A stretch of DNA of 64,000 nt, from positions 1-64,000 of IMG/VR virus record IMGVR_UViG_3300025789_000035; one strand, 5' to 3'. Both the position numbers and the translations under genes were made by a program. This document shows, one piece after another, positions 1 through 64,000 of this stretch. The notes under the pieces were generated by a model, which saw nothing but the letters and a program-made list of their open reading frames with translations, made no database searches and was not told the DNA's origin. The DNA comes from a virus. Numbering within the stretch: position 1 is the first letter of the stretch; every line of letters begins with the position of its first letter.

Positions 1-25
1 TTTGTCTGTGACGATAATCACATTT

Positions 26-184
26 CTATGTAGATTTTTTGGTTAGTATAGAATTAGAGTCTTTGCATTTATGGGTTCGTTTTTTGTCATAGTCTGGGTA
101 ACTTTGATTTGTTGTCCATCTAGGTATGTAATATTTTTTATCATCTTTACCCGATCCACTATAACACATTTTTTGTTCTTGCAT
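26..184 (-). CDS. Small hypothetical protein, 52 aa
   Basis: A 52-residue ORF starting MQEQKMCYSG and ending ILTKKST. I prefer this frame because a good Shine-Dalgarno (AGGAG at about 192-196) lies 7 bases before its ATG. A competing 63-residue reading of the same strand needs a TTG start without a visible ribosome site. The protein is hydrophilic and rich in Lys, Tyr and Ser, with two cysteines and no membrane segment. It lies just downstream of the tmRNA terminator, so it probably has its own promoter; a TATATA-rich stretch at about 200-210 could serve. No family is recognised and no function is proposed. Confidence 0.55.
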   Translation of the reverse strand: MQEQKMCYSGSGKDDKKYYIPRWTTNQSYPDYDKKRTHKCKDSNSILTKKST

Positions 185-236
185 AGATTACTCCTATACA
201 TATATAACGCGGTAGTATGTGTTTTAGTTGACAAAA

Positions 237-256
237 GGAAACCTGCCGAAGCAGGT
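237..256 (-). terminator. Rho-independent terminator of the tmRNA gene
   Basis: On the minus strand a perfect 6-bp stem (ACCTGC/GCAGGT) with a stable TTCG tetraloop is followed by TTCCTTTT. It lies directly after the tmRNA coding piece and before the next small gene, which fits termination of the tmRNA precursor. Confidence 0.85.
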
Positions 257-517
257 CCTGAATTTCTGTTACGAGGTATGTCTTACCCTAAGCAGTGTTT
301 AGGCTGCTAATTGGAAAACTGAATCGTTTGCCTTTATAGATTTTCTTCTTTTTACATCGTTGCTGATGTGCTGTCCACTCTGTTACTCTTTGCCCTGTCG
401 AAACCATGCTCACCCCCGTCAAGAATACACTAATCTAATATACTCTTGGTGGAAGTGCCGGGGCTCGAACCCGGGTCCAGAACACCTTTCTCTTTGCTTC
501 ATACAGCAATAACTTAC
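257..517 (-). ncRNA. ssrA: Circularly permuted two-piece tmRNA
   Basis: Reading the minus strand, the tRNA-like acceptor piece comes first and the mRNA-like coding piece second, the reverse of ordinary tmRNA. The acceptor piece ends CACTTCC-ACCA (CCA at 449-447), preceded by a perfect 5-bp T arm (positions 474-458, loop TTCGAGC). After a 29-base intervening segment (446-418) the coding piece begins GGGGGTG at 417. It pairs with CACTTCC to give a full 7-bp acceptor stem containing the G3-U pair typical of alanine tmRNA. GGTTTCGAC of the D-like loop follows, then an A-rich resume region, the tag reading frame (331-299) and a post-tag AGCAG/CTGCT hairpin. ACAGCA (coding piece) and TGCTGT (acceptor piece) can form helix P2. 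The permuted form is known from alphaproteobacteria, cyanobacteria and some betaproteobacteria. Mature 5' and 3' ends are approximate. Confidence 0.93.
299..331 (-). other. tmRNA proteolysis tag reading frame
   Basis: Resume codon GCA at 331-329, then codons for A-N-D-S-V-F-Q-L-A-A and a TAA stop (301-299). With the alanine charged on the RNA the tag is AANDSVFQLAA. The AND start and hydrophobic L-A-A end match the general pattern of tmRNA degrons recognised by ClpXP and SspB-type systems; the middle residues are unusual compared with the tags I know. Confidence 0.9.
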
Positions 518-523
518 ACTATA

Positions 524-531
524 TATTTATT
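524..531 (-). promoter_or_regulatory. Late-promoter-like box upstream of the tmRNA
   Basis: Minus strand AATAAATA (531 to 524), one mismatch from T4 late TATAAATA. A start 6-7 bases downstream would be near 517, just before the acceptor piece. The box overlaps the stop codon of the upstream small gene. This suggests late expression of the tmRNA, which is inference. Confidence 0.45.
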
Positions 532-688
532 TCTTTGAATCGTCAACTGTTTTGGAAATATCAGTTTGTTCTGTATTCTTTTTATGATACATCAACTCTT
601 TCCAAGCTTGTTGAGCTTCATTATAGCTAGCCCAAACTTGTTTCATATCATCCTGATCAGTATCAGTCTTCTTTGAGTCCGATGTCAT
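527..688 (-). CDS. Small hydrophilic protein, 53 aa
   Basis: Starts at ATG 688 (MTSDSKKTDT...), 9 bases after AGGA, a clear ribosome site. A longer reading from GTG at 730 would lie wholly inside the upstream small membrane gene in another frame and has no ribosome site. The protein is charged, with one Trp/Tyr-rich helix (about residues 16-34) and a Lys/Asp-rich tail. Its start overlaps the end of the preceding membrane peptide gene by 26 bases, so the two are probably translationally coupled. Function unknown. Confidence 0.55.
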   Translation of the reverse strand: MTSDSKKTDTDQDDMKQVWASYNEAQQAWKELMYHKKNTEQTDISKTVDDSKK

Positions 689-776
689 CTTTGTGAGTCC
701 TTTGATACCAATCATAACAATAGCAACCACCTATGATGATAACTATAATTAAAAACAATAAAACATTATCATCCAT
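663..776 (-). CDS. Small single-pass membrane peptide, 37 aa
   Basis: ATG at 776 follows GGGG (785-788) by about 8 bases. The protein begins MDDN, has a strongly hydrophobic stretch VLLFLIIVIIIGG (residues 5-17), then Cys-Tyr-Cys and a charged C-terminus. It overlaps the 53-residue gene in a different frame. The two-gene overlap and hydrophobic N-terminus recall lysis or membrane accessory proteins, but no holin or spanin family is recognised and no lipobox is clear. Function unknown. Confidence 0.55.
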   Translation of the reverse strand: MDDNVLLFLIIVIIIGGCYCYDWYQRTHKDDIGLKED

Positions 777-797
777 AGTTGTTACCCCTTATTTTAA

Positions 798-2168
798 TTA
801 ACCGTATACGAATATTGCACCAGGTGATCCAGAACCACCTGCAGCTATAGTGGCAGGATATCTTCCCCCGCCACCACCACCGCCATTACCATATCCAGTA
901 GCTCCGGATCCAGGGGCTGCACCAGATGAATTGCCACCGCCCCCTCCAGCTCCGCCGCCGCCGGCGCCACCAGGACCTGCACCACCGTTTGCCGGACAAT
1001 AAGCAGTTTGAACACTACTTCCGCCCATTTCATAACTGCCACCGCCACCGCCACCTGCACCCATTGTCACATTGGTGCCACCTATATTAATTGTAATACC
1101 ATCTCCACCTGCACCACTAAAACCTAATCCTAAATAACCACTAGTACCATATCCTGAAATATAACCATTTTGACCTTGCCCAGCACCGTTAAGCGTAGTT
1201 AGTGTAATACTCGAGGGTGGATTTCCTGTATTAGATTGAAAAAATGTTGCACCACCATTATTAACTGGTGCCCATGGATTTAATAAATTGTTGTTTACAA
1301 GTACGATATAAGGTGGTGATGAACTAGAATTAGGCCATTGTGATACTACTTTGTTTGTACCTGGTATCACTCCTGTGTTAACCGCTATGCTTACTGTATT
1401 GGCATTATTTGTAGTAGTTCCGGCGCCACCGCCTCCTCCATTGAATCCGTTATTCATTGATGACCCGCCGTTATTACCGTATGTAGAGGCAGTATATCCT
1501 GGATAAGTATAAAAACCTTGTCCACCAAATGCACCTTGTATATTGTAGTCTTGTCCACTAGCACCACCACCTGAACCCCCGGGTAATCCACTTCTTGCGT
1601 TTCCGGTATGTCCATTAGCAGTTGCAACAGTTGGATTATTCCAGTCTCCGCCACCACCACCACCGCCACCCGGAGCTGTGTAGTATGTAGTACCGTTACC
1701 ATCGATGATAGTAGAATTTCCACCAGATACACCAGCAGTATTAACACCTCCGGTGCCACCTGCACCTATTGTTAGTTTTAACACTTGTCCGGCATGTACC
1801 GAAAAACTAGGCACATATATAACTCCGCCGCCGCCTCCACCACCCCCGCCGTCCCACTTGCCTGCACCGGCATTACTTGATCCTCCACCTCCACCTCCAC
1901 CAACCATTAATATTGCAATACTTGTTACACCTGAAGGTATAGTAACTGAGTAGGAAACACCAGGTGAGTATCCAGTGTTTTGACTATATTCATATAATTT
2001 GGGTGTATAAGCTGCCTTACCTTCTAAATCAGCCATTGAAATTTGACCAGAAGGTTTAACTGCTAATGTTCTTGGGCCACTATCGTTAAGTGATATTGTT
2101 GCAGTAGATGCTTTACTTAATTCAACATCTACGTTTGACATTGATATGTTATTTGTAGGTAATGTCAT
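798..2168 (-). CDS. Glycine-rich tail fibre tip / adhesin
   Basis: 456 residues. Residues 1-50 match the short N-terminal module common in phage tail proteins, with ISMSN, VDVELSK, ISLND and an ISMADLEGKA end. Residues of about 75-95 form a beta segment (VTSIAILMVGGGG). The remaining roughly 350 residues are dominated by glycine runs alternating with Ser, Asn, Ala and Tyr. Glycine-rich proteins of this kind are receptor-contacting tips in several T4-like phages (for example S16 gp38). Here the glycine-rich body is fused to its own attachment module. It sits immediately after the esterase fibre gene (17-base gap), which suggests joint assembly. Receptor binding is inferred. Confidence 0.7.
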   Translation of the reverse strand: MTLPTNNISMSNVDVELSKASTATISLNDSGPRTLAVKPSGQISMADLEGKAAYTPKLYEYSQNTGYSPGVSYSVTIPSGVTSIAILMVGGGGGGGSSNAGAGKWDGGGGGGGGGVIYVPSFSVHAGQVLKLTIGAGGTGGVNTAGVSGGNSTIIDGNGTTYYTAPGGGGGGGGDWNNPTVATANGHTGNARSGLPGGSGGGASGQDYNIQGAFGGQGFYTYPGYTASTYGNNGGSSMNNGFNGGGGGAGTTTNNANTVSIAVNTGVIPGTNKVVSQWPNSSSSPPYIVLVNNNLLNPWAPVNNGGATFFQSNTGNPPSSITLTTLNGAGQGQNGYISGYGTSGYLGLGFSGAGGDGITINIGGTNVTMGAGGGGGGSYEMGGSSVQTAYCPANGGAGPGGAGGGGAGGGGGNSSGAAPGSGATGYGNGGGGGGGRYPATIAAGGSGSPGAIFVYG

Positions 2169-2185
2169 AATTTATTAAAGATTTG

Positions 2186-5100
2186 TTATCCTGAATTTGT
2201 ATCAGAATTAAAACTATTAGGATCAACTGTAGTAAAATATAAATCTATAGTTGCAGGTGAACCTATAGAAAAAGTTACAGACAATTTAAAACTACCTATA
2301 TCTGATATGCCTGCTGCATAATCCCATTGTAAAAATCCATTAGGATCTAAATTACCAAAGTTTAAGTTAGTATACTGAGTTAATACCCAATTACCTGGTC
2401 CACCTGAATAAACATTTCCAATTATTGGACCTGTTACAGGTGTACCATTAAATTTTATACTCAATGCCATATTTATAGGTATTGTACCGTACCATGGTGC
2501 GTAATTATAATTACTGTTTTGATCCTGAAATTGAACCATATTAGTATATGTCACTGGAGTAGGGGTTGGTGTTGGGGTTGGTGTCGTTGCAGCTATCTGA
2601 ATATTAATTGAGTTAGTTGTTAAACCATCGCTTCCGGTTGCTACCAGTGTATCAGTAAATGCAGATGTTAGTGGATCATTAAGATTTGAAATTAATACTA
2701 CACCAAATGCTCCTTTACTACTTTGTACAAGTGCAGTAGTAAGATTTGGATTATTGATACTTGTAAGTGTATAAGTTGCACCTTCTGTTCCACCTGTCAT
2801 ACTTGCAACAAAAGAGTCAGTAGATACAAATGGACCATATGTATCTAATATCAAAGTTGGTACTCCTGGTGGTATTACAACTGATACTGTATTAATTTTT
2901 ACACCATTTGTATAAGGATCATTACTAAAGTTTTTTACTGTTGTGCCGTCACTAAAAGTCCAAATAGGATTATATAAACCAGCAGCGAAAGCTTGAGGCT
3001 GTGAAGTTATTGTTCCACCTGTTGGGGGATCACCGGGTGGAATAGTTACAAATAACGTACCTACAGTTTGTTGTTTTCCTGCAATAACACCACTTAAATA
3101 TACATCACCTGGCGCACCACTAAATGTTGAACTCAATAATACAGTTGAATCTGTTGTTGAATATTGCAAGGGATCATTATTAGTTTGAGTAAAATTATTT
3201 AAGTTTACAACATTATTATACGTTGTGGGTGTACTAGCAAGTGTAATATTAATTGATGCAACCGGAAGCGGTGGATTATACGATGAGCTTGTAGTTAGTG
3301 TATCATGGTCTCCGGGGTTATCACCTAAATCTGATATATGAATAATAGACTGTGGATCAAAATTACTTAAGAAAGTCACAACTCCTTGTCCATTGCTCTG
3401 ACCTTGAGCTATTATTCCATTTTTTCCACTAAGATAATATTGTCTACTAGGAGTAGCACCACTCATTGTTACTGTAATTGCATCAGTTTGTTTATATGGA
3501 CCTGATGGAGTAACAGTTAGTACTGGAGCCGCAGTTATTGGATCTGCAATAATTTGTATTCCATTTGACAAATCTGATCCAGCACCGTTAAAATTATTTA
3601 CTACAGTACCGTCACTAAATGTGAATGTAAATGTATATGTGCCTACCTGATAACCAGTAGGCTGATATGTAACTGTTCCGCCTGCTGATGTGGGAGTACC
3701 TACTTGAGTAGGAATAGTTGCAATCACCCTACTAGCTGTTGTTACTGGTGAACCAGTCAATGGTGTATATACGCTTGCCATACTTACATCACCGGGGGCT
3801 CCAGTAAGTATAATACTCATGTTATATGCTTTGGTAACAGTAGTTGTTGAATTAGTTGTTGCAGCGGTTGTACCTGTTCCTGTATACTGATATCCAGTTA
3901 ACGATGCTGTATCATTATATATAACTGTTTGTGACTGCGCCTTAATTGAGAAAGAAACAGATTTTGAATGCCCAGTTGCTAGAAAAGTAAATGTTACAGT
4001 ATAATTATCATTAATAGATATACCTTGCAAAGGATCTGAAGTGAAATTACCATTAGCATCTACAGTAAAAGGATTGGGTACCGTACCAGTTGGATTTGCA
4101 GATGCATCATATATATTTAAATCAGTAAAGAAACTAGCATAATTACATGTAATGGTTACATAATCATGTGGTGTTGCATTTGATATAGAGATTACAAATA
4201 CTGGTCCACCCTGAACATAACTAGTTTGATTTGGTGATAATGCTACTGTTTCTGTGACGGTATTTGGTGGTGTAGTAAATGTAACTGTTGCAGGATCTAA
4301 CGGAATAGTTGTTACAACTCCGTCAGTTGTAGTAAATTGAAATTGTATTTGAAATGTACCTGCAGGCATTGTTAGTGCACTATATGTATATTTTCCTGTA
4401 CTGCCTAATGTTACTTGATATGTGGGGATAGTTCCTCCACCTACTAATGATGGTAATACTACATCACCTGGATTTCCTACTAATTTTATATCTACTGGTA
4501 CTGATGTATATTCTCCACCTGAATTATATCCACTACCATCATGATTTACTAATGTAGCAGTTTGTGTTACAGGTGTAGTAGTTTTTGGTTTTGTAGCAAT
4601 TACTTGACTAGTCCCTTCTATTCTAAAATTTATATTAACAGGGGAACCTGAGTTCTTAAAACTAATTGTTGAATAATATTTTCCAGGATCTAATGCACCA
4701 GAATTAGTTCCATCTGTATTTGGTGCACCATTTAATGGAAGTGTAAGTGCTCCATTATTATCCAATGTGTATGTAAAGGGGCCATATGGTCTTTGATAAG
4801 TTAAATCAGGACCATTATTAGGTGTTGAATAGCCACTTATAGTTATTGTATCTCCTGACAATCCGCCTGATACAATGAAATTAAAACCTATGTTTGAATT
4901 TTGCTTTCCATCAACATAGTTAGAATCAAATCCAACCTGTACATGTGCCGCTACAACTATAGAATATGATTGTGTTAGTGTATTATTACCATTTACACAA
5001 GATACTGATCCGGTATATGTTCCTGCCGTTGTAGGTGTACCAGATAATGTTATTTGTTTTTGCTTATAACCAGTAACAGGATCAGATGATGCGGGATTAG

Positions 5101-8100
5101 TAGTAATACTCAACCCCGGTGGCAATGTACCTGAAGCATTGAATGCATAACCTAAATCAAATTCACCATTTTGTACATAAATTAATTGTGGGCTATAAGG
5201 TGTGCCCACAGTTGCTTGAGGTAGTGCATAGGTACCTATGTTATTTGGTGTAGCAGGGAACATTTCAAAAGGAGTGTTGTTCACTGTACTGTATGGTCCA
5301 TTTACATACCACACAGGTATTATATTTGCATTTGGTCCAATAGACATTTTACCATAATATTGCCAAGGATATTTGCCACCGCCTCCAGGACCATCTGTTC
5401 CTGGAGAAATAGTATTATCTACTGTAGCCGATAAGAAATAAATTGCAGCTTTATTAGAACCAATATTAGGTGTAGTAGGTAAATCACTTGCTGATATTAC
5501 GACTGTTGCAGTACCTACACCTGGATCAATTACCGAAGATTTAGTTTTACCTACTATAGCTGCAGTTAACGGATCTACTACTGCTACACCAAATGTTACT
5601 ACTGTTGCACCTATAAAACCAACAAGAGTAAATGTTATTGGTAATGAATTTATGTCTGTCAATGGTGCAAAATTAGCAGCAGGTGCCCAATCAGGAGGTA
5701 AATCTATACTAGTCACTGGTTTAGCTAATTGATTAGTTCCGGATACTGCCCAGTCAAAGCTATAACTTAATGCGCTAAAATGTATTGCAGCAGGTATACC
5801 TTTAGCTAAGGTTAATGAATTAGCCACTACATGACCAATACCATTAGGTACGCTCGGTGTTAGTGTTATTGTTATACTTTTATTAATAGTAATATTTTTA
5901 CTAGTGGTAAATATAATTACAGCAGTACCATTACTGTCAACTATAAAATTTTGTGTTCCGCTAATTGTTACTATTGATTCATCTTTTCCATTTAGATTAA
6001 TATTTGAAAAATCACTTGCGGCTAATGCAATACTTCCGTCCGCCGGAGCACTAATACCACCAATAGTAAATGGTACTTGAGTTTGATAAGGTACGTTTGT
6101 AGTTTTTAATATAAAATATATGCTATCCCCGGGTTTTACTCCACTACTAGGATTACCTTGAGGATCTTGTGCATATAGATTATAAGTTTTAACTGGTTTA
6201 GAACCGCTTTGTGTTATAGTTAATGTTTTAGATATAATTGTTTTAGAATCATTTCCAAATACAAATGTAAATTTGAATGGGCTTACTGGTACGAGTGATG
6301 CATAATTTGAATGTGTATATGTATATGCACCTGTTGCATCTAGTTTAAATATTTGAGGTATTGATGGTACTATATAAGCTTGTGTAGGATCGTCTTGTGG
6401 ATCTGGCGGATATAAACCAGTAGCAGTAATTGTATCGTTAGGCGAACCAGCAAAAACGATAGTTAGTGTATCACCTGTGTTTATACTATTGTTAGTTGGC
6501 ATTGTTACTGTATTAGTATATACAGGAGCAGTAACTGTATAATTAGCTGTTTGTACGACTGCACTTGGTCCTGTACCTATAGTAACAGTAACTACCAAAG
6601 TATCAGGTTTTGACGGTGCAAGTACGTCTTTCTTTATTGTATATGTTGATGCAGTTGATATTGCACCAGAGTATGACAAGTTTGTTGCACTTGCAGCACC
6701 AACAATTGTCATAGCCCATGTTAATCCATACCCATTACTTGCATCAACACTAATACTAAATTGCTTTCCTGAAACCTGTGTAGTTGGAGTAAATGTGATG
6801 GCACCTAATGTTGCCGCTACAAGTGTTTTGTTATTAATAGTATAAGTTGATGAATTGCTTGGTACATCCCATGATTGGCTAAATTTATAAACACTTGCGC
6901 TTTGACTATAATGTGCCGGTAATTTAGTTATATCAGGATATGAGTTAGGGTTTAAGTAAGGTGGTATAACTGTACATGTAACAGTGGTACCAGCAGATAC
7001 ATTGTGTATACCACTAGGTACTTGCACAAACCATGTTTGTATATTGATTACTGTACCATTATCACCATTATTACCGTGTGTTCCGTTTGTTTTTGCTAAT
7101 ACGCTTATATATGAACCAGCTCCGCTACCTGATCCGCCTACAGTACGTCTAAAGATTTCAGTATAAGCTGTTGTTAGACCATAATAACCACCGGTAGTAA
7201 ATAATATATTACCACTGGATGTTGTCGGAGGTATACCACCTACTACCGTTACTCCAGTATATACAACACCATTAATGTTTTCTGTTCCTGTACTAACACC
7301 AGAAATGTATAAAGATCCGCAACTACTTGCTAATTGATTGAATATGTGGTCTATACTAGTTGAGGCACCATCGGTAGCACTAAATTGTAATTCTATTTGT
7401 CCACCTAAATTGAAAAAATATCTTGTTCTATCTGGATCTGTAAATGTTAAATCATTTTGAAATACAATTATATTATTCCATGTATCTGCACTAGTTTTTG
7501 TATTGGTTAATGGAGTACCTTGTTGTACACTATTATTTCTATTGGTATAGATTGAATGCAAGGCTGCTATTAAATTTGCATCTGTTGTAATTTTACTACC
7601 AATCACAGGCGGTGTAATTGAAGGAATCGTAGTACCCTGTTGATTTGCAATTAAATTAGTAACTGCTATTACATTTTCCCAATCTTTGGCACTGATTGTA
7701 GTAATTGTATGACTGAGTGTTGGATCTGCGATAGGCGTTAATTGTGCTTGACCATAACCAGATGGACCTACGCCTGTTCCCCATACTGCATTTATTGAGT
7801 TAGGTAATACAGTAGGAGTATATGTTGTAGGAAACGCTTGTGTTGCTATATTAATTAATGTAGAAGGTATTGAATATGGGCCCAAACCAGGAATGTTATG
7901 TGAGGCTGCGTATATAGTAGGATATCCATCACTACCTGCAGGTCTTGTAACTGCACCACCTGTATTACCTGAACTATCAACATTGACTTCAATAAGTGTG
8001 ACATTAGCTGCGTTGGCTAATCCAGCTTGTAAATTTGTGGCGAAAGGAACAATACTTGTATTTGGTACCAATGTGTCTGCATCATTATACCAAAAGTAAA

Positions 8101-8902
8101 ATTTACAATTTGTATTAACAAGAGTGCTATTAGCTAACCAATTTGATAGTTGATAATAAGGGCTTGCTGATGCAGGATTTCCGCCATTCATGTATGTGTT
8201 TATTAATCCTACTGCTGCCGTACCAGCTGGATTCTGTGCATCTGATGCACCGGCTGTTACTAGATTCATTGGTCCTACAATACTTAACACAGATGTAGGG
8301 AAAATGCCTCCGTTATTCAATGCATTCTGCATTACACCCATTATTGCCAAGTGACCACCAGCAGAACCACCGGCAACCATCAAACCAAATGATTTAGCCG
8401 CAGCACGTGTATATCTCCACATATTTCTACTAGCTCCAATATTAGGTGCATTGGTATATCCTGCACCATCAGATAATAGAAAATTAACAATTTGTTGTAT
8501 GTCAGTGACATTATTAGGGAAGAATCCAGTAGGAGTTGGATCTTGTGATGTACTTGCGGCTAGTCTATAATTTGCATTTACAACTATATAATTGGCTTTT
8601 ACTAAGTATTCAAGTTGTACATTTGATACAGTAACACCAAGTTCTTGGCTTTTATCACCAATAATCCAACCGCCACCGTGAATCCAAAGTACAACACCTT
8701 TTGGTGGAGTTCCAATATTAGTTGTGATATCCCAAGTACTTGGAACTAAAATATCTACTGTCTGTAAATTATCAGTACCATAATTGATATCAGAATATGT
8801 TACAACATTAATTGTAGCAGTGGAACTAGAAGTTGTAGTACCAGTACCAATTATGGTATTATAATCAATAGCTTGTACTAATGACTTTGATTTATATGTC
8901 AT
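2186..8902 (-). CDS. Giant tail fibre with N-terminal alpha/beta-hydrolase esterase domain
   Basis: 2238 residues. Residues about 45-345 read as a carboxylesterase of the HGGG (hormone-sensitive-lipase / BD-FAE-like) type. The oxyanion motif HGGGW is at 75-79, the nucleophile elbow G-G-S-A-G has Ser180, a candidate acid is Asp274 or Asp276, and the His is His335. The rest is a long chain of Ig-like beta-sandwich repeats rich in Thr, Gly, Pro and Asn. One is a He_PIG-like putative Ig module (LPPGLSI ... LSGTPTTAGTY) near 5220-4950. Two related modules (about 3920-3400 and 3230-2760) share the GAPGDV core. A Pro-Thr linker (about 2600-2550) precedes the C-terminal domain. The likely role is a virion fibre that de-acylates a surface polysaccharide during adsorption. 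Fold and catalytic residues are read from motifs; the substrate is inference. Confidence 0.75.
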   Translation of the reverse strand: MTYKSKSLVQAIDYNTIIGTGTTTSSSTATINVVTYSDINYGTDNLQTVDILVPSTWDITTNIGTPPKGVVLWIHGGGWIIGDKSQELGVTVSNVQLEYLVKANYIVVNANYRLAASTSQDPTPTGFFPNNVTDIQQIVNFLLSDGAGYTNAPNIGASRNMWRYTRAAAKSFGLMVAGGSAGGHLAIMGVMQNALNNGGIFPTSVLSIVGPMNLVTAGASDAQNPAGTAAVGLINTYMNGGNPASASPYYQLSNWLANSTLVNTNCKFYFWYNDADTLVPNTSIVPFATNLQAGLANAANVTLIEVNVDSSGNTGGAVTRPAGSDGYPTIYAASHNIPGLGPYSIPSTLINIATQAFPTTYTPTVLPNSINAVWGTGVGPSGYGQAQLTPIADPTLSHTITTISAKDWENVIAVTNLIANQQGTTIPSITPPVIGSKITTDANLIAALHSIYTNRNNSVQQGTPLTNTKTSADTWNNIIVFQNDLTFTDPDRTRYFFNLGGQIELQFSATDGASTSIDHIFNQLASSCGSLYISGVSTGTENINGVVYTGVTVVGGIPPTTSSGNILFTTGGYYGLTTAYTEIFRRTVGGSGSGAGSYISVLAKTNGTHGNNGDNGTVINIQTWFVQVPSGIHNVSAGTTVTCTVIPPYLNPNSYPDITKLPAHYSQSASVYKFSQSWDVPSNSSTYTINNKTLVAATLGAITFTPTTQVSGKQFSISVDASNGYGLTWAMTIVGAASATNLSYSGAISTASTYTIKKDVLAPSKPDTLVVTVTIGTGPSAVVQTANYTVTAPVYTNTVTMPTNNSINTGDTLTIVFAGSPNDTITATGLYPPDPQDDPTQAYIVPSIPQIFKLDATGAYTYTHSNYASLVPVSPFKFTFVFGNDSKTIISKTLTITQSGSKPVKTYNLYAQDPQGNPSSGVKPGDSIYFILKTTNVPYQTQVPFTIGGISAPADGSIALAASDFSNINLNGKDESIVTISGTQNFIVDSNGTAVIIFTTSKNITINKSITITLTPSVPNGIGHVVANSLTLAKGIPAAIHFSALSYSFDWAVSGTNQLAKPVTSIDLPPDWAPAANFAPLTDINSLPITFTLVGFIGATVVTFGVAVVDPLTAAIVGKTKSSVIDPGVGTATVVISASDLPTTPNIGSNKAAIYFLSATVDNTISPGTDGPGGGGKYPWQYYGKMSIGPNANIIPVWYVNGPYSTVNNTPFEMFPATPNNIGTYALPQATVGTPYSPQLIYVQNGEFDLGYAFNASGTLPPGLSITTNPASSDPVTGYKQKQITLSGTPTTAGTYTGSVSCVNGNNTLTQSYSIVVAAHVQVGFDSNYVDGKQNSNIGFNFIVSGGLSGDTITISGYSTPNNGPDLTYQRPYGPFTYTLDNNGALTLPLNGAPNTDGTNSGALDPGKYYSTISFKNSGSPVNINFRIEGTSQVIATKPKTTTPVTQTATLVNHDGSGYNSGGEYTSVPVDIKLVGNPGDVVLPSLVGGGTIPTYQVTLGSTGKYTYSALTMPAGTFQIQFQFTTTDGVVTTIPLDPATVTFTTPPNTVTETVALSPNQTSYVQGGPVFVISISNATPHDYVTITCNYASFFTDLNIYDASANPTGTVPNPFTVDANGNFTSDPLQGISINDNYTVTFTFLATGHSKSVSFSIKAQSQTVIYNDTASLTGYQYTGTGTTAATTNSTTTVTKAYNMSIILTGAPGDVSMASVYTPLTGSPVTTASRVIATIPTQVGTPTSAGGTVTYQPTGYQVGTYTFTFTFSDGTVVNNFNGAGSDLSNGIQIIADPITAAPVLTVTPSGPYKQTDAITVTMSGATPSRQYYLSGKNGIIAQGQSNGQGVVTFLSNFDPQSIIHISDLGDNPGDHDTLTTSSSYNPPLPVASINITLASTPTTYNNVVNLNNFTQTNNDPLQYSTTDSTVLLSSTFSGAPGDVYLSGVIAGKQQTVGTLFVTIPPGDPPTGGTITSQPQAFAAGLYNPIWTFSDGTTVKNFSNDPYTNGVKINTVSVVIPPGVPTLILDTYGPFVSTDSFVASMTGGTEGATYTLTSINNPNLTTALVQSSKGAFGVVLISNLNDPLTSAFTDTLVATGSDGLTTNSINIQIAATTPTPTPTPTPVTYTNMVQFQDQNSNYNYAPWYGTIPINMALSIKFNGTPVTGPIIGNVYSGGPGNWVLTQYTNLNFGNLDPNGFLQWDYAAGISDIGSFKLSVTFSIGSPATIDLYFTTVDPNSFNSDTNSG

Positions 8903-8912
8903 TACTAAATCC

Positions 8913-10166
8913 TTATTTAACTGTTACAAACGCTGTAATTATGCCTTCATCTGAAGTATCTTTATCTGTTAATGCACGACCTATTGTATTAAATGCATTT
9001 GCTTCATTTTTTGTAGCAGACCTAGCTTTACCTTTACCAGCGCTCACTAATCTATCACCTTTGCGAACTTGTCCAATAACTTTAACTGGTACACGACCAC
9101 TTAGTGCGATTGCTGGATGTGTTTCATTAGTATATCCATGTTGGCTATTCATAACATAGGCAGCCTTCATACTAACTACACCAAATACTCTGTCACTCAA
9201 TTCATCTACCACTGCAGTAACTTCTTTGTCACCGCCTAATTCAACTACTGTTCCTTCATCATAAGTCATATCTGATTCAAAACGTTCTGCCAAGTCAGCA
9301 TATGTTGCTTGAATTGTAGATCCTGCAGTCAATGTCCATGTACCTGTGATGTTGCCTGTTGCTGCAGCAGTAAGACCAGCTGATATATTGCTAGTTGTTA
9401 ATGAAGAAGGAGTCAATGCTCCGTTGAATGGGCTACTTGGTGCACCACCTGGGCTACTTCCAGTTAAGAAAGTATATACATTTGCATCATTGTATGTTCC
9501 ACTTGGATTAAAAGGTTGTCCATTTGCGTACATATATTTGTCACATAAGATACCATATACATTTCCAGTATTGTTAACTGCTAAGTTTCCAGTTTGAATG
9601 GTTAATGCATTTCCTGAACTTGTGCCTACGGCAGACCATAATCCTGTTAATGTTCCTGTTACACTAGTTCCACCAGCAGTAAGAATTTGTGTTTTAAGTG
9701 TACTTATATTTGCGTTTGTAAATGATGCATTTGCTGCCGTAACATTTGCAGTAATCGTAGCATTGCCTGTTGTAAAGTTGTTTGCAGTTGCAATATTTCC
9801 TAAACTTGCATTTCCAGATGTAACATTACCAGTTACTACTAAATTACCTAATGTTGCAGTTCCACCTGAATTTGTACTTGTTAATGTAATCCATGCAGTA
9901 GCAGTACTTGTATTGTCAGCAGGGCATACATTCAATGTATTCTGTGAACTATTGAACCACAATTGACCCTTGATTGGATTCGCAGGTGGTGTGGGAGAAC
10001 TGAAATTTTCTAGCAACTGAACAAAGTTAGTATCAAGTGCGGCTCCATATTGACTAGAATTTCTGCCAAACAATGAAAGCGATGTGCTTGTTGTATTAAT
10101 TGTTCCATCTTGAATCGTAGTCAATACTTGACCATTGCTACGTAATATTGTATATTGTGCCGCCAT
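8913..10166 (-). CDS. Tail fibre protein with Peptidase_G2-like C-terminal domain
   Basis: 417 residues. The N-terminal 100 residues include a GQLWFNSS segment found in T4-like aquatic phage fibres. Residues about 100-190 are short Asn/Thr/Gly beta repeats (GNVTSGNASLGN type) as in triple-stranded beta-helices. The last 130 residues (ADLAERFESD, GTVVELGG, VFGVVSMKAAYVMN, SGRVPVKVIGQVRKGDRLV) match the conserved pattern of the Peptidase_G2 / intramolecular-chaperone-like domain that ends many fibre proteins. Such domains trimerise the fibre and may be autocleaved. Start ATG 10166 has a CGGAGAG ribosome site. It is probably a side-fibre or connector protein. Confidence 0.7.
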   Translation of the reverse strand: MAAQYTILRSNGQVLTTIQDGTINTTSTSLSLFGRNSSQYGAALDTNFVQLLENFSSPTPPANPIKGQLWFNSSQNTLNVCPADNTSTATAWITLTSTNSGGTATLGNLVVTGNVTSGNASLGNIATANNFTTGNATITANVTAANASFTNANISTLKTQILTAGGTSVTGTLTGLWSAVGTSSGNALTIQTGNLAVNNTGNVYGILCDKYMYANGQPFNPSGTYNDANVYTFLTGSSPGGAPSSPFNGALTPSSLTTSNISAGLTAAATGNITGTWTLTAGSTIQATYADLAERFESDMTYDEGTVVELGGDKEVTAVVDELSDRVFGVVSMKAAYVMNSQHGYTNETHPAIALSGRVPVKVIGQVRKGDRLVSAGKGKARSATKNEANAFNTIGRALTDKDTSDEGIITAFVTVK

Positions 10167-10185
10167 TTAATGTCTCTCCGTTATA

Positions 10186-10193
10186 TATTTATG
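10186..10193 (-). promoter_or_regulatory. Late-promoter-like box CATAAATA
   Basis: Minus strand CATAAATA followed by TATAACGGAGAGACATTAA and the ATG of the fibre gene. A start about 6 bases after the box leaves a short leader that retains the CGGAG ribosome site. Overlaps the 3' end of the preceding gene by one codon. Confidence 0.5.
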
Positions 10194-10811
10194 TTAAATT
10201 GTAACCATATTAGTCAAGCTTTGTACACGAACTGTATAGTCAACTTGAATTTGACGGTTTAAACTTTTTTGTACTGGATGAAAAATAACATGAGTTAGTA
10301 GTTTAGTTATTTTTCCACCATTACTATCTGTTCCGTAATTTGCTAATAATCCGATTTCGTCAAAAACAAAATCACTTTGCATGTATGTACCATTATCAAA
10401 AGCTGTCTGTCCAGATGGCTCTGAATAATCTAATAAACAAGAAACAATAATATCTGTGTAGACTTTACCTGTTGAATGGTTGCTACTCATTTTATTTCTA
10501 ATTGGATTGGTGTTTAATATGTTTGTATCATCAATGATTTTTGCATATGTTTGATTATACAAACTAGCATTTTGTCCAGTTGTATTGGTTGGTAAATATG
10601 TGATAATACCAGTAGTATCCACGCTACTACCACCGTTACCAAACCCCATTTGATAAATGGTACCTACACCCCTATTACTAAGACTATCAGCAATTGCAAT
10701 GCTCATATTTTCATAGTGAATAGCGTTGTCTTTTTCTAAAAATACTTCCTGTGTCACAGGATCATATATTTTTAGAAATCCTCTAATTGTAAATGGTATG
10801 CTATTAAACAT
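10194..10811 (-). CDS. Virion structural protein, 205 aa (T4-like aquatic phage family)
   Basis: Contains GFLKIYDPVTQEVF near the N-terminus, then GVGTIYQMGFGNGG and a C-terminal beta-rich part ending in HPVQKSLNRQIQVDYTVRVQ. This pattern recalls conserved hypothetical virion proteins encoded between baseplate and fibre genes in cyanophage-type T4-like viruses. Its ATG overlaps the stop of the upstream 48-residue gene (TAATG), so translation is coupled. The KIYDP motif is also present in that small neighbour, suggesting a shared element or partial duplication. A baseplate-periphery or fibre-attachment role is inferred. Confidence 0.6.
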   Translation of the reverse strand: MFNSIPFTIRGFLKIYDPVTQEVFLEKDNAIHYENMSIAIADSLSNRGVGTIYQMGFGNGGSSVDTTGIITYLPTNTTGQNASLYNQTYAKIIDDTNILNTNPIRNKMSSNHSTGKVYTDIIVSCLLDYSEPSGQTAFDNGTYMQSDFVFDEIGLLANYGTDSNGGKITKLLTHVIFHPVQKSLNRQIQVDYTVRVQSLTNMVTI

Positions 10812-10957
10812 TAATTATCGCCTCTAATTTGAACTATCACTTCACTGGTGTTAGGATCGTAAATCTTTACGCTGGAGCTAAAGTATATGCCGGATTGTTC
10901 GTCAACCGGCTTTTTTTGTTCTTCAACTTCAATTTTTTCTGGTTCTTTTTCACTCAT
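10811..10957 (-). CDS. Small acidic virion-associated protein, 48 aa
   Basis: A short gene from ATG 10957 to a TAA that overlaps the next ATG. The protein starts MSEKEPEKIE, is Glu/Lys-rich for 20 residues and ends with SVKIYDPNTSEVIVQIRGDN. The last half resembles the start of the 205-residue downstream protein (KIYDPVTQEVF). A GATAAATA box ends only five bases before the ATG, placing the predicted transcript start at the start codon. Function unknown. Confidence 0.6.
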   Translation of the reverse strand: MSEKEPEKIEVEEQKKPVDEQSGIYFSSSVKIYDPNTSEVIVQIRGDN

Positions 10958-10962
10958 TATGT

Positions 10963-10970
10963 TATTTATC
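10963..10970 (-). promoter_or_regulatory. Late promoter box GATAAATA
   Basis: Minus strand GATAAATA, then ACATA and ATG (10957). Same box type as at 31252, 38750, 47766, 49582 and 54452. With a T4-like start 6-7 bases downstream the mRNA would begin at or next to the start codon. Confidence 0.6.
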
Positions 10971-10972
10971 TA

Positions 10973-13900
10973 TTAATAATGTCCGTAATTTAAGAAATTG
11001 GGTACTGAACCAGTGCTTAATTGTAATGGATCACCCTTGCTATTGATGTTTTTACTTTCCCATGTCTCTGTATAGTACATTGGATCTAGTTTTACTTTAT
11101 TATTTCTACCATAAACAATGTCATATTTTGAATGAGTTTCTGAGACTGCTGAACCTAATACCCCGCGGACTAACCCAACCAATGCATTATTGATAGGATC
11201 TAATAATAAAAATCTTATTTTCTCACCGTTAATCTGTACAATATTAGTATCAGTCGTTGTAATATCTACAATTCGTGAAACATCATTTACATATATGGTA
11301 TCATCAGTTAATAGTAAATCTTGAACTAACCAAGTGCCATCAACATCATTATCCCTATATATACTCATATTTGAGTTTTTATCAATATCAATCGTGAATG
11401 TATTGCTATTTGGTGTTGCTCCTGTAACCATCGCTAATACTGTTACCACGTCCCCGCTACTAACAGAAGTTTTAGGAGTAATAGTAATTGTATTAGTACC
11501 AGTTTGGAATGAGTATAAGTCAGGGCTTATTATTTTTCCATTGATATACACTAATGCATTGGTATAGTAATAAGGAGTGACATCAGGATATGTACCGGAA
11601 TCAACTGGTTGGTCCATTGTCAATGTAACGCTACTTCCACTCAATGATGTACTTGTTTTGGTATTCAAGAATAAGCGTTTCGTTTCGTTGAATGTTGTAA
11701 TCGCAACATGATCACCTGCACTCAATGATGCAGATATGGTTAATGTATTGGCTGTCGTATCAATTGTGTAATCACTAGATGCTAATCTTAATCCATTCTT
11801 TTCAACAATTGCATTTGTTGCATTTGGTGTATTCACAGTAATATTACTTGACAAATTAAACACACTACTAGATGTATAACTGAATACTTGTGTCTCAGGA
11901 ATTGAATAACCAATTTCATACAAGTTAAGATGATTTTTACTAGTATCTAATAATGCAAAAGAAATGAAATCTATTGATTGATCATATGTATTTGCAAAAC
12001 TTATTATTGTATAGTTGTACTCACCGCCACTATAGGTGACAAAATAGTCGGTTTCATATACAAGTTTATTTCCATTATGGTAACAGACCGGGTTATTATC
12101 TTGCGGTATATATGCATGTTGTATATGTATTTCACTAAGACCAGTTAAACTATTTGTCTGTAATGGAATATTATCAGATGTACCACGAGCATATTGATTA
12201 CCATTACCAATTTCATATACTTCAACTACAATTGATTTCATTGAATCTACAGAATTAACTAATGTAACTACTTTAGTAATCCAATTGATCGTATAATCTA
12301 TAGTTTGATATAATCGTGTACCTGTTCCTGTACCATCAGTTGAATCAAACAAGAAAACACTTAATTGTGCAGGATTTACAACTAAATTAGAAAAACTGAA
12401 TTTTTGTGCAGTAACAGTAACTAGTTGGTGCGCTTTATTGAAATTTGTATATCCAATATATGAACCGCCTACATTTTGAAGTATCAAGTCATTATCATCC
12501 CAATGACTGCCAGGGGTTGTGATTACACGTATCGATACGATGTCTGTCATTACACCAGGAACTAATTCTTCTGGTCCATAACCAAATAAGAAATCATTAC
12601 CTTTAACTGTTACATAAGGTAATTTTTCTAATGGATCTATTTGATTGCTTGGTTGTCCAATAACACTAACATCCAACCAAGTTGTAGATGGATTGTTACT
12701 GCGATAAATATTGCCGCCATCTGCACCTATATACAAATATGTACCATCAAATGTAATAGAATTGAAATTATAATTTACATTAACTATTACTTTATCAAAT
12801 GTTAACCCATCACTTGAGGTTAGTATAGTACCATTATCACCTACAATTACAAATTTACCTAATGCATAAGTTGAACTATTTAATTTTGTAGTAACGGTAG
12901 GTGTTATTGTAGGAGTAGACCAAGTAGTTCCATTTAATGTAGTATATACACATCCATTATCACCTGCAACTACTATTGTAGTTGGTGAAGAACATATTGT
13001 ATATAATGTATTGGTTGTTATATATGGAGTCAATACTGTCCATGTGACACCATCTGTACTATAAATGATAGTGCTTGCATTTGTGGTTGCTGGTGCACTT
13101 GTTCCTGCATCAGATGTTACTATTGTTTCTCCGCCAACTGCTACAAAACCATCAAAATGTGATGTTACAATATTCTTGATGCAATACAACATTCTAGTTG
13201 AATTATCAGATGGTGAAACTGTTGTCCATGTTGTTCCATCGGGACTACTTAATATTGTTTCTCCGGCTGCATAATAATAACCTTGTGCGACTGTTATGCT
13301 ATTCAACACACCAGGTGGACATGATATTTGATTTACATCAAATGGTGTTTCATCAAAATGTGATACACCAAATTTATTAACAGTAGCACCAACTGTGACC
13401 CAATTCTCCAAATCGTAACTCAACATGATTGGATTTTCTGCAACACCTGTTGTTACCAAGTATTGTTGATATGGATCATAATATGTTATACTTGTAACCG
13501 ATAATGGTTGTGTACTAACTGTGTTGTTGTTATAATGAATTCCATCTGTACTAGACAACACACTACTATGTTGTGAGTTTTCAGATAAGCCAATATAATG
13601 TGTTCCGTCATATATTAGTGAAATGATATTTACATTTGTTGGGTAGAACTCTTGTCCAGCAACCACTACATCAATTGGATAACTGTCTTCTGGACTAAAA
13701 CTATTACCATAGTAAACATTATCAGGATAAGAAACACCTGCTATCAATTGTTTGATATCTTTAGGTAACATGTTACTAGTAGGACTATAGTATGTTGCAA
13801 TTCTATCTAATGCATTAAGATTAACATCATCTTGATTTACTTTTACCCATTTTGAAGCAATGAATGTACTATCATTGTTGCTTTGTATACAACGATATGC

Positions 13901-16900
13901 AATGTCATTGTATATGACATAACTGCTTTCATCATAGATATAGCTTTCACCTGCATAGATTGGCTCTGGTATGTATGCATATGATACTGGATTAGTACCG
14001 GTACTTAAACTAACATAATTGGTATATGTATAGTGTGATGCTTTCAATGGTATCTTCATCGTACTATCAACATATACCTGTACATCTGTGTTGTTTACAG
14101 GTTTAGCATAATATATGTCAAATGCATCATAACTTACACCTGTAACACGTACAGTGCTAATAGGATGATTACCTGTAGCCTCTCCTGTTGTTATGAATAT
14201 TGTAGCATCATTAGCAGGACTTGTTCCTCCTAAATTTGTACCTGCTATTACAATCACACTATTGTCATTGTAAATATTGCCAGAACTTATAACTTTTACT
14301 GTATATTCTTCTCTAAGATTGTATGGATCAAATCTAGGTCTATAAATTTCTAATTTAGCACCACTATTAAGAGTGTCATCATATGTATAGTATTCATTGC
14401 TATTGTAGAAATATATAGGTGAACCTTGAATTTGTGCCGGAGTCATTCCACTAACTGCATAATTAAAACTAACTACAATATCACCATTACCATCAGTTGT
14501 AGAATTAGTAATCGGTAACAATACACCTGTAGCACTAGCTCCTATATTTGCAGTAATAGGAATACCTGCAACTGAGACTGATGTGATTGAACCAGTATTA
14601 ACAGGTGTACCTGCATATGTAAATCCACCTTGTGCGATAGCACCCGAAGCATTTGCCGATGTTACAGTAATTACTAAGTCGTTAGCAGGTGTTGCACCAC
14701 CAAATCGTGTACCTACAAATGTAATTGTATCATTTGCAACATATCCAGTACCATAATGATAACCACTAGTAACAGTATAAGTAGATCCATTACTGGTTAT
14801 AATAAACAATGCACCAGTACCAGAACCACTAGTACTATCTTGATTCATACCCTGACCATTATTATAAATGTTCTTTACCGCTGTTACAGTTATTCTGCAA
14901 TCATTGGCAGTGGTTGCACCATTCAATAAGTTACCGGCAATAGTTATAACATCATTTACATGATACCCGGTACCAGAATGAACAATAACTGCATCGTATG
15001 TTCCACCAAGTAACATGTTATAAATTGTAAATGTGGCGCCTGTGCCACCACTAGGTGATACTGTACCAGAGTCTGGTATTGTATTGATAACTGTGCCATA
15101 GTTTAAACCAAGTGTCTGACTTATATCTGATCCTACTCCTGCATAAGGACTACTGTAAAATAAGCTAGGTTTCCAAGGCACTATTTTTGGTTCGTAACTT
15201 GTTCTATCAAAGCGTAACTTAGGACTTAAACCACGCACAACAGTATTACTTACTTGAGGTACTGCTTGAGCAGTTAATCCAAATGTATATGTCACTAGAT
15301 TAGTAGGTGGAACAAGTTGAACCTTTCCGTTACCTGCTAAACTATCTGAAAATGATTTATGTAATGTAATTTCTACTAACTCTCCACCTACTAATTGAGC
15401 AAGTACATATATGTAATAATATCCATCAGCGACTGTTGTTTGTGTTGAACTGTCACTTGTACTTCTTATTAGATCACCTGTAACCAAATATGTTGTGGGT
15501 AATACAATTGTACTGGCAGCATAATTAATTTGGTCGCTAGTAAAGGAAACATTATAACTGCTACTTATAACAATTTCAGGAACAGTTGGATAGTTCTTTC
15601 CAGGATTTACTACAGTAACTCCTACAACTCTATCACCGGACATAATTGGTTTTAATACTGCAGGTACAATAGGAGCTGGATATATTGTTGTGTCAATAAC
15701 TGCGGTAACTGTAGGTGGGTCAATATAACCTCTTCCGCTATCAAGAACTACGATTGCAGGTAAATCCATTATTACGCTTGCGCCGGCAAAATGTTCTACT
15801 ACCACTGTTTGATTTAAGCCACGTGTTAGTCCTGAAATTGTACCATGTTCTATATCTATTGTATTGTATGCAATAACTTCATTGTCAATTTTCATTATAC
15901 CTTCGATTGGTAATCCTCTAGCATTATTAACATAAAGTATACTATCAGCTGCAGATGCATATGTTTTTAGTAGACATACAATATAATTAGGTGAGTCAAC
16001 TAAACTAAGCCCGTAATTATTAATCCAATCACTATAATTGGTGTTTTGCCATATAGGGTCAGATGCCAAATAATTACCTGTACCTAATTGCTTAACATTA
16101 TAGACTAGGTTAGGACTGGTAAATTTACCACTTGTTTTATTATACAAGGGAGGTAAATCAAAGTCTGTGCTATATGTTTCTGTATTATCTTGAACAGTAT
16201 ATTTGTATTCAATATTTCTAACTACACTATGATAAGGTTTTATTTCATCAACATATCCACTTATCAATATATCATTATCTGGGCGATAGTTAGGTGTCTG
16301 TATCAATGAACGTACTACATAATCAATATCAACAAAACTTGATTTATTAAGCCACGGCAAATAATTATGTCCTGCAATATTTTCACTTTGAATATATTCA
16401 AATATCAATATCAAACTCTTGTTACGATGTTCTAACAACTCATTAACATAAATTTGTTCATTCAATGCACGTATGATGTAGCGTGTTTCAATACTAGGGA
16501 AATATCCAAAGGGAGTAGTGTCAAAGAAACTGTTACCAAATCCAATTAAATTATTTGTGTAATCCCACAACGCACTACTAAATTGTATAGTGCCATCTTG
16601 TAAACCAATACGTGACCAAATATTATTGTTGTATATGTAAATTTCACGTTTACCTTTATTGTTTTGTCTTACACCAACAATCAAACCAGATGTAGGTGTT
16701 AGTTTCAATAAATCACTATATGTACTGACTTCTACTGCTGTCTTTGTATTATTATCATAACCTGTTTGCCACCAGTATACATTATACCAGTAGTTACTTG
16801 TATTATAGTATTCACCAGTTGTATATAAGAATGAAGGGGCACTATAATCATTGATAGGATATTGTATGATTATATTATTAGCGTATGTCAAATAGTTTTT

Positions 16901-19900
16901 CAATGCATTAAAGCGATTGATAAACATACTTTGTCTAGGTCTTACATTGATACCTACTTGCAAATATGCAGGTAGTCTAAAGTTAGGAACGATTTCTCCA
17001 GCCTCATCAGCACCTGCAAAACTATCTAATAATACAGAGTATAGTCCAGTTGGGCTGGTTATACCTAAGTTATTATCAATAAAGCCCGGTAAGAAATCAT
17101 CAGCAAAATTCGCACGAATTAGTTCATATTCTGCATGTGATACACTTTGCCCATTACCAGAACTATATCCAATATGTATATTTGTATTCAATCCATTGAT
17201 ATTATCACGGCTATTATATAATGCAAATGTATTGCTTGTTAATGGTGCAAAGTATGTGATACCACTATTTTGTGGATCACTAATGTAGTTTTCTAATACT
17301 GTATCAGTAAGAGTTTTATCACCGTATAATGTATTTGTATTTCTTACCCAGAAATAGTATGTTGCATTTAGTTGTGATGCACTTGTTGTACTATATGATA
17401 CTGCATATAAGTTGGTATTATATACTGTACCAGGACCTTTATACATTGATGGATCAACTGAACTACTTATCCAAGTATATACACTAACAATACTACCTGG
17501 GAATAAATAACCCCAATAACTACTGTTATATGATAAATCATCTTGGTGATAGTCTAGGTATTTTGAGGTTGATGTATCATACCATAATTTACCTACATGA
17601 TCTTGTCCCCATGTATTTTTACCCGATGCATGTGAAACATCTGAATTATATCCTGCAGGATCGTTGCTTGAAATATAATCAATATTTTCTTTTACTGCAC
17701 CTAATAGTTTACCATTCAATGGGTCAAAATAATCTAGTGAATCTAAATTAGTATTGTCTATATTATTATACAATTGAACTTTGTTGATCTTTGCTACATC
17801 TACAATTTCACATGGACTACGATATGTGTGCCAATTTGTAATACCTTTAGTATTTTCATATATTATCACACTACCATTTTCAGCTGCATAACCATTTACA
17901 CTAGATGTCAAATTTTCTACAACAGTTATAACACTATTATTAGACGGTGCACTATAGAATAATATATGCAATCCACCACTCATATTACTATCTAATCTAA
18001 ATGTATTTGAACTTAAACCAGTAATAGCTACTACACTTCCTGAACCCGGTACAGTTGTGAAAGTTAGATTATTACCTGATGTAATGTAATCAGTATAAGG
18101 TACTTTTTGTGCATTATTAACTGTTACTAACAAATCACTAGGTTGTAGTTGACCAGGTATAGGGAATATTGTTCTTACTCCGTCACCATTATAATACATT
18201 GTATCTGTAATTGCTTTTAGTGGTAGTCCATCTACTTTTACTAACAACTGGAATATAGTAATACCATCAGCTAATGGACCAAAACGTTTTGTTGTGCCAT
18301 CACCCATAAATGTCAATGTTTGTATTTGTGTGTTGGACTTAAAGTTAGGGCTACCAACCATAATAATATTATTACTAAACGCAACACTTAATCCATATTC
18401 TGGTGTAGGACCATAATCAATAATAGTATCGTTAACTGCTTGTCCAAATATAAACTGTCCAGTATTCAATAACGTTTCTTTATAAGGTGTAACATAATCG
18501 TATACATATGCTGCACCTGCGTTAGAGAAACTATCTTCAAATATTGTTAAGTTATTATCAAATACAGTATTGTTATGTGAATTATTTGCATCAATCAGAT
18601 CAAATACTGTATTTAGGTATCTAGTTGCTCTTGGGGCAGTTACAACAAAACTACTTGCTTCATTGAATGCAAGTTTTAATCCAAAACGACTGCTATTCTG
18701 TGGATGCGGTTCACGAATAGTTTGTGTTTTTATATATGAACTAATTCCTAATTCATACAAGAAATTACCATTGAATACTGCTATGTTTAATTTATTGTCA
18801 CCGCTTATTAAGTCCTGGTTAAGCAATCTAATTCTTAATAAATTCTCTCCAGTGGGTGCATCATATACATAAGCTATAATATTAGGAACAGCAAACTCAT
18901 TGATAGCATTTGCAACATCATATGCATCAGCGCTTGCTGGGATCGTAACACGATAGCCATTCAACAATATATAAGTTGCACCTAATTGATTGTTTGCAGC
19001 AATCAGTGCAGTTATTGTACCAAACTTTTTACCTTCATTTGTATAACGGTATACTGCACCTTCTTGGCCCTTAACAGTTACATCATATGGAGTACCAACT
19101 AATAGTTCACTACCTGAAATATTACATGCTAAACTTGAACCAAATTTTTGCCCTTGATGTAATTGTGCCAATGAATCATAACTGGCTATTCTTGCATCTA
19201 ATACAAAGTTTGGGCTACTTAATGTAATGATATCGCCTGCATGTACACGAGGTCCTATCAATAAGAAACAACCTTGTGACAATAAGTTCAATACTACATA
19301 TTGATTTGTCTCTAACATAGCTCCATTAATGTATACTGAACTGCTTGGGTCTGGTACCCAAGGTAATATCAAAGTATAAAAATCAGTACTTGCAACATCA
19401 TACTGAACTTCCCAAGTTTCGCTCAAACGTGTGTATATATAAACATATCCAACATTTGCAATTGCATCATTGAAATTACTTGTGGGGGATCCAATAAACA
19501 ACTTATCCCCATTATAGCTATTAGCAATACTGCTTCCAAAGCTATTAGTAGGTACTTGACCTAATGAATATAAACCTGTTGCAGGGTCTTGTGATATTGC
19601 GTTATTTAAATTACCAACCAATGAAAACTGATTGTTAACCGATCTTACATATGTATTGACTCCAGTGACACTATAACCAATATATTCTACTGTAAAATAT
19701 GTAGTCACATCACTTATAATATCATACTTTGATGTGATTATTGTTACATAATTTGGCAACATGTTTTTATATACATATACTGCATTACTAGTGTCAGATA
19801 ATATGTAAGATGATACATGGCTAGGTCCGTAATCTAATGCAATGAATGTTTCTGCAAACAATGTTGCTTGTAAATTGCTGTTATCAAGATATAATGTTGT

Positions 19901-22900
19901 ATATTCAGAGGATACTGCTGTACCAGATACTATTTCAACTTGTGCTATACTACCCGAGGTACCAATTGCAGTAACTTGTAAAACTAAGTCATTAGTTGTA
20001 TCAACACCGCCTAAACTAGAACCTAATATAGTTAATGTATCATTTACTGCATAACCAGTTCCTAAGTAACCAAGACTTGGTGTTGCATTTAAATATGTTG
20101 CTCCATTTACATCTACATCAAATTTTACTGTACCTGTTCCGCTTGTGCTTACTTTATTTGTAGCAGTTATACCTGTCAACAAAGTACCATAATATGTGTT
20201 ATTTGCAGTCAATGTATAATCCACAATATCAGCAGTAGGGTCAAAACTAATTACTGTACCAACTGGGATAGTACCTGTTAATTTCAAATAATATTTTCTA
20301 TATTGTTGTAAGTAATTATTACTTGAATTTGGGAATCCGGTTGCTTTAAATAATACTGATTGAGAATCAGCAGGATCTGTATTTAAATTATATCCGTTTG
20401 CAACACCAGAAACTATACTTGCACTTGTTATTTGGCCGGTACTACTGACTGTTACTACTTTGATTACTAAATTATTTGTTGTACTTAAGCCATCTAAAAT
20501 AGTATAAGGTATAGTCAATATATCATTAACTGTATAACCTGTACCAGCTGCATGTATAGCAGCAGTATATCGTGTTTGATTTAGAGTTACATCAAATGAC
20601 GCACTAGTGCCACTACCACCTGTCACAACAACTGCAGGTTTAGTATATGCTTGTGGTATATAACCAAATGAATATATTGATGATGTACCAAACTGTGTAT
20701 ATTGATAGAATGTTACTCTAGCACCTGTATGAATATCACCATTAACAGTTTGATCACCCATTACTTTGAAATACTTTTTATCAGGTAATGTTGCTTCAGA
20801 TAAACGCATCAATTCGTACACTGGTGTACCATTGATTGTAATTTCTTGTGTAGATTTAATGTGTTGATATGTATATGAAGGATTGCGTTTATATACTAAT
20901 ACAGTAGGAGGAATCACCCAGGTATCAGACAAACTGTTTGTTCTATATCCATCAATACTTAAAAACAACAACTGCCCGTCACCGGATACAGTCATTGTAT
21001 TACCAACAGGTGTATCCAATGCAAAGCTAAGTATTTGTTCTGGAACCAATGCTTCAATCTCAGGTGATTGAACAATTCTATATATGTAGATGTATGTTAG
21101 TGAACTATCTGGACTAGAAACTAATAAAAACTCATCATTTCTAGCAATGGTTTTACCAAAAGGTGGAGTATGTGAAATTGTATTTCTTAGTATGTATCCG
21201 TTGTCTGTTTTTGCATAGGTATACACATTACCTAATGTACTATCACCAACAACATAACCTACTCCCGGTACATAGTTAACACTATCACCGTATGTTTCAT
21301 TACCACTGATGCTACCTAAGAAATTTTGTTTAGTATAATTTAAACTTTTCTCTAGTACTGCCCAATTGTTATTTTTATCACTATCTACCCATACTAAATT
21401 ATTTGAGTACTCATATGGTAAACTTAGGTTTAACAATCCTATAGGACTAGAAAGTCTAACAGATTCTAAATTGAATACAAACGATGCAGTACCACTAGTT
21501 ACCTGTGTCACATTATTGCTTAATGTTAATGTTATGATGTATGTGGTATTGTTTACTACTACATCTATTGTATAGTAACCATCCACTCTAGTATCAAAAT
21601 TCAATATACCAATCATATCACCAACATTTAGTAAAGGTGATTTAGTAAATGTTATTGTTACTGTTCCATTGAGATTATTAATGACATGTGTTACTCTTAC
21701 ATCTTTGATAGGTATTGCACAATACATACCCCAATCACCATTGGAATCGGCTAGGTATATATAATCATCTCCGTATAAATTATAAATTGTACTATTTGGT
21801 AATTGATTTAAGTTATAACTATAGTATGTTGTGTCATTCAAGTTAGCATAACCTGCACTTGGTAGACCTTTTGTATTTTGAGTTGTCTTGAGTGGCAATA
21901 TATTTGTATTATCTAATAGTCTTCCGTAATTGGTTAGACTATATAGTGGCACTTCTTGTTGACTTGCACTAACTGGTTTATCAACAATGACACTAACGAT
22001 TGCTGGATTACCAGTTAACATTCCACCATCTAGTGTGAATTCAATGAAGTTTTGGTTTAATATACCACCATATTCTGATTTTTGTACTAACCAATTCTCG
22101 TACATACTATAATTGAATTGAATCGCATTCAAATCAATACTTTGTAATATGTTTAGTGCATTTTCAGTACCTTTAAGTGCAATCATTGATTGATATAAAT
22201 TAACTTGACTTGGATCCGTTAGATTAATATCACTTAGATACGATCTGGGTCTATATCCAATCAATGAATATCCTAACAAGTCCGCATCATTTTGTAAATT
22301 ACTAGAATGTGTGTCATAATACAATTGACTTTCACTGGCTCTGGTATTTGGATTAGCAATTAACCCCTTATGTATATTTTGGTACTGGGTTTTAATCCAA
22401 TTACTAGCTGTAAATACGTCACTTGGAATTATCACAGGAATGTTAGCCATGTAGTAACTATTTTTATACAATACTGTATCACCTTTGTAGTATTGCGTAT
22501 TTGGAGTCCAAGGTTCTACATTACTTTGATTGATGATAAAGCCAGGTGCGTACAATGTACCATTCCAATTATTGCTCTTTGTGCCTCTTAGATAAAGTCG
22601 TTGTTGTCTCAATCCAGTAAGTAAGTTAAACACAACATCGTTAAACACAGTTACATTATTGAATACAACTGCATGTTCTACGCTACTCAATGTACTCTTA
22701 AAATAACTTATAGCGTCGGCTTGACTTAATGATTTTACAGTAAACTGTGTATCAATACGTGTGATTGCTAGACTTTCTAATGGAAATTGAACCAAATTTT
22801 GATTCAATACAAAATTATGTGTATAATCGGTAAGAGGTTGAACTACTGTACTTCCAGTATCAATTGTAAGTGTATTTGCATTTGGGTTAACATTAATAGT

Positions 22901-25900
22901 ACTACCAACTTCCCATCCACTGTTATACCAATACAATATTTCAGCAATCATTTGATCCCATGTAATAGCAACATTATTTTCAATGTCATTAAATTGCATA
23001 CCCTGAGATTCTAAATAATTACCATATCCTTTTAAGAATTCACATAATAATTGTACACTAGAGAATTCTGTTCCATATGGAGTAGTAATCACAGTTGTTG
23101 TGTAAGTTATTGGGATATTAACTGTTGTGTTAGCTACTGTGATTGGGTTTACTAGGTTGTTATAGTAAGGTGCATAACTTAAGAAGTATGCTTTGTTTTG
23201 ACTGTTACCAAATACTTTATATCCTGTTAGTGTTTTCTGCACAATAACAGAGCTATAAACAATGATGTCATTAGGTTCGTTTTGGTACAACAATATACTA
23301 TAGCTATCGTCCGGGATCAATAATGAATTGCTAGTACTATTTGGACTACCTTTTTCAATTAAAAATTGTAGTTGATTTTGATCGCTAAATCCAGCCATTC
23401 TATATGCTAATCTAACATCTAGACTTGCCAATGTATTTGCAATAGTTTCACTACTACCAACACCATATTGATTGAGATAATCAACTAACCAATTCAAATA
23501 ACTATGCTTTGCATACTGATCCTGCAGTGATCTGGCTAAGCCTTGACCATTCCCATATACATTAATATTTGTCAATGATGTTCTATAGCGATCATCAGTT
23601 AAAAATTGGTTGAACTCAGTATTGTATCGGTAGCCATCTAAGTCTAAACCTAAACAAAAGAAATCGCTTGGTTTTAGTAATGCGTATATACGCATTAAAT
23701 CGAATGGGTATGAGCTACTTTTTATATAACTATATTCAGCAGGGCCAACATCACCTACACTCCAATTATTTTTGAAATCAGTGATTTTATAACGCTTAAT
23801 CAATCCTTTGATTCTGAATGGACTTAATAGATTTCCATTCTCATCAACTGGAATAATTTTTAGTAATCCATCTCTTACATAGTTTTTATCAATATAACTA
23901 TTACCATTGTTGTAAATGAATCCATTACTTAAATCTGTCCATAACAATAAGTTATCACTTGTATATGGTGCAGCACCATAACGTGTTTGCCACCAACTTG
24001 GTTCTATAACAAAGCCTAACATCTCCCATGGTCTATCATGTGGATTGCAAGTATCATATAGATTTAAGAATATACCTCTCCAATTACCACTGTTGAATGT
24101 TGTATTACTTAAACTACTGATTGCAGTATTATAATTATATGTGTAATCATCAGTACTATCATAGAACTGATTAGTATAATTAATACGATTTAATCCAACC
24201 CAATTTAAAAAGTTGGTAGTATAAATTGACATGTACTCATCATATGAGTAACCTGTATCTCTGAAGAATCCAGGACGAATATCATTTGGCTGAATTGCAA
24301 ATGTAGTGTTTACTTTCATGTTGTTGTAAACACGCAATTCAAATTCATATAATACTTTGTCACGGAAATCTTGTAACAGTCCGTTATTGTATTCACCGTA
24401 CAACTTAGTATAACTTCCATCATGCCCAATGATAAAATATGTAGGTGTTGAATATGTATCATCTAATATAACTGTAGGTACGTACTTTGGATAAAATCCT
24501 AACTTAGTAGGAGTATTAGGTATATAACTACCATATGTTTGGTCATATTCATTAACCGTAATTACATCACCGTCATTTAATGGTACTATAATTTCAAGAT
24601 AATTGTCTACAATAACATAATCAATATCTTTTGCTAATTGTAATTGTACAGGCAATCCGTCTACTGTTCTATTAACATATGCTAATACACCATAATAATT
24701 TGCAACTGTAAAATCATATACTCTAGATAATGGGAATAATGCTTTACTTAAACCAATTCTAAACGCATAGCTATTACTAATGGTTGGATTCTGATTAGGT
24801 ATCATATCACTCCAGAAGAAGCTGTTATCTGGTGATTTTACCCCAACCATGATACTCAATGTATCATCTAGCATATATGCGGCACTATCGTATGGTGTAT
24901 AATTTTGTTGATCTACAGTATAAACCAATGTTGATTTAAATTTTACATATTCATTGCTATTGTATATTAAACCATTAAAGAAGTTTGCACTTTGTTTACG
25001 AATAAAAGCAGCGGCAATAGGTAAACTACTACTATTCTGTATGATTCTTGTTCCATAACCTGTAACATCACCTAAATCTCTATAGTTGTTTGCACCAAAA
25101 CTAGTACCAATTAAATTACCTGCTAAATTGTTACAAATACTTTTGTAATGTCCTCTGATATCACCACTTGTAAGAGTAGTGATGGTTTCATTGAATGGAT
25201 TGTGATCTAAATTAGTTGGTATATCATAGTATCCTATATTACTAGTTTGATCACTATATAACATAATATCAACGTGTGTACCATCACTGATACTTGATGT
25301 TATTGTAATTGAAGTTGTATCATTTGTATTTGTAACTGTATAATTAGTACTATCAACAACTGAATTGTCAACATAGACTACAATAGTGGGCCACATTGTT
25401 GACATACTATCTTTAATCATTACATCAGCAACAAATATAGGACCATTAGGCATTGTTACAGAATTATACACAAAGTTAAAAATTTGATATTGAAAACTAC
25501 GTTCAACCGCAGTATTCCACCCAATTTTTCTTACCAATTGATTGTTTTTATCATATGAGTGTACATAACCAATGTTTACTTGTTCATTATAACTGGTATT
25601 GTTTATAACATAATTGAATGTATTTGCATTCAATGAAGTTTGAAATACAATGTCATTTAAATTACCTACTCCGCTATAGCTAATAGGTAAGTTCAGTACT
25701 GGATCTAATGGATTTGATCCCAATAGATACTCAAATAATGTGCAACCTTTGAAATCACTACCAGGATAGTATTCTTGATCACTTAAACTGTTACCATTTT
25801 TATCAAACAAATCAAACAAAGGTGATTGATTTACTGTTTGTTTTTCTTGGCAATTTAACCACTGGTTACCATCAAAGTAAAAACTATAGCCTGCATTTGA

Positions 25901-27856
25901 TTCACCTCTAGATACATGTACATTGTCTAAGTATTCGATATTACCATCGAATGCAACACTCAATGTTATGATTTGTTTGTTGTTGATAGTTGCTACATGG
26001 CAAGTATATATTTTATTTCTAACATTGATATCGTTGTCTGCAGCAAAAACAACTCTAGCACCATCAAATAGTGCACTTGTTGGGCCATCAGGATAATATA
26101 CATTTAATGATCCACCTGCTATAGTAGACAATGCATTTGGAGTAATATTGTCAAAATAATCGATTGTATCTTTACCATTGATTCCATGATCAAATAATCT
26201 TAGATTAGGATAGAATTCAATGATAGGACGTTTTGCACGATTTGTGGTACTGGCTAGTGCAGCGCTTGCAATAGGACTAATATTATTGTTGTTAGCAATT
26301 GTTTTTAATACATCAACATGAAACCAACAATTGCTACGACTCCATGCATTTTTGTCACGTGAGTTACGATTGATTGTTATATAGTCTTGAACGTTAGGCA
26401 AGTCTTTACTATTATCAAATGGTGTTGTACCAAAATATGCCTCATCAAAAGGTTGATCAATATACTGACCAAACGGTTCTGTTACAATTTGCTGACTACT
26501 AGGTATTAAATTAATGCTAGTGCCTACTCCTTCAACATAATAACTATCATTCAAATAATTTTCTGGATATACTGACCCAGTAAAAGTAACTCTTAATCCA
26601 TTACTAAATGTAATACCATTTGGGCTTACATAATTTGTGCTACCTAATATATCATTTACATTTAATACACTACTAAAAACATCATCAACCAATTTAATGA
26701 TACCGTATTTTTTATCATTGGTGCCATCGACATAATACAATGTGTTTAGATTTGATGTGATTTGTGGCAATAGTATAATTTCACCAACTGCATTTTTAAC
26801 AAAACTTTTACCAATAAACTGTTTACCTGAATTAGCATCAATGCGAATTTCTGTTGGTATTGATGTATAAGCAGTCAATTGAATTAAAAACTGTAAAGGA
26901 TCACTTGTTGGTACATAATTAATTCTATATAGATTTTGATTGAGAATACTACCATCTACTGAACTAGTAGCGTTTGGATCTTGACCATAGAACATCAATA
27001 GTTTATTCTCTAAATCTGTTACACCATCAATAGCAAATACATACTGTCCATTGACTTGATTAAAATCTAATGTAGTAACTACATCTATAGTTATGCCCAC
27101 TGGATAGCGATATCCATCTTCTGCATCTGCCATTGGTACTGTAAATGTCATCACAGAATTTGGCACGCCGTTATTGGTGACTCCGTATATTTCTCTTGTG
27201 CTTACATTTGTTTTTGTAGGATCTACACCACTGATGCCAGGCATAGTTTGAATATAAAAGGGTGTATCTTGATTAACTAGAAAAGTATAAGTACCACCGC
27301 GGACTAGTGTTATTTCTGGATTTCCAACAATAGGTGTTGCACCATTGATTGAAAAATCATATGTATTAGGATTGTTGATAATAGTATATGTGCTATCTAG
27401 TAACAACTTTTCTGTTGTTATGTTTACACTTTCAGGACCTGTTGGGATCCAATAGTATTGTCCATAATTAATAATTTTATCTAAATCAACAAAACTATCC
27501 CAACTATAAAATTGATTATTAAAAAGTTTGTTATCACTGACATTAATTCCACTCTCAGTTCTAAGTGCATCAATGATGCCAGGATAGGTAATTAAATCTA
27601 TTGCCTGACTGGTACCAGTTTTTTGAAATACAACACTGGGTTCTAATTGATAATTGTTTCTAACACTATCTGGTTCTACGAGATATGTGTCTGTGCTTTT
27701 TACTCCGTAACCAAACTTACTACCAATAAAACCTTGCACTTTTTTAAAGTCAGGCTGTTGGACAAGTTGATCCAATGTTGCATTTAAAAATAATTGGTTG
27801 GTACGTGTTTGAAAAATTTCTGGTAAGAAATCAATCGTTCTAGTTCTTGTTACCAT
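10973..27856 (-). CDS. 5627-aa giant virion structural protein (baseplate-proximal)
   Basis: One uninterrupted ORF of 16.9 kb. The N-terminus (about residues 1-150) starts with RTIDFLPEIFQTRTN and GSKFGYGV, recalling large structural proteins beside gp6 in aquatic T4-like phages. A cupredoxin/YHYH-like element (LVRGGTYTFLVNQDTPFYI) is near residues 185-205. FG-GAP-like propeller blades occur near residues 2240, 2800, 2930 and 3170 (for example VGYVYIYTR, GAVYRYTNEG). At least five copies of a GTGY-x-VNDTITI-GG-x-NDL-VT module occur near 2440, 2600, 4300, 4370 and 4535. BNR/sialidase-like blades (STDGVTWT, SSDGLTF) are at about 4780-5060. A repeated GEKIRF/NEVIAY ... GLVRGV loop also appears near the C-terminus. 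The position between gp6 and the fibres suggests a baseplate-attached appendage or fibre connector. Exact role unknown. Confidence 0.75.
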   Translation of the reverse strand: MVTRTRTIDFLPEIFQTRTNQLFLNATLDQLVQQPDFKKVQGFIGSKFGYGVKSTDTYLVEPDSVRNNYQLEPSVVFQKTGTSQAIDLITYPGIIDALRTESGINVSDNKLFNNQFYSWDSFVDLDKIINYGQYYWIPTGPESVNITTEKLLLDSTYTIINNPNTYDFSINGATPIVGNPEITLVRGGTYTFLVNQDTPFYIQTMPGISGVDPTKTNVSTREIYGVTNNGVPNSVMTFTVPMADAEDGYRYPVGITIDVVTTLDFNQVNGQYVFAIDGVTDLENKLLMFYGQDPNATSSVDGSILNQNLYRINYVPTSDPLQFLIQLTAYTSIPTEIRIDANSGKQFIGKSFVKNAVGEIILLPQITSNLNTLYYVDGTNDKKYGIIKLVDDVFSSVLNVNDILGSTNYVSPNGITFSNGLRVTFTGSVYPENYLNDSYYVEGVGTSINLIPSSQQIVTEPFGQYIDQPFDEAYFGTTPFDNSKDLPNVQDYITINRNSRDKNAWSRSNCWFHVDVLKTIANNNNISPIASAALASTTNRAKRPIIEFYPNLRLFDHGINGKDTIDYFDNITPNALSTIAGGSLNVYYPDGPTSALFDGARVVFAADNDINVRNKIYTCHVATINNKQIITLSVAFDGNIEYLDNVHVSRGESNAGYSFYFDGNQWLNCQEKQTVNQSPLFDLFDKNGNSLSDQEYYPGSDFKGCTLFEYLLGSNPLDPVLNLPISYSGVGNLNDIVFQTSLNANTFNYVINNTSYNEQVNIGYVHSYDKNNQLVRKIGWNTAVERSFQYQIFNFVYNSVTMPNGPIFVADVMIKDSMSTMWPTIVVYVDNSVVDSTNYTVTNTNDTTSITITSSISDGTHVDIMLYSDQTSNIGYYDIPTNLDHNPFNETITTLTSGDIRGHYKSICNNLAGNLIGTSFGANNYRDLGDVTGYGTRIIQNSSSLPIAAAFIRKQSANFFNGLIYNSNEYVKFKSTLVYTVDQQNYTPYDSAAYMLDDTLSIMVGVKSPDNSFFWSDMIPNQNPTISNSYAFRIGLSKALFPLSRVYDFTVANYYGVLAYVNRTVDGLPVQLQLAKDIDYVIVDNYLEIIVPLNDGDVITVNEYDQTYGSYIPNTPTKLGFYPKYVPTVILDDTYSTPTYFIIGHDGSYTKLYGEYNNGLLQDFRDKVLYEFELRVYNNMKVNTTFAIQPNDIRPGFFRDTGYSYDEYMSIYTTNFLNWVGLNRINYTNQFYDSTDDYTYNYNTAISSLSNTTFNSGNWRGIFLNLYDTCNPHDRPWEMLGFVIEPSWWQTRYGAAPYTSDNLLLWTDLSNGFIYNNGNSYIDKNYVRDGLLKIIPVDENGNLLSPFRIKGLIKRYKITDFKNNWSVGDVGPAEYSYIKSSSYPFDLMRIYALLKPSDFFCLGLDLDGYRYNTEFNQFLTDDRYRTSLTNINVYGNGQGLARSLQDQYAKHSYLNWLVDYLNQYGVGSSETIANTLASLDVRLAYRMAGFSDQNQLQFLIEKGSPNSTSNSLLIPDDSYSILLYQNEPNDIIVYSSVIVQKTLTGYKVFGNSQNKAYFLSYAPYYNNLVNPITVANTTVNIPITYTTTVITTPYGTEFSSVQLLCEFLKGYGNYLESQGMQFNDIENNVAITWDQMIAEILYWYNSGWEVGSTINVNPNANTLTIDTGSTVVQPLTDYTHNFVLNQNLVQFPLESLAITRIDTQFTVKSLSQADAISYFKSTLSSVEHAVVFNNVTVFNDVVFNLLTGLRQQRLYLRGTKSNNWNGTLYAPGFIINQSNVEPWTPNTQYYKGDTVLYKNSYYMANIPVIIPSDVFTASNWIKTQYQNIHKGLIANPNTRASESQLYYDTHSSNLQNDADLLGYSLIGYRPRSYLSDINLTDPSQVNLYQSMIALKGTENALNILQSIDLNAIQFNYSMYENWLVQKSEYGGILNQNFIEFTLDGGMLTGNPAIVSVIVDKPVSASQQEVPLYSLTNYGRLLDNTNILPLKTTQNTKGLPSAGYANLNDTTYYSYNLNQLPNSTIYNLYGDDYIYLADSNGDWGMYCAIPIKDVRVTHVINNLNGTVTITFTKSPLLNVGDMIGILNFDTRVDGYYTIDVVVNNTTYIITLTLSNNVTQVTSGTASFVFNLESVRLSSPIGLLNLSLPYEYSNNLVWVDSDKNNNWAVLEKSLNYTKQNFLGSISGNETYGDSVNYVPGVGYVVGDSTLGNVYTYAKTDNGYILRNTISHTPPFGKTIARNDEFLLVSSPDSSLTYIYIYRIVQSPEIEALVPEQILSFALDTPVGNTMTVSGDGQLLFLSIDGYRTNSLSDTWVIPPTVLVYKRNPSYTYQHIKSTQEITINGTPVYELMRLSEATLPDKKYFKVMGDQTVNGDIHTGARVTFYQYTQFGTSSIYSFGYIPQAYTKPAVVVTGGSGTSASFDVTLNQTRYTAAIHAAGTGYTVNDILTIPYTILDGLSTTNNLVIKVVTVSSTGQITSASIVSGVANGYNLNTDPADSQSVLFKATGFPNSSNNYLQQYRKYYLKLTGTIPVGTVISFDPTADIVDYTLTANNTYYGTLLTGITATNKVSTSGTGTVKFDVDVNGATYLNATPSLGYLGTGYAVNDTLTILGSSLGGVDTTNDLVLQVTAIGTSGSIAQVEIVSGTAVSSEYTTLYLDNSNLQATLFAETFIALDYGPSHVSSYILSDTSNAVYVYKNMLPNYVTIITSKYDIISDVTTYFTVEYIGYSVTGVNTYVRSVNNQFSLVGNLNNAISQDPATGLYSLGQVPTNSFGSSIANSYNGDKLFIGSPTSNFNDAIANVGYVYIYTRLSETWEVQYDVASTDFYTLILPWVPDPSSSVYINGAMLETNQYVVLNLLSQGCFLLIGPRVHAGDIITLSSPNFVLDARIASYDSLAQLHQGQKFGSSLACNISGSELLVGTPYDVTVKGQEGAVYRYTNEGKKFGTITALIAANNQLGATYILLNGYRVTIPASADAYDVANAINEFAVPNIIAYVYDAPTGENLLRIRLLNQDLISGDNKLNIAVFNGNFLYELGISSYIKTQTIREPHPQNSSRFGLKLAFNEASSFVVTAPRATRYLNTVFDLIDANNSHNNTVFDNNLTIFEDSFSNAGAAYVYDYVTPYKETLLNTGQFIFGQAVNDTIIDYGPTPEYGLSVAFSNNIIMVGSPNFKSNTQIQTLTFMGDGTTKRFGPLADGITIFQLLVKVDGLPLKAITDTMYYNGDGVRTIFPIPGQLQPSDLLVTVNNAQKVPYTDYITSGNNLTFTTVPGSGSVVAITGLSSNTFRLDSNMSGGLHILFYSAPSNNSVITVVENLTSSVNGYAAENGSVIIYENTKGITNWHTYRSPCEIVDVAKINKVQLYNNIDNTNLDSLDYFDPLNGKLLGAVKENIDYISSNDPAGYNSDVSHASGKNTWGQDHVGKLWYDTSTSKYLDYHQDDLSYNSSYWGYLFPGSIVSVYTWISSSVDPSMYKGPGTVYNTNLYAVSYSTTSASQLNATYYFWVRNTNTLYGDKTLTDTVLENYISDPQNSGITYFAPLTSNTFALYNSRDNINGLNTNIHIGYSSGNGQSVSHAEYELIRANFADDFLPGFIDNNLGITSPTGLYSVLLDSFAGADEAGEIVPNFRLPAYLQVGINVRPRQSMFINRFNALKNYLTYANNIIIQYPINDYSAPSFLYTTGEYYNTSNYWYNVYWWQTGYDNNTKTAVEVSTYSDLLKLTPTSGLIVGVRQNNKGKREIYIYNNNIWSRIGLQDGTIQFSSALWDYTNNLIGFGNSFFDTTPFGYFPSIETRYIIRALNEQIYVNELLEHRNKSLILIFEYIQSENIAGHNYLPWLNKSSFVDIDYVVRSLIQTPNYRPDNDILISGYVDEIKPYHSVVRNIEYKYTVQDNTETYSTDFDLPPLYNKTSGKFTSPNLVYNVKQLGTGNYLASDPIWQNTNYSDWINNYGLSLVDSPNYIVCLLKTYASAADSILYVNNARGLPIEGIMKIDNEVIAYNTIDIEHGTISGLTRGLNQTVVVEHFAGASVIMDLPAIVVLDSGRGYIDPPTVTAVIDTTIYPAPIVPAVLKPIMSGDRVVGVTVVNPGKNYPTVPEIVISSSYNVSFTSDQINYAASTIVLPTTYLVTGDLIRSTSDSSTQTTVADGYYYIYVLAQLVGGELVEITLHKSFSDSLAGNGKVQLVPPTNLVTYTFGLTAQAVPQVSNTVVRGLSPKLRFDRTSYEPKIVPWKPSLFYSSPYAGVGSDISQTLGLNYGTVINTIPDSGTVSPSGGTGATFTIYNMLLGGTYDAVIVHSGTGYHVNDVITIAGNLLNGATTANDCRITVTAVKNIYNNGQGMNQDSTSGSGTGALFIITSNGSTYTVTSGYHYGTGYVANDTITFVGTRFGGATPANDLVITVTSANASGAIAQGGFTYAGTPVNTGSITSVSVAGIPITANIGASATGVLLPITNSTTDGNGDIVVSFNYAVSGMTPAQIQGSPIYFYNSNEYYTYDDTLNSGAKLEIYRPRFDPYNLREEYTVKVISSGNIYNDNSVIVIAGTNLGGTSPANDATIFITTGEATGNHPISTVRVTGVSYDAFDIYYAKPVNNTDVQVYVDSTMKIPLKASHYTYTNYVSLSTGTNPVSYAYIPEPIYAGESYIYDESSYVIYNDIAYRCIQSNNDSTFIASKWVKVNQDDVNLNALDRIATYYSPTSNMLPKDIKQLIAGVSYPDNVYYGNSFSPEDSYPIDVVVAGQEFYPTNVNIISLIYDGTHYIGLSENSQHSSVLSSTDGIHYNNNTVSTQPLSVTSITYYDPYQQYLVTTGVAENPIMLSYDLENWVTVGATVNKFGVSHFDETPFDVNQISCPPGVLNSITVAQGYYYAAGETILSSPDGTTWTTVSPSDNSTRMLYCIKNIVTSHFDGFVAVGGETIVTSDAGTSAPATTNASTIIYSTDGVTWTVLTPYITTNTLYTICSSPTTIVVAGDNGCVYTTLNGTTWSTPTITPTVTTKLNSSTYALGKFVIVGDNGTILTSSDGLTFDKVIVNVNYNFNSITFDGTYLYIGADGGNIYRSNNPSTTWLDVSVIGQPSNQIDPLEKLPYVTVKGNDFLFGYGPEELVPGVMTDIVSIRVITTPGSHWDDNDLILQNVGGSYIGYTNFNKAHQLVTVTAQKFSFSNLVVNPAQLSVFLFDSTDGTGTGTRLYQTIDYTINWITKVVTLVNSVDSMKSIVVEVYEIGNGNQYARGTSDNIPLQTNSLTGLSEIHIQHAYIPQDNNPVCYHNGNKLVYETDYFVTYSGGEYNYTIISFANTYDQSIDFISFALLDTSKNHLNLYEIGYSIPETQVFSYTSSSVFNLSSNITVNTPNATNAIVEKNGLRLASSDYTIDTTANTLTISASLSAGDHVAITTFNETKRLFLNTKTSTSLSGSSVTLTMDQPVDSGTYPDVTPYYYTNALVYINGKIISPDLYSFQTGTNTITITPKTSVSSGDVVTVLAMVTGATPNSNTFTIDIDKNSNMSIYRDNDVDGTWLVQDLLLTDDTIYVNDVSRIVDITTTDTNIVQINGEKIRFLLLDPINNALVGLVRGVLGSAVSETHSKYDIVYGRNNKVKLDPMYYTETWESKNINSKGDPLQLSTGSVPNFLNYGHY

Positions 27857-27867
27857 GTGTTAAACTC

Positions 27868-30800
27868 TTATCCTGTTTGTAATACGCTAGGTGTAAGTGA
27901 TGAGATAACAACAATATCTGTTGCAACCGCACAATTTACAAAAATCTCATAAGGTGCACTACGAATTTCATACAAATCACCAAATACTAAGTTTGGATCT
28001 TTCGGTACTAATACAACACTACTAACATAGTCACCTAATACGCTGTGCAAGTATGCACTCAACTCACTAAAATAAAATGTATCACCAAAGTTCCAATTTT
28101 CTATACTGAAATAATTGTTAATTTCTAATAATACACTTGTTGCAATTTCACTGTCACTCGCAGTACTGCTAGCATTTCTAATCACTTTAATTGTGCCTTG
28201 TAGACTTGGGTCTGCTTTAGCCCCAAACAAGGGTTTAAACTGAACACTATTCATAATGATATTGTCAGTGAGCATTTTAAAGTTATTTAAGTTACTATAA
28301 GTTGTTGTTAATTCTTCTAATGTGGGTACCGGAGGTTGTGTAACAGTACCTGTAGTGTCAGTTATATAATTTGTATATGCAGTATAATATCCACTTGTAA
28401 CCAAATACAAATCAATAATATTTGTAGTAGCAGGATTTATACGTGTTGTATCCCCAGATACATGTTGATATTGAAAATACAAACCTTGACGACCTGTTCT
28501 CGCACTATATGTGGTCAATTCTTGCACAGTATACACAGTTCCATAAGTTGCACTTTGTGCACTTGTATAAAATTTATCTTCAAATGGTGCATAGAATACA
28601 GTATTAACTGGGAATTGATATTTAACAACTTCAATGTCACTTAATGTACCATATTGATAAACTATTTCACTTGTAGGAATCATTACATAACGTGATAACA
28701 AATTAGTATCAGTAATTTGTTGTAAGAAAACAAAGTATTGATAGTTGCTATTACCTGATGTATAGTTGGTAACCTTAGTAAAGAAGTCCGGATCACGAAT
28801 AACATCAGTTAAACTGCCATTCATTGTACTTACTTCAACACTATAGTCATCTGGATAGCCATCACTTTCTTTTGGCTGCCCAACAACATATAATGTTATA
28901 TCATTGAACAATGGACTATTACTGATTGGTTGACTATTACTTTTTAATATAGTAATTGTATCTTGCATTACTTTTCCACTTAGTGGATCATAAATTACTT
29001 TGCCTTGATCATATGCAAAACGAACTTCTTTTGCACTTGCAAAATAATATGCAGTACTATTGTATGTTACTAAATAATTACCACTCCCTAAACTTTGAAA
29101 TGTTACAAAAGCGGAATTATCTTCATATGTACTCAGGCTCCAGCGTGTTACATTTGCACCTAAAGTATTGTTGTACACCAATGAAAAATTATTATTTAAA
29201 TTAATTTGTTGTATTGCTTCTTGTACTACTGTAGTTCCAATTACGTTCGTAAATGAAGGTATTACTGTAGTAATTCTACAACCATTTGGTACATATGAAC
29301 TTAATACAACTGGTCCTGTGCCATTGCTTAAATTACCATATCCATTGTTAGCACCGTCACCGTTAACACTTACTACATTAGTCCAAATATAAACTATATC
29401 ACTAGGGCCAGGCAATCCTTCTACTAACAAATTGTTTTTATCAAAATAGTATCCTGCCGGAGGAACAAATCTACACAACGCACCTTCAGTTAAGTATTGT
29501 ACATACCCGGAGCTATTAACACCTATACTCACTGGGCCATTCTCTGTGTAAAAGAAACCAGTTGTTTGCTCATTGTCTCTAGTTGTTTGATTCCAATAGT
29601 ACACGCTTGCTAAGTCTGTAACTTGAAAATTAACCCATGGATAGTGTTGAACATAATATTGTTGTGCACGATGACCACCTAATATTGTTGCCAATGTACC
29701 AGTAAAGAAACTAATGATATCACTACTACCAGTTGATGTGAAATTGACAAACCCTGAGGTCTCATCTACATATAACCCACCATCATCTGCAAAATCATTT
29801 GTACTAGAATACTTTGCACTTGGATCTAATAAATCATAGTTACGACTTACACCAACACTCACACGATTAAGTGCTTTACTTTTAATGATTGAATTGTATA
29901 ATGTAAAAGGAAAACTATTATAGTCTTGTCCATTGACCATACGGTTTTGTGTATAGAAACTTTGTGGTGCTCTACTTTTTATATCTGCAATGGTCTCAGG
30001 AGCTTGTGCATTACTAACTGGTAATTGCAATCCTAATGACATAGACAATGTTTCTGTTCTATTATACTTGCTTATATAGTTAAGTTGTACGGTGATACCA
30101 CGCATTTCGCTTGGATTGATCGTATATGTTAGTCTATTACTTGAACGGACCAGTGCCACAAAATTACCAACTGGAATTTCACTGAATACACCATCACCAA
30201 AATTATAACTAACTGTGTCATTAAACCCAGAAGTTACGCTAAACACTTTTAATTTGCTACCAATTGTTGAACTATTTTGTGTATTGTATATATTTTCTAC
30301 TTGTGTCCATTGTGTGTATGCACCAGTAGTAGGATCGATTTGAAATAACCATGTGTCTGTGTTATTAATACCTTCGATATTTCCTATGCTAACAACATTG
30401 TTTACAGTTTGTTCTGCTATAGTAAAGAAGTATTGTTGCAGTCCACCTTGTTTAAAATACATAAAGAAACCAGTATTAGCACTACCGTAACCTAATTTAT
30501 CATTTCTATATAAAATATTAAAACTATTTGAAGGTGCGGGGCCAGGCTCATATAAACTATTTGAGTTAACACTAGTCGCACTAACATATTCAAAATTCAT
30601 ACTTAAATTGTCGATTTTAGCAGAAAACTTACCAACTGGAGTGCTACCAGAAGGGATACTTATTCCGTATTCATCTGTTTTGATATCTAGTAAAGTTTGA
30701 CTATTACCCGGGCGCCCTATTCTTTGTGAGCTTACCAATGCTGAATTTATAATTGTATTAAATTGTTCTTGCCAATTTGAATTAGCTGGGTCATTGTATA

Positions 30801-31227
30801 TAACAGACAAATTACTAAGATTAATACCATTAATATCACTAATTGCTTCAGATGTCTGTATACTTGTTATTTTTAATAATCCTTGCCCTGCAAGATTGCG
30901 TTTTGGTGTGTATCCAACTAAGTTTGCTAATTTGACAACACTATCTCTACGCTGTGCAGTATCAATAAAATTTTCACGTGTATTTAAGTCATCACGGAAA
31001 CTCATTGCTTGGCCCATGAAAGCCATTAAATCTAGTAATGCTACATATTCACTAGATTCAGTATAGTCGTTGAATGTTTCAGGATAGTAGGCACGTAAGT
31101 AATCTACGAAATTTTTACGCAGGCTTTCAAAGTCATAGCTTTGAAAATCAGCTTGATTATAAGTTTGGTATATTGATTTCCAATCATTTACACCAAATAA
31201 ATTTGATTGTCTAGAACTTGTTGCCAT
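27868..31227 (-). CDS. 6: Baseplate wedge protein gp6
   Basis: 1119 residues, longer than T4 gp6 (660). The N-terminal segment (VNDWKSIYQTYNQADFQSYDF, SLRKNFVDYL, ESSEYVALLDLMAFMGQA, RRDSVVKLANLVGYTPKRN) is the highly conserved start of T4-superfamily gp6, a J-like wedge subunit that dimerises to form the inner baseplate ring. The extra length is in beta-rich central insertions. It lies in the usual order after gp25 and is preceded by a GATAAATA box. The C-terminal region (SVVLVPKDPN ... YEIRSAPYEIF) also fits the family. Confidence 0.88.
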   Translation of the reverse strand: MATSSRQSNLFGVNDWKSIYQTYNQADFQSYDFESLRKNFVDYLRAYYPETFNDYTESSEYVALLDLMAFMGQAMSFRDDLNTRENFIDTAQRRDSVVKLANLVGYTPKRNLAGQGLLKITSIQTSEAISDINGINLSNLSVIYNDPANSNWQEQFNTIINSALVSSQRIGRPGNSQTLLDIKTDEYGISIPSGSTPVGKFSAKIDNLSMNFEYVSATSVNSNSLYEPGPAPSNSFNILYRNDKLGYGSANTGFFMYFKQGGLQQYFFTIAEQTVNNVVSIGNIEGINNTDTWLFQIDPTTGAYTQWTQVENIYNTQNSSTIGSKLKVFSVTSGFNDTVSYNFGDGVFSEIPVGNFVALVRSSNRLTYTINPSEMRGITVQLNYISKYNRTETLSMSLGLQLPVSNAQAPETIADIKSRAPQSFYTQNRMVNGQDYNSFPFTLYNSIIKSKALNRVSVGVSRNYDLLDPSAKYSSTNDFADDGGLYVDETSGFVNFTSTGSSDIISFFTGTLATILGGHRAQQYYVQHYPWVNFQVTDLASVYYWNQTTRDNEQTTGFFYTENGPVSIGVNSSGYVQYLTEGALCRFVPPAGYYFDKNNLLVEGLPGPSDIVYIWTNVVSVNGDGANNGYGNLSNGTGPVVLSSYVPNGCRITTVIPSFTNVIGTTVVQEAIQQINLNNNFSLVYNNTLGANVTRWSLSTYEDNSAFVTFQSLGSGNYLVTYNSTAYYFASAKEVRFAYDQGKVIYDPLSGKVMQDTITILKSNSQPISNSPLFNDITLYVVGQPKESDGYPDDYSVEVSTMNGSLTDVIRDPDFFTKVTNYTSGNSNYQYFVFLQQITDTNLLSRYVMIPTSEIVYQYGTLSDIEVVKYQFPVNTVFYAPFEDKFYTSAQSATYGTVYTVQELTTYSARTGRQGLYFQYQHVSGDTTRINPATTNIIDLYLVTSGYYTAYTNYITDTTGTVTQPPVPTLEELTTTYSNLNNFKMLTDNIIMNSVQFKPLFGAKADPSLQGTIKVIRNASSTASDSEIATSVLLEINNYFSIENWNFGDTFYFSELSAYLHSVLGDYVSSVVLVPKDPNLVFGDLYEIRSAPYEIFVNCAVATDIVVISSLTPSVLQTG

Positions 31228-31244
31228 ATGTTTTCTCTGTATTA

Positions 31245-31252
31245 TATTTATC
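31245..31252 (-). promoter_or_regulatory. Late promoter box GATAAATA upstream of gp6
   Basis: Minus strand GATAAATA lying 17 bases before the gp6 ATG, in the short gap after gp25. The leader is A-rich with CAGAGAAAAC. Confidence 0.6.
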
Positions 31253-31275
31253 GTAACAAAAACCGGCGTTTTTGA

Positions 31276-31737
31276 TTAGCCTGTAACTAAATTAGCTTTG
31301 CTAGATGCTTGATCAAAATAAACTGATAATGTTAAGGGATCTAAAAAAGGATTAATTGCTATTTCCATTTGAATTATAATCCCAGTATCTGTTGAAGTTA
31401 ATTGAATTGTATTCAATACAATTCTTGGATCTAATGATACCATTCTTTTTAACTCGTTATCAATTGCTAATTTAGTTTCAGTTGTATTTGGTTCAAATAT
31501 ATAACTATAAATATTGGTACCGTAATCAGGGCGTCCAGGTAATGTTCCTTGTTGTATATTCAAACTATTGATAAAATCTTGTATAACTAAATCTTGATCG
31601 GTAGTTGTATATTTGTTACCACTACGCACAGAAGTACCCTGATTTTGATTTCCAATCGTATTTGTATAACCCGGAGTATATCCATTTGTTACTACATTGT
31701 CTGCATGTTGTGTACTAAAACCTATAAAAGTAGCCAT
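31276..31737 (-). CDS. 25: Baseplate wedge / sheath initiator gp25
   Basis: 153 residues, close to T4 gp25 (132) with an N-terminal extension. The core has DQDLVIQDFINSLNIQQGTLPGRPDYGTNIY, then LKRMVSLDPRIVLNTIQL and a C-terminal beta strand pair ending LSVYFDQAS. This is the gpW/gp25 lysozyme-like fold family that seeds the tail sheath at the baseplate. It sits between the gp5-like spike gene and gp6 in the baseplate block, as in relatives. Confidence 0.85.
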   Translation of the reverse strand: MATFIGFSTQHADNVVTNGYTPGYTNTIGNQNQGTSVRSGNKYTTTDQDLVIQDFINSLNIQQGTLPGRPDYGTNIYSYIFEPNTTETKLAIDNELKRMVSLDPRIVLNTIQLTSTDTGIIIQMEIAINPFLDPLTLSVYFDQASSKANLVTG

Positions 31738-31752
31738 GATATTTCCTTATAT

Positions 31753-34467
31753 TTAACCTACATCCACTGGGGGTATTCTATCATCACCTAATAGATTTTT
31801 AGACTGTTTAGCTAAACTACTAAAATCTACTGTGTTACTTGCAACAGTTGGTAATTTAACACTTACTGATCCAGTAGAGAATGAATTAACTGCACCTTTT
31901 AATGCATTCACGGCAGATGCAGGTAAACCCGCAGTAGCTAAACTAGTTATACTTGATGCACCACCATTTGTCAATGCTGCTAGTTGTGTTGATGCAGTTG
32001 CCGCTGAGTTTGCAATACTATTTAATTGTGACGTACCTGATATTGCATTTGACACGCCGGCGGTTACGTTACCTACTATACCAGTTACTGCATTTGCACC
32101 ACCAGGTAGATTACTCAATCCGCTAGCATTTGATGCTACGTCAGCGAGATTTGATCCAGCCGCACTACTAAGTGCAGATAAGTCTTGAGGAACATTAGCG
32201 GAGAATCCCTTAAACTTAGCAGTCACAGTAGCAAATAATGAGGCTGCAGTGGTTTGAAATTTTGCAGTTATGTCAAGTCCACCAAGCCCACTGAATGCAT
32301 TCATTGCTTTATCAACCAATGATCCAGCAAAATTTCCACCTGCAATCATACCTAATATTGCAGTTACTGATGCAGGTGGTTTAGCATTTAATGCCCCTGT
32401 TACACTAGATGAGTCTACCCCTTTTAATCCCGCTGCATTTAATGTTGAAGTAACACCGTGTACTGCACTACTAGCAATTAATCCACCTGTTTGTGATGCA
32501 CTTTCAGTACCATCTAATACTCCAACATTTGTCAAGTCAGTTTGTGCTTTTTGAAGCAATGTATTCAGACAACTAGCTTGTGATGCGGTATCATTTATAA
32601 ATTGATTGATATTGGTAATTCCGTTTTTACCAGTAAAAATAGCATCTGGAAAACTATCAGTTAGTGATTTTCCAGTATCCAAACATTGTTGTACTGCTCT
32701 GCTTGCTCCGGGTTTAATAAATCCACCATCATCCATTTGTTGCGGACTTAATCCATATGGTCCAATCACTGCCGTATTTCCAACGATTCCTGCACCTGCA
32801 ACTGCTGCTGCTCCAGTAACTGGGTCTGTTTGTGCGTTAACTGCTACTTGACTTGCAATAGTGCGAGTAGTAGCTGAATCAAGCATATTGGACGTGCCAA
32901 GCATAGGAGGTGAGGTTGATGCTATAGTAGGTGATGTTACTGAAATTGGTGCAGCCGGAACAGATGCATTTGCCGCTTGAACACTAGCACTTGGGGGACT
33001 TGGAAAAGCTTTACTACTATCTGGATTAATATTTACATCTACTCCTTGATTTGCATAAGACCAAGGGCTATGTGCTGGTGCCCTAGATACTATGCTAGAT
33101 AGTTTACCCGGGGCAGCTGCCCATCCTACACTAGAACTATATAATGTGTCGGGATGTTGTACGATTGGTATTTGATTTACCGTGTCAGGCACTAGTGTTG
33201 GATTACCGCTATTAAGTTTAACATTTTTTCCGTCAAGTACTATGGCAGCGTTTTTATTTTTAATACCAAACTCACCTGTAGTTTCAGTTGACATTTTACC
33301 TTCAGTCTTTAATGTATAGTTACCTTTAACATATCCATTATACGTAGTACCTACAAAACTAGTAGTTTGTTTTAAACTTTCAGTTGCAAGATTTTCACCA
33401 CTAATGTTTACACTTTTTGTAGCTTTGATGTTAACATTGTTATCTGCATGTAAGTTCAAATCTCCTTGAGTACGTATGTTAACGCTATTCATAGCGTACA
33501 TATCAATCGTACCTTCTTTACCTAATTCAATATAACTTTTACCATTAGCATGAATAATGAATAAAGTTTGTGCTTTATCATTCATCATAATCATGTGACC
33601 AGTACCAGTACGCAATCTCATCAATTGGTCTTTACCAGTCACATCACCGTCATCCATTACAAATGTATGGCCACCCAATCTACCTATAATTTTAAATTTA
33701 TCATCTGGTGTTGAGCTATTATTAATTGCATCTTTAATTGTATCATTGGTGTAACCACCTTTATATATTGGTCTACCAGGAGTACTAATACCAAATACTT
33801 GACTAGGACTTTCACGTGTACTACTACTAGAAATTGTACCACGATCAGGATCACGAATTAATCCTTGTTTATTCAATATTGCTGCTTGATAGCTATGAAC
33901 AGTTCTAGGTTGATTGATTAAATTTGGGTTTTGACTATGTGCAGGATTAGCATTATTAATTTCGCTGACTGGTAATGTTGTTGCACCACCGTAACCACTA
34001 GCTTCACCTGCATTTGCAATAATACTACTGCTACTACCAATAGCAGGCACCATTTGAGATATACCTGGATTAGGTAAACTACCTATATAGTAACCCTGGC
34101 TTGGGTCACCGTTCAAAAATACACATATAACTTCAGTATTGATATCAGGAGGTGTCATCCACATGCCATAACTATTTGGATTACCTACAAATTTTCCATC
34201 ATCTGACACACTACTTGTTGTTGCAGTATAACCAAAGAAGGGACTCATGTAGTTGACTGTTTTCCATCCAGCTGGATTATCTGGATCAAGTGCACTGTCT
34301 TGTCTAACTAAATATACCTGAAGTTTTCCGCTGCGAGCAGGATCTACGTTGTTCTTTACAATACCAATAACTGCACTAGGTATAGTTGTGGCTCCACCTC
34401 TAGTATCTTTATTACTACTAAATCCACCAAATGTTTTGACTACATTTTCGTTACTATTAAATGCCAT
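31753..34467 (-). CDS. 5: Baseplate hub spike protein, gp5/VgrG-like, without a visible lysozyme domain
   Basis: 904 residues. The N-terminus has an OB-fold of the gp5/VgrG kind (AVIGIVKNNVDPARSGKLQVYLVRQD, then MWMTPPDINTEVICVFLNGDPSQGYYIGS). Residues about 270-410 carry the spike beta-helix with short alternating repeats (DMYAMNSVNIRTQGDLNLHADNNVNIKATKSVNISG). The C-terminal 400 residues are Ala/Ser/Gly-rich and of low complexity. No T4-lysozyme-like catalytic E...D...T block is seen between OB-fold and helix, unlike T4 gp5. The protein should form the membrane-piercing trimeric needle. The wall-degrading activity may therefore come from elsewhere. Confidence 0.8.
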   Translation of the reverse strand: MAFNSNENVVKTFGGFSSNKDTRGGATTIPSAVIGIVKNNVDPARSGKLQVYLVRQDSALDPDNPAGWKTVNYMSPFFGYTATTSSVSDDGKFVGNPNSYGMWMTPPDINTEVICVFLNGDPSQGYYIGSLPNPGISQMVPAIGSSSSIIANAGEASGYGGATTLPVSEINNANPAHSQNPNLINQPRTVHSYQAAILNKQGLIRDPDRGTISSSSTRESPSQVFGISTPGRPIYKGGYTNDTIKDAINNSSTPDDKFKIIGRLGGHTFVMDDGDVTGKDQLMRLRTGTGHMIMMNDKAQTLFIIHANGKSYIELGKEGTIDMYAMNSVNIRTQGDLNLHADNNVNIKATKSVNISGENLATESLKQTTSFVGTTYNGYVKGNYTLKTEGKMSTETTGEFGIKNKNAAIVLDGKNVKLNSGNPTLVPDTVNQIPIVQHPDTLYSSSVGWAAAPGKLSSIVSRAPAHSPWSYANQGVDVNINPDSSKAFPSPPSASVQAANASVPAAPISVTSPTIASTSPPMLGTSNMLDSATTRTIASQVAVNAQTDPVTGAAAVAGAGIVGNTAVIGPYGLSPQQMDDGGFIKPGASRAVQQCLDTGKSLTDSFPDAIFTGKNGITNINQFINDTASQASCLNTLLQKAQTDLTNVGVLDGTESASQTGGLIASSAVHGVTSTLNAAGLKGVDSSSVTGALNAKPPASVTAILGMIAGGNFAGSLVDKAMNAFSGLGGLDITAKFQTTAASLFATVTAKFKGFSANVPQDLSALSSAAGSNLADVASNASGLSNLPGGANAVTGIVGNVTAGVSNAISGTSQLNSIANSAATASTQLAALTNGGASSITSLATAGLPASAVNALKGAVNSFSTGSVSVKLPTVASNTVDFSSLAKQSKNLLGDDRIPPVDVG

Positions 34468-34481
34468 ATCTAATTATTAAA

Positions 34482-36464
34482 TTAATTGTTTGGTTCTGCG
34501 GCAGACGCAGGTGCTTTTATGGTTGCTCCACTGGGTATAGTAGTTGCACTTGATCCATTTGCTGGATTAAGTGATGCACTATTCATATTACCTATACCTG
34601 TTTTTGCCTCATCGTCTGGAAATGCAGGTACACCAAATTTCATGTCTTGTGTAAATTGTCCTTTGCTAAAGTTACTTGTAACTTGCCACACTGTCAACGC
34701 TAATCCTTTTATGCCTAATTCAGGTGGATAGTTATAAAAGAATATATCGTCATCTTTTGCTACATTTAGTAAACCAATATTATTGTCATAATCACTTGCA
34801 TCTCTAAAATCTACTTCAACAAATATTTGTCCAGTAGTTGGATTAATACTCCATCCATCTGTACCATAATATGGATTTGTAATTGCATCATATCCCTGTG
34901 CCGTGCAAGTCATTAGATAATCAGGGTCACCAAGTATTGTCATCTTAGTTGCTAGTTGACTGCTTGGTCCATACAAGTATGATTTTATTGGACCAATCGC
35001 TTTATTAAACCATGTAGGAAGTTTTCCTTGATTATTTACATCAGCAGAACCTACGCCTGCAGGAGCAGTCGGGTCATTATTTGTACTAGAAACTGAACTA
35101 ATATTTTCACCTAGTAAATTAAAAAATAGCAAGTTATAATTTTGTTCAAAACTAAGAATTTCTTTACCAACACCAGACAAATAAGTATGTTGATATCTTT
35201 TATAAGGTCCGAGATATGTATCTGTTTTTCCTATGTTACTGCCTCTGATATCAGGTATACTATGAGGTTGTATGGTAAAGGTGATTGTACAACTTGGTAT
35301 GTTTCCCCTTTGTACATCTACTTCATTCAATTGAATCGATGGTGTTACCATGAACCACTTAAGTGGTTTTTTTCCTGAATCAGAATTGGTTAAAGTTGAG
35401 TCTGATAAATCTGATCCTGTAACAGGCTGAGTTTCCTCTTTGAATAAATATTTCAATGTATCATATACATATGCACTTTGAGTAATAACTTGGTCAATGA
35501 TATTAATAATAGGTTGATTGCTTACCGCTAATGTTTTCTTTTCAAACAACACAGTTGACGAATTTGCCCCTGTTCGCACATTGCTTTGCTCTGGACCAGT
35601 GACTGAAGCCATTGGAGTTGTTTTATTGTAAGCAGTTTTCAAATCTAATAAAGCCGCTGAGTCAATACCCGAATTTGGTGCAAAATTAATAACATACTTG
35701 TCTGCTACGTTGTATATTTTTGTATCTACTAAAACTTTTTGTTGTGCATTCAATGCATCTGTTAATGATTGTAATATTTCACCCACTGTAGTACCTGATA
35801 TATTTACTTCACTACCTAATACACCTCGTAATCTACCCATAGCCATAGTTTCAGCAATCAATTTTGCCTCAACATTATATACTATCATTCTATCATTTAT
35901 TTTAAAATTAAAACCAGTTATTGTTATGGGCCAACTTCTTTCTAATGTTGCAGAGCTATCAGTTACTGTTGGATCTTGTGTACTTGTACTAGTTACTATA
36001 TTGCCATCTTTGTCATATCCATAAAATCTAATTACTAACAAAAAATATGCCTGTAGTGCAACAACCGTTTCATTTATTCTATCTGGTCTATATAACCCGC
36101 TAGTTTGTTGCATTTCACGCACAGCCTTAACTAAGTCAGTAGGAAATTTAAATCCATTGGGTTCGGTGATTTGAAAATTGAAACTGAAACTGTTTGACGG
36201 TGATGAAGTTAATTTAAAATTGGTATTAGTAACTATTTTCAAATTATCAATGTAATAGTCAAAATCAAATCCTTCAGCACGTTTAGTAGAACCATTATTA
36301 TTGATTCCGCCACTTTGCGCAATCAATCTCCAATCTTTAGGTGTATTTGGTCCACCAGAAGCATATTGATTATATGTTTCTGGGTTAATTAGATACAAAC
36401 TTATATTGTATGTATAACTAGAAAACTCCGATAAAGGATTTGGCCTTGGTGGTTTGAGTGCCAT
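34482..36464 (-). CDS. Putative baseplate hub / tail structural protein, 660 aa
   Basis: Starts MALKPPRPNPLSEFSSYTYN and contains SLYLINPETYNQY, FDFDYYIDNLKI, TEPNGFKFPTDLVKAVREM, WPITITGFNFKINDRMIVYNV and FEQNYNLLFFNLLG. The beta-rich segments and its place between gp53 and the gp5-like spike are consistent with a hub protein that carries the spike, as gp27 does in T4. Sequence similarity to gp27 itself is not evident by eye, so this is a positional assignment. The C-terminal 40 residues are Ala/Ser/Pro-rich linker. Confidence 0.6.
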   Translation of the reverse strand: MALKPPRPNPLSEFSSYTYNISLYLINPETYNQYASGGPNTPKDWRLIAQSGGINNNGSTKRAEGFDFDYYIDNLKIVTNTNFKLTSSPSNSFSFNFQITEPNGFKFPTDLVKAVREMQQTSGLYRPDRINETVVALQAYFLLVIRFYGYDKDGNIVTSTSTQDPTVTDSSATLERSWPITITGFNFKINDRMIVYNVEAKLIAETMAMGRLRGVLGSEVNISGTTVGEILQSLTDALNAQQKVLVDTKIYNVADKYVINFAPNSGIDSAALLDLKTAYNKTTPMASVTGPEQSNVRTGANSSTVLFEKKTLAVSNQPIINIIDQVITQSAYVYDTLKYLFKEETQPVTGSDLSDSTLTNSDSGKKPLKWFMVTPSIQLNEVDVQRGNIPSCTITFTIQPHSIPDIRGSNIGKTDTYLGPYKRYQHTYLSGVGKEILSFEQNYNLLFFNLLGENISSVSSTNNDPTAPAGVGSADVNNQGKLPTWFNKAIGPIKSYLYGPSSQLATKMTILGDPDYLMTCTAQGYDAITNPYYGTDGWSINPTTGQIFVEVDFRDASDYDNNIGLLNVAKDDDIFFYNYPPELGIKGLALTVWQVTSNFSKGQFTQDMKFGVPAFPDDEAKTGIGNMNSASLNPANGSSATTIPSGATIKAPASAAEPNN

Positions 36465-36465
36465 A

Positions 36466-36771
36466 TTAGATTCCTAATGCAGTTTTTAAGTTCGTAATTT
36501 CAGGTATATAAATGCTAATACCCTGCACAAAATCAAATACAGGATCTTTAAGTCTATTTGGATTACGTTGTGCAAAAACCCACCATAATCTACTATCACC
36601 ATATAAGTCATATGCTAGTAGATCAGGTCTCATATTATATGTTAGTGTTATTTCCCAATATACATCGGTTGCATTATAAGGAACGCTTCTATTTTGCATT
36701 ACATCTAAATATAAATTATTAACTACTGAAGTTGAGTAGTACGGACTAGTAGCTGAGTAAACTGTTGCCAT
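36466..36771 (-). CDS. 53: Baseplate wedge protein gp53
   Basis: 101 residues. The segment YWEITLTYNMRPDLLAYDLYG and SRLWWVFAQRNPNRLKDPVFDF are hallmark gp53 sequences, followed by G-x-x-IYIPE. The ATG overlaps the stop of the upstream gene (TAATG), indicating coupled translation. gp53 joins adjacent wedges through the gp6 ring. It is shorter than T4 gp53 (196 residues), as in other aquatic T4-like phages. Confidence 0.85.
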   Translation of the reverse strand: MATVYSATSPYYSTSVVNNLYLDVMQNRSVPYNATDVYWEITLTYNMRPDLLAYDLYGDSRLWWVFAQRNPNRLKDPVFDFVQGISIYIPEITNLKTALGI

Positions 36772-38717
36772 TACCAGTAACCTCCCTTAAGCAATTTTCC
36801 AGACGCATAATCTTTTACACTAAAGTTTTTAGAAATATTTGCTCTAGTAATGATTGGTAACAATGTAATTGTTATTTGCATTTTTGTTGGTACATAACTT
36901 AATGTCTCATCAGTCGTTAAAGATTGTGTACTAGTACTGTTTGAAGGTGTAGTAAATACTGCACCTTTTGATTTTCCACCGCTGAATAAATTTGACAGCG
37001 CTAATCTAATAGCACTCGCAGTACTTGTTTTTGTTAGTGTTTGAGGTATCACTGAGGTTATTGATGTACCGGACCAAGCAGATCCTATACCAGTTCTTAT
37101 ATAATCTACCTCATTTGGTAATGAGTAAGTAAATGAACTAACTAATACTGGATGGTTAGAAAATTGATATTGTCCATAACCACTCAAATAACATAAAGGA
37201 GGGGGTGTTCCTGCAATAGGGTCGGTGTCTTGTCCATAGAACATTTTGGTAACACTTCTAAAGAAATGTAATACTGCTAATACATACTTACCTTCATTGA
37301 CATCCTGTGCTGTAAAGTCAGCAGTTATTTGTATTTCATCTACATTACTATTTTTATAAAAATACATTTTGTAATTGCTGTGTACAATCTCTGCGGCATC
37401 ATAGTTTGCTTTATAGCCAACGTTGATAGTAGGAGTATAGGGAAATACTATGCCATTGGTTGCAACTAAAGGATTCAATATATTTGTTCTATCATTAGCA
37501 GCTGCAGGATCTTTATATAAATAGGTAGCATGTGGAGCCAAGGATAATTTTAATCTCCAATCTGGTGATGGTGTTACTTGTGGAGTATTACCAACTGTTG
37601 TTAATGGTGTAGGATTTTGATTTTGATTTTGAGTATCGGTATTTGCCGGAGCAGGTGTTGGTACTGGAGCAGGTGTCGAAGCACTGGGATCTGCGGCGGG
37701 TCTTTGAGCAGATATTGATACTGGTGGTAATGTAGCTGTAACGGGAGAGTTATCAGCTGCAGGAGTTTCTTGTTGTGCAGGTGCAGTAGATGGTGAATTT
37801 ACTGTTACATTTGCAACAGGATTTGATGCTTGCGTTGGGGGTGTAACAACCGCATTTTGATTTGCATCTTGTACATTGCCACCATTACTACCTCCATTAC
37901 CATCTGCATTACCACCACCATTACCTACTATACTTTGATTTACCCCAGTGCCGTTTGTTGCACCTGTACCATTTATACTAGTTCCATTATCAGTTGCATT
38001 ACCTGTAGCTAAACTATTAGCTTGTCCATTGCCTGATCCATTGCCTGATCCATTGCCTGAATTACTACCTACCGCACCGTTACCATCTGCATTACCGTTA
38101 CCATTACCCACTGAACTTGAAGAGACAATTCCTGAATTAGAAGATCCGTTACTGGTTGAGTTGCTATTCACACCTGTATTAGTAGCAGATTGTTCTTGTG
38201 AAGGAGTTGTCGGTGTTGAGTTTGAATTTGAGATTGGTGTAGATATGAACTCTAACGGTTTAGGTGCAGTATCAAGTGTACCGCTACCTACCTCACCGGG
38301 CTTGTAATTAGTAGTGGGACTTGGAGTTTTTACAGCATCGGGTGTAGGGGTCTTGTTTGGAGACGGGATGTCTATAGGGGTTGGTGCAGTATCAAAATTT
38401 CCACTACCTAAACCTGTTCCGGTCCTAACTTGAGCTGCATAAATATCCTTTTGCAATTGATTTGGGCTTACTCCAAAATCGCTTGCTTGTTGAGTTAGAT
38501 TGGATTTTCCGCTATCTATTAATTTTTTTGCATTTAATAATAATTGATCTGAAGTTGATTGACCTTCTAGTGATGCACTTGCATCTGACTTACCTACACC
38601 TAACGTATCCCCTACTCCGGCGGCACCAAGAACTGTTTGATTTATAATTGGCATGCCATTAGGATAGCCACCTACTGTGCCAAGATTTACTGTGCCGTTA
38701 CTTATTGGGTTTGCCAT
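36771..38717 (-). CDS. Tail-tube/baseplate junction protein with a long disordered N-terminus
   Basis: 648 residues. The first about 380 are low-complexity Asn, Ser, Gly, Thr and Pro (many NGNGN and PTPAP runs) and probably disordered. The C-terminal 260 residues are conserved-looking: WRLKLSLAP, LVATNGIVFPYTPTINVGY, HSNYKMYFYKNS, GKYVLAVLHFFRSVTKMFYGQ and YLSGYGQYQFSNHPVLVSSF. This C-terminal block is typical of a T4-like aquatic-phage baseplate protein in the position of gp48/gp54, the tube-nucleating cap. I assign it there with caution. Preceded by a GATAAATA late box. Confidence 0.6.
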   Translation of the reverse strand: MANPISNGTVNLGTVGGYPNGMPIINQTVLGAAGVGDTLGVGKSDASASLEGQSTSDQLLLNAKKLIDSGKSNLTQQASDFGVSPNQLQKDIYAAQVRTGTGLGSGNFDTAPTPIDIPSPNKTPTPDAVKTPSPTTNYKPGEVGSGTLDTAPKPLEFISTPISNSNSTPTTPSQEQSATNTGVNSNSTSNGSSNSGIVSSSSVGNGNGNADGNGAVGSNSGNGSGNGSGNGQANSLATGNATDNGTSINGTGATNGTGVNQSIVGNGGGNADGNGGSNGGNVQDANQNAVVTPPTQASNPVANVTVNSPSTAPAQQETPAADNSPVTATLPPVSISAQRPAADPSASTPAPVPTPAPANTDTQNQNQNPTPLTTVGNTPQVTPSPDWRLKLSLAPHATYLYKDPAAANDRTNILNPLVATNGIVFPYTPTINVGYKANYDAAEIVHSNYKMYFYKNSNVDEIQITADFTAQDVNEGKYVLAVLHFFRSVTKMFYGQDTDPIAGTPPPLCYLSGYGQYQFSNHPVLVSSFTYSLPNEVDYIRTGIGSAWSGTSITSVIPQTLTKTSTASAIRLALSNLFSGGKSKGAVFTTPSNSTSTQSLTTDETLSYVPTKMQITITLLPIITRANISKNFSVKDYASGKLLKGGYW

Positions 38718-38742
38718 TTACATAGATACCTTTACTAAATAC

Positions 38743-38750
38743 TATTTATC
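38743..38750 (-). promoter_or_regulatory. Late promoter box GATAAATA opening the baseplate operon
   Basis: Minus strand GATAAATA 25 bases before the first ATG of the long leftward baseplate block. The leader contains AAAGG. It lies back-to-back with the rightward sigma70-like promoter of the sigma factor gene. Confidence 0.65.
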
Positions 38751-38783
38751 TCAACAAAAATCACCATTTTTTACCGCTATTTG

Positions 38784-38812
38784 TTGCAATGCTACAACAA
38801 TAGTGTTATACT
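38784..38812 (+). promoter_or_regulatory. Sigma70-like promoter of the late sigma factor gene
   Basis: TTGCAA (38784-38789), 17-base spacer, TATACT (38807-38812). The downstream gene has an ACGGAG ribosome site and starts at 38837. This near-consensus host-type promoter fits early/middle expression of a regulator. Confidence 0.65.
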
Positions 38813-38836
38813 TATGTTATACAATAACGGAGTCAT

Positions 38837-39739
38837 ATGACTATAACAACTACCAAAAAAACAGTAAATTATTTAAATAACAAAGATATTCTCAAAGAGA
38901 TCCATACCAGTAAAAATGCATATTGTTCATACTTAAACCCAGAAGATCATCGCTATGATTTTATTGTAGATATGCCCACTGAATCATTAGAAAAAAGCTT
39001 AGAGTATGCGCTTAAACCCGAAACCATTCAAATTGCTAAAGAAACTCGTGCTACAAGATTGAGTTTGGAAGCAGGGGTAAAAGATTCAGTAAGCCCTGAT
39101 TCTATCCCCGTAACTGATTTAGTTTTTCGTGTTATGACTTGGGATCATATTCCAGTTGCACCAAAACAACCCCGCAAAGTAGATAAAAAGAAAACTGCTA
39201 AAGATTTCTTTGAATTTGAGGGTGATACCGAAGAAATCTTTGCTGACTTGGAAGATCCAACTACTGCAAAAGAAATTGATGACATGGTGCATGTCAAGGT
39301 TAATTTTCCCCCATTCCAACACTACAGATTAGATGAAACAAATACATTTAAGTGTATTGGAAAGAGTCATTGGATGGGTGATTTAGAGTCCGGTGAGTTT
39401 AGTAAGGATCATGGAATCATCACAAACAAACTAGCCAAAATGTATATTATGATGTGTGAAAAATATGCAATGAAGTACAATTGGCGTGGATATACATACA
39501 ATGATGAAATGCGTAATAGTGCTATTCTACAACTGACATATGTTGGATTACGCTTTAACGAAGCCAAAAGTGCTAACCCATTCGCATACTACACAGCCGC
39601 TATTACCAATAGTTTCTGTCGTGTTTTGAATAGTGAAAAACGAAATCAAAACATTCGTGATGATATTTTAGAGATCAATGGATTAAATCCAAGTTGGTCA
39701 CGACAAGGTAGCGGTAGTAGTACCGTATACGAAGAATAA
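38837..39739 (+). CDS. 55: Late transcription sigma factor, gp55-like
   Basis: 300 residues, longer than T4 gp55 (185). The C-terminal part (GYTYNDEMRNSAILQLTYVG, NPFAYYTAAITNSFCRVLNSE) resembles sigma region 2 as found in gp55 of T4-like phages. It has the promoter-melting aromatic residues and is followed by a short NPSW tail. The N-terminal 200 residues have no clear counterpart in T4. gp55 directs RNA polymerase to TATAAATA late promoters together with the sliding clamp and gp33. Its presence agrees with the recurrent ATAAATA boxes in this window. ACGGAG precedes the ATG by 7 bases. Confidence 0.82.
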   Translation: MTITTTKKTVNYLNNKDILKEIHTSKNAYCSYLNPEDHRYDFIVDMPTESLEKSLEYALKPETIQIAKETRATRLSLEAGVKDSVSPDSIPVTDLVFRVMTWDHIPVAPKQPRKVDKKKTAKDFFEFEGDTEEIFADLEDPTTAKEIDDMVHVKVNFPPFQHYRLDETNTFKCIGKSHWMGDLESGEFSKDHGIITNKLAKMYIMMCEKYAMKYNWRGYTYNDEMRNSAILQLTYVGLRFNEAKSANPFAYYTAAITNSFCRVLNSEKRNQNIRDDILEINGLNPSWSRQGSGSSTVYEE

Positions 39740-39758
39740 CATATTTCATTTAACCAAC

Positions 39759-39782
39759 GGAGTTGCTTTTGCGGCTCCTTTT
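39759..39782 (+). terminator. Rho-independent terminator of the sigma factor gene
   Basis: GGAGTTGC, loop TTTT, GCGGCTCC: an 8-bp stem with two G-U pairs, then TTTT. It follows the stop codon by 19 bases. Its first arm mimics a Shine-Dalgarno sequence, which can mislead start calling for the next gene. Confidence 0.75.
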
Positions 39783-39792
39783 CCTATATAAT
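39763..39792 (+). promoter_or_regulatory. Sigma70-like promoter of gp47, inside the upstream terminator
   Basis: TTGCTT (39763-39768), 18-base spacer, perfect TATAAT (39787-39792). The -35 element lies in the terminator stem. Expected transcription start is at about 39799, which is the A of the gp47 ATG. Confidence 0.6.
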
Positions 39793-39798
39793 ACACAG

Positions 39799-40812
39799 AT
39801 GAGTAATTTATTTAAAAAAGCCGCGTTTTTCACAGACCTGCATTTTGGTCTTAAGTCAAATAGCACTATTCATAATGAAGATTGTTTAAATTTTGTAGAT
39901 TGGTTTATATCCAAAGCCAAAGAAGAAGGATGTGAAACATGTTTCTTTTTAGGTGATTGGCATAACAATCGTGCAAATCTTAACATTGTTACACTTAACT
40001 ATAGCTTGAGGGCTTTGGAGAAACTCAATGACGCTTTTACCACTGTTTATTTTATTCCTGGTAATCACGACTTATACTATCGTGACCGTCGTGACATTCA
40101 AAGTGTTGAATTTGCAAAACATCTTAAAAATATTGTTATTTGTAATGATTGGTTCGTTGATGGGGACGTGGTTATTGCTCCATGGTTAGTAGGAGATGAT
40201 TACAAACAAATTAGGTCAATGAGTGGCAAATACATGTTTGGTCATTTTGAACTGCCCAGCTTTTACATGAATGCTATGATTGCAATGCCGGATCATGGTA
40301 CTATTCAACGAGAACACTTTACAGGGTTTGATAGGGTATTCAGTGGTCACTTTCATAAGCGACAAGCAAATAAAAATATTTGGTACATGGGCAATGCCTT
40401 TCCACATAACTTTGCAGATGCAGGAGATGATGCAAGGGGAATGATGATACTAGAATGGGGTGAAGAGCCAGAGTTTCATAGTTGGCCCGATCAACCTCGA
40501 TTCAGAGTACAAAAGTTAAGTGATATTATGGCTAATGAGTCCGGATTACTATTACCTGGTAGCTATAATAGAGTACACTTAGACTTTGCAATTTCATATG
40601 AAGAAGCAAACTTTCTAAGAGAAACATATATCCCTCAATACAAATTGCGTGAGATGACATTGATCCCAATGATGGTAGATCAACAAGAACAAAACGGATT
40701 TGATGGGTTGAAATTTGAGAGTGTTGACCAAATCGTTATTGATCAGATCAACTCAATTGAATCAAATACATTTGACAAGAAAATATTATTGGACATTTAC
40801 ACTAACTTATGA
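39799..40812 (+). CDS. 47: Recombination endonuclease subunit gp47 (SbcD/Mre11-like)
   Basis: All calcineurin-like phosphoesterase motifs are present in order: FFTDLHFG, LGDWHNN, PGNHDLYY, FGHFELP and SGHFHKRQ, giving a two-metal nuclease site. With gp46 it resects DNA ends for recombination-dependent replication and host DNA breakdown. I start at ATG 39799 (MSNLFKKAAFF), 12 codons inside the longest reading. The upstream TTG start lies inside the terminator and would add an odd MLLRLLFLYNTQ leader. No ribosome site precedes this ATG, so the mRNA may be leaderless. The stop overlaps the gp46 start (ATGA). Confidence 0.9.
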   Translation: MSNLFKKAAFFTDLHFGLKSNSTIHNEDCLNFVDWFISKAKEEGCETCFFLGDWHNNRANLNIVTLNYSLRALEKLNDAFTTVYFIPGNHDLYYRDRRDIQSVEFAKHLKNIVICNDWFVDGDVVIAPWLVGDDYKQIRSMSGKYMFGHFELPSFYMNAMIAMPDHGTIQREHFTGFDRVFSGHFHKRQANKNIWYMGNAFPHNFADAGDDARGMMILEWGEEPEFHSWPDQPRFRVQKLSDIMANESGLLLPGSYNRVHLDFAISYEEANFLRETYIPQYKLREMTLIPMMVDQQEQNGFDGLKFESVDQIVIDQINSIESNTFDKKILLDIYTNL

Positions 40813-42881
40813 TCGTTCTTAAAAACATAACATTAAAGAATTTTTTATCAATCGGGGCAGTAACACAGGGGGTTGACTTAGATAAGTCTGACTTGACACT
40901 TATTCTAGGTGAGAACTTAGACATGGGTGGTGACGGTGCTAGAAATGGTACTGGTAAGACTACCCTAATTCAAGGTCTAAGCTATGCATTGTTTGGTGTT
41001 GCTATCAATAACATTCGTAAAGATAATTTAGTTAATCGTACCAATACTAAAAATATGTTAGTCACACTTGAGTTTAGTGTGAATGGTATAAACTATAAGA
41101 TTGAGCGTGGGCGTAAGCCAAATATTCTTAGATTCTATGTAAATGATGAACAACAAAAAGTGGTTGATGATGCACAAGGTGAAAACAAAGAAACACAAGC
41201 AGAGATTGAAAAAGTAATCAATATGAGTAGTGATATGTTCAATCATATTGTTGCACTCAATACTTATAGTGAACCTTTTTTGGCAATGAAAGCCAATGAT
41301 CAACGCAATATCATTGAACAGTTATTGGGTATCACTTTGCTTAGTGAGAAAGCTGAACTCATTAAAGTAATGAATAAAGTTACTAAAGATGATATGCAAG
41401 CTGAAGAGTTTCGTATCAAAGCAGTAGAAGAAGCCAATAAGCGTGTACTTACACAAGTTGATAGTATGAAACGTAGGCATGAACTTTGGCAAAAGAAACA
41501 TGCTAGTGACTTAGAGTATTTGGTTAAACAACATGATCAATTATCAGAAATTGATATTGAATCTGAACTACTTGCACATAGAGATTTAACTCTCTATAAT
41601 CAAAAGAAGTCTGCTTATGATGCATATAATGCAGTAGTTGCTAGGGATGTTGCATGGACTCAAAAGCGTGATAGAGAAGTTTCTGAACTTCAGAAAACAT
41701 ATGATCAATTGAGCCATATTGATATTACAGTTGAACTACAGGCACATAAAGATAAAGCTACTAGAACGATTCAGTTAAAGGCAAAAACTGATAGAGATAA
41801 AGAATTATCTCGTCTTAAAACAGATATTACTAACCAACAAAAACTAGTCAACAAACTCACAAATGAAATTGCTACATTAGAAGATCATAAGTGTTATGCA
41901 TGTGGACAGGATTTCCACGATGAACAGCATACCAAAGTTTTATCAGATAAACAAAGTTTGTTATCAGATACACAACAAATTTTAGATACTAAAGTTATTG
42001 AACAAAATATATTGTTAGCCAATGATATATTTGTTATTGAACCAGAACCAACAACATTCTATAAAACAGAAGCCGAAGCTATTACACATAGTAACAAAAT
42101 TGCAACCATACTTGAAAATATTGTATCAAAGCAAAGTGAAGAAAGCCCATTTGCTGAACAGTTACTTGAAGTGGTACCTGAACCAGGTATTAGACCAAGT
42201 ACGATATATGATACAGAGGCACAAGCAATCAAGCATAGCAGTCAGTTGATTAATTTACTTGAACAGATTACAAAAATGTATTCTGAAACTAGTCCATATC
42301 TAGAACAGATTAGTGATATGGAAAGTAACGGTATACAAGAGATTAACTTTGATAAGATTAATGAACTAACCAAAGTGTTAGAACACCAAAAGTTCTTATT
42401 AGACATACTAACTAGTAAAGATAGTTTCGTTCGTAAAAAGATTGTAGATCAGAATCTAAGTTATCTTAACAGTAGATTAACACACTACCTAGATAAAATT
42501 GGTTTACCGCATCAAGTTGTATTCAAAAATGATTTGAGTGTTGAAATCACAGAGTTAGGACGTGAACTTGACTTTGGTAACTTATCTAGAGGTGAAGCAA
42601 ATAGATTGATTCTAGGATTGAGTTTTGCTTTCAGAGATGTTTGGGAGAACTTATATCAACCAATCAATACATTGTTTATTGACGAGTTAGTGGACTCCGG
42701 AATGGATGTAACTGGAGTGGAAAATAGTGTTGCTATACTTAAGGATATGTCTAGGCGTCGCAGTAAGTCAATTTGGTTAATAAGTCACCGTGAAGAGTTG
42801 GTAGGCAGAGTACCAAATGTATTAAAAGTTACTAAGGAAAATGGTTTTACAACTATTGATTTTTCCACTTCAATACAGTGA
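40809..42881 (+). CDS. 46: Recombination endonuclease subunit gp46 (SbcC/Rad50-like ATPase)
   Basis: 690 residues. Walker A is GARNGTGKT (43-51). Long coiled-coil arms at about 180-340 and 380-560 flank a zinc hook CYAC (Cys362, Cys365). The C-terminal lobe has the signature NLSRGEANRLILG, Walker B NTLFIDELVDSG and the H-loop WLISHREE. This is a complete SMC-type ATPase that dimerises through the hook and gates the gp47 nuclease. Slightly longer than T4 gp46 (560). Overlaps gp47 by four bases, so it is translationally coupled. Confidence 0.92.
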   Translation: MIVLKNITLKNFLSIGAVTQGVDLDKSDLTLILGENLDMGGDGARNGTGKTTLIQGLSYALFGVAINNIRKDNLVNRTNTKNMLVTLEFSVNGINYKIERGRKPNILRFYVNDEQQKVVDDAQGENKETQAEIEKVINMSSDMFNHIVALNTYSEPFLAMKANDQRNIIEQLLGITLLSEKAELIKVMNKVTKDDMQAEEFRIKAVEEANKRVLTQVDSMKRRHELWQKKHASDLEYLVKQHDQLSEIDIESELLAHRDLTLYNQKKSAYDAYNAVVARDVAWTQKRDREVSELQKTYDQLSHIDITVELQAHKDKATRTIQLKAKTDRDKELSRLKTDITNQQKLVNKLTNEIATLEDHKCYACGQDFHDEQHTKVLSDKQSLLSDTQQILDTKVIEQNILLANDIFVIEPEPTTFYKTEAEAITHSNKIATILENIVSKQSEESPFAEQLLEVVPEPGIRPSTIYDTEAQAIKHSSQLINLLEQITKMYSETSPYLEQISDMESNGIQEINFDKINELTKVLEHQKFLLDILTSKDSFVRKKIVDQNLSYLNSRLTHYLDKIGLPHQVVFKNDLSVEITELGRELDFGNLSRGEANRLILGLSFAFRDVWENLYQPINTLFIDELVDSGMDVTGVENSVAILKDMSRRRSKSIWLISHREELVGRVPNVLKVTKENGFTTIDFSTSIQ

Positions 42882-42971
42882 TCTAATTCTATGCAGATCC
42901 TGCTAATTTTACTCGCTGGCACGGTTCTAATTGTAAAAATTTAAGGACTGTCTAAACCGACTAAGTACTAT

Positions 42972-43550
42972 ATGTCTTCAAAAAGTAAAACAAAAGGTAG
43001 CTCGTATGAAAGGGAAATTGCAAAATTTCTTAGTGAAACGTACGGCGAGCCTTTTGTTCGTGTTCCTAATTCAGGTGCATATATCGGAGGATCCAATTCT
43101 CACCGAAAAAACTTTTTAGACGGAAATCAAGCTAAGTCCTTTAAGGGAGATATAATAGCCCCTGATTCTTGGATTAAATTTAATTGCGAGTGCAAGTCAT
43201 ATGCAGACTTCCCTTTTCACTTGCTATTATCAGGCGAATGTAAGATAATAGACAGTTGGATAGAACAATTACTTGATGTAGAAGATGATGGCGATTTGAA
43301 CATGCTTATAATGAAGTTCAATCGTATTGGACGTTACATTGCAGTACAACCCAAACTAACATGGACTATAGACAATCTTTTTTTCTATGTTAGTAAAAAA
43401 CATGGTGATTGGGTAATCACTGAATTTGATAGTTTCTTCAAATTAAACAAAGAACTCGTTAGAGCATACGCAGGCTCCACAGACACAAAGTCAAAACCAC
43501 TTAGCCAAACAGACACAAAGTCCAATAACATTTTAACTCTAACAGTTTGA
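42972..43550 (+). CDS. PD-(D/E)XK nuclease (Holliday-junction-resolvase-like)
   Basis: 192 residues. An N-terminal helix KGSSYEREIAKFLSE (Glu15) is followed by RVPNSGAY, then FKGDIIAPDS (Asp60) and NCECKSY (Glu73-x-Lys75). Together these form the active site of the restriction-endonuclease-like fold. The arrangement resembles archaeal Hjc-type and phage recombination nucleases. Beside gp46/gp47 it likely processes recombination intermediates, although a DNA-degradation or anti-host role is possible. The 90-base gap upstream of ATG 42972 has no clear promoter and no well-spaced ribosome site. Confidence 0.7.
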   Translation: MSSKSKTKGSSYEREIAKFLSETYGEPFVRVPNSGAYIGGSNSHRKNFLDGNQAKSFKGDIIAPDSWIKFNCECKSYADFPFHLLLSGECKIIDSWIEQLLDVEDDGDLNMLIMKFNRIGRYIAVQPKLTWTIDNLFFYVSKKHGDWVITEFDSFFKLNKELVRAYAGSTDTKSKPLSQTDTKSNNILTLTV

Positions 43551-43554
43551 CAAT

Positions 43555-44040
43555 TCGTTAGCTAAGTTTGTTAGCTCTCCTTGAGATTGTACAGATCGTG
43601 CTGTGCCGTCAGATTCTGGAGTCAGCGTAGTCACATACTTGTGACTATGAAACACCGAGAAGGCAATCGTCAAAGCGAACCTTCAATGAGTTTATATCTA
43701 TTCTATCTTGATGATATAAAACATGCGTTGCTGAATGAAATCCTAACTGAACGGACGTATATTCAACTACAATCCCATAAAGAACCTTACAGAGCAACCG
43801 GTGGCACGTGATAGCAATAATAGCTGATCATGTGGGGAACAGATGGCAAGGATGACGGTCGTGCAAGATCAAAACTTTTGGTAGTGCTGAAACAGCACTA
43901 CCATGGAGTCAAATCGGCAAGTATTCCTAAAAGAAATAAAGTACAAAAAAGAATAGATGTGAATAAAAACAATACCGAACGATAGACTGAGCGAAGCGAA
44001 GTATGAGTGAAGGTATTAGATTACCGAAGGTAATCTTTAA
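43555..44040 (+). ncRNA. Candidate large structured non-coding RNA
   Basis: About 540 bases between two convergent genes lack a credible ORF but contain many exact inverted repeats. TAGTCACA/TGTGACTA (43628-43647) has a 4-base loop. GAAGG/CCTTC spans 43659-43684. TTTATATC/GATATAAA spans 43691-43720. An 11-bp hairpin with one bulge lies at 43805-43834. GGTAGTGCTG/CAGCACTACC (43880-43902) has an AAA loop. AATACC/GGTATT (43971-44017) encloses a purine-rich GCGAAGCGAAG segment. AGATTACC/GGTAATCT (44018-44036) has a GAA loop and ends in TTT. GCCGTCA (43605-43611) can pair with TGACGGT (43853-43859) to close a multibranch domain. Base composition is less AT-rich than neighbouring genes. The strand is assumed plus because it follows the nuclease gene. 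Large phage RNAs such as GOLLD are a possible class, but I cannot confirm membership. Confidence 0.55.
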
Positions 44041-44092
44041 AGATAACCCTAAGTTATGATAAATGAATAACTATGGATAAAATAAAAATATT

Positions 44093-45144
44093 TTAGAAGA
44101 ATGGTAGTCCGGACTTCTTAGTAGTGTCTAAGTTATCATCAATCAATTTGTTTATGGCTTTTCTCTCAGATATGCTCATGTTGAGTATGTCAGTATATGA
44201 TACACTACCTCTCATATACCAAGCCATTTTCATTGCTCCAGTCTTGATATCATCACATTCTTTTTCGTATTGTGCGATAAGGCCCTTGATTCCCTCGGAG
44301 TCTAAAGAATGGAGCCTTATTCGAAAAAAGTTGATGGGTTAATAGCAAATGATTGTTTATATTGGTGTTGGCAACTAGTACAAGTAATGTCCAGTGGTTT
44401 ATTTTCAGATAGTTCTCTGATTTTTACAGAAAAGTCTTTTACAGTTTCAAATGTATTCTTATCACAGTTATCTAAAAATTCTTTAATATACTCTTTTTCA
44501 AACACAGTACTATTTGGTGTTTGTATGTATTCAATGGTTTTGGTTATAACACTGGAAGCGATCCCATTGATCTTTAGTAACAATTCTTGTGTTTTTTGAT
44601 TTTTTAATTCTTGATCTTCTGTTTGTTGCACTATACTAATCAACTTTTGAACTTCAAATTGTATTAAATTCGTTTCATTGATTTCTCTGTATTGTAAAGG
44701 TCTAAACTTAAAGTTTAAATCTCCAATGGTCAACGGTGTGCTATAGTCACCTGCTTGAAAATCATTCAGTACTGCGGTTAAATTAAGATCAAATTTTGCA
44801 CCTTCGCTGCAACTTGGGCAACTAGTATCTATCTCCATAAAGGTACCGTTTGTAGCAATACGTATTGCAACTAATATTGGATCTAAATCAGTTAATGGTA
44901 TACTCCATGGATCTTTGATATTGGGTGCACAGCTTTTAATAAGTTCTACTACAGCCATACCATTGTATAAACTGTCAGGAGTTCTAGTAGTTATCTCATC
45001 GATAGCAGTCATGGGATATATAGGAATCTCTAAATTTTCAGGAAGATCGATTGCACCCTCAGGGTATCCCTGACCCTGACTGGGTAATTTCAAATAAATT
45101 GATGGTCTACGAAAATATTGTTGTAGTGGGTTTGATGATTCCAT
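44093..45144 (-). CDS. gp26-like / downstream ORF fusion made by -1 frameshifting (350 aa predicted)
   Basis: At T TTT TTC (44329-44323) the ribosome can slip back one base. It then avoids the TAA two codons later and reads 76 further codons (RIRLHSLDSE ... TTKKSGLPFF) to TAA at 44095-44093. The predicted product is residues 1-274 of the gp26-like protein plus 76 residues. The extension, with MKMAWYMRG, SISERKAINKL and a terminal LPFF, resembles a short conserved protein next to gp26 in T4-like aquatic phages. An alternative is separate initiation at an internal ATG preceded by GGAG (about 44240-44228), giving a protein of about 48 residues. Frameshifted fusion pairs are the rule for tail assembly chaperones of many long-tailed phages. 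Confidence 0.65.
44277..44329 (-). promoter_or_regulatory. -1 programmed frameshift element: slippery heptamer plus stem-loop
   Basis: Slippery heptamer T TTT TTC in the correct zero-frame phase (ACT TTT TTC GAA TAA). It is followed after two bases by a 9-bp stem ATAAGGCTC/GGGCCTTAT (44320-44312 with 44285-44277, one G-U pair) enclosing a 26-base loop. Pairs near the base are A-T and may melt, giving an effective spacer of about 5-6 bases. Placement, phase, downstream stop and open -1 frame all agree. Confidence 0.75.
44317..45144 (-). CDS. 26: Baseplate hub / tail assembly protein gp26-like
   Basis: 275 residues. It starts MESSNPLQQYFRRPSIYLKLPSQG and has an alpha/beta N-terminal half with PIYPMTAIDEI and a CPSC pair (Cys109, Cys112). 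After a helical middle a second pair CTSC (Cys255, Cys258) occurs; the four cysteines probably bind zinc. This matches gp26-type proteins of T4-like aquatic phages. gp26 is needed for hub/tape-measure assembly and has been suggested to act as a tail assembly chaperone. It is the only leftward gene in this part and lies divergent from the tape-measure-like gene. The zero-frame stop is two codons after a frameshift site. Confidence 0.75.
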   Translation of the reverse strand: MESSNPLQQYFRRPSIYLKLPSQGQGYPEGAIDLPENLEIPIYPMTAIDEITTRTPDSLYNGMAVVELIKSCAPNIKDPWSIPLTDLDPILVAIRIATNGTFMEIDTSCPSCSEGAKFDLNLTAVLNDFQAGDYSTPLTIGDLNFKFRPLQYREINETNLIQFEVQKLISIVQQTEDQELKNQKTQELLLKINGIASSVITKTIEYIQTPNSTVFEKEYIKEFLDNCDKNTFETVKDFSVKIRELSENKPLDITCTSCQHQYKQSFAINPSTFFE

Positions 45145-45164
45145 TTTTAGCTCCTATTTTTTAC

Positions 45165-45172
45165 TATAAATA
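45165..45172 (+). promoter_or_regulatory. Perfect T4 late promoter TATAAATA
   Basis: Exact TATAAATA. A start about 6 bases on gives an mRNA beginning at roughly 45178, downstream of the in-frame ATG at 45175 but upstream of the AAGGA ribosome site at 45196-45200. This supports the GTG start at 45208 for the next gene. Confidence 0.75.
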
Positions 45173-45207
45173 CTATGTACCGTAATCGTATTTATAAGGA
45201 TAAAATT

Positions 45208-47763
45208 GTGGCAGATAATAATGAAGATGTGTCCCGTGAATTCAATGAATTTGTTAAAAGACTAGTTGAAGGTAATCAGGATGCAGCCAATGACCTAGAA
45301 AAAGCTTTTAAAGTTATTGGTAAACACGCCGGCTCTTTTGGTAAAGAACTCAATGATCTAGATCGGGCTGCCGAAGGTGTAACTGAGGCATCCAAAAAAG
45401 AAGAGAAATCAAAGTCAAATCTTACTCTTGCAACTGAACAACTAGTCGCATTGACCAAACGTTTTGGATCTGCGATGGTCAGTTCTGAACAGGGTGTTGG
45501 TAAATATGGCGGTGCAGTTGAAGGTGTTACGGACACAATTGCATCAATGACATCAAAATTAGGACTTTTAGGTGTTGTTGCCGGTGAACTCATTAAAGTA
45601 TTTGGTGGTCTTGTTGCCTTAGGATTGAAGAACAATGATGAGTACTTAAAAACTTATAACACACTAAGTGATGTTGGTGTTAGATTTACTAATATAGTTG
45701 ATGAGTTTGGTAATTATTCCAACTTGATGCAAGAACTTAAGATTGATACAGGCTCATCATCAGAAAATTTAGCGTTTTTTGCTAATACACTTAGGGGAAT
45801 TGCGCCTGATTTAGGTGCATTTGGTGGTAGCATTACAGCAGGTGGAAAAAACTTTGAACAGGTAGTAAAACATTTATTAACAGATAAAGATAATTTTTTT
45901 GATTTCAAAGCACTGGGCGTAACTGAACAAGAAATTATAAAATTTGCCGGACTAAGTATCGCAAACCAAACTAAATTTGGTAAATTAGAATCTAATAATA
46001 TAGCAGATGTAACTGCAAAAACAAAAGAATATATTGAACAATTAACTGAACTAAGTCAGTTAACTGGTCAGAGCAAAGATGTTGCACAACAAAAAATACA
46101 AGAACAACAAGCAAGTTTAGATTTTCAAATATATCTACAAAAACTCAGAGAGTCAGGACCAAATGGTCCTGCATTAGCACAACAAGCAAGTAACGCAATG
46201 TTGTTGATGCAAGAACAAGTTGGTACAACAATGAGTGCTGCAGCTATGTCATTGATTGCAAACGGCGGTAGGGCAACTACTGAATTAGCAGCAAATTATC
46301 AAAGACTATTGTTACCTACCATTGTTGGATTTCAAAACGTTGTACGTGGCGGTGGTAACGCATTCTTAGGTATGGCTGATGTACTAAAAAAGCAAACACT
46401 ACCGGCGTTGGCTGCAAATAATAGAGCAAATAGAGAAACTGCATTAGCAAGTAATGAAGCCGGAGCTGCACTAGGTACTACATTACAGACAATGGAAGCA
46501 GAAAATAAATTAAGAAATATGAGTAGTGTATTAGTGGCAAAAGCTAATTTAGAAGAAGCTAAAAGAAAAGGTGATCCAAAAGTAATAAAAGCTGCTCAGG
46601 CAGAATATGATAGTATGATAGCGAGGCAAAAACTAGACAAACTTGCAGATAGCACATTTGAAACATCAATGGATATTATCAAAAAATTTACTGATATGTT
46701 GGATAATGCTTCATACGGCCTTGCTAAATTTGTTAAATTTATAACTTTTGGTAAAATAGATTTTACAGATTTATGGAGAACAATTGAGTCAACAAAAGAT
46801 GCTAATACAGTAATAGATGAAGAAGCACAAACAAAAAAAGAATTAGAAAAAGAAAAAAACGAATTACAAGAAAAATATAATAAAGCAGTAAAAGAGAAAA
46901 TAGATAGTCTAGAAAAACTAAAAGCGAATGGTTACGGTCCTGGTATCAGGGCATACGATGAGGATGTAAAGACATTCAATCAAAAAATAAATGAGATACG
47001 AGCAGATCAAAGAGATAATGAATTAGCACTCTATAAAAGTAAACAATTGGTAGAGAAGGCTAATAAATATTTAGCTTTGGAAAAAAAAGAAGATGAGAAT
47101 AAACAATCAACTGATACTACACCGGCGCCAAACCAAACAAACAATTTACCTGAAAATAAACCAACAGAGCAAAAACCTAATCAAACAGGATTAGTAGATG
47201 GTTTAACAATTAATGAATTTGCAAAAAAATACAATATACCAATTGGGACATATGGTGGATTTAGAACTCATGAGCAACAAGAACAATTGTATAAAAATAG
47301 AGGAAATAATCCTAATCCAGTAGCTGAACCAGGTGCAAGCAAACATGAAACAGGTCAAGCAATAGACGTACCAACTGAGTATCTATATAAACATCCTGAA
47401 ATTCGTAAATTATTACAAGAAAAAGGATTTACACAACCCTTTCCTAAAAAAGATCCTGTGCATTGGGAGTTAACTAACCCACCTATGACATCGGCTGATA
47501 ATACAAATGATAATAAATCTGCACCAACTGTTCCCGTAGTAAACCAAAAAGTTGACAATCAAGCAGTAGCAAGCTTGGTTCAAAAAATAGTAGAAGATGC
47601 AACAGCTAAAGCTAATAAAGTAGATGAATCTACAAAACCAATACAAAATCAAATCAGAGACGGTGTTAACTTAGGTGATCTTTTAAATGAATTGCAAGTT
47701 ATAGCATCAGAAATAAGTACACTTATTGATGTCAGTAATAAAATAGCCACCCATGTGGGATAA
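45208..47763 (+). CDS. Tape-measure-like tail protein with C-terminal M15 peptidase domain
   Basis: 851 residues from GTG 45208. AAGGA is 7 bases upstream, whereas the ATG at 45175 is only two bases after a late promoter box and would not be on the transcript. The N-terminal 60 residues are charged helical. A hydrophobic segment (LGLLGVVAGELIKVFGGLVALGL) at about residues 126-148 and long helical stretches (about 150-460, 540-640) fit a tape measure / hub-channel protein. Residues 670-765 form a VanY/M15 D,D-carboxypeptidase-like zinc peptidase: YGGFRTHEQQ, SKHETGQAID (His713, Asp720) and HWEL (His752). The role is probably tail-length ruler plus peptidoglycan opening on injection. T4 gp29 has no such peptidase. 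Confidence 0.7.
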   Translation: MADNNEDVSREFNEFVKRLVEGNQDAANDLEKAFKVIGKHAGSFGKELNDLDRAAEGVTEASKKEEKSKSNLTLATEQLVALTKRFGSAMVSSEQGVGKYGGAVEGVTDTIASMTSKLGLLGVVAGELIKVFGGLVALGLKNNDEYLKTYNTLSDVGVRFTNIVDEFGNYSNLMQELKIDTGSSSENLAFFANTLRGIAPDLGAFGGSITAGGKNFEQVVKHLLTDKDNFFDFKALGVTEQEIIKFAGLSIANQTKFGKLESNNIADVTAKTKEYIEQLTELSQLTGQSKDVAQQKIQEQQASLDFQIYLQKLRESGPNGPALAQQASNAMLLMQEQVGTTMSAAAMSLIANGGRATTELAANYQRLLLPTIVGFQNVVRGGGNAFLGMADVLKKQTLPALAANNRANRETALASNEAGAALGTTLQTMEAENKLRNMSSVLVAKANLEEAKRKGDPKVIKAAQAEYDSMIARQKLDKLADSTFETSMDIIKKFTDMLDNASYGLAKFVKFITFGKIDFTDLWRTIESTKDANTVIDEEAQTKKELEKEKNELQEKYNKAVKEKIDSLEKLKANGYGPGIRAYDEDVKTFNQKINEIRADQRDNELALYKSKQLVEKANKYLALEKKEDENKQSTDTTPAPNQTNNLPENKPTEQKPNQTGLVDGLTINEFAKKYNIPIGTYGGFRTHEQQEQLYKNRGNNPNPVAEPGASKHETGQAIDVPTEYLYKHPEIRKLLQEKGFTQPFPKKDPVHWELTNPPMTSADNTNDNKSAPTVPVVNQKVDNQAVASLVQKIVEDATAKANKVDESTKPIQNQIRDGVNLGDLLNELQVIASEISTLIDVSNKIATHVG

Positions 47764-47765
47764 TT

Positions 47766-47773
47766 GATAAATA
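47766..47773 (+). promoter_or_regulatory. Late promoter box GATAAATA upstream of the portal gene
   Basis: GATAAATA, then seven bases and the portal ATG at 47781. No ribosome site is seen between; the predicted start is at or one base from the ATG. Confidence 0.6.
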
Positions 47774-47780
47774 TAACATC

Positions 47781-49583
47781 ATGTCATATAAAAAGCGTTT
47801 TTCCGCCCCAAATACAACCGGCGCCCTAAGTCCTATATCAGGATCCAATAACAATTACGGCGCCTGGAATGGTATGCCTAAAAATTATAAAAATTCAGGT
47901 AGTTCGGAAGAATATCATAATAATGATTTTGGATATAAAAATTATCAAAGCCGTTTGCCTGAGGTGTATACAGGACATCCAAATCGTATTGAACGCTATA
48001 ATCAGTATGAAATGATGGATGTAGATGCTGAAATTAATGCATGTTTAGACATTATTGCTGAGTTCAGTACACAAAAAAACGAACAAAACAAGACACCTTT
48101 TGAGATAATATTCACAGAAGATCCAACACCACATGAAGTTAATATTATTAAAACACAACTACAACAGTGGTGTAAACTCAATGAATTTGATACTAGAGCA
48201 TTCAAAATCTTCCGTAATACAATCAAATACGGTGATCAAGTATTCGTAAGAGATCCAGAAAACTTTAAGTTATACTGGGTTGATATGACTAAAGTGACTA
48301 AAGTTATTGTTAATGAGAGCGAAGGAAAGCTCCCAGAACAGTATGTTATCAAAGATATTAATCCAAATTTACAAAACTTAAGTATTGCTGAAAAAGTTAG
48401 CACAGACTTTGCAATGAGCCCTGCAACTGGCTTTGGTGGTACAGGTGGCGGTGGTTCTGCTCAAGGTTATACAGTTCCTAGTATGCCAAATGGGACTGCT
48501 GGAAGTCGCTTTAGACTAGGATTAAATGAAGCCGCAATAGATGCAAAACATGTCGTACATCTAAGCTTGACGGAAGGTTTAGATAGATATTGGCCTTTTG
48601 GACAATCAGTTTTAGAAAATATTTTTAAAGTATATAAACAAAAAGAATTGCTTGAAGATGCGATTCTAATCTATCGTGTACAACGTGCCCCAGAACGTAG
48701 GGTATTTACGATTGACGTAGGTAATATGCCAAGCCACATGGCTATGGCGTTTGTAGATCGTATTAAAAATGAAATTCATCAAAGACGCATCCCAAGTGTA
48801 CAAGGTGGTGCAAGTATAATGGATGCTACATATAATCCATTAAGTATGAACGAAGATTACTTTTTCCCACAAACCGCTGATGGGCGCGGAAGTACAGTTA
48901 CGACATTACCCGGTGGTCAGAATTTGGGTGAAATTGATGACTTACGTTATTTCAATAATAGATTAGCACGTGGTTTACGTGTCCCAAGTTCATATTTACC
49001 TCAAGGACCAGAAGATAGTCCAACTCCGTTGAGCGATGGTCGTGTTGGTACAGCCATGATTCAAGAGTTTCGCTTTAATCAATATTGTGAACGTTTGCAA
49101 AACTACATGAGTAAGAAATTGAATGAAGAGTTTAAGTTATTCATGCGTTGGAGAGGGTTTAATATTGATTCAAGTTTGTTTGACATTACATTCAATCCAC
49201 CGCAAAACTTTGCCGCATATCGACAAAGTGAATTAGATAATGCACGTGTTTCAGTATTTCAAACTATGGAAGCATTTCCGTATATTGCAAAACGTTTTGC
49301 AATGGAACGTTTCTTAGGCTTAACACAAGAAGAAATTGAAAAGAATCAAAGTATGTGGTTTGAAGAACGTGAGAAGCCAGAAGATAGTGAAACATCAGGT
49401 AGTGACTTACGTAGTATTGGTATAAGTCCGGGTGACTTGGAAACTGATAAAGACAATATGGAAAATCTTGCTCCACAACCAGGACAAGAAATGCCACCTA
49501 ATGAATTGGGTGCTGCAGTAGCAGGACCTGAAGCGATGCCAGCAGGTGGAGCAGGAGCTCCTGCTGGTTCACCAAATATGTGA
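47781..49583 (+). CDS. 20: Portal vertex protein gp20
   Basis: 600 residues, similar to T4 gp20 (524). Diagnostic segments: RIERYNQYEMMDVDAEINAC, DIIAEFSTQ, DTRAFKIFRNTIKYGDQVF, DRYWPFGQSVLENIFKVYKQ, ILIYRVQRAPERRVFTIDVG, LPGGQNLGEIDDLRYF and LARGLRVPSSYLPQG. The portal forms the dodecameric ring for DNA entry and prohead initiation. The C-terminal 60 residues are Pro/Gly/Ala-rich. It heads the rightward head gene cluster and its end overlaps a late promoter box for the next gene. Confidence 0.95.
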   Translation: MSYKKRFSAPNTTGALSPISGSNNNYGAWNGMPKNYKNSGSSEEYHNNDFGYKNYQSRLPEVYTGHPNRIERYNQYEMMDVDAEINACLDIIAEFSTQKNEQNKTPFEIIFTEDPTPHEVNIIKTQLQQWCKLNEFDTRAFKIFRNTIKYGDQVFVRDPENFKLYWVDMTKVTKVIVNESEGKLPEQYVIKDINPNLQNLSIAEKVSTDFAMSPATGFGGTGGGGSAQGYTVPSMPNGTAGSRFRLGLNEAAIDAKHVVHLSLTEGLDRYWPFGQSVLENIFKVYKQKELLEDAILIYRVQRAPERRVFTIDVGNMPSHMAMAFVDRIKNEIHQRRIPSVQGGASIMDATYNPLSMNEDYFFPQTADGRGSTVTTLPGGQNLGEIDDLRYFNNRLARGLRVPSSYLPQGPEDSPTPLSDGRVGTAMIQEFRFNQYCERLQNYMSKKLNEEFKLFMRWRGFNIDSSLFDITFNPPQNFAAYRQSELDNARVSVFQTMEAFPYIAKRFAMERFLGLTQEEIEKNQSMWFEEREKPEDSETSGSDLRSIGISPGDLETDKDNMENLAPQPGQEMPPNELGAAVAGPEAMPAGGAGAPAGSPNM

Positions 49584-49589
49584 TAAATA
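49582..49589 (+). promoter_or_regulatory. Late promoter box GATAAATA overlapping the portal stop codon
   Basis: GATAAATA uses the last bases of the portal TGA stop. Six bases separate it from the next ATG (49596), again placing the expected transcript start at the start codon. Confidence 0.55.
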
Positions 49590-49595
49590 CCTTAT

Positions 49596-49829
49596 ATGAA
49601 ATTACTTGAAATGTTTGACAAAGCTATAGATGGGTATCAGGATACAGATTCTGATAACAGCGCACCTAAATGGCATGAGTTACGCAAATCAAAATTAACA
49701 CTACGTCAATTACGAAAGTTGCGTAGAATGTTAGATGTTCGCAATTATGAGCGATCAAATAATCTTAAAAAATTAAGAAAACAATATGCACCTGCTCAAG
49801 CAGAAGGTGCAGCAGCTCCTGGATTGTAA
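49596..49829 (+). CDS. Small basic prohead core protein, gp67-position
   Basis: 77 residues. The centre (SKLTLRQLRKLRRMLDVRNYER) is strongly basic and helical, matching a small conserved protein encoded between gp20 and gp21 in aquatic T4-like phages. T4 has gp67 and gp68 core proteins in this place. A short Ala/Gly C-terminal tail follows. A prohead core role is inferred from position. Confidence 0.65.
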   Translation: MKLLEMFDKAIDGYQDTDSDNSAPKWHELRKSKLTLRQLRKLRRMLDVRNYERSNNLKKLRKQYAPAQAEGAAAPGL

Positions 49830-49833
49830 TCAA

Positions 49834-49873
49834 AACTGCATATTTGCGATAAAAACGCAAAAAAATAGCAGTT
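49834..49873 (+). other. Intergenic stem-loop
   Basis: AACTGC/GCAGTT (49834-49839 and 49868-49873) encloses TTTGCG/CGCAAA (49843-49848 and 49856-49861) with an ATAAAAA loop. No T-run follows on either strand, so a simple terminator is unlikely. It may stabilise or process the transcript ends between two head genes. Confidence 0.4.
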
Positions 49874-49898
49874 ATTGATATGTTTTAGTGACTACACA

Positions 49899-49905
49899 CT
49901 AAATA
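49899..49905 (+). promoter_or_regulatory. Weak late-promoter-like box CTAAATA
   Basis: CTAAATA followed by a 35-base leader with CAGGAG before ATG 49941. Degenerate compared with the GATAAATA boxes; a possible promoter for the scaffold-protease-capsid run. Confidence 0.35.
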
Positions 49906-49940
49906 ACTCTACAAAGCCATTTTAATTCAGGAGACAAACA

Positions 49941-50732
49941 ATGGACAACAAAAAATTTGAGCAACTTATTGATTTGATTATCAATGAAGACGAAGATAAA
50001 GCACGTGCATTATTCCATGATATCGTAGTTGAAAAAAGCCGCGAAATCTATGAATCAATGATGGACGAAGAAGGTATGGACGAAAATATGGGCGGACAAG
50101 TAGGTGGACTACTTGATGAGATTTCCGCTGAAGAAGAAGGTATGACCGAAGAAGACGAAGACTTTGCCGACATCGAAACTGATGACGGTATGGGTGATAC
50201 TGATGACATCGAATTAGATAGCGATGACATGGAAGATGGTAATGAAACAGAACATGACATTGAAGACCGTGTTGTTGACTTAGAAGACAAGTTAGACGAA
50301 TTGATGGCCGAATTTGAACAAATCATGGGTAAAGAAGGTCACGATGAAGAGGGCGAAGAAGACATGGGTGACGAAGACATGGGCGATGAGGACATGATGG
50401 AAGCATCTGATGACGAAGAGTCTATGATGGAAGCCGTTGAAATGAAAAAAGTTTCTGTAACACACGGTGACAATGGTGCACAAACAAGAAGTACAGTAAG
50501 CAGTGGACCTAAAGTTCAAGGCAATGGTGCTAAAGCAGTTAATGCATTTGGTGGTGACGAAAAAGGTGGTACAGTAAAAGCTCCAGCTACAATTCCTGGT
50601 AAGTACAAAAATGCTCCTGGACAAGACGGTAGCAAAACAGAAACAGCACCTAAGCCAAAGCATGGTGATGATGGTGCAAACACAAAATCTGTGATTGAGT
50701 CTAAAAAGACTACAAAGAAGATTGTTAAGTAA
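49941..50732 (+). CDS. Acidic prohead core / scaffold protein
   Basis: 263 residues. The N-terminus (MDNKKFEQLIDLIINEDEDK, FHDIVVEKSREIYESMMDEE) is helical and resembles prohead core proteins of aquatic T4-like phages. Residues 45-170 are extremely Asp/Glu/Met-rich with GDEDMGDEDM-type repeats. The last 90 are Gly/Lys-rich and basic. Highly acidic core proteins fill the prohead and are cut up by gp21. CAGGAG lies 9 bases before the ATG. It precedes the protease, so the order core-protease-scaffold-capsid is kept. Confidence 0.65.
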   Translation: MDNKKFEQLIDLIINEDEDKARALFHDIVVEKSREIYESMMDEEGMDENMGGQVGGLLDEISAEEEGMTEEDEDFADIETDDGMGDTDDIELDSDDMEDGNETEHDIEDRVVDLEDKLDELMAEFEQIMGKEGHDEEGEEDMGDEDMGDEDMMEASDDEESMMEAVEMKKVSVTHGDNGAQTRSTVSSGPKVQGNGAKAVNAFGGDEKGGTVKAPATIPGKYKNAPGQDGSKTETAPKPKHGDDGANTKSVIESKKTTKKIVK

Positions 50733-50746
50733 GGTAAACTGAGGTA

Positions 50747-51382
50747 ATGGCTTTGTATCTCAAAGAACATCTAACTTTCGACCGCGCCAATATCGTGGTC
50801 GAGAGTGAAGGTGAAGGATCTAAAAAGAGCCTTTATATGAAGGGCATCTTTATTCAGGGCGGGGTAAAAAACGCAAATGAGCGTGTTTACCCTGTGTCTG
50901 AAATTGAGATTGCAGTTAATTCATTAAACGAACAAATAACATCTGGTTATTCAGTACTTGGAGAAGTAGATCACCCAGATGATCTTAAAATAAATTTAGA
51001 CCGAGTTTCACACATGATCACATCTATGTGGATGGATGGTGCAAATGGATTTGGAAAACTAAAGATATTACCAACACCAATGGGACAATTAGTATCGACT
51101 ATGTTGGACAGTGGTGTCAAATTAGGAGTATCCAGCAGAGGCAGCGGTAACGTTGATGATGCAACAGGAAAGGTTAGTGACTTTGAAATAGTCACTGTGG
51201 ATATTGTGGCTCAACCCTCAGCACCTAATGCATACCCCAAAGCAATATATGAAGGCATGATGAATATGCGTCATGGTCATAAATTGTTAGGTATAGCAAA
51301 AGATGCACAGAACGACAGTAAAGTACAAAGATACTTAAAGGATGAGGTAACTCGTCTTATTAAAGATCTTAAAATTAAATAA
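50747..51382 (+). CDS. 21: Prohead core maturation protease gp21
   Basis: 211 residues, T4 gp21 length. Serine protease of the herpesvirus-assemblin-related prohead family: MKGIFIQGGVKNANERVYP, LGEVDHPDD (His76), LGVSSRGSG (Ser129 or Ser130) and FEIVTVDIVAQPSAPNA. It cleaves core and capsid proteins at (L/I)-x-E sites during maturation. Its stop is 10 bases before the homing endonuclease gene. Confidence 0.92.
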   Translation: MALYLKEHLTFDRANIVVESEGEGSKKSLYMKGIFIQGGVKNANERVYPVSEIEIAVNSLNEQITSGYSVLGEVDHPDDLKINLDRVSHMITSMWMDGANGFGKLKILPTPMGQLVSTMLDSGVKLGVSSRGSGNVDDATGKVSDFEIVTVDIVAQPSAPNAYPKAIYEGMMNMRHGHKLLGIAKDAQNDSKVQRYLKDEVTRLIKDLKIK

Positions 51383-51391
51383 GAATTAAAA

Positions 51392-52021
51392 ATGACAACC
51401 GCTTACGTATATAAATGGACTCACTTACCAACAATGAAATGGTATATTGGATCACGTACTAGCAAAAAGTCTCATGTTGAAGATGGTTATATTTGTTCTA
51501 GTAGAATAGTAAAACCTTTAATAATTAATGATAAAACTCAATGGAAACGAGAAATAATTGCAACCGGTAATCCTATAGAAATGAGAAATTTAGAGGCAGA
51601 AATTCTAAAACTATTTGATGCAAAGAATGATTCTAGAAGTTTTAATCAGCACAATGGTGATGGTAAATTTTGCACGATTGGTATCCCTTCTTATAATAAA
51701 GGATTGTCGTTGTCATCAGAGCAGAAAACAAAAATTTCAATTAGTAGAAAGGGACAAAAAAGAAACCCTGTTACTATTGAAACTAGAAAAATATTAAGAG
51801 AACAAAAATTAGGAATAAAAAATCCTACATGGAGTGGATACTATATTGATCCTAACGGAACAAAATACATCACCTCTTATGAAGGTGCAAAAGTTTATGA
51901 CGTTTCAGCCCGTACTATATCTAGATGGGCTAAAGCTAATAAGAATGGATGGTATTTTGTATCATCCATGCTCGGTGATCCGGAGTTAAACGGAACAACT
52001 ATAAAAGGGGAAATCCAATGA
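51392..52021 (+). CDS. GIY-YIG homing endonuclease, free-standing
   Basis: 209 residues. The N-terminal nuclease domain starts YVYKWTHLPTMKWYIGSR (Tyr5, Tyr18 and Arg22 of the GIY-YIG site). It is followed by linker modules (GLSLSSEQKTKISISRKGQ, NUMOD3-like) and a C-terminal NUMOD1-like helix-turn-helix (YEGAKVYDVSARTISRWAKA). It is inserted between gp21 and gp22, where relatives are contiguous. Its TGA overlaps the gp22 ATG, and its last codons (GGGGAA) supply the gp22 ribosome site. Such genes spread by cutting intron- or endonuclease-free alleles. Confidence 0.85.
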   Translation: MTTAYVYKWTHLPTMKWYIGSRTSKKSHVEDGYICSSRIVKPLIINDKTQWKREIIATGNPIEMRNLEAEILKLFDAKNDSRSFNQHNGDGKFCTIGIPSYNKGLSLSSEQKTKISISRKGQKRNPVTIETRKILREQKLGIKNPTWSGYYIDPNGTKYITSYEGAKVYDVSARTISRWAKANKNGWYFVSSMLGDPELNGTTIKGEIQ

Positions 52022-53124
52022 ATTTGGAAATTATTAAACCATTACTTGAGAACGGAATTATCAACGAAGAAACAAGCCAAGCGATAAATGAGGCATGGGA
52101 ATCTAAGTTGAATGAGGCTCGTGAGCAAGTACGTGCTGAACTACGTGAAGAGTTTGCACAACGTTATGACCATGATAAATTAATTATGGTTGAAGCCCTT
52201 GACAGTATGGTTACAGAAAGCTTACAAGCTGAAATTGAAGAATTTCAAGCTGAAAAGAAAGCAATGAACGAAGACCGTGTTAAAGCTCATCAAAAATTGC
52301 GTGAAAACGCAAGCAAATTTAATGATTTTATGGTAACAAAATTATCAGAAGAAATCAAAGAATTACGTAGTGAGCGTAAACTACAAACAGAAAGTCAACA
52401 AAAGTTAGAGCAATTCGTTGTTCAAGCTCTTGCAAAAGAAATTAAAGAATTCTCACAAGACAAACAAGCAGTAGTTGAAGCAAAGGTTAAGTTAGTTGCT
52501 GAAGGTCGTCAACAGTTGGAAGCATTGAAGGCACGTTTTGTGTCTGAAAGTGGAAAGCGTGTTAATGAAGCTGTAGCTAAACATCTCAAAGGTGAAATGA
52601 ATCAGTTAAGAGAAGATATTAAGACTGCTCGTGAAAACGATTTTGGTCGCCGTATCTTTGAAAGTTTTGCAACAGAATTCAGTAGTACATATTTGAATTC
52701 AAAAGCAGAAACGAGAAAACTAATGGCAACATTAGAAAGTAAAGAACAACAATTAGAAGAGTCAACGAAGAAAATTGTACAGGCTCAAAAACTAATTGAA
52801 AGTAAAGAACGTGAAGTTCGTATTATTAAAGAATCTAATAGTCGTCAAAAAACTATGGATGAATTGCTAAGTACTTTGAATGAAGAAAAAGCAACAGTAA
52901 TGCGTGACTTACTAGAAAGTGTGCAAACACCAAAATTGCAAGCCGCTTTCGACAAGTATCTACCTGCGGTGCTTAATAACATTAATGAAAGAAAAGAAAC
53001 TAAAAAATCTATGCTTTCAGAAAGTGTACAAGCAGTAACTGGGGATAAAGCTACCACAAAACAAGAAGTTGAAGAAACATCACGTGATAATGTGATTGAT
53101 CTAAGACGTTTGGCTGGTATTTAA
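52018..53124 (+). CDS. 22: Prohead core scaffolding protein gp22
   Basis: 368 residues, nearly all helical and charged, with long coiled-coil segments (for example about 60-250). The N-terminus MNLEIIKPLLENGIINEE and central NDFGRRIFESFATEFSS, ending VIDLRRLAGI, fit gp22 of aquatic T4-like phages. The scaffold directs capsid shape and is degraded by gp21. The start overlaps the homing endonuclease stop (ATGA). Confidence 0.88.
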   Translation: MNLEIIKPLLENGIINEETSQAINEAWESKLNEAREQVRAELREEFAQRYDHDKLIMVEALDSMVTESLQAEIEEFQAEKKAMNEDRVKAHQKLRENASKFNDFMVTKLSEEIKELRSERKLQTESQQKLEQFVVQALAKEIKEFSQDKQAVVEAKVKLVAEGRQQLEALKARFVSESGKRVNEAVAKHLKGEMNQLREDIKTARENDFGRRIFESFATEFSSTYLNSKAETRKLMATLESKEQQLEESTKKIVQAQKLIESKEREVRIIKESNSRQKTMDELLSTLNEEKATVMRDLLESVQTPKLQAAFDKYLPAVLNNINERKETKKSMLSESVQAVTGDKATTKQEVEETSRDNVIDLRRLAGI

Positions 53125-53157
53125 TTTTAAGACATTGAATTTAGGAGAAAAATAATT

Positions 53158-54360
53158 ATGTCACAAGTTCTATTAGAAGGTCGTTGGGACGAGACCAAAG
53201 AAGCCCTACTTGAAGGTCTTAAAGGTAATCGCCGTTCAACAATGCAAGTTATTCTTGAGAATACTCGCAAATCACTACTATCTGAGTCTTCAGCTGGTAC
53301 AACAACATCTGGTAACATCGCTACATTAAACCGTGTGATTCTTCCAGTTATCCGTCGTGTCATGCCAACAGTTATCGCTAACGAGTTGGTTGGTGTTCAG
53401 CCAATGACAGGACCAGTTGGTCAAATTCACACACTACGTGTACGTTATGCAAATAACTTATCCGACAATAGTGCAGCAGGAACATCAGTTACTGCAGGTG
53501 AAGAGGCATTAAGCCCATTCAAAATTGCTCAAGCTTATTCAACAAGAGCTTCAGGAGATAACACTTCTGCAACTGCATATACTGGTGCTAATACATCTGT
53601 ATTAGAAGGTAATGGCGGTAAGCAAATCAGCGTACAAATTCTACGTCAAGCTGTTGAAGCTAAATCACGTAAGTTGCAAGCACGTTGGACATTTGAAGCT
53701 GCTCAAGACGCACAATCACAACATGGCATTGACGTTGAGGCAGAAATCATGGCAGCTCTTGCACAAGAGATTACTGCTGAGATTGACCAAGAGATTCTTT
53801 TGAGCCTATCAACATTGGCTACAACTGAGTACACATATAACCAAGCTACAGTATCTGGTACAGCTACTTTCGTTGGTGACGAGCATGCAGCTTTAGCAGT
53901 ATTGATTAATCGTGTTGCTAACTTGATTGCTCAACGCACACGTCGTGGCGCAGGTAACTGGGCAGTTGTAAGTCCAGCAGCTTTGACAGTATTGCAATCT
54001 GCAACTACTTCGGCTTTTGCACGTACAACAGAAGGTACATTCGAAGCTCCAACAAATACAAAATTAGTTGGTACATTGAATGGTGCAATGCGTGTATTCG
54101 TTAATAGCTACGCATCAGATACACAACCAGTATTGGTTGGATACAAAGGTACAAGCGAGACAGATGCAGCAGCATTCTATTGCCCATATATTCCTTTGAT
54201 GAGTTCTGGTGTTGTTTTAGATCCATCAACATTCGAACCAGTCGTATCATTCATGACACGTTATGGTTACATCGAATTGACAAATACTGCATCATCATTT
54301 GGTAATGCAGCTGATTATTTGGGTGAGATCGCAATCGCTAACACATTGTCTTTCCAATAA
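53158..54360 (+). CDS. 23: Major capsid protein gp23
   Basis: 400 residues, shorter than T4 gp23 (521). HK97-like fold with conserved segments NRVILPVIRRVMPTVIANELVG, VQPMTGPVGQIHTLRVRY, IDQEILLSLS, RRGAGNWAVVSP and YWG-less C-terminus ending YLGEIAIANT. A gp21 cleavage site L-S-E (residues 41-43, LLSE/SSAG) would remove 43 residues and leave about 357. AGGAG lies upstream of the ATG. Codon use is less AT-extreme than in neighbours, as expected for the most expressed gene. A terminator follows. Confidence 0.95.
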   Translation: MSQVLLEGRWDETKEALLEGLKGNRRSTMQVILENTRKSLLSESSAGTTTSGNIATLNRVILPVIRRVMPTVIANELVGVQPMTGPVGQIHTLRVRYANNLSDNSAAGTSVTAGEEALSPFKIAQAYSTRASGDNTSATAYTGANTSVLEGNGGKQISVQILRQAVEAKSRKLQARWTFEAAQDAQSQHGIDVEAEIMAALAQEITAEIDQEILLSLSTLATTEYTYNQATVSGTATFVGDEHAALAVLINRVANLIAQRTRRGAGNWAVVSPAALTVLQSATTSAFARTTEGTFEAPTNTKLVGTLNGAMRVFVNSYASDTQPVLVGYKGTSETDAAAFYCPYIPLMSSGVVLDPSTFEPVVSFMTRYGYIELTNTASSFGNAADYLGEIAIANTLSFQ

Positions 54361-54403
54361 TAGGAAAGAAAAACTTTTTACCCTCGGGATGGGAAGTTTA
54401 CTT

Positions 54404-54425
54404 AAAAGGCTCTACGGAGCCTTTT
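54404..54425 (+). terminator. Rho-independent terminator after the capsid gene
   Basis: AAAAGGCTC, loop TACG, GAGCCTTTT then TTG. A strong 9-bp stem with T-run, 44 bases after the capsid stop, closing the head gene operon. Confidence 0.9.
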
Positions 54426-54451
54426 TTGTTGGATAGCTAATGTTAAAAATT

Positions 54452-54459
54452 GATAAATA
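54452..54459 (+). promoter_or_regulatory. Late promoter box GATAAATA for the second fibre cluster
   Basis: GATAAATA just after the capsid terminator, followed by an A/T-rich leader with CAGGG before ATG 54489. Opens the rightward run of beta-repeat virion proteins. Confidence 0.65.
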
Positions 54460-54488
54460 AGTAATAAAAATATAATTCAGGGATATTC

Positions 54489-55196
54489 ATGGCACTTGAC
54501 GCATTCAATTCTGTAGGGGGTTATTCAATAGGGATACCTCCAGTCCAAGTAATAGATTCTACTGGTGCTATAACAGCACCGTCTGCTGTTATTGGTAACA
54601 TTACCATAGCCGGAAGTGCAGTAATCGCCGGTGATACAGTTATTACAGGAAATGTTGTTGCTAATTCATATACTGGTAATTTGAATGGTAATGTAAACGG
54701 TTCAATCATTGCCCCTGGTAATAACACAGATGTTATGTATAATAACAATGGTGTGATATCTGGTGCAGCCGGTATAAATTTTAACAATTTAAGCAATAGT
54801 TTTACAGTTAACGGACCTGTAATATCAACATACTCTCAATTGGGAATTGGTGCAAATACAGTAGCAACAACTATTGGTCTCATTGCAAATACAACAACTA
54901 ATGCTACAGGACAAAAGCTACATCAGTTGAGTTCTTTCTCTGTTAGTTCTATTGACTATACAGTAATCGCAACTGATCCAGTTGGTAATAATAGACAAAC
55001 ATCAAAATTGATCGCTACTGTTTTAGGATCAGAAGTAGGATACTTAGAATTTAGTACAATTGATGTACCTATTACTAGTCCTGGTGTAGGTGATTTTTCA
55101 GTTGCATATAATTTAGGATATATTGAATTATTAGTTGATCCATTGGTTAATAATTTAGTTAACTATAAAATACATGCGGTAATTTATGCAAATTAA
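54489..55196 (+). CDS. Beta-repeat virion protein, 235 aa
   Basis: Starts MALDAFNSVGGYSIGIPP, a module shared with the next gene (AIRTFNSAGGYSVGETP). A stretch of short G-N-x-T-x-A-G strands follows (residues 30-75), then a compact C-terminal domain (about 100-235: KLHQLSSFSVSSIDYTVIATD, YLEFSTIDVPI, VAYNLGYIELLVDP). The C-terminal domain resembles terminal domains of aquatic T4-like tail fibres, and a related VN-TVIDEF ending occurs in the 350-residue neighbour. Probable fibre or appendage protein. Confidence 0.6.
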   Translation: MALDAFNSVGGYSIGIPPVQVIDSTGAITAPSAVIGNITIAGSAVIAGDTVITGNVVANSYTGNLNGNVNGSIIAPGNNTDVMYNNNGVISGAAGINFNNLSNSFTVNGPVISTYSQLGIGANTVATTIGLIANTTTNATGQKLHQLSSFSVSSIDYTVIATDPVGNNRQTSKLIATVLGSEVGYLEFSTIDVPITSPGVGDFSVAYNLGYIELLVDPLVNNLVNYKIHAVIYAN

Positions 55197-55208
55197 GGAT
55201 TTTAGAAC

Positions 55209-58200
55209 ATGGCTATAAGAACGTTTAACTCAGCGGGTGGTTACTCTGTTGGAGAAACACCTAAGCTAGTTATATCAAATACTGCTAATGTAACTGCAAA
55301 TTTTGGTAATTTTGCAGGTAATATAGCTGCATTAAATTTACTAACAGACCATATTTTTTATGCAAATGGTGCTCCGTATAATTTCACTGCAGCTGCCGGA
55401 CTAAATGGGCAATTACAATTCAATAGTGGTAATCACTTAGCAGGTTCTGCAAATTTAACATTTGTTGATACTGGTGCAAGTCCTGCAGTTCTGACTGTAA
55501 CAGGTACTGCAAATGTATCAAATTTAAATATTTCCAATAATGTAACAATTGGTGGAAACTTAATAGTTACCGGTGTTGCAACATATATTAATACTGCAAG
55601 CATCACAGTTGATGATCCTTTATTAAAGATAGGTGGTCCTAACTCTAATAGTGATAGCAATTTATCATCAAGTGATGGTAAAGATCGTGGATTACTATTA
55701 CATAATTATGATACGGTTAATTCTAAACCTATCAACGAATTTTTTGGTTGGAAGACAGCAAATAGCGAGTTTCAAGCAATATATGATGTATCAAGTTATA
55801 CCGGTGAAGTAGTTGTTGCAAATGCAAGTGCAACTGGAAACGGGTTTGCAAACATAAGAGCCAGAACTTTTATAGGTAATTTAAATGGTAATGTTAGTGG
55901 TGCAAATGTACTAAGTGCTAATTATATAACAGGTGTATTAACAACAAGTAATCAACCTAATATTACTAGTGTTGGTATACTAGCAAATCTATCAGTTAAC
56001 GGAAATATCACACTGGCTGGTGGTAATATAACTGGTGCTAATGTAGTAAATGCAAATTTCTTATACGGTGATGGTAGCAACTTAACAAATCTTTCACTAT
56101 CCAGCGCTGCAGTCAATAGTTCTAACTATGCAAATTATGCAGGCAATGTAGTTAATGCAAGTCAAGGTAATATCACAAGTCTAGGTACATTATCAGGGTT
56201 GAACATCAATGGTAACCTAACATCTGGTAATGCTAATTTGGGTAATTTAGTAACTGCAAATTACTATACAGGTACACTAACAACAGGCAATCAACCAAAC
56301 ATTACCAGTGCTAGTAATCTTACAAGTGTTGGTACACTAACAAGTTTAACGATCCAAAATGATTTGGATGTAAAGGGTAACTTAACGGTTGATGGTACTG
56401 TATCATATTTAAATACAACCACAACTAGCATTGTTGATCCAATCATTTATCAAGGTGGCGGAGCAAATGGAGCCGCACTAACAAGTAACGATAATAAAGA
56501 TAGAGGTTCATTACTACACTATTATACAACTCAACCAGTTGATGCATTTATGGGTTGGAAATCAGCAAATAGTGAATTTATATTTGCAAGCAATGTATCT
56601 GCGGTTAGTGATGTCGTAACTGTTAATACATTAGCAAATATTCGTGCTAACGTTGCAAATGTAAACTCAATTAGTTTTAGTTCTAATGTATCAGGTGGTA
56701 ATTTAGTAAGTGCAAATTATATCAGTGGAACATTAGATAGTCTATCAAATAGTCAACCTAACTTAGTAACTGCAAGCAATCTAACAAGTATAGGTACACT
56801 AAGCAGTTTAACTGTACAAGGTACTAGTAATTTGAATGATGTAGGTAATGTAAAAATTACAGGCGGTATGTCTGGTCAAATACTTACTACTGATGGTACC
56901 GGCAATTTAGCATTTGAAACAATTAGTACTAGTGGACTAAACAATGGTAGTAGTAACATCAATATACTAAGTAGTGGTAACATTGACTTTAATGTATCTG
57001 GAAATAGTAATGTATTAGTTGTAACAGGTAATGGTATCAATGTAAACGGTATCGCAAACGCAAGTTATTTTTATGGTGATGGTAGCAATTTAACAAACAT
57101 TACTGCAACAGGTGGTACTGCAACAACAGTTAATGCAAGTGTAACCAATACTAAAATATCAGGTGGTACGACTAATTATGTATTAGCGGCTACTGATAGT
57201 TTAGGTAATGTAACATTTGCAAATATTGCAAATTACTTTTTAATTCAAGCAAATGTACCATCAATCGTGCCTGGGTCAACATTAGGTTTTGTTGCTAATT
57301 ACGCAAATCCATCATATCCGGGTGGAGTGTATACATTACAACAATTGGGTCCAGTTAGCATCACAATGACTGATCAATGGAGTCAAGGTGCTTCTAATAT
57401 TGGTACTACTAAAAATTCTTATGCAAACTATGTAGCCGGTACAACCAATCTTGCAAATGTTACAGTAACAGTTACATTAGCAAATGCTACTTTTGCAATA
57501 CAATCAAGTGATTCAATAAATGTAGGTGGTACATCACTCAATGGAACACAAATTTTATCAATCTATCCAAGTATAAATGGTAATTCAACTGCAACATTTA
57601 CAATTCCTAATACAAGCTTAAGAAATGCAGATGAATACAATGGGTTAAGTTCTGTGACTGATACAGTAACTGCGAATTTAACAAATAGTAGAGGCTCAAC
57701 AGGAGCAGGCGTGAGTACTGTTACAGGCACCACACTTACAAGTACTGCACCTCAACCATATAATGTAAACTCAGTAAGTGGTAGTTTCCCAGCAAATCCA
57801 GTACCATACTGGAATATCAATCAAGGATTCAATTGGAGTGTTAGTGTTACAGGAACTACAGTATCAGGTAATTTAACATACACACAAGTTGCTAATGTAT
57901 TAGTAACTGGATCACTATCAAGCACAGGTGCAGGAAGTGGAACAAGTACAAGTCTAGATAGTACACAAAGTTATACAATAAGCACAAGCGATTATACAGG
58001 TGCAGGAAATTACGGAGCAGGAACTAGAACTACTCCTACAGTACCAGTAACTGGTACAATCAATGCAGTTACAAAGTACTACCCGCTATTCTATAAGATA
58101 ACAACTAATAGCACAATACCTACATTTACTATAAGTGATAGTCATAATAGCAATAATTATGCACTTGGTCAAGGTGCAACAACAAGTACAACAAGTACAA

Positions 58201-58415
58201 ACTATCTTTGGATAGCTATACCAAATTATCCAAGTAATAGTTCAGGACTAGCTAGTCATACATTTAAACACGTGTTTGGTGGGTTTGATATTGTTGATGA
58301 TCCAACTGGGCATACAGGTACTCAGACCATATCATCAGGTGGTCAAAGTTATAATTATTCTATATACGGGTTTACTGGGTTTACCCAAGCATCATTTATT
58401 CTAACAACTTCATAA
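55209..58415 (+). CDS. Large beta-repeat tail fibre / appendage protein, 1068 aa
   Basis: N-terminal GGYSVG module, then long runs of short Asn/Thr/Ser/Gly strands with the signatures LTTSNQPNITSVG, LSVNGN and FLYGDGSNLTN, typical of triple beta-helix fibres. Two copies of a compact module (DDPLLKIGGPNSNSDS ... KDRGLLLH ... FFGWKTANSEF at about 55610-55790 and its relative at 56430-56590) interrupt the repeats. The C-terminal 130 residues (YYPLFYKITT, ALGQGATT, WIAIPNYPS, FDIVDDPTG) are non-repetitive and likely the distal domain. Host-contact function is inferred. Confidence 0.65.
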   Translation: MAIRTFNSAGGYSVGETPKLVISNTANVTANFGNFAGNIAALNLLTDHIFYANGAPYNFTAAAGLNGQLQFNSGNHLAGSANLTFVDTGASPAVLTVTGTANVSNLNISNNVTIGGNLIVTGVATYINTASITVDDPLLKIGGPNSNSDSNLSSSDGKDRGLLLHNYDTVNSKPINEFFGWKTANSEFQAIYDVSSYTGEVVVANASATGNGFANIRARTFIGNLNGNVSGANVLSANYITGVLTTSNQPNITSVGILANLSVNGNITLAGGNITGANVVNANFLYGDGSNLTNLSLSSAAVNSSNYANYAGNVVNASQGNITSLGTLSGLNINGNLTSGNANLGNLVTANYYTGTLTTGNQPNITSASNLTSVGTLTSLTIQNDLDVKGNLTVDGTVSYLNTTTTSIVDPIIYQGGGANGAALTSNDNKDRGSLLHYYTTQPVDAFMGWKSANSEFIFASNVSAVSDVVTVNTLANIRANVANVNSISFSSNVSGGNLVSANYISGTLDSLSNSQPNLVTASNLTSIGTLSSLTVQGTSNLNDVGNVKITGGMSGQILTTDGTGNLAFETISTSGLNNGSSNINILSSGNIDFNVSGNSNVLVVTGNGINVNGIANASYFYGDGSNLTNITATGGTATTVNASVTNTKISGGTTNYVLAATDSLGNVTFANIANYFLIQANVPSIVPGSTLGFVANYANPSYPGGVYTLQQLGPVSITMTDQWSQGASNIGTTKNSYANYVAGTTNLANVTVTVTLANATFAIQSSDSINVGGTSLNGTQILSIYPSINGNSTATFTIPNTSLRNADEYNGLSSVTDTVTANLTNSRGSTGAGVSTVTGTTLTSTAPQPYNVNSVSGSFPANPVPYWNINQGFNWSVSVTGTTVSGNLTYTQVANVLVTGSLSSTGAGSGTSTSLDSTQSYTISTSDYTGAGNYGAGTRTTPTVPVTGTINAVTKYYPLFYKITTNSTIPTFTISDSHNSNNYALGQGATTSTTSTNYLWIAIPNYPSNSSGLASHTFKHVFGGFDIVDDPTGHTGTQTISSGGQSYNYSIYGFTGFTQASFILTTS

Positions 58416-58416
58416 A

Positions 58417-59469
58417 ATGGCAGCAGCAACACTCACCTTCCCCTCACAGACGTTACTTAAAAACGTAGTTGATCCTGTTGATCCAACCGATGCAGCCACG
58501 AAAGAGTATGTTGATAGTAAAACCGGTGGCGGTAGTGTAGCCGCATCCGGATCAAATACACAAGTTCAATACAATTCTGGTTCTACCATTGGTGCTAGTG
58601 CTGCATTCACATTTGATTATGTTGGAAATGTACTTACTATCACTGGTAACATATCTTCTACAAATCTGAATGTTACAAGTAATATAAGTGCAGGAAATGC
58701 AAACTTAGGTAATTTAGTAACTAGTAATTATTTTCACGGGGTTATTGACAGTTCATCAGGCAATCAATCAAATATTACTAGTGTAGGCACACTATCAAGT
58801 TTAGAAGTCAATGGTAACATTACCATTGATAGTACATATAATCTTAAACTATCAGGTGGTAACGTCACTGGTGCAAACTATGTTCTTGCCAACTATTTTA
58901 CAAGTACAGGAAACACACTTACAATTAATAGTGCTACTATCATAGCAAATACAACAACTGCAAATATCTTTGGAACAGTTACAGGTAATGTGTCATTGGG
59001 ATATTCTGCGGGTAATGTTATTATAGGTAATAGTAGTGGTAACGTAACATCTTTGGGCTTATTATCAGTAGGAAATATAACCAGTAACGGCAATGCAAAT
59101 CTTGATACTATACACTCTAATAGTATTACTTCAAACTCTATTAGTTTGGGTAGTATAGTAGGAAATAAGTCAAATATTTCTGTAACAGTCAATACTGTGA
59201 TTGATGAGTTCACGGCTAGCACCTACAGAACTGCTAAATATATAATTAACGCTCATAATGGAGATGGATATCAATCAATGGAAATATTGTTGTTGCAAAA
59301 CAATATGTTAAGTTTTATTACAACTTATGGTGTTATTAGTACTGCTATCAATAATATGGACATTGTAACACTATCTAGCAATATAGTTGGTGGAAATGTA
59401 AGATTATATGCAACTGGACAGAATACAGGTACCGTAGTCAACTACATTGGTACATATGTGACGGATTAA
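58417..59469 (+). CDS. Tail fibre protein with phage fibre attachment repeat, 350 aa
   Basis: N-terminus contains LKNVVDPVDPTDAATKEYVDSK, a short motif used in many phage tail fibres at the particle end. Beta repeats with GNITIDS and LSSLEVNGN follow, then a C-terminal domain (VTVNTVIDEFTASTYRTAKYI, MEILLLQNNMLSFITTYGVI) resembling the end of the 235-residue protein. The start ATG is one base after the upstream stop. Confidence 0.62.
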   Translation: MAAATLTFPSQTLLKNVVDPVDPTDAATKEYVDSKTGGGSVAASGSNTQVQYNSGSTIGASAAFTFDYVGNVLTITGNISSTNLNVTSNISAGNANLGNLVTSNYFHGVIDSSSGNQSNITSVGTLSSLEVNGNITIDSTYNLKLSGGNVTGANYVLANYFTSTGNTLTINSATIIANTTTANIFGTVTGNVSLGYSAGNVIIGNSSGNVTSLGLLSVGNITSNGNANLDTIHSNSITSNSISLGSIVGNKSNISVTVNTVIDEFTASTYRTAKYIINAHNGDGYQSMEILLLQNNMLSFITTYGVISTAINNMDIVTLSSNIVGGNVRLYATGQNTGTVVNYIGTYVTD

Positions 59470-59489
59470 TTAGGAAATTATTTAACACC

Positions 59490-60056
59490 ATGGCTAATCA
59501 ATATTTTAATGCTAGATACGGTATAACTACCGGAAATATTACATTAGATGCCGCACCCGGGAATATAACGGCAAACAATGCCAATATTGGTAACAAATTA
59601 ACTGTTAATAATTTTGCTTTAGTTGGTAATTTGGTATCAAATATCATACCAAACGCTAATGTAACATATCAAATTGGTAACGCTGCATTTGAATTATTAA
59701 CAGTATATTCAAGCAATATAAATCTGTCAGGTAACATAAATCTTGGTGCTCAGACTATATCATCCAATAACGATGGTGTCATATTAAGCAATACTGTATT
59801 TGCAAATGGAGCCAATATAGGCAATGCAAATATAAACAACCTATCAGTAAATAATCAATTAACGATAAATAGTAGTATCAACTCCACATCCACAGATTCG
59901 GGCAGTTTGGTCACAAAAGGTGGAGCAGGGGTAGAAAAAGATTTGTATGTAGGGGGTGCAATTCATTTAGCTAATAATAACGGTGGAACAACATCAAAAG
60001 TTTACCTAGCATACAATGAATTGGCATCAGGATTAGATATTAATTTTAATAGTTAA
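59490..60056 (+). CDS. Small beta-repeat virion protein, 188 aa
   Basis: Repeats of G-N-x-x-x-x strands (ITTGNITLDAAPGNITAN, ANITYQIGN-type) end in a compact part with STDSGSLVTKGGAGVEKDLYVGG. That is the well-known fibre motif in which a short loop precedes a chaperone-like or knob domain. AGGAAA lies upstream. Likely a fibre accessory protein. Confidence 0.55.
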   Translation: MANQYFNARYGITTGNITLDAAPGNITANNANIGNKLTVNNFALVGNLVSNIIPNANVTYQIGNAAFELLTVYSSNINLSGNINLGAQTISSNNDGVILSNTVFANGANIGNANINNLSVNNQLTINSSINSTSTDSGSLVTKGGAGVEKDLYVGGAIHLANNNGGTTSKVYLAYNELASGLDINFNS

Positions 60057-60067
60057 AAAGGGAAAAT

Positions 60068-60970
60068 ATGGTATCACCAACAAGAATTGGAGCAAGATTA
60101 GTAAACGATGGTACACTATATGTGTACGAACCGTCTAATATTGATGAAGGTTTAGATGAATACACACAAACCAATATTAGTTTCACAAGAACTAATGTAT
60201 TTGCAAAAGAGTTTGATGAAGTTACAATTGCAACACATGCTCCATCAGGTGGCAGTATTCAACTTAATGGTAGTAGTCAAAAGTTAAATATTACCGGAAG
60301 TCTTGGTGATTTTGAATTTGATTCGAATGATTTCACGATTGAGGGCTGGTTTTATCTAAATGATAACACTAAGTATACAAGACTTTGGTGTTTCCCTGAT
60401 GGTGATAACTTAGAGGTACAAAGTGGTAGTTTATATTATTGGAATGGTAGTAGTACTATTCTTAATAGTGGTGCTAGTACAGTACCCCAAGGTGCTTGGT
60501 TCAATGTTGCTTTGGTAAAACATCAGGGGCATGTAACAGTATATTTGGGTGGATCATCTGTTATCACCGATAGCAATCCATATAATTCACGTGGTTCAAG
60601 AGCATTAACCATTGGTGGTGAAGTTAGTGGATTGGGAGTAAATGATGATCCTGCATCAGCTGGTTGGTTAGATGGATATGTAACAAATTTTAGAATTGTG
60701 AAAGGTGCTGCATTGTATTTAAGTAATTTTAGTACACCGTATGCACCTTTTAACAGTATTGACAATACAGTCTTGCTACTTAATGCAGCAGTTACTGGTC
60801 ATTTATTAACAGATAGCTCTGCTAGCGCACACACCGTTACAGGTATAGGTAACCCTACTTATAGTAGTACGTCACCACTATCAAGTGTGTATAACGGTGC
60901 AATGAAACAGCTCAAAAACGGAACTATACAAGTAGGTAATGAGTTTGATGAAACAACAGTATTATCGTAA
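60068..60970 (+). CDS. Virion protein with LamG/concanavalin-like domain
   Basis: 300 residues. Residues about 60-235 match the laminin-G-3 jelly-roll pattern: SIQLNGSSQKLNI, FTIEGWFYLND, GAWFNVALVKHQGHVTVYLGG, RALTIGGE, WLDGYVTNFRIVKGAALY and F-x-x-PYAPF. These domains bind carbohydrates and occur in phage tail proteins. The N- and C-terminal segments resemble fibre-attached linkers (RLVNDGTLYVYEP; MKQLKNGTIQVGNEFDETT). AAGGGAAAAT precedes the ATG. Sugar binding is inferred. Confidence 0.7.
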   Translation: MVSPTRIGARLVNDGTLYVYEPSNIDEGLDEYTQTNISFTRTNVFAKEFDEVTIATHAPSGGSIQLNGSSQKLNITGSLGDFEFDSNDFTIEGWFYLNDNTKYTRLWCFPDGDNLEVQSGSLYYWNGSSTILNSGASTVPQGAWFNVALVKHQGHVTVYLGGSSVITDSNPYNSRGSRALTIGGEVSGLGVNDDPASAGWLDGYVTNFRIVKGAALYLSNFSTPYAPFNSIDNTVLLLNAAVTGHLLTDSSASAHTVTGIGNPTYSSTSPLSSVYNGAMKQLKNGTIQVGNEFDETTVLS

Positions 60971-61012
60971 GTAATACATAAAAAATTTAAGAAACATTTA
61001 AGGAAATAAAAA

Positions 61013-64000
61013 ATGGCAAAATTAAAAGACACGCACGTATACGGTAATATTAATATTGATAACTTATTAAACGTTACTAATGACGCAACTTTCTCCGGTA
61101 ATGCGACAGTTACTGGTAATCTAACAGTAATGGGTACAACTACTACTGTTAATAGTACAACAGTTCAAGTAGAAGGTCCAATTGTACAACAAGGTTCAGG
61201 TCCAAATGGTACAGCACTAACTAATTCAGATGGTAAAGATCGCGGTTTACAATTATCATATTATGATAGCGGTGCAGTAGATGCATTCTTGGGATATTTA
61301 CCAGGATCAAGTACATTTACATTAGCTAAAGATGCAACAATTAGTACTGATGTTGTTGTTGTAAACAAATATGGTAATTTAAATCTTGGAACATATGCAT
61401 TAGCTAACGTAGGACATGCAAATGCAGCTGGTGTTATTACTGCTGACGGTGGTGGATTAGGAAATCTTACAGGTGCTAACGTTACAGGTACTGTAGCAAA
61501 TGCAAATTATGCAAGTTATGCTGGTATAGTAACTGGTAATGCACAAAGTAATATTACAAGTCTTGGAACATTGTCAGGTTTAACTATTGACGGTGGTGAT
61601 TTAAGCGTACAAAACGCCAATATAATTACCAGCGGTAGTATAACTGCAAACGGTGATTTAACAATTGGTATTGCTAGTGGTGCAGGTGCAAATTCAGCAA
61701 ATGCAAACATTTACGGTAACTTGAATGTTACCGGTACAATCACTGGTACAATTAATGCTACAATTGAAGCTAAAGGTAATTCATGGGATATACAGTACAA
61801 AGATAATACTGGAAATACTGCAGGTTCAGATGCATTCAAGTTTGATGTAGGTAATAGAAATACAGTAACTGTTGGTAGTAAATTTACTTTTGTAGGTGAC
61901 ACTGGTGTTGCAAATATCGGTGGAGATATTAATTTAACAAATGCAAATACTAGTATTAACGGTACTAATGTAACTGCTAATGCAGGTACTACATTAGTAT
62001 TAAAAGGCGGCACATCTAATATTACTGCAAATGCCAGTGGACTTTTTATTGCTACATCAACCGGAAATGCTAATTTTGATGCTAATGCTAATTTAACTGT
62101 ATCAGGAACTGCTAATTTCTCAGGTGGTAATTTTACAGTTAATGCAAATGGCAATGTAGTTGCTAAAGGTACTGCTAACATTGCAAATGGTAACTTAACA
62201 GTTGATGCAAATGGTAATCTAGTTGCTAAAGGTACTGCTAACATTGCAAATGGTAACTTAACAGTTGATGCAAATGGTAATCTAGTTGCTAAAGGTACTG
62301 CTAACATTGCAAATGGTAACTTAACAGTTGATGCAAATGGTAATGTAAACGCTGCTGGTTATGGTAGTTTTGCTGAAGTGTATATTACTGATGCAGGTGG
62401 CGGTGGTTATAACGGTGAACTTTTATTCATTAATGACAGTACTGGATTAGTCAATGGAGCTAGTGATCTTACATATTTGAGCAGCGTATTAAGCGCACCA
62501 AATATCGACATATCAACTGATGCAAACATTCAAGGTAATGTAACATTAAGCAATTCTTTACATACTGCAGGTAATTTATTGACTACAAACACAAATGGTA
62601 ATATTATTGATTCAAATGTATCATTCAGTACTGATACATTGACATTAACAAACGCAAATGTAACTGCTAATCTAAAAACTGCTAATTTGCAAGTTACAAG
62701 TTTTGCTAATACAGGTATTCCAATCGCTGACGTAAACGGTAATCTATCTACTAGTACAAACTTAACATTTAGTTCTAATACATTATTCACAACAGCTGCA
62801 AATGTAAGCGGACAAGTAACAGCATCTCATGTTGCAGTAAACACATTAAGCAACACACAAGTTGTATTTTCTGATGCAAGTGGTAACTTGATAGGAAGTG
62901 CAAGTTTAACATTTAATACTGATTCAAATACACTAACTGCAGGTAATATCACATCTACTCATGCATTCAAAGCTGCTAACATTTATGATACTGATTTGAA
63001 TTTGAATAGTATTGTGTTTGCAGATATGGGAGGTTTATTAACACAAAATGCTAACTTTACATTTGATCCAAGTACTGGTGTTGAATTATTCACTACTGGT
63101 AATGCAAATGTTAAACATAACTTTGAAGCTGCAAATGTACAAGTATCTGGCTTGAATGTTTCAGGTGGTATGGTATATACTGATGTAAATGGTAATCTAA
63201 AAAATGCAAGTAATGTCGCATACAACGCTGTATCAGACACACTAACATTGACTGGTAATATTACATCAAATTATGCTAATATTACTGCTAATATAAAAAC
63301 AGGTGGATTATTAACTGACAATTTATATTATTCAAATGGTACTGCATGGGACTTTGCTAAAGCAAATGGTAACACATATGACATTCAGTTTAAGAGTACA
63401 TCAGGTGATTTACAAGGTAGTGATAACTTTAGATTTGATGCGACAAGCAATACATTAACAGTAACAGGTAACGCCAACGTAACTACAGTTAATGCTACAA
63501 CAGGTAATATTACTACAGTTAATTCTACTTATTTAAATGCTACAGGTAACGCAAATGTAACAGGTAATGTTTCAGCAAATAATGTCTCAGTAACAACTGA
63601 TTTATCTGTGACAGGTAATGCAAATGTAACTACTAATTTAAATGTAATAGGTACTGCAAATGTAACAGGTAATGTTTCATTATCAAATAACTTAGCCGTA
63701 ACAGGTAATGCAAATGTTACTACTGACTTGAATGTTACGGGTAATGCAAATGTAACAGGTAATGTTTCATTTGCAAATAACTTATCTGTAACAGGAAGCG
63801 CAAATGTAACTGCTAATTTAAATGTAACCGGACATGCTAATATTAATGGTTACTTAAATGCAGGTGATACTGTTATTACTGGTAATTTAACTGTTACAGG
63901 TGTTACAACTAGTATCAACACTACTACATCACAATTAACCGATCCGTTAATTGACTTAGGTACTGGTGCAAATGGTGCTTCATTGACAGTTAATGATGCA
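61013..64000 (+). CDS. Giant beta-repeat fibre protein, partial (runs off the window)
   Basis: Open from ATG 61013 (AAGGAAAT upstream) to the window end: 996 codons without a stop. Begins MAKLKDTHVYGNINID and is almost entirely 10-14-residue beta strands (GNANVTTNLNVTGNANVTGN type), consistent with a trimeric beta-helix fibre. A GPNGTALTNSDGKDRG ... DAFLGY module at about 61180-61290 is shared with the 1068-residue protein, and a second copy starts at about 63930 (DPLIDLGTGANGASLTVND). A 63-base unit is repeated in tandem at 62159-62347. The C-terminal (probably receptor-binding) domain lies beyond the window. Confidence 0.7.
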   Translation, partial: MAKLKDTHVYGNINIDNLLNVTNDATFSGNATVTGNLTVMGTTTTVNSTTVQVEGPIVQQGSGPNGTALTNSDGKDRGLQLSYYDSGAVDAFLGYLPGSSTFTLAKDATISTDVVVVNKYGNLNLGTYALANVGHANAAGVITADGGGLGNLTGANVTGTVANANYASYAGIVTGNAQSNITSLGTLSGLTIDGGDLSVQNANIITSGSITANGDLTIGIASGAGANSANANIYGNLNVTGTITGTINATIEAKGNSWDIQYKDNTGNTAGSDAFKFDVGNRNTVTVGSKFTFVGDTGVANIGGDINLTNANTSINGTNVTANAGTTLVLKGGTSNITANASGLFIATSTGNANFDANANLTVSGTANFSGGNFTVNANGNVVAKGTANIANGNLTVDANGNLVAKGTANIANGNLTVDANGNLVAKGTANIANGNLTVDANGNVNAAGYGSFAEVYITDAGGGGYNGELLFINDSTGLVNGASDLTYLSSVLSAPNIDISTDANIQGNVTLSNSLHTAGNLLTTNTNGNIIDSNVSFSTDTLTLTNANVTANLKTANLQVTSFANTGIPIADVNGNLSTSTNLTFSSNTLFTTAANVSGQVTASHVAVNTLSNTQVVFSDASGNLIGSASLTFNTDSNTLTAGNITSTHAFKAANIYDTDLNLNSIVFADMGGLLTQNANFTFDPSTGVELFTTGNANVKHNFEAANVQVSGLNVSGGMVYTDVNGNLKNASNVAYNAVSDTLTLTGNITSNYANITANIKTGGLLTDNLYYSNGTAWDFAKANGNTYDIQFKSTSGDLQGSDNFRFDATSNTLTVTGNANVTTVNATTGNITTVNSTYLNATGNANVTGNVSANNVSVTTDLSVTGNANVTTNLNVIGTANVTGNVSLSNNLAVTGNANVTTDLNVTGNANVTGNVSFANNLSVTGSANVTANLNVTGHANINGYLNAGDTVITGNLTVTGVTTSINTTTSQLTDPLIDLGTGANGASLTVNDA
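62159..62347 (+). repeat. Tandem repeat, 63-base unit, three copies
   Basis: The unit starting GTTGCTAAAGGTACTGC recurs at 62159, 62222 and 62285 with almost no sequence change, encoding a 21-residue beta-repeat (VAKGTANIANGN plus LTVDANGN). In-frame, so copy-number change would lengthen or shorten the fibre without breaking it. Confidence 0.92.

Follow-up and report, generated by a model that had tools for sequence, protein, structure and literature searches.

The DNA analysed here (hereafter the window) is a stretch of 64,000 nucleotides from a virus, a giant relative of phage T4 (positions 1 to 64,000 of IMG/VR record IMGVR_UViG_3300025789_000035), in which a gp26-like gene has a run of six T near its end and is overlapped, in the -1 frame, by a second open reading frame. 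The match of this gene to PF12322, scored on the window's own record, is 62.6 bits and lies above the curated cut-off. The locus comprises the following features:

44317–45144, minus strand: gp26-like gene, short form of 275 aa, PF12322 / phrog_150 (PF12322, 63 bits, cut-off 24.5; phrog_150 'baseplate hub', E 2.8e-17)
44323–44329, minus strand: slippery heptamer T TTT TTC, in phase (from the sequence)
44317–44319, minus strand: zero-frame stop TAA, separated from the heptamer by a single sense codon
44093–44323, minus strand: -1 frame open reading frame of 76 codons plus stop, C-terminal extension of the predicted long form (from the sequence, pN/pS and a start-codon scan)
44276–44322, minus strand: hairpin immediately 3' of the heptamer, likely to act as a stimulator (from the fold and a nine-sequence alignment)
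45175–47763, plus strand: divergent neighbour of 862 aa and a candidate for the tape measure protein (its one recognisable part is a VanY-type peptidase domain at the C-terminus)

Read on the minus strand, the gene ends CCA TCA ACT TTT TTC GAA TAA, and the two elements from which frameshifting had originally been predicted, a T TTT TTC heptamer in the correct phase (44329–44323) and a stop shortly after it (TAA, 44319–44317), were confirmed in the sequence. The -1 frame is likewise open for 76 codons to a terminal LPFF, as had been claimed: the extension begins at 44323 (RIRLHSLDSEG...TTKKSGLPFF) and stops at 44095–44093, and the predicted fusion comes to 274 + 76 = 350 aa. The adjacent gene, earlier described as tape-measure-like, is no more than a candidate for that role, being divergently transcribed and recognisable only by a C-terminal D-Ala-D-Ala carboxypeptidase domain in its 862 aa. 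Of the 17 giant-phage records, 13 carry an annotation for a large divergent neighbour. Gene order elsewhere takes other forms: in Synechococcus phage S-SCSM1, tail tube, gp26, a small open reading frame and a large lysozyme protein follow one another on one strand; in Cr30, a downstream gene annotated as tape measure lies on the same strand, beyond one small gene; and one Acinetobacter phage record labels its gp26 'tape measure protein assembly chaperone'.

Other parts of the window hold features in their own right. A stretch of ~360 nt that contains no convincing gene (43560–43918, plus strand), with a further hairpin near 44018–44036, resembles a large structured RNA, and the 542-bp gap around it has DNA-level matches in 12 loci besides the window's copies (65–98% identity, near copies included). 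Among eight aligned sequences, 97.1% of cells pair in the predicted structure, 33 of the 78 pairs change on both sides, and covariation is 0.398 versus 0.161 in shuffled alignments (0 of 500 shuffles on all five measures, with slid versions collapsing), all scored on the same alignment from which the structure was predicted. A search of Rfam up to E 1 across 43500–44400 returned a single chance-level match, elsewhere and on the other strand, blastn with the candidate found no match in 50,697 phage records, and a search of 11 phage records gave none either. On this comparative evidence the candidate is possibly a new RNA family, and it may be more novel than the frameshift pair. Also present in the window are a permuted tmRNA gene of betaproteobacterial type (208–560, minus strand; Rfam beta_tmRNA 124.7 bits, tmRNA_permuted 121.1 bits), at which ARAGORN reports a tmRNA* with the tag ANDSVFQLAA, and a 5,627-residue open reading frame at 10973–27856 (minus strand).

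By itself, the heptamer is ordinary: canonical in-phase heptamers number 84 in the 19,314 codons of 27 window open reading frames. The site is nonetheless beyond chance, because heptamer and open -1 frame are conserved together across loci. Giant-phage loci were drawn from 17 of the 62 phage records matched by tblastn (mostly of giant-phage size) and 14 of 15 IMG/VR loci; a partial match (L032) was left out of scoring, and one locus (L018) has the same sequence as the window. Every one of the 31 carries an in-phase T6 heptamer followed by an open -1 frame (29 TTTTTTC and 2 TTTTTTT). Between 1 and 11 sense codons separate the heptamer from the zero-frame stop, and the -1 frame closes 176–230 nt beyond the start of that stop. 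With a cyanophage gp26 as query, 80 IMG/VR loci were retrieved, one of which (L098) is cut off and was dropped; the site is present in 79 of the remaining 79 (75 TTTTTTC, 2 TTTTTTG and 2 TTTTTTA), and the -1 frame stays open over more than 90 nt, running off the contig in two cases (L082 and L101). Among 11 further phage records, eight carry the heptamer, and in seven of these the -1 frame is open as well (S-CAM8, Bakedbeans, Mosig, Cr30, PhiW-14, K571 and IC12), and in Cygsa01, Mutine and Kuja the -1 frame is still open without a T6 heptamer. No relatives were found in viral_contigs with Bakedbeans gp26 as the query. Several loci are near copies of one another (L023/L024, L026–L030, L018 and the window, and several cyanophage loci), so these counts are of loci and not of independent events.

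Two departures from this layout were observed. At three gp26 gene ends (L037, L131 and L133), T6 is replaced at the same place by the shorter runs ATTTTC, ATTTTC and CCTTTTTC, respectively, ahead of an open -1 frame, possibly reflecting weaker slip or re-initiation. S-SCSM1 (L035, ~2478–2500) keeps the heptamer, but only 8 nt of its -1 frame stay open and the extension is found in the third frame; either a sequencing error of one base or a genuine loss may explain this.

The overlapping -1 open reading frame evolves as protein. Across nine aligned sequences (the window plus eight relatives), pN/pS of the extension was 0.33 in the -1 frame versus 1.22 and 1.65 in the other frames, and over the first 16 codons past the slip region it was 0.50 versus 1.00 and 1.29 (same nine sequences). 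These values also bear on whether the locus is simply damaged. A sequencing error or a decaying gene would account for a broken frame taken alone, and S-SCSM1 may hold such an error, but the same layout recurs in 110 loci (17 of them named phage records, with many contigs from metagenomes among the rest), and pN/pS is below 1 in both the gene end and the extension; we regard this explanation as refuted by conservation and its probability as negligible.

Alternatively, the locus might hold two separate genes, with the small downstream protein made by re-initiation and the poly-T run reflecting a Phe-Phe codon preference only. Consistent with this, a separate small gene is annotated at many loci, some with a stop-start overlap, an ATG lies 9–12 nt after the heptamer start in L001, L002, L007, L019 and L021 (at 9 nt, overlapping the stop, in L019 and L021), and 9 of 32 rows (the window plus 31 giant-phage loci) have a -1-frame start upstream of the heptamer or within 40 nt of it. 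Such a start is absent from the other 23 rows, however; the first ATG, GTG or TTG in the -1 frame of the window lies 96 nt from the heptamer start, Pseudomonas phage PA5oct has no start codon at all in this frame, and seven of the nine aligned sequences have none of the three codons before 60 nt, whereas -1-frame selection already acts on the first 16 post-slip codons. In many loci, then, conserved protein sequence is already present ahead of the first ordinary start codon, and a slip is the simplest route to it. Nor does codon preference explain the run, because T TTT TTY is the spelling of only 4 of the 28 Phe-Phe pairs in window open reading frames versus T6 in phase in 110 of 110 loci. Relatives with two separate genes and no heptamer were the case that the original prediction had set against itself; separate genes are annotated at many loci, yet the heptamer is present. 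We therefore rejected separate initiation on start-codon, selection and phase evidence, and consider it improbable.

The 9-bp stem that had been noticed just downstream of the heptamer is present in the centroid fold, together with a 7-bp inner stem. In the window, the hairpin (within 44322–44276) has a folding energy of −15.6 kcal/mol, matched by 4 of 200 dinucleotide shuffles, and for six relatives that were folded, 0 to 29 of 200 shuffles fold as well. In the nine-sequence alignment, 87.0% of hairpin cells are paired (reached by 0 of 500 shuffles), the covariation score is 0.271 versus 0.178 shuffled (0 of 500) and six cells are changed on both sides (2 of 500), with two further measures unremarkable (pairs in which both partners change, 41 of 500; additional pair types, 448 of 500). 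Pairs that the consensus fold forms between the heptamer and an A-rich downstream stretch were excluded from the hairpin count. Sliding the hairpin by +1 gave equal both-side changes but only 63.9% of cells paired and a score of 0.231. In the window and L019 the pairing register differs slightly from that of the others, the hairpin is weak in several giant phages (for example, −2.5 kcal/mol in L008 and −3.2 kcal/mol in L014), and other clades fold differently, in some cases hardly at all. Because the aligned sequences are related, these statistics are support, not proof, for a hairpin that is conserved and covarying in the window's clade and is a putative stimulator. Conservation in relatives, which the original prediction had proposed for heptamer, phase and stem alike, thus extends across clades for the heptamer and its phase, and is found in the window's own clade for the stem.

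The same features bear on whether the frames might be joined by RNA polymerase, rather than the ribosome, slipping on the T run. Polymerase slippage on such runs is known in bacteria and a run of T is present here, but the run consists of just six T, mostly closed by C, and the phase, along with the downstream hairpin in the window's clade, fits tandem tRNA slippage. Transcriptional slippage was considered and rejected; we judge it very unlikely.

The sequence, the conservation of the site and its phase, the selection on the -1 frame and the gene copy pattern are direct observations, and with them before us we are highly confident that one gene encodes two tail assembly chaperones, a short and a long form, by -1 frameshifting, as in the G/GT strategy of phage lambda. 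The originally predicted pairing of the gp26-like protein with its downstream partner gains support from heptamer and phase conservation and from -1 frame selection, and the proposed link to lambda G/GT from the T4 proteins gp26 and gp51. We infer the slipping itself, its rate and a stimulating effect of the hairpin; a function as chaperones is suggested by analogy with T4 gp26/gp51 and lambda. Most ribosomes would end at TAA and yield the 275-aa short form, and a minority would slip back one base on T TTT TTC, with the tRNAs on TTT and TTC re-pairing on TTT TTT. The hairpin would aid the slip, and reading would then continue in the -1 frame to give the 350-aa long form with its C-terminal extension. 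If lambda gpG and gpGT are a guide, many short and few long copies would coat the tape measure protein and the extension would recruit tail tube subunits, after which both chaperone forms would leave.

Among 29 records (one labelled partial), T4 holds two PF12322 copies and 27 others hold one each; Salicola phage SCTP-2 has no Pfam match, though tblastn finds the gene. T4 gp26 (208 aa) ends at roughly the position of the short-form stops, and gp51 (249 aa) runs on past it. No slip site was found in the short open -1 stretch at the end of either T4 gene, although genes 26 and 51 hold in-phase heptamers elsewhere (TTTAAAC, TTTAAAG and TTTTTTG). The cyanophage extension matches the gp51 C-terminus (hhalign E 4.9e-8, probability 94.8%), and the fused cyanophage long-form profile (298 positions) aligns, up to position 280, to residues 15–244 of the 249 in gp51 and, up to profile position 237, to residues 4–207 of gp26. 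Matches of the extension in the window and giant phages are weak, both to the cyanophage extension (hhalign E 0.005, probability 7%) and to the gp51 C-terminus (E 0.006, probability 6%), and for both comparisons 1 of 100 shuffled profiles scores as high. A profile built from the giant-phage long forms barely matches T4 gp51 (1.5 bits) or gp26 (8.4 bits); any homology of the giant-phage extension with the gp51 C-terminus would rest mainly on position.

At the corresponding site, T4 gene 26 retains Phe-Phe as TTC TTT, preceded by a codon whose last base is G. T4-type gene 26 ends were recovered from 8 of 11 loci by a search pattern of the G-x-x-acidic type followed by two of F, I or L, and seven of the eight have TTC TTT after G or A, the other (L045) having TTT ATT; because the search demanded this end pattern, the unrecovered L040, L043 and L044 may differ. 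In a tree of 30 proteins, T4 gp26 and gp51 group together (90/70), next to the single-copy, slip-site Vibrio phage K571 (94/94), with both forks below the 95/80 mark, a midpoint root and long branches. The place of the T4 pair beside the slipping K571 points to a gene duplication inside slipping lineages. We consider it probable, though with less confidence than the two-product reading of the window gene, that the T TTT TTC frameshift is ancestral across the T4 superfamily, giant phages included, and that the T4 line is the exception, in which the gene was duplicated, the extension was fused in frame in one copy (gp51) and the slip in the other (gp26) was silenced, leaving TTC TTT at Phe-Phe as a fossil.

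Structural searches were also made. A gp51-type model (pLDDT 82) has a helical C-terminus (helices 208–223 and 236–250), and neither it nor the window gp26 model (pLDDT 84) matched a PDB structure at E 0.001 or better; a PDB sequence search gave no relative at a convincing E-value. With VIA-align 2, a single row reached Z 8.9 (over 55 residues) and the others scored Z 7.2 or below, mostly over model residues 131–227, which we read as common helix pairing.

Part of this picture is already known. According to a 2016 review (PMC5009743), lambda makes gpG and gpGT by a -1 frameshift, a device conserved in long-tailed phages except T4. In a T4 tail review (PMC3004832), gp26 and gp51 are tabled as hub assembly chaperones, and the text also cites support for gp26 within the hub. 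The PRFect paper (PMC10885494), reporting Vladimirov et al. 2022, describes T4-like phages of which some have both a short gene and a longer, fused one, and the same work is cited in the paper on phage Adele (PMC12846349) for slip sequences of poly-T type within the chaperone genes of T4-like phages. Chaperone genes of this kind and their poly-T runs have thus already been mentioned in print; the genes of Vladimirov, Gautam and Davidson 2022 (Virology 566:9-15) would presumably be gp26 and gp51. Among the titles and opening lines of abstracts listed, none reports frameshifting in gp26 of giant phages or cyanophages, the 2022 paper being represented by its citations. What is added here is the breadth of the site (giant phages, cyanophages and others), the missing normal starts at many loci, the copy-number contrast and the TTC TTT remnant, parts of which the 2022 paper may already report. 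If our reading holds, the exception to the G/GT frameshift would shrink to the T4 lineage itself, and the long-puzzling roles of gp26 and gp51 in assembly of the T4 hub would become a question of duplicated frameshift products. In public records, the extension is often listed as a separate hypothetical gene or as 'baseplate hub assembly catalyst'.

Among known systems, T4 gp26/gp51 shares PF12322 with the window gene and likewise comprises a shorter and a longer member, but the two are separate, divergent genes without a slip site at their ends. The lambda heptamer is G GGA AAG, whereas that of the window is T TTT TTC; lambda also has its gene directly upstream of the tape measure gene, whereas the window gene and its large neighbour are transcribed away from each other. 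With lambda gpG/gpGT, the window gene shares a C-terminal extension in the -1 frame, the role of which may be similar by analogy with that given in PMC5009743. The TAC-N/TAC-NC proteins of Vandenendeviridae and Andersonviridae (phage Adele) are described in PMC12846349 as products of a -1 frameshift at poly-T at the end of the chaperone gene, a likeness to the window by description, although the motif there is GTTTTT. In gp26 and the downstream open reading frame of cyanophages and Pelagibacter phages, the T TTT TTC site, its phase and the -1 extension are as in the window, with the difference that the cyanophage extension is clearly gp51-like.
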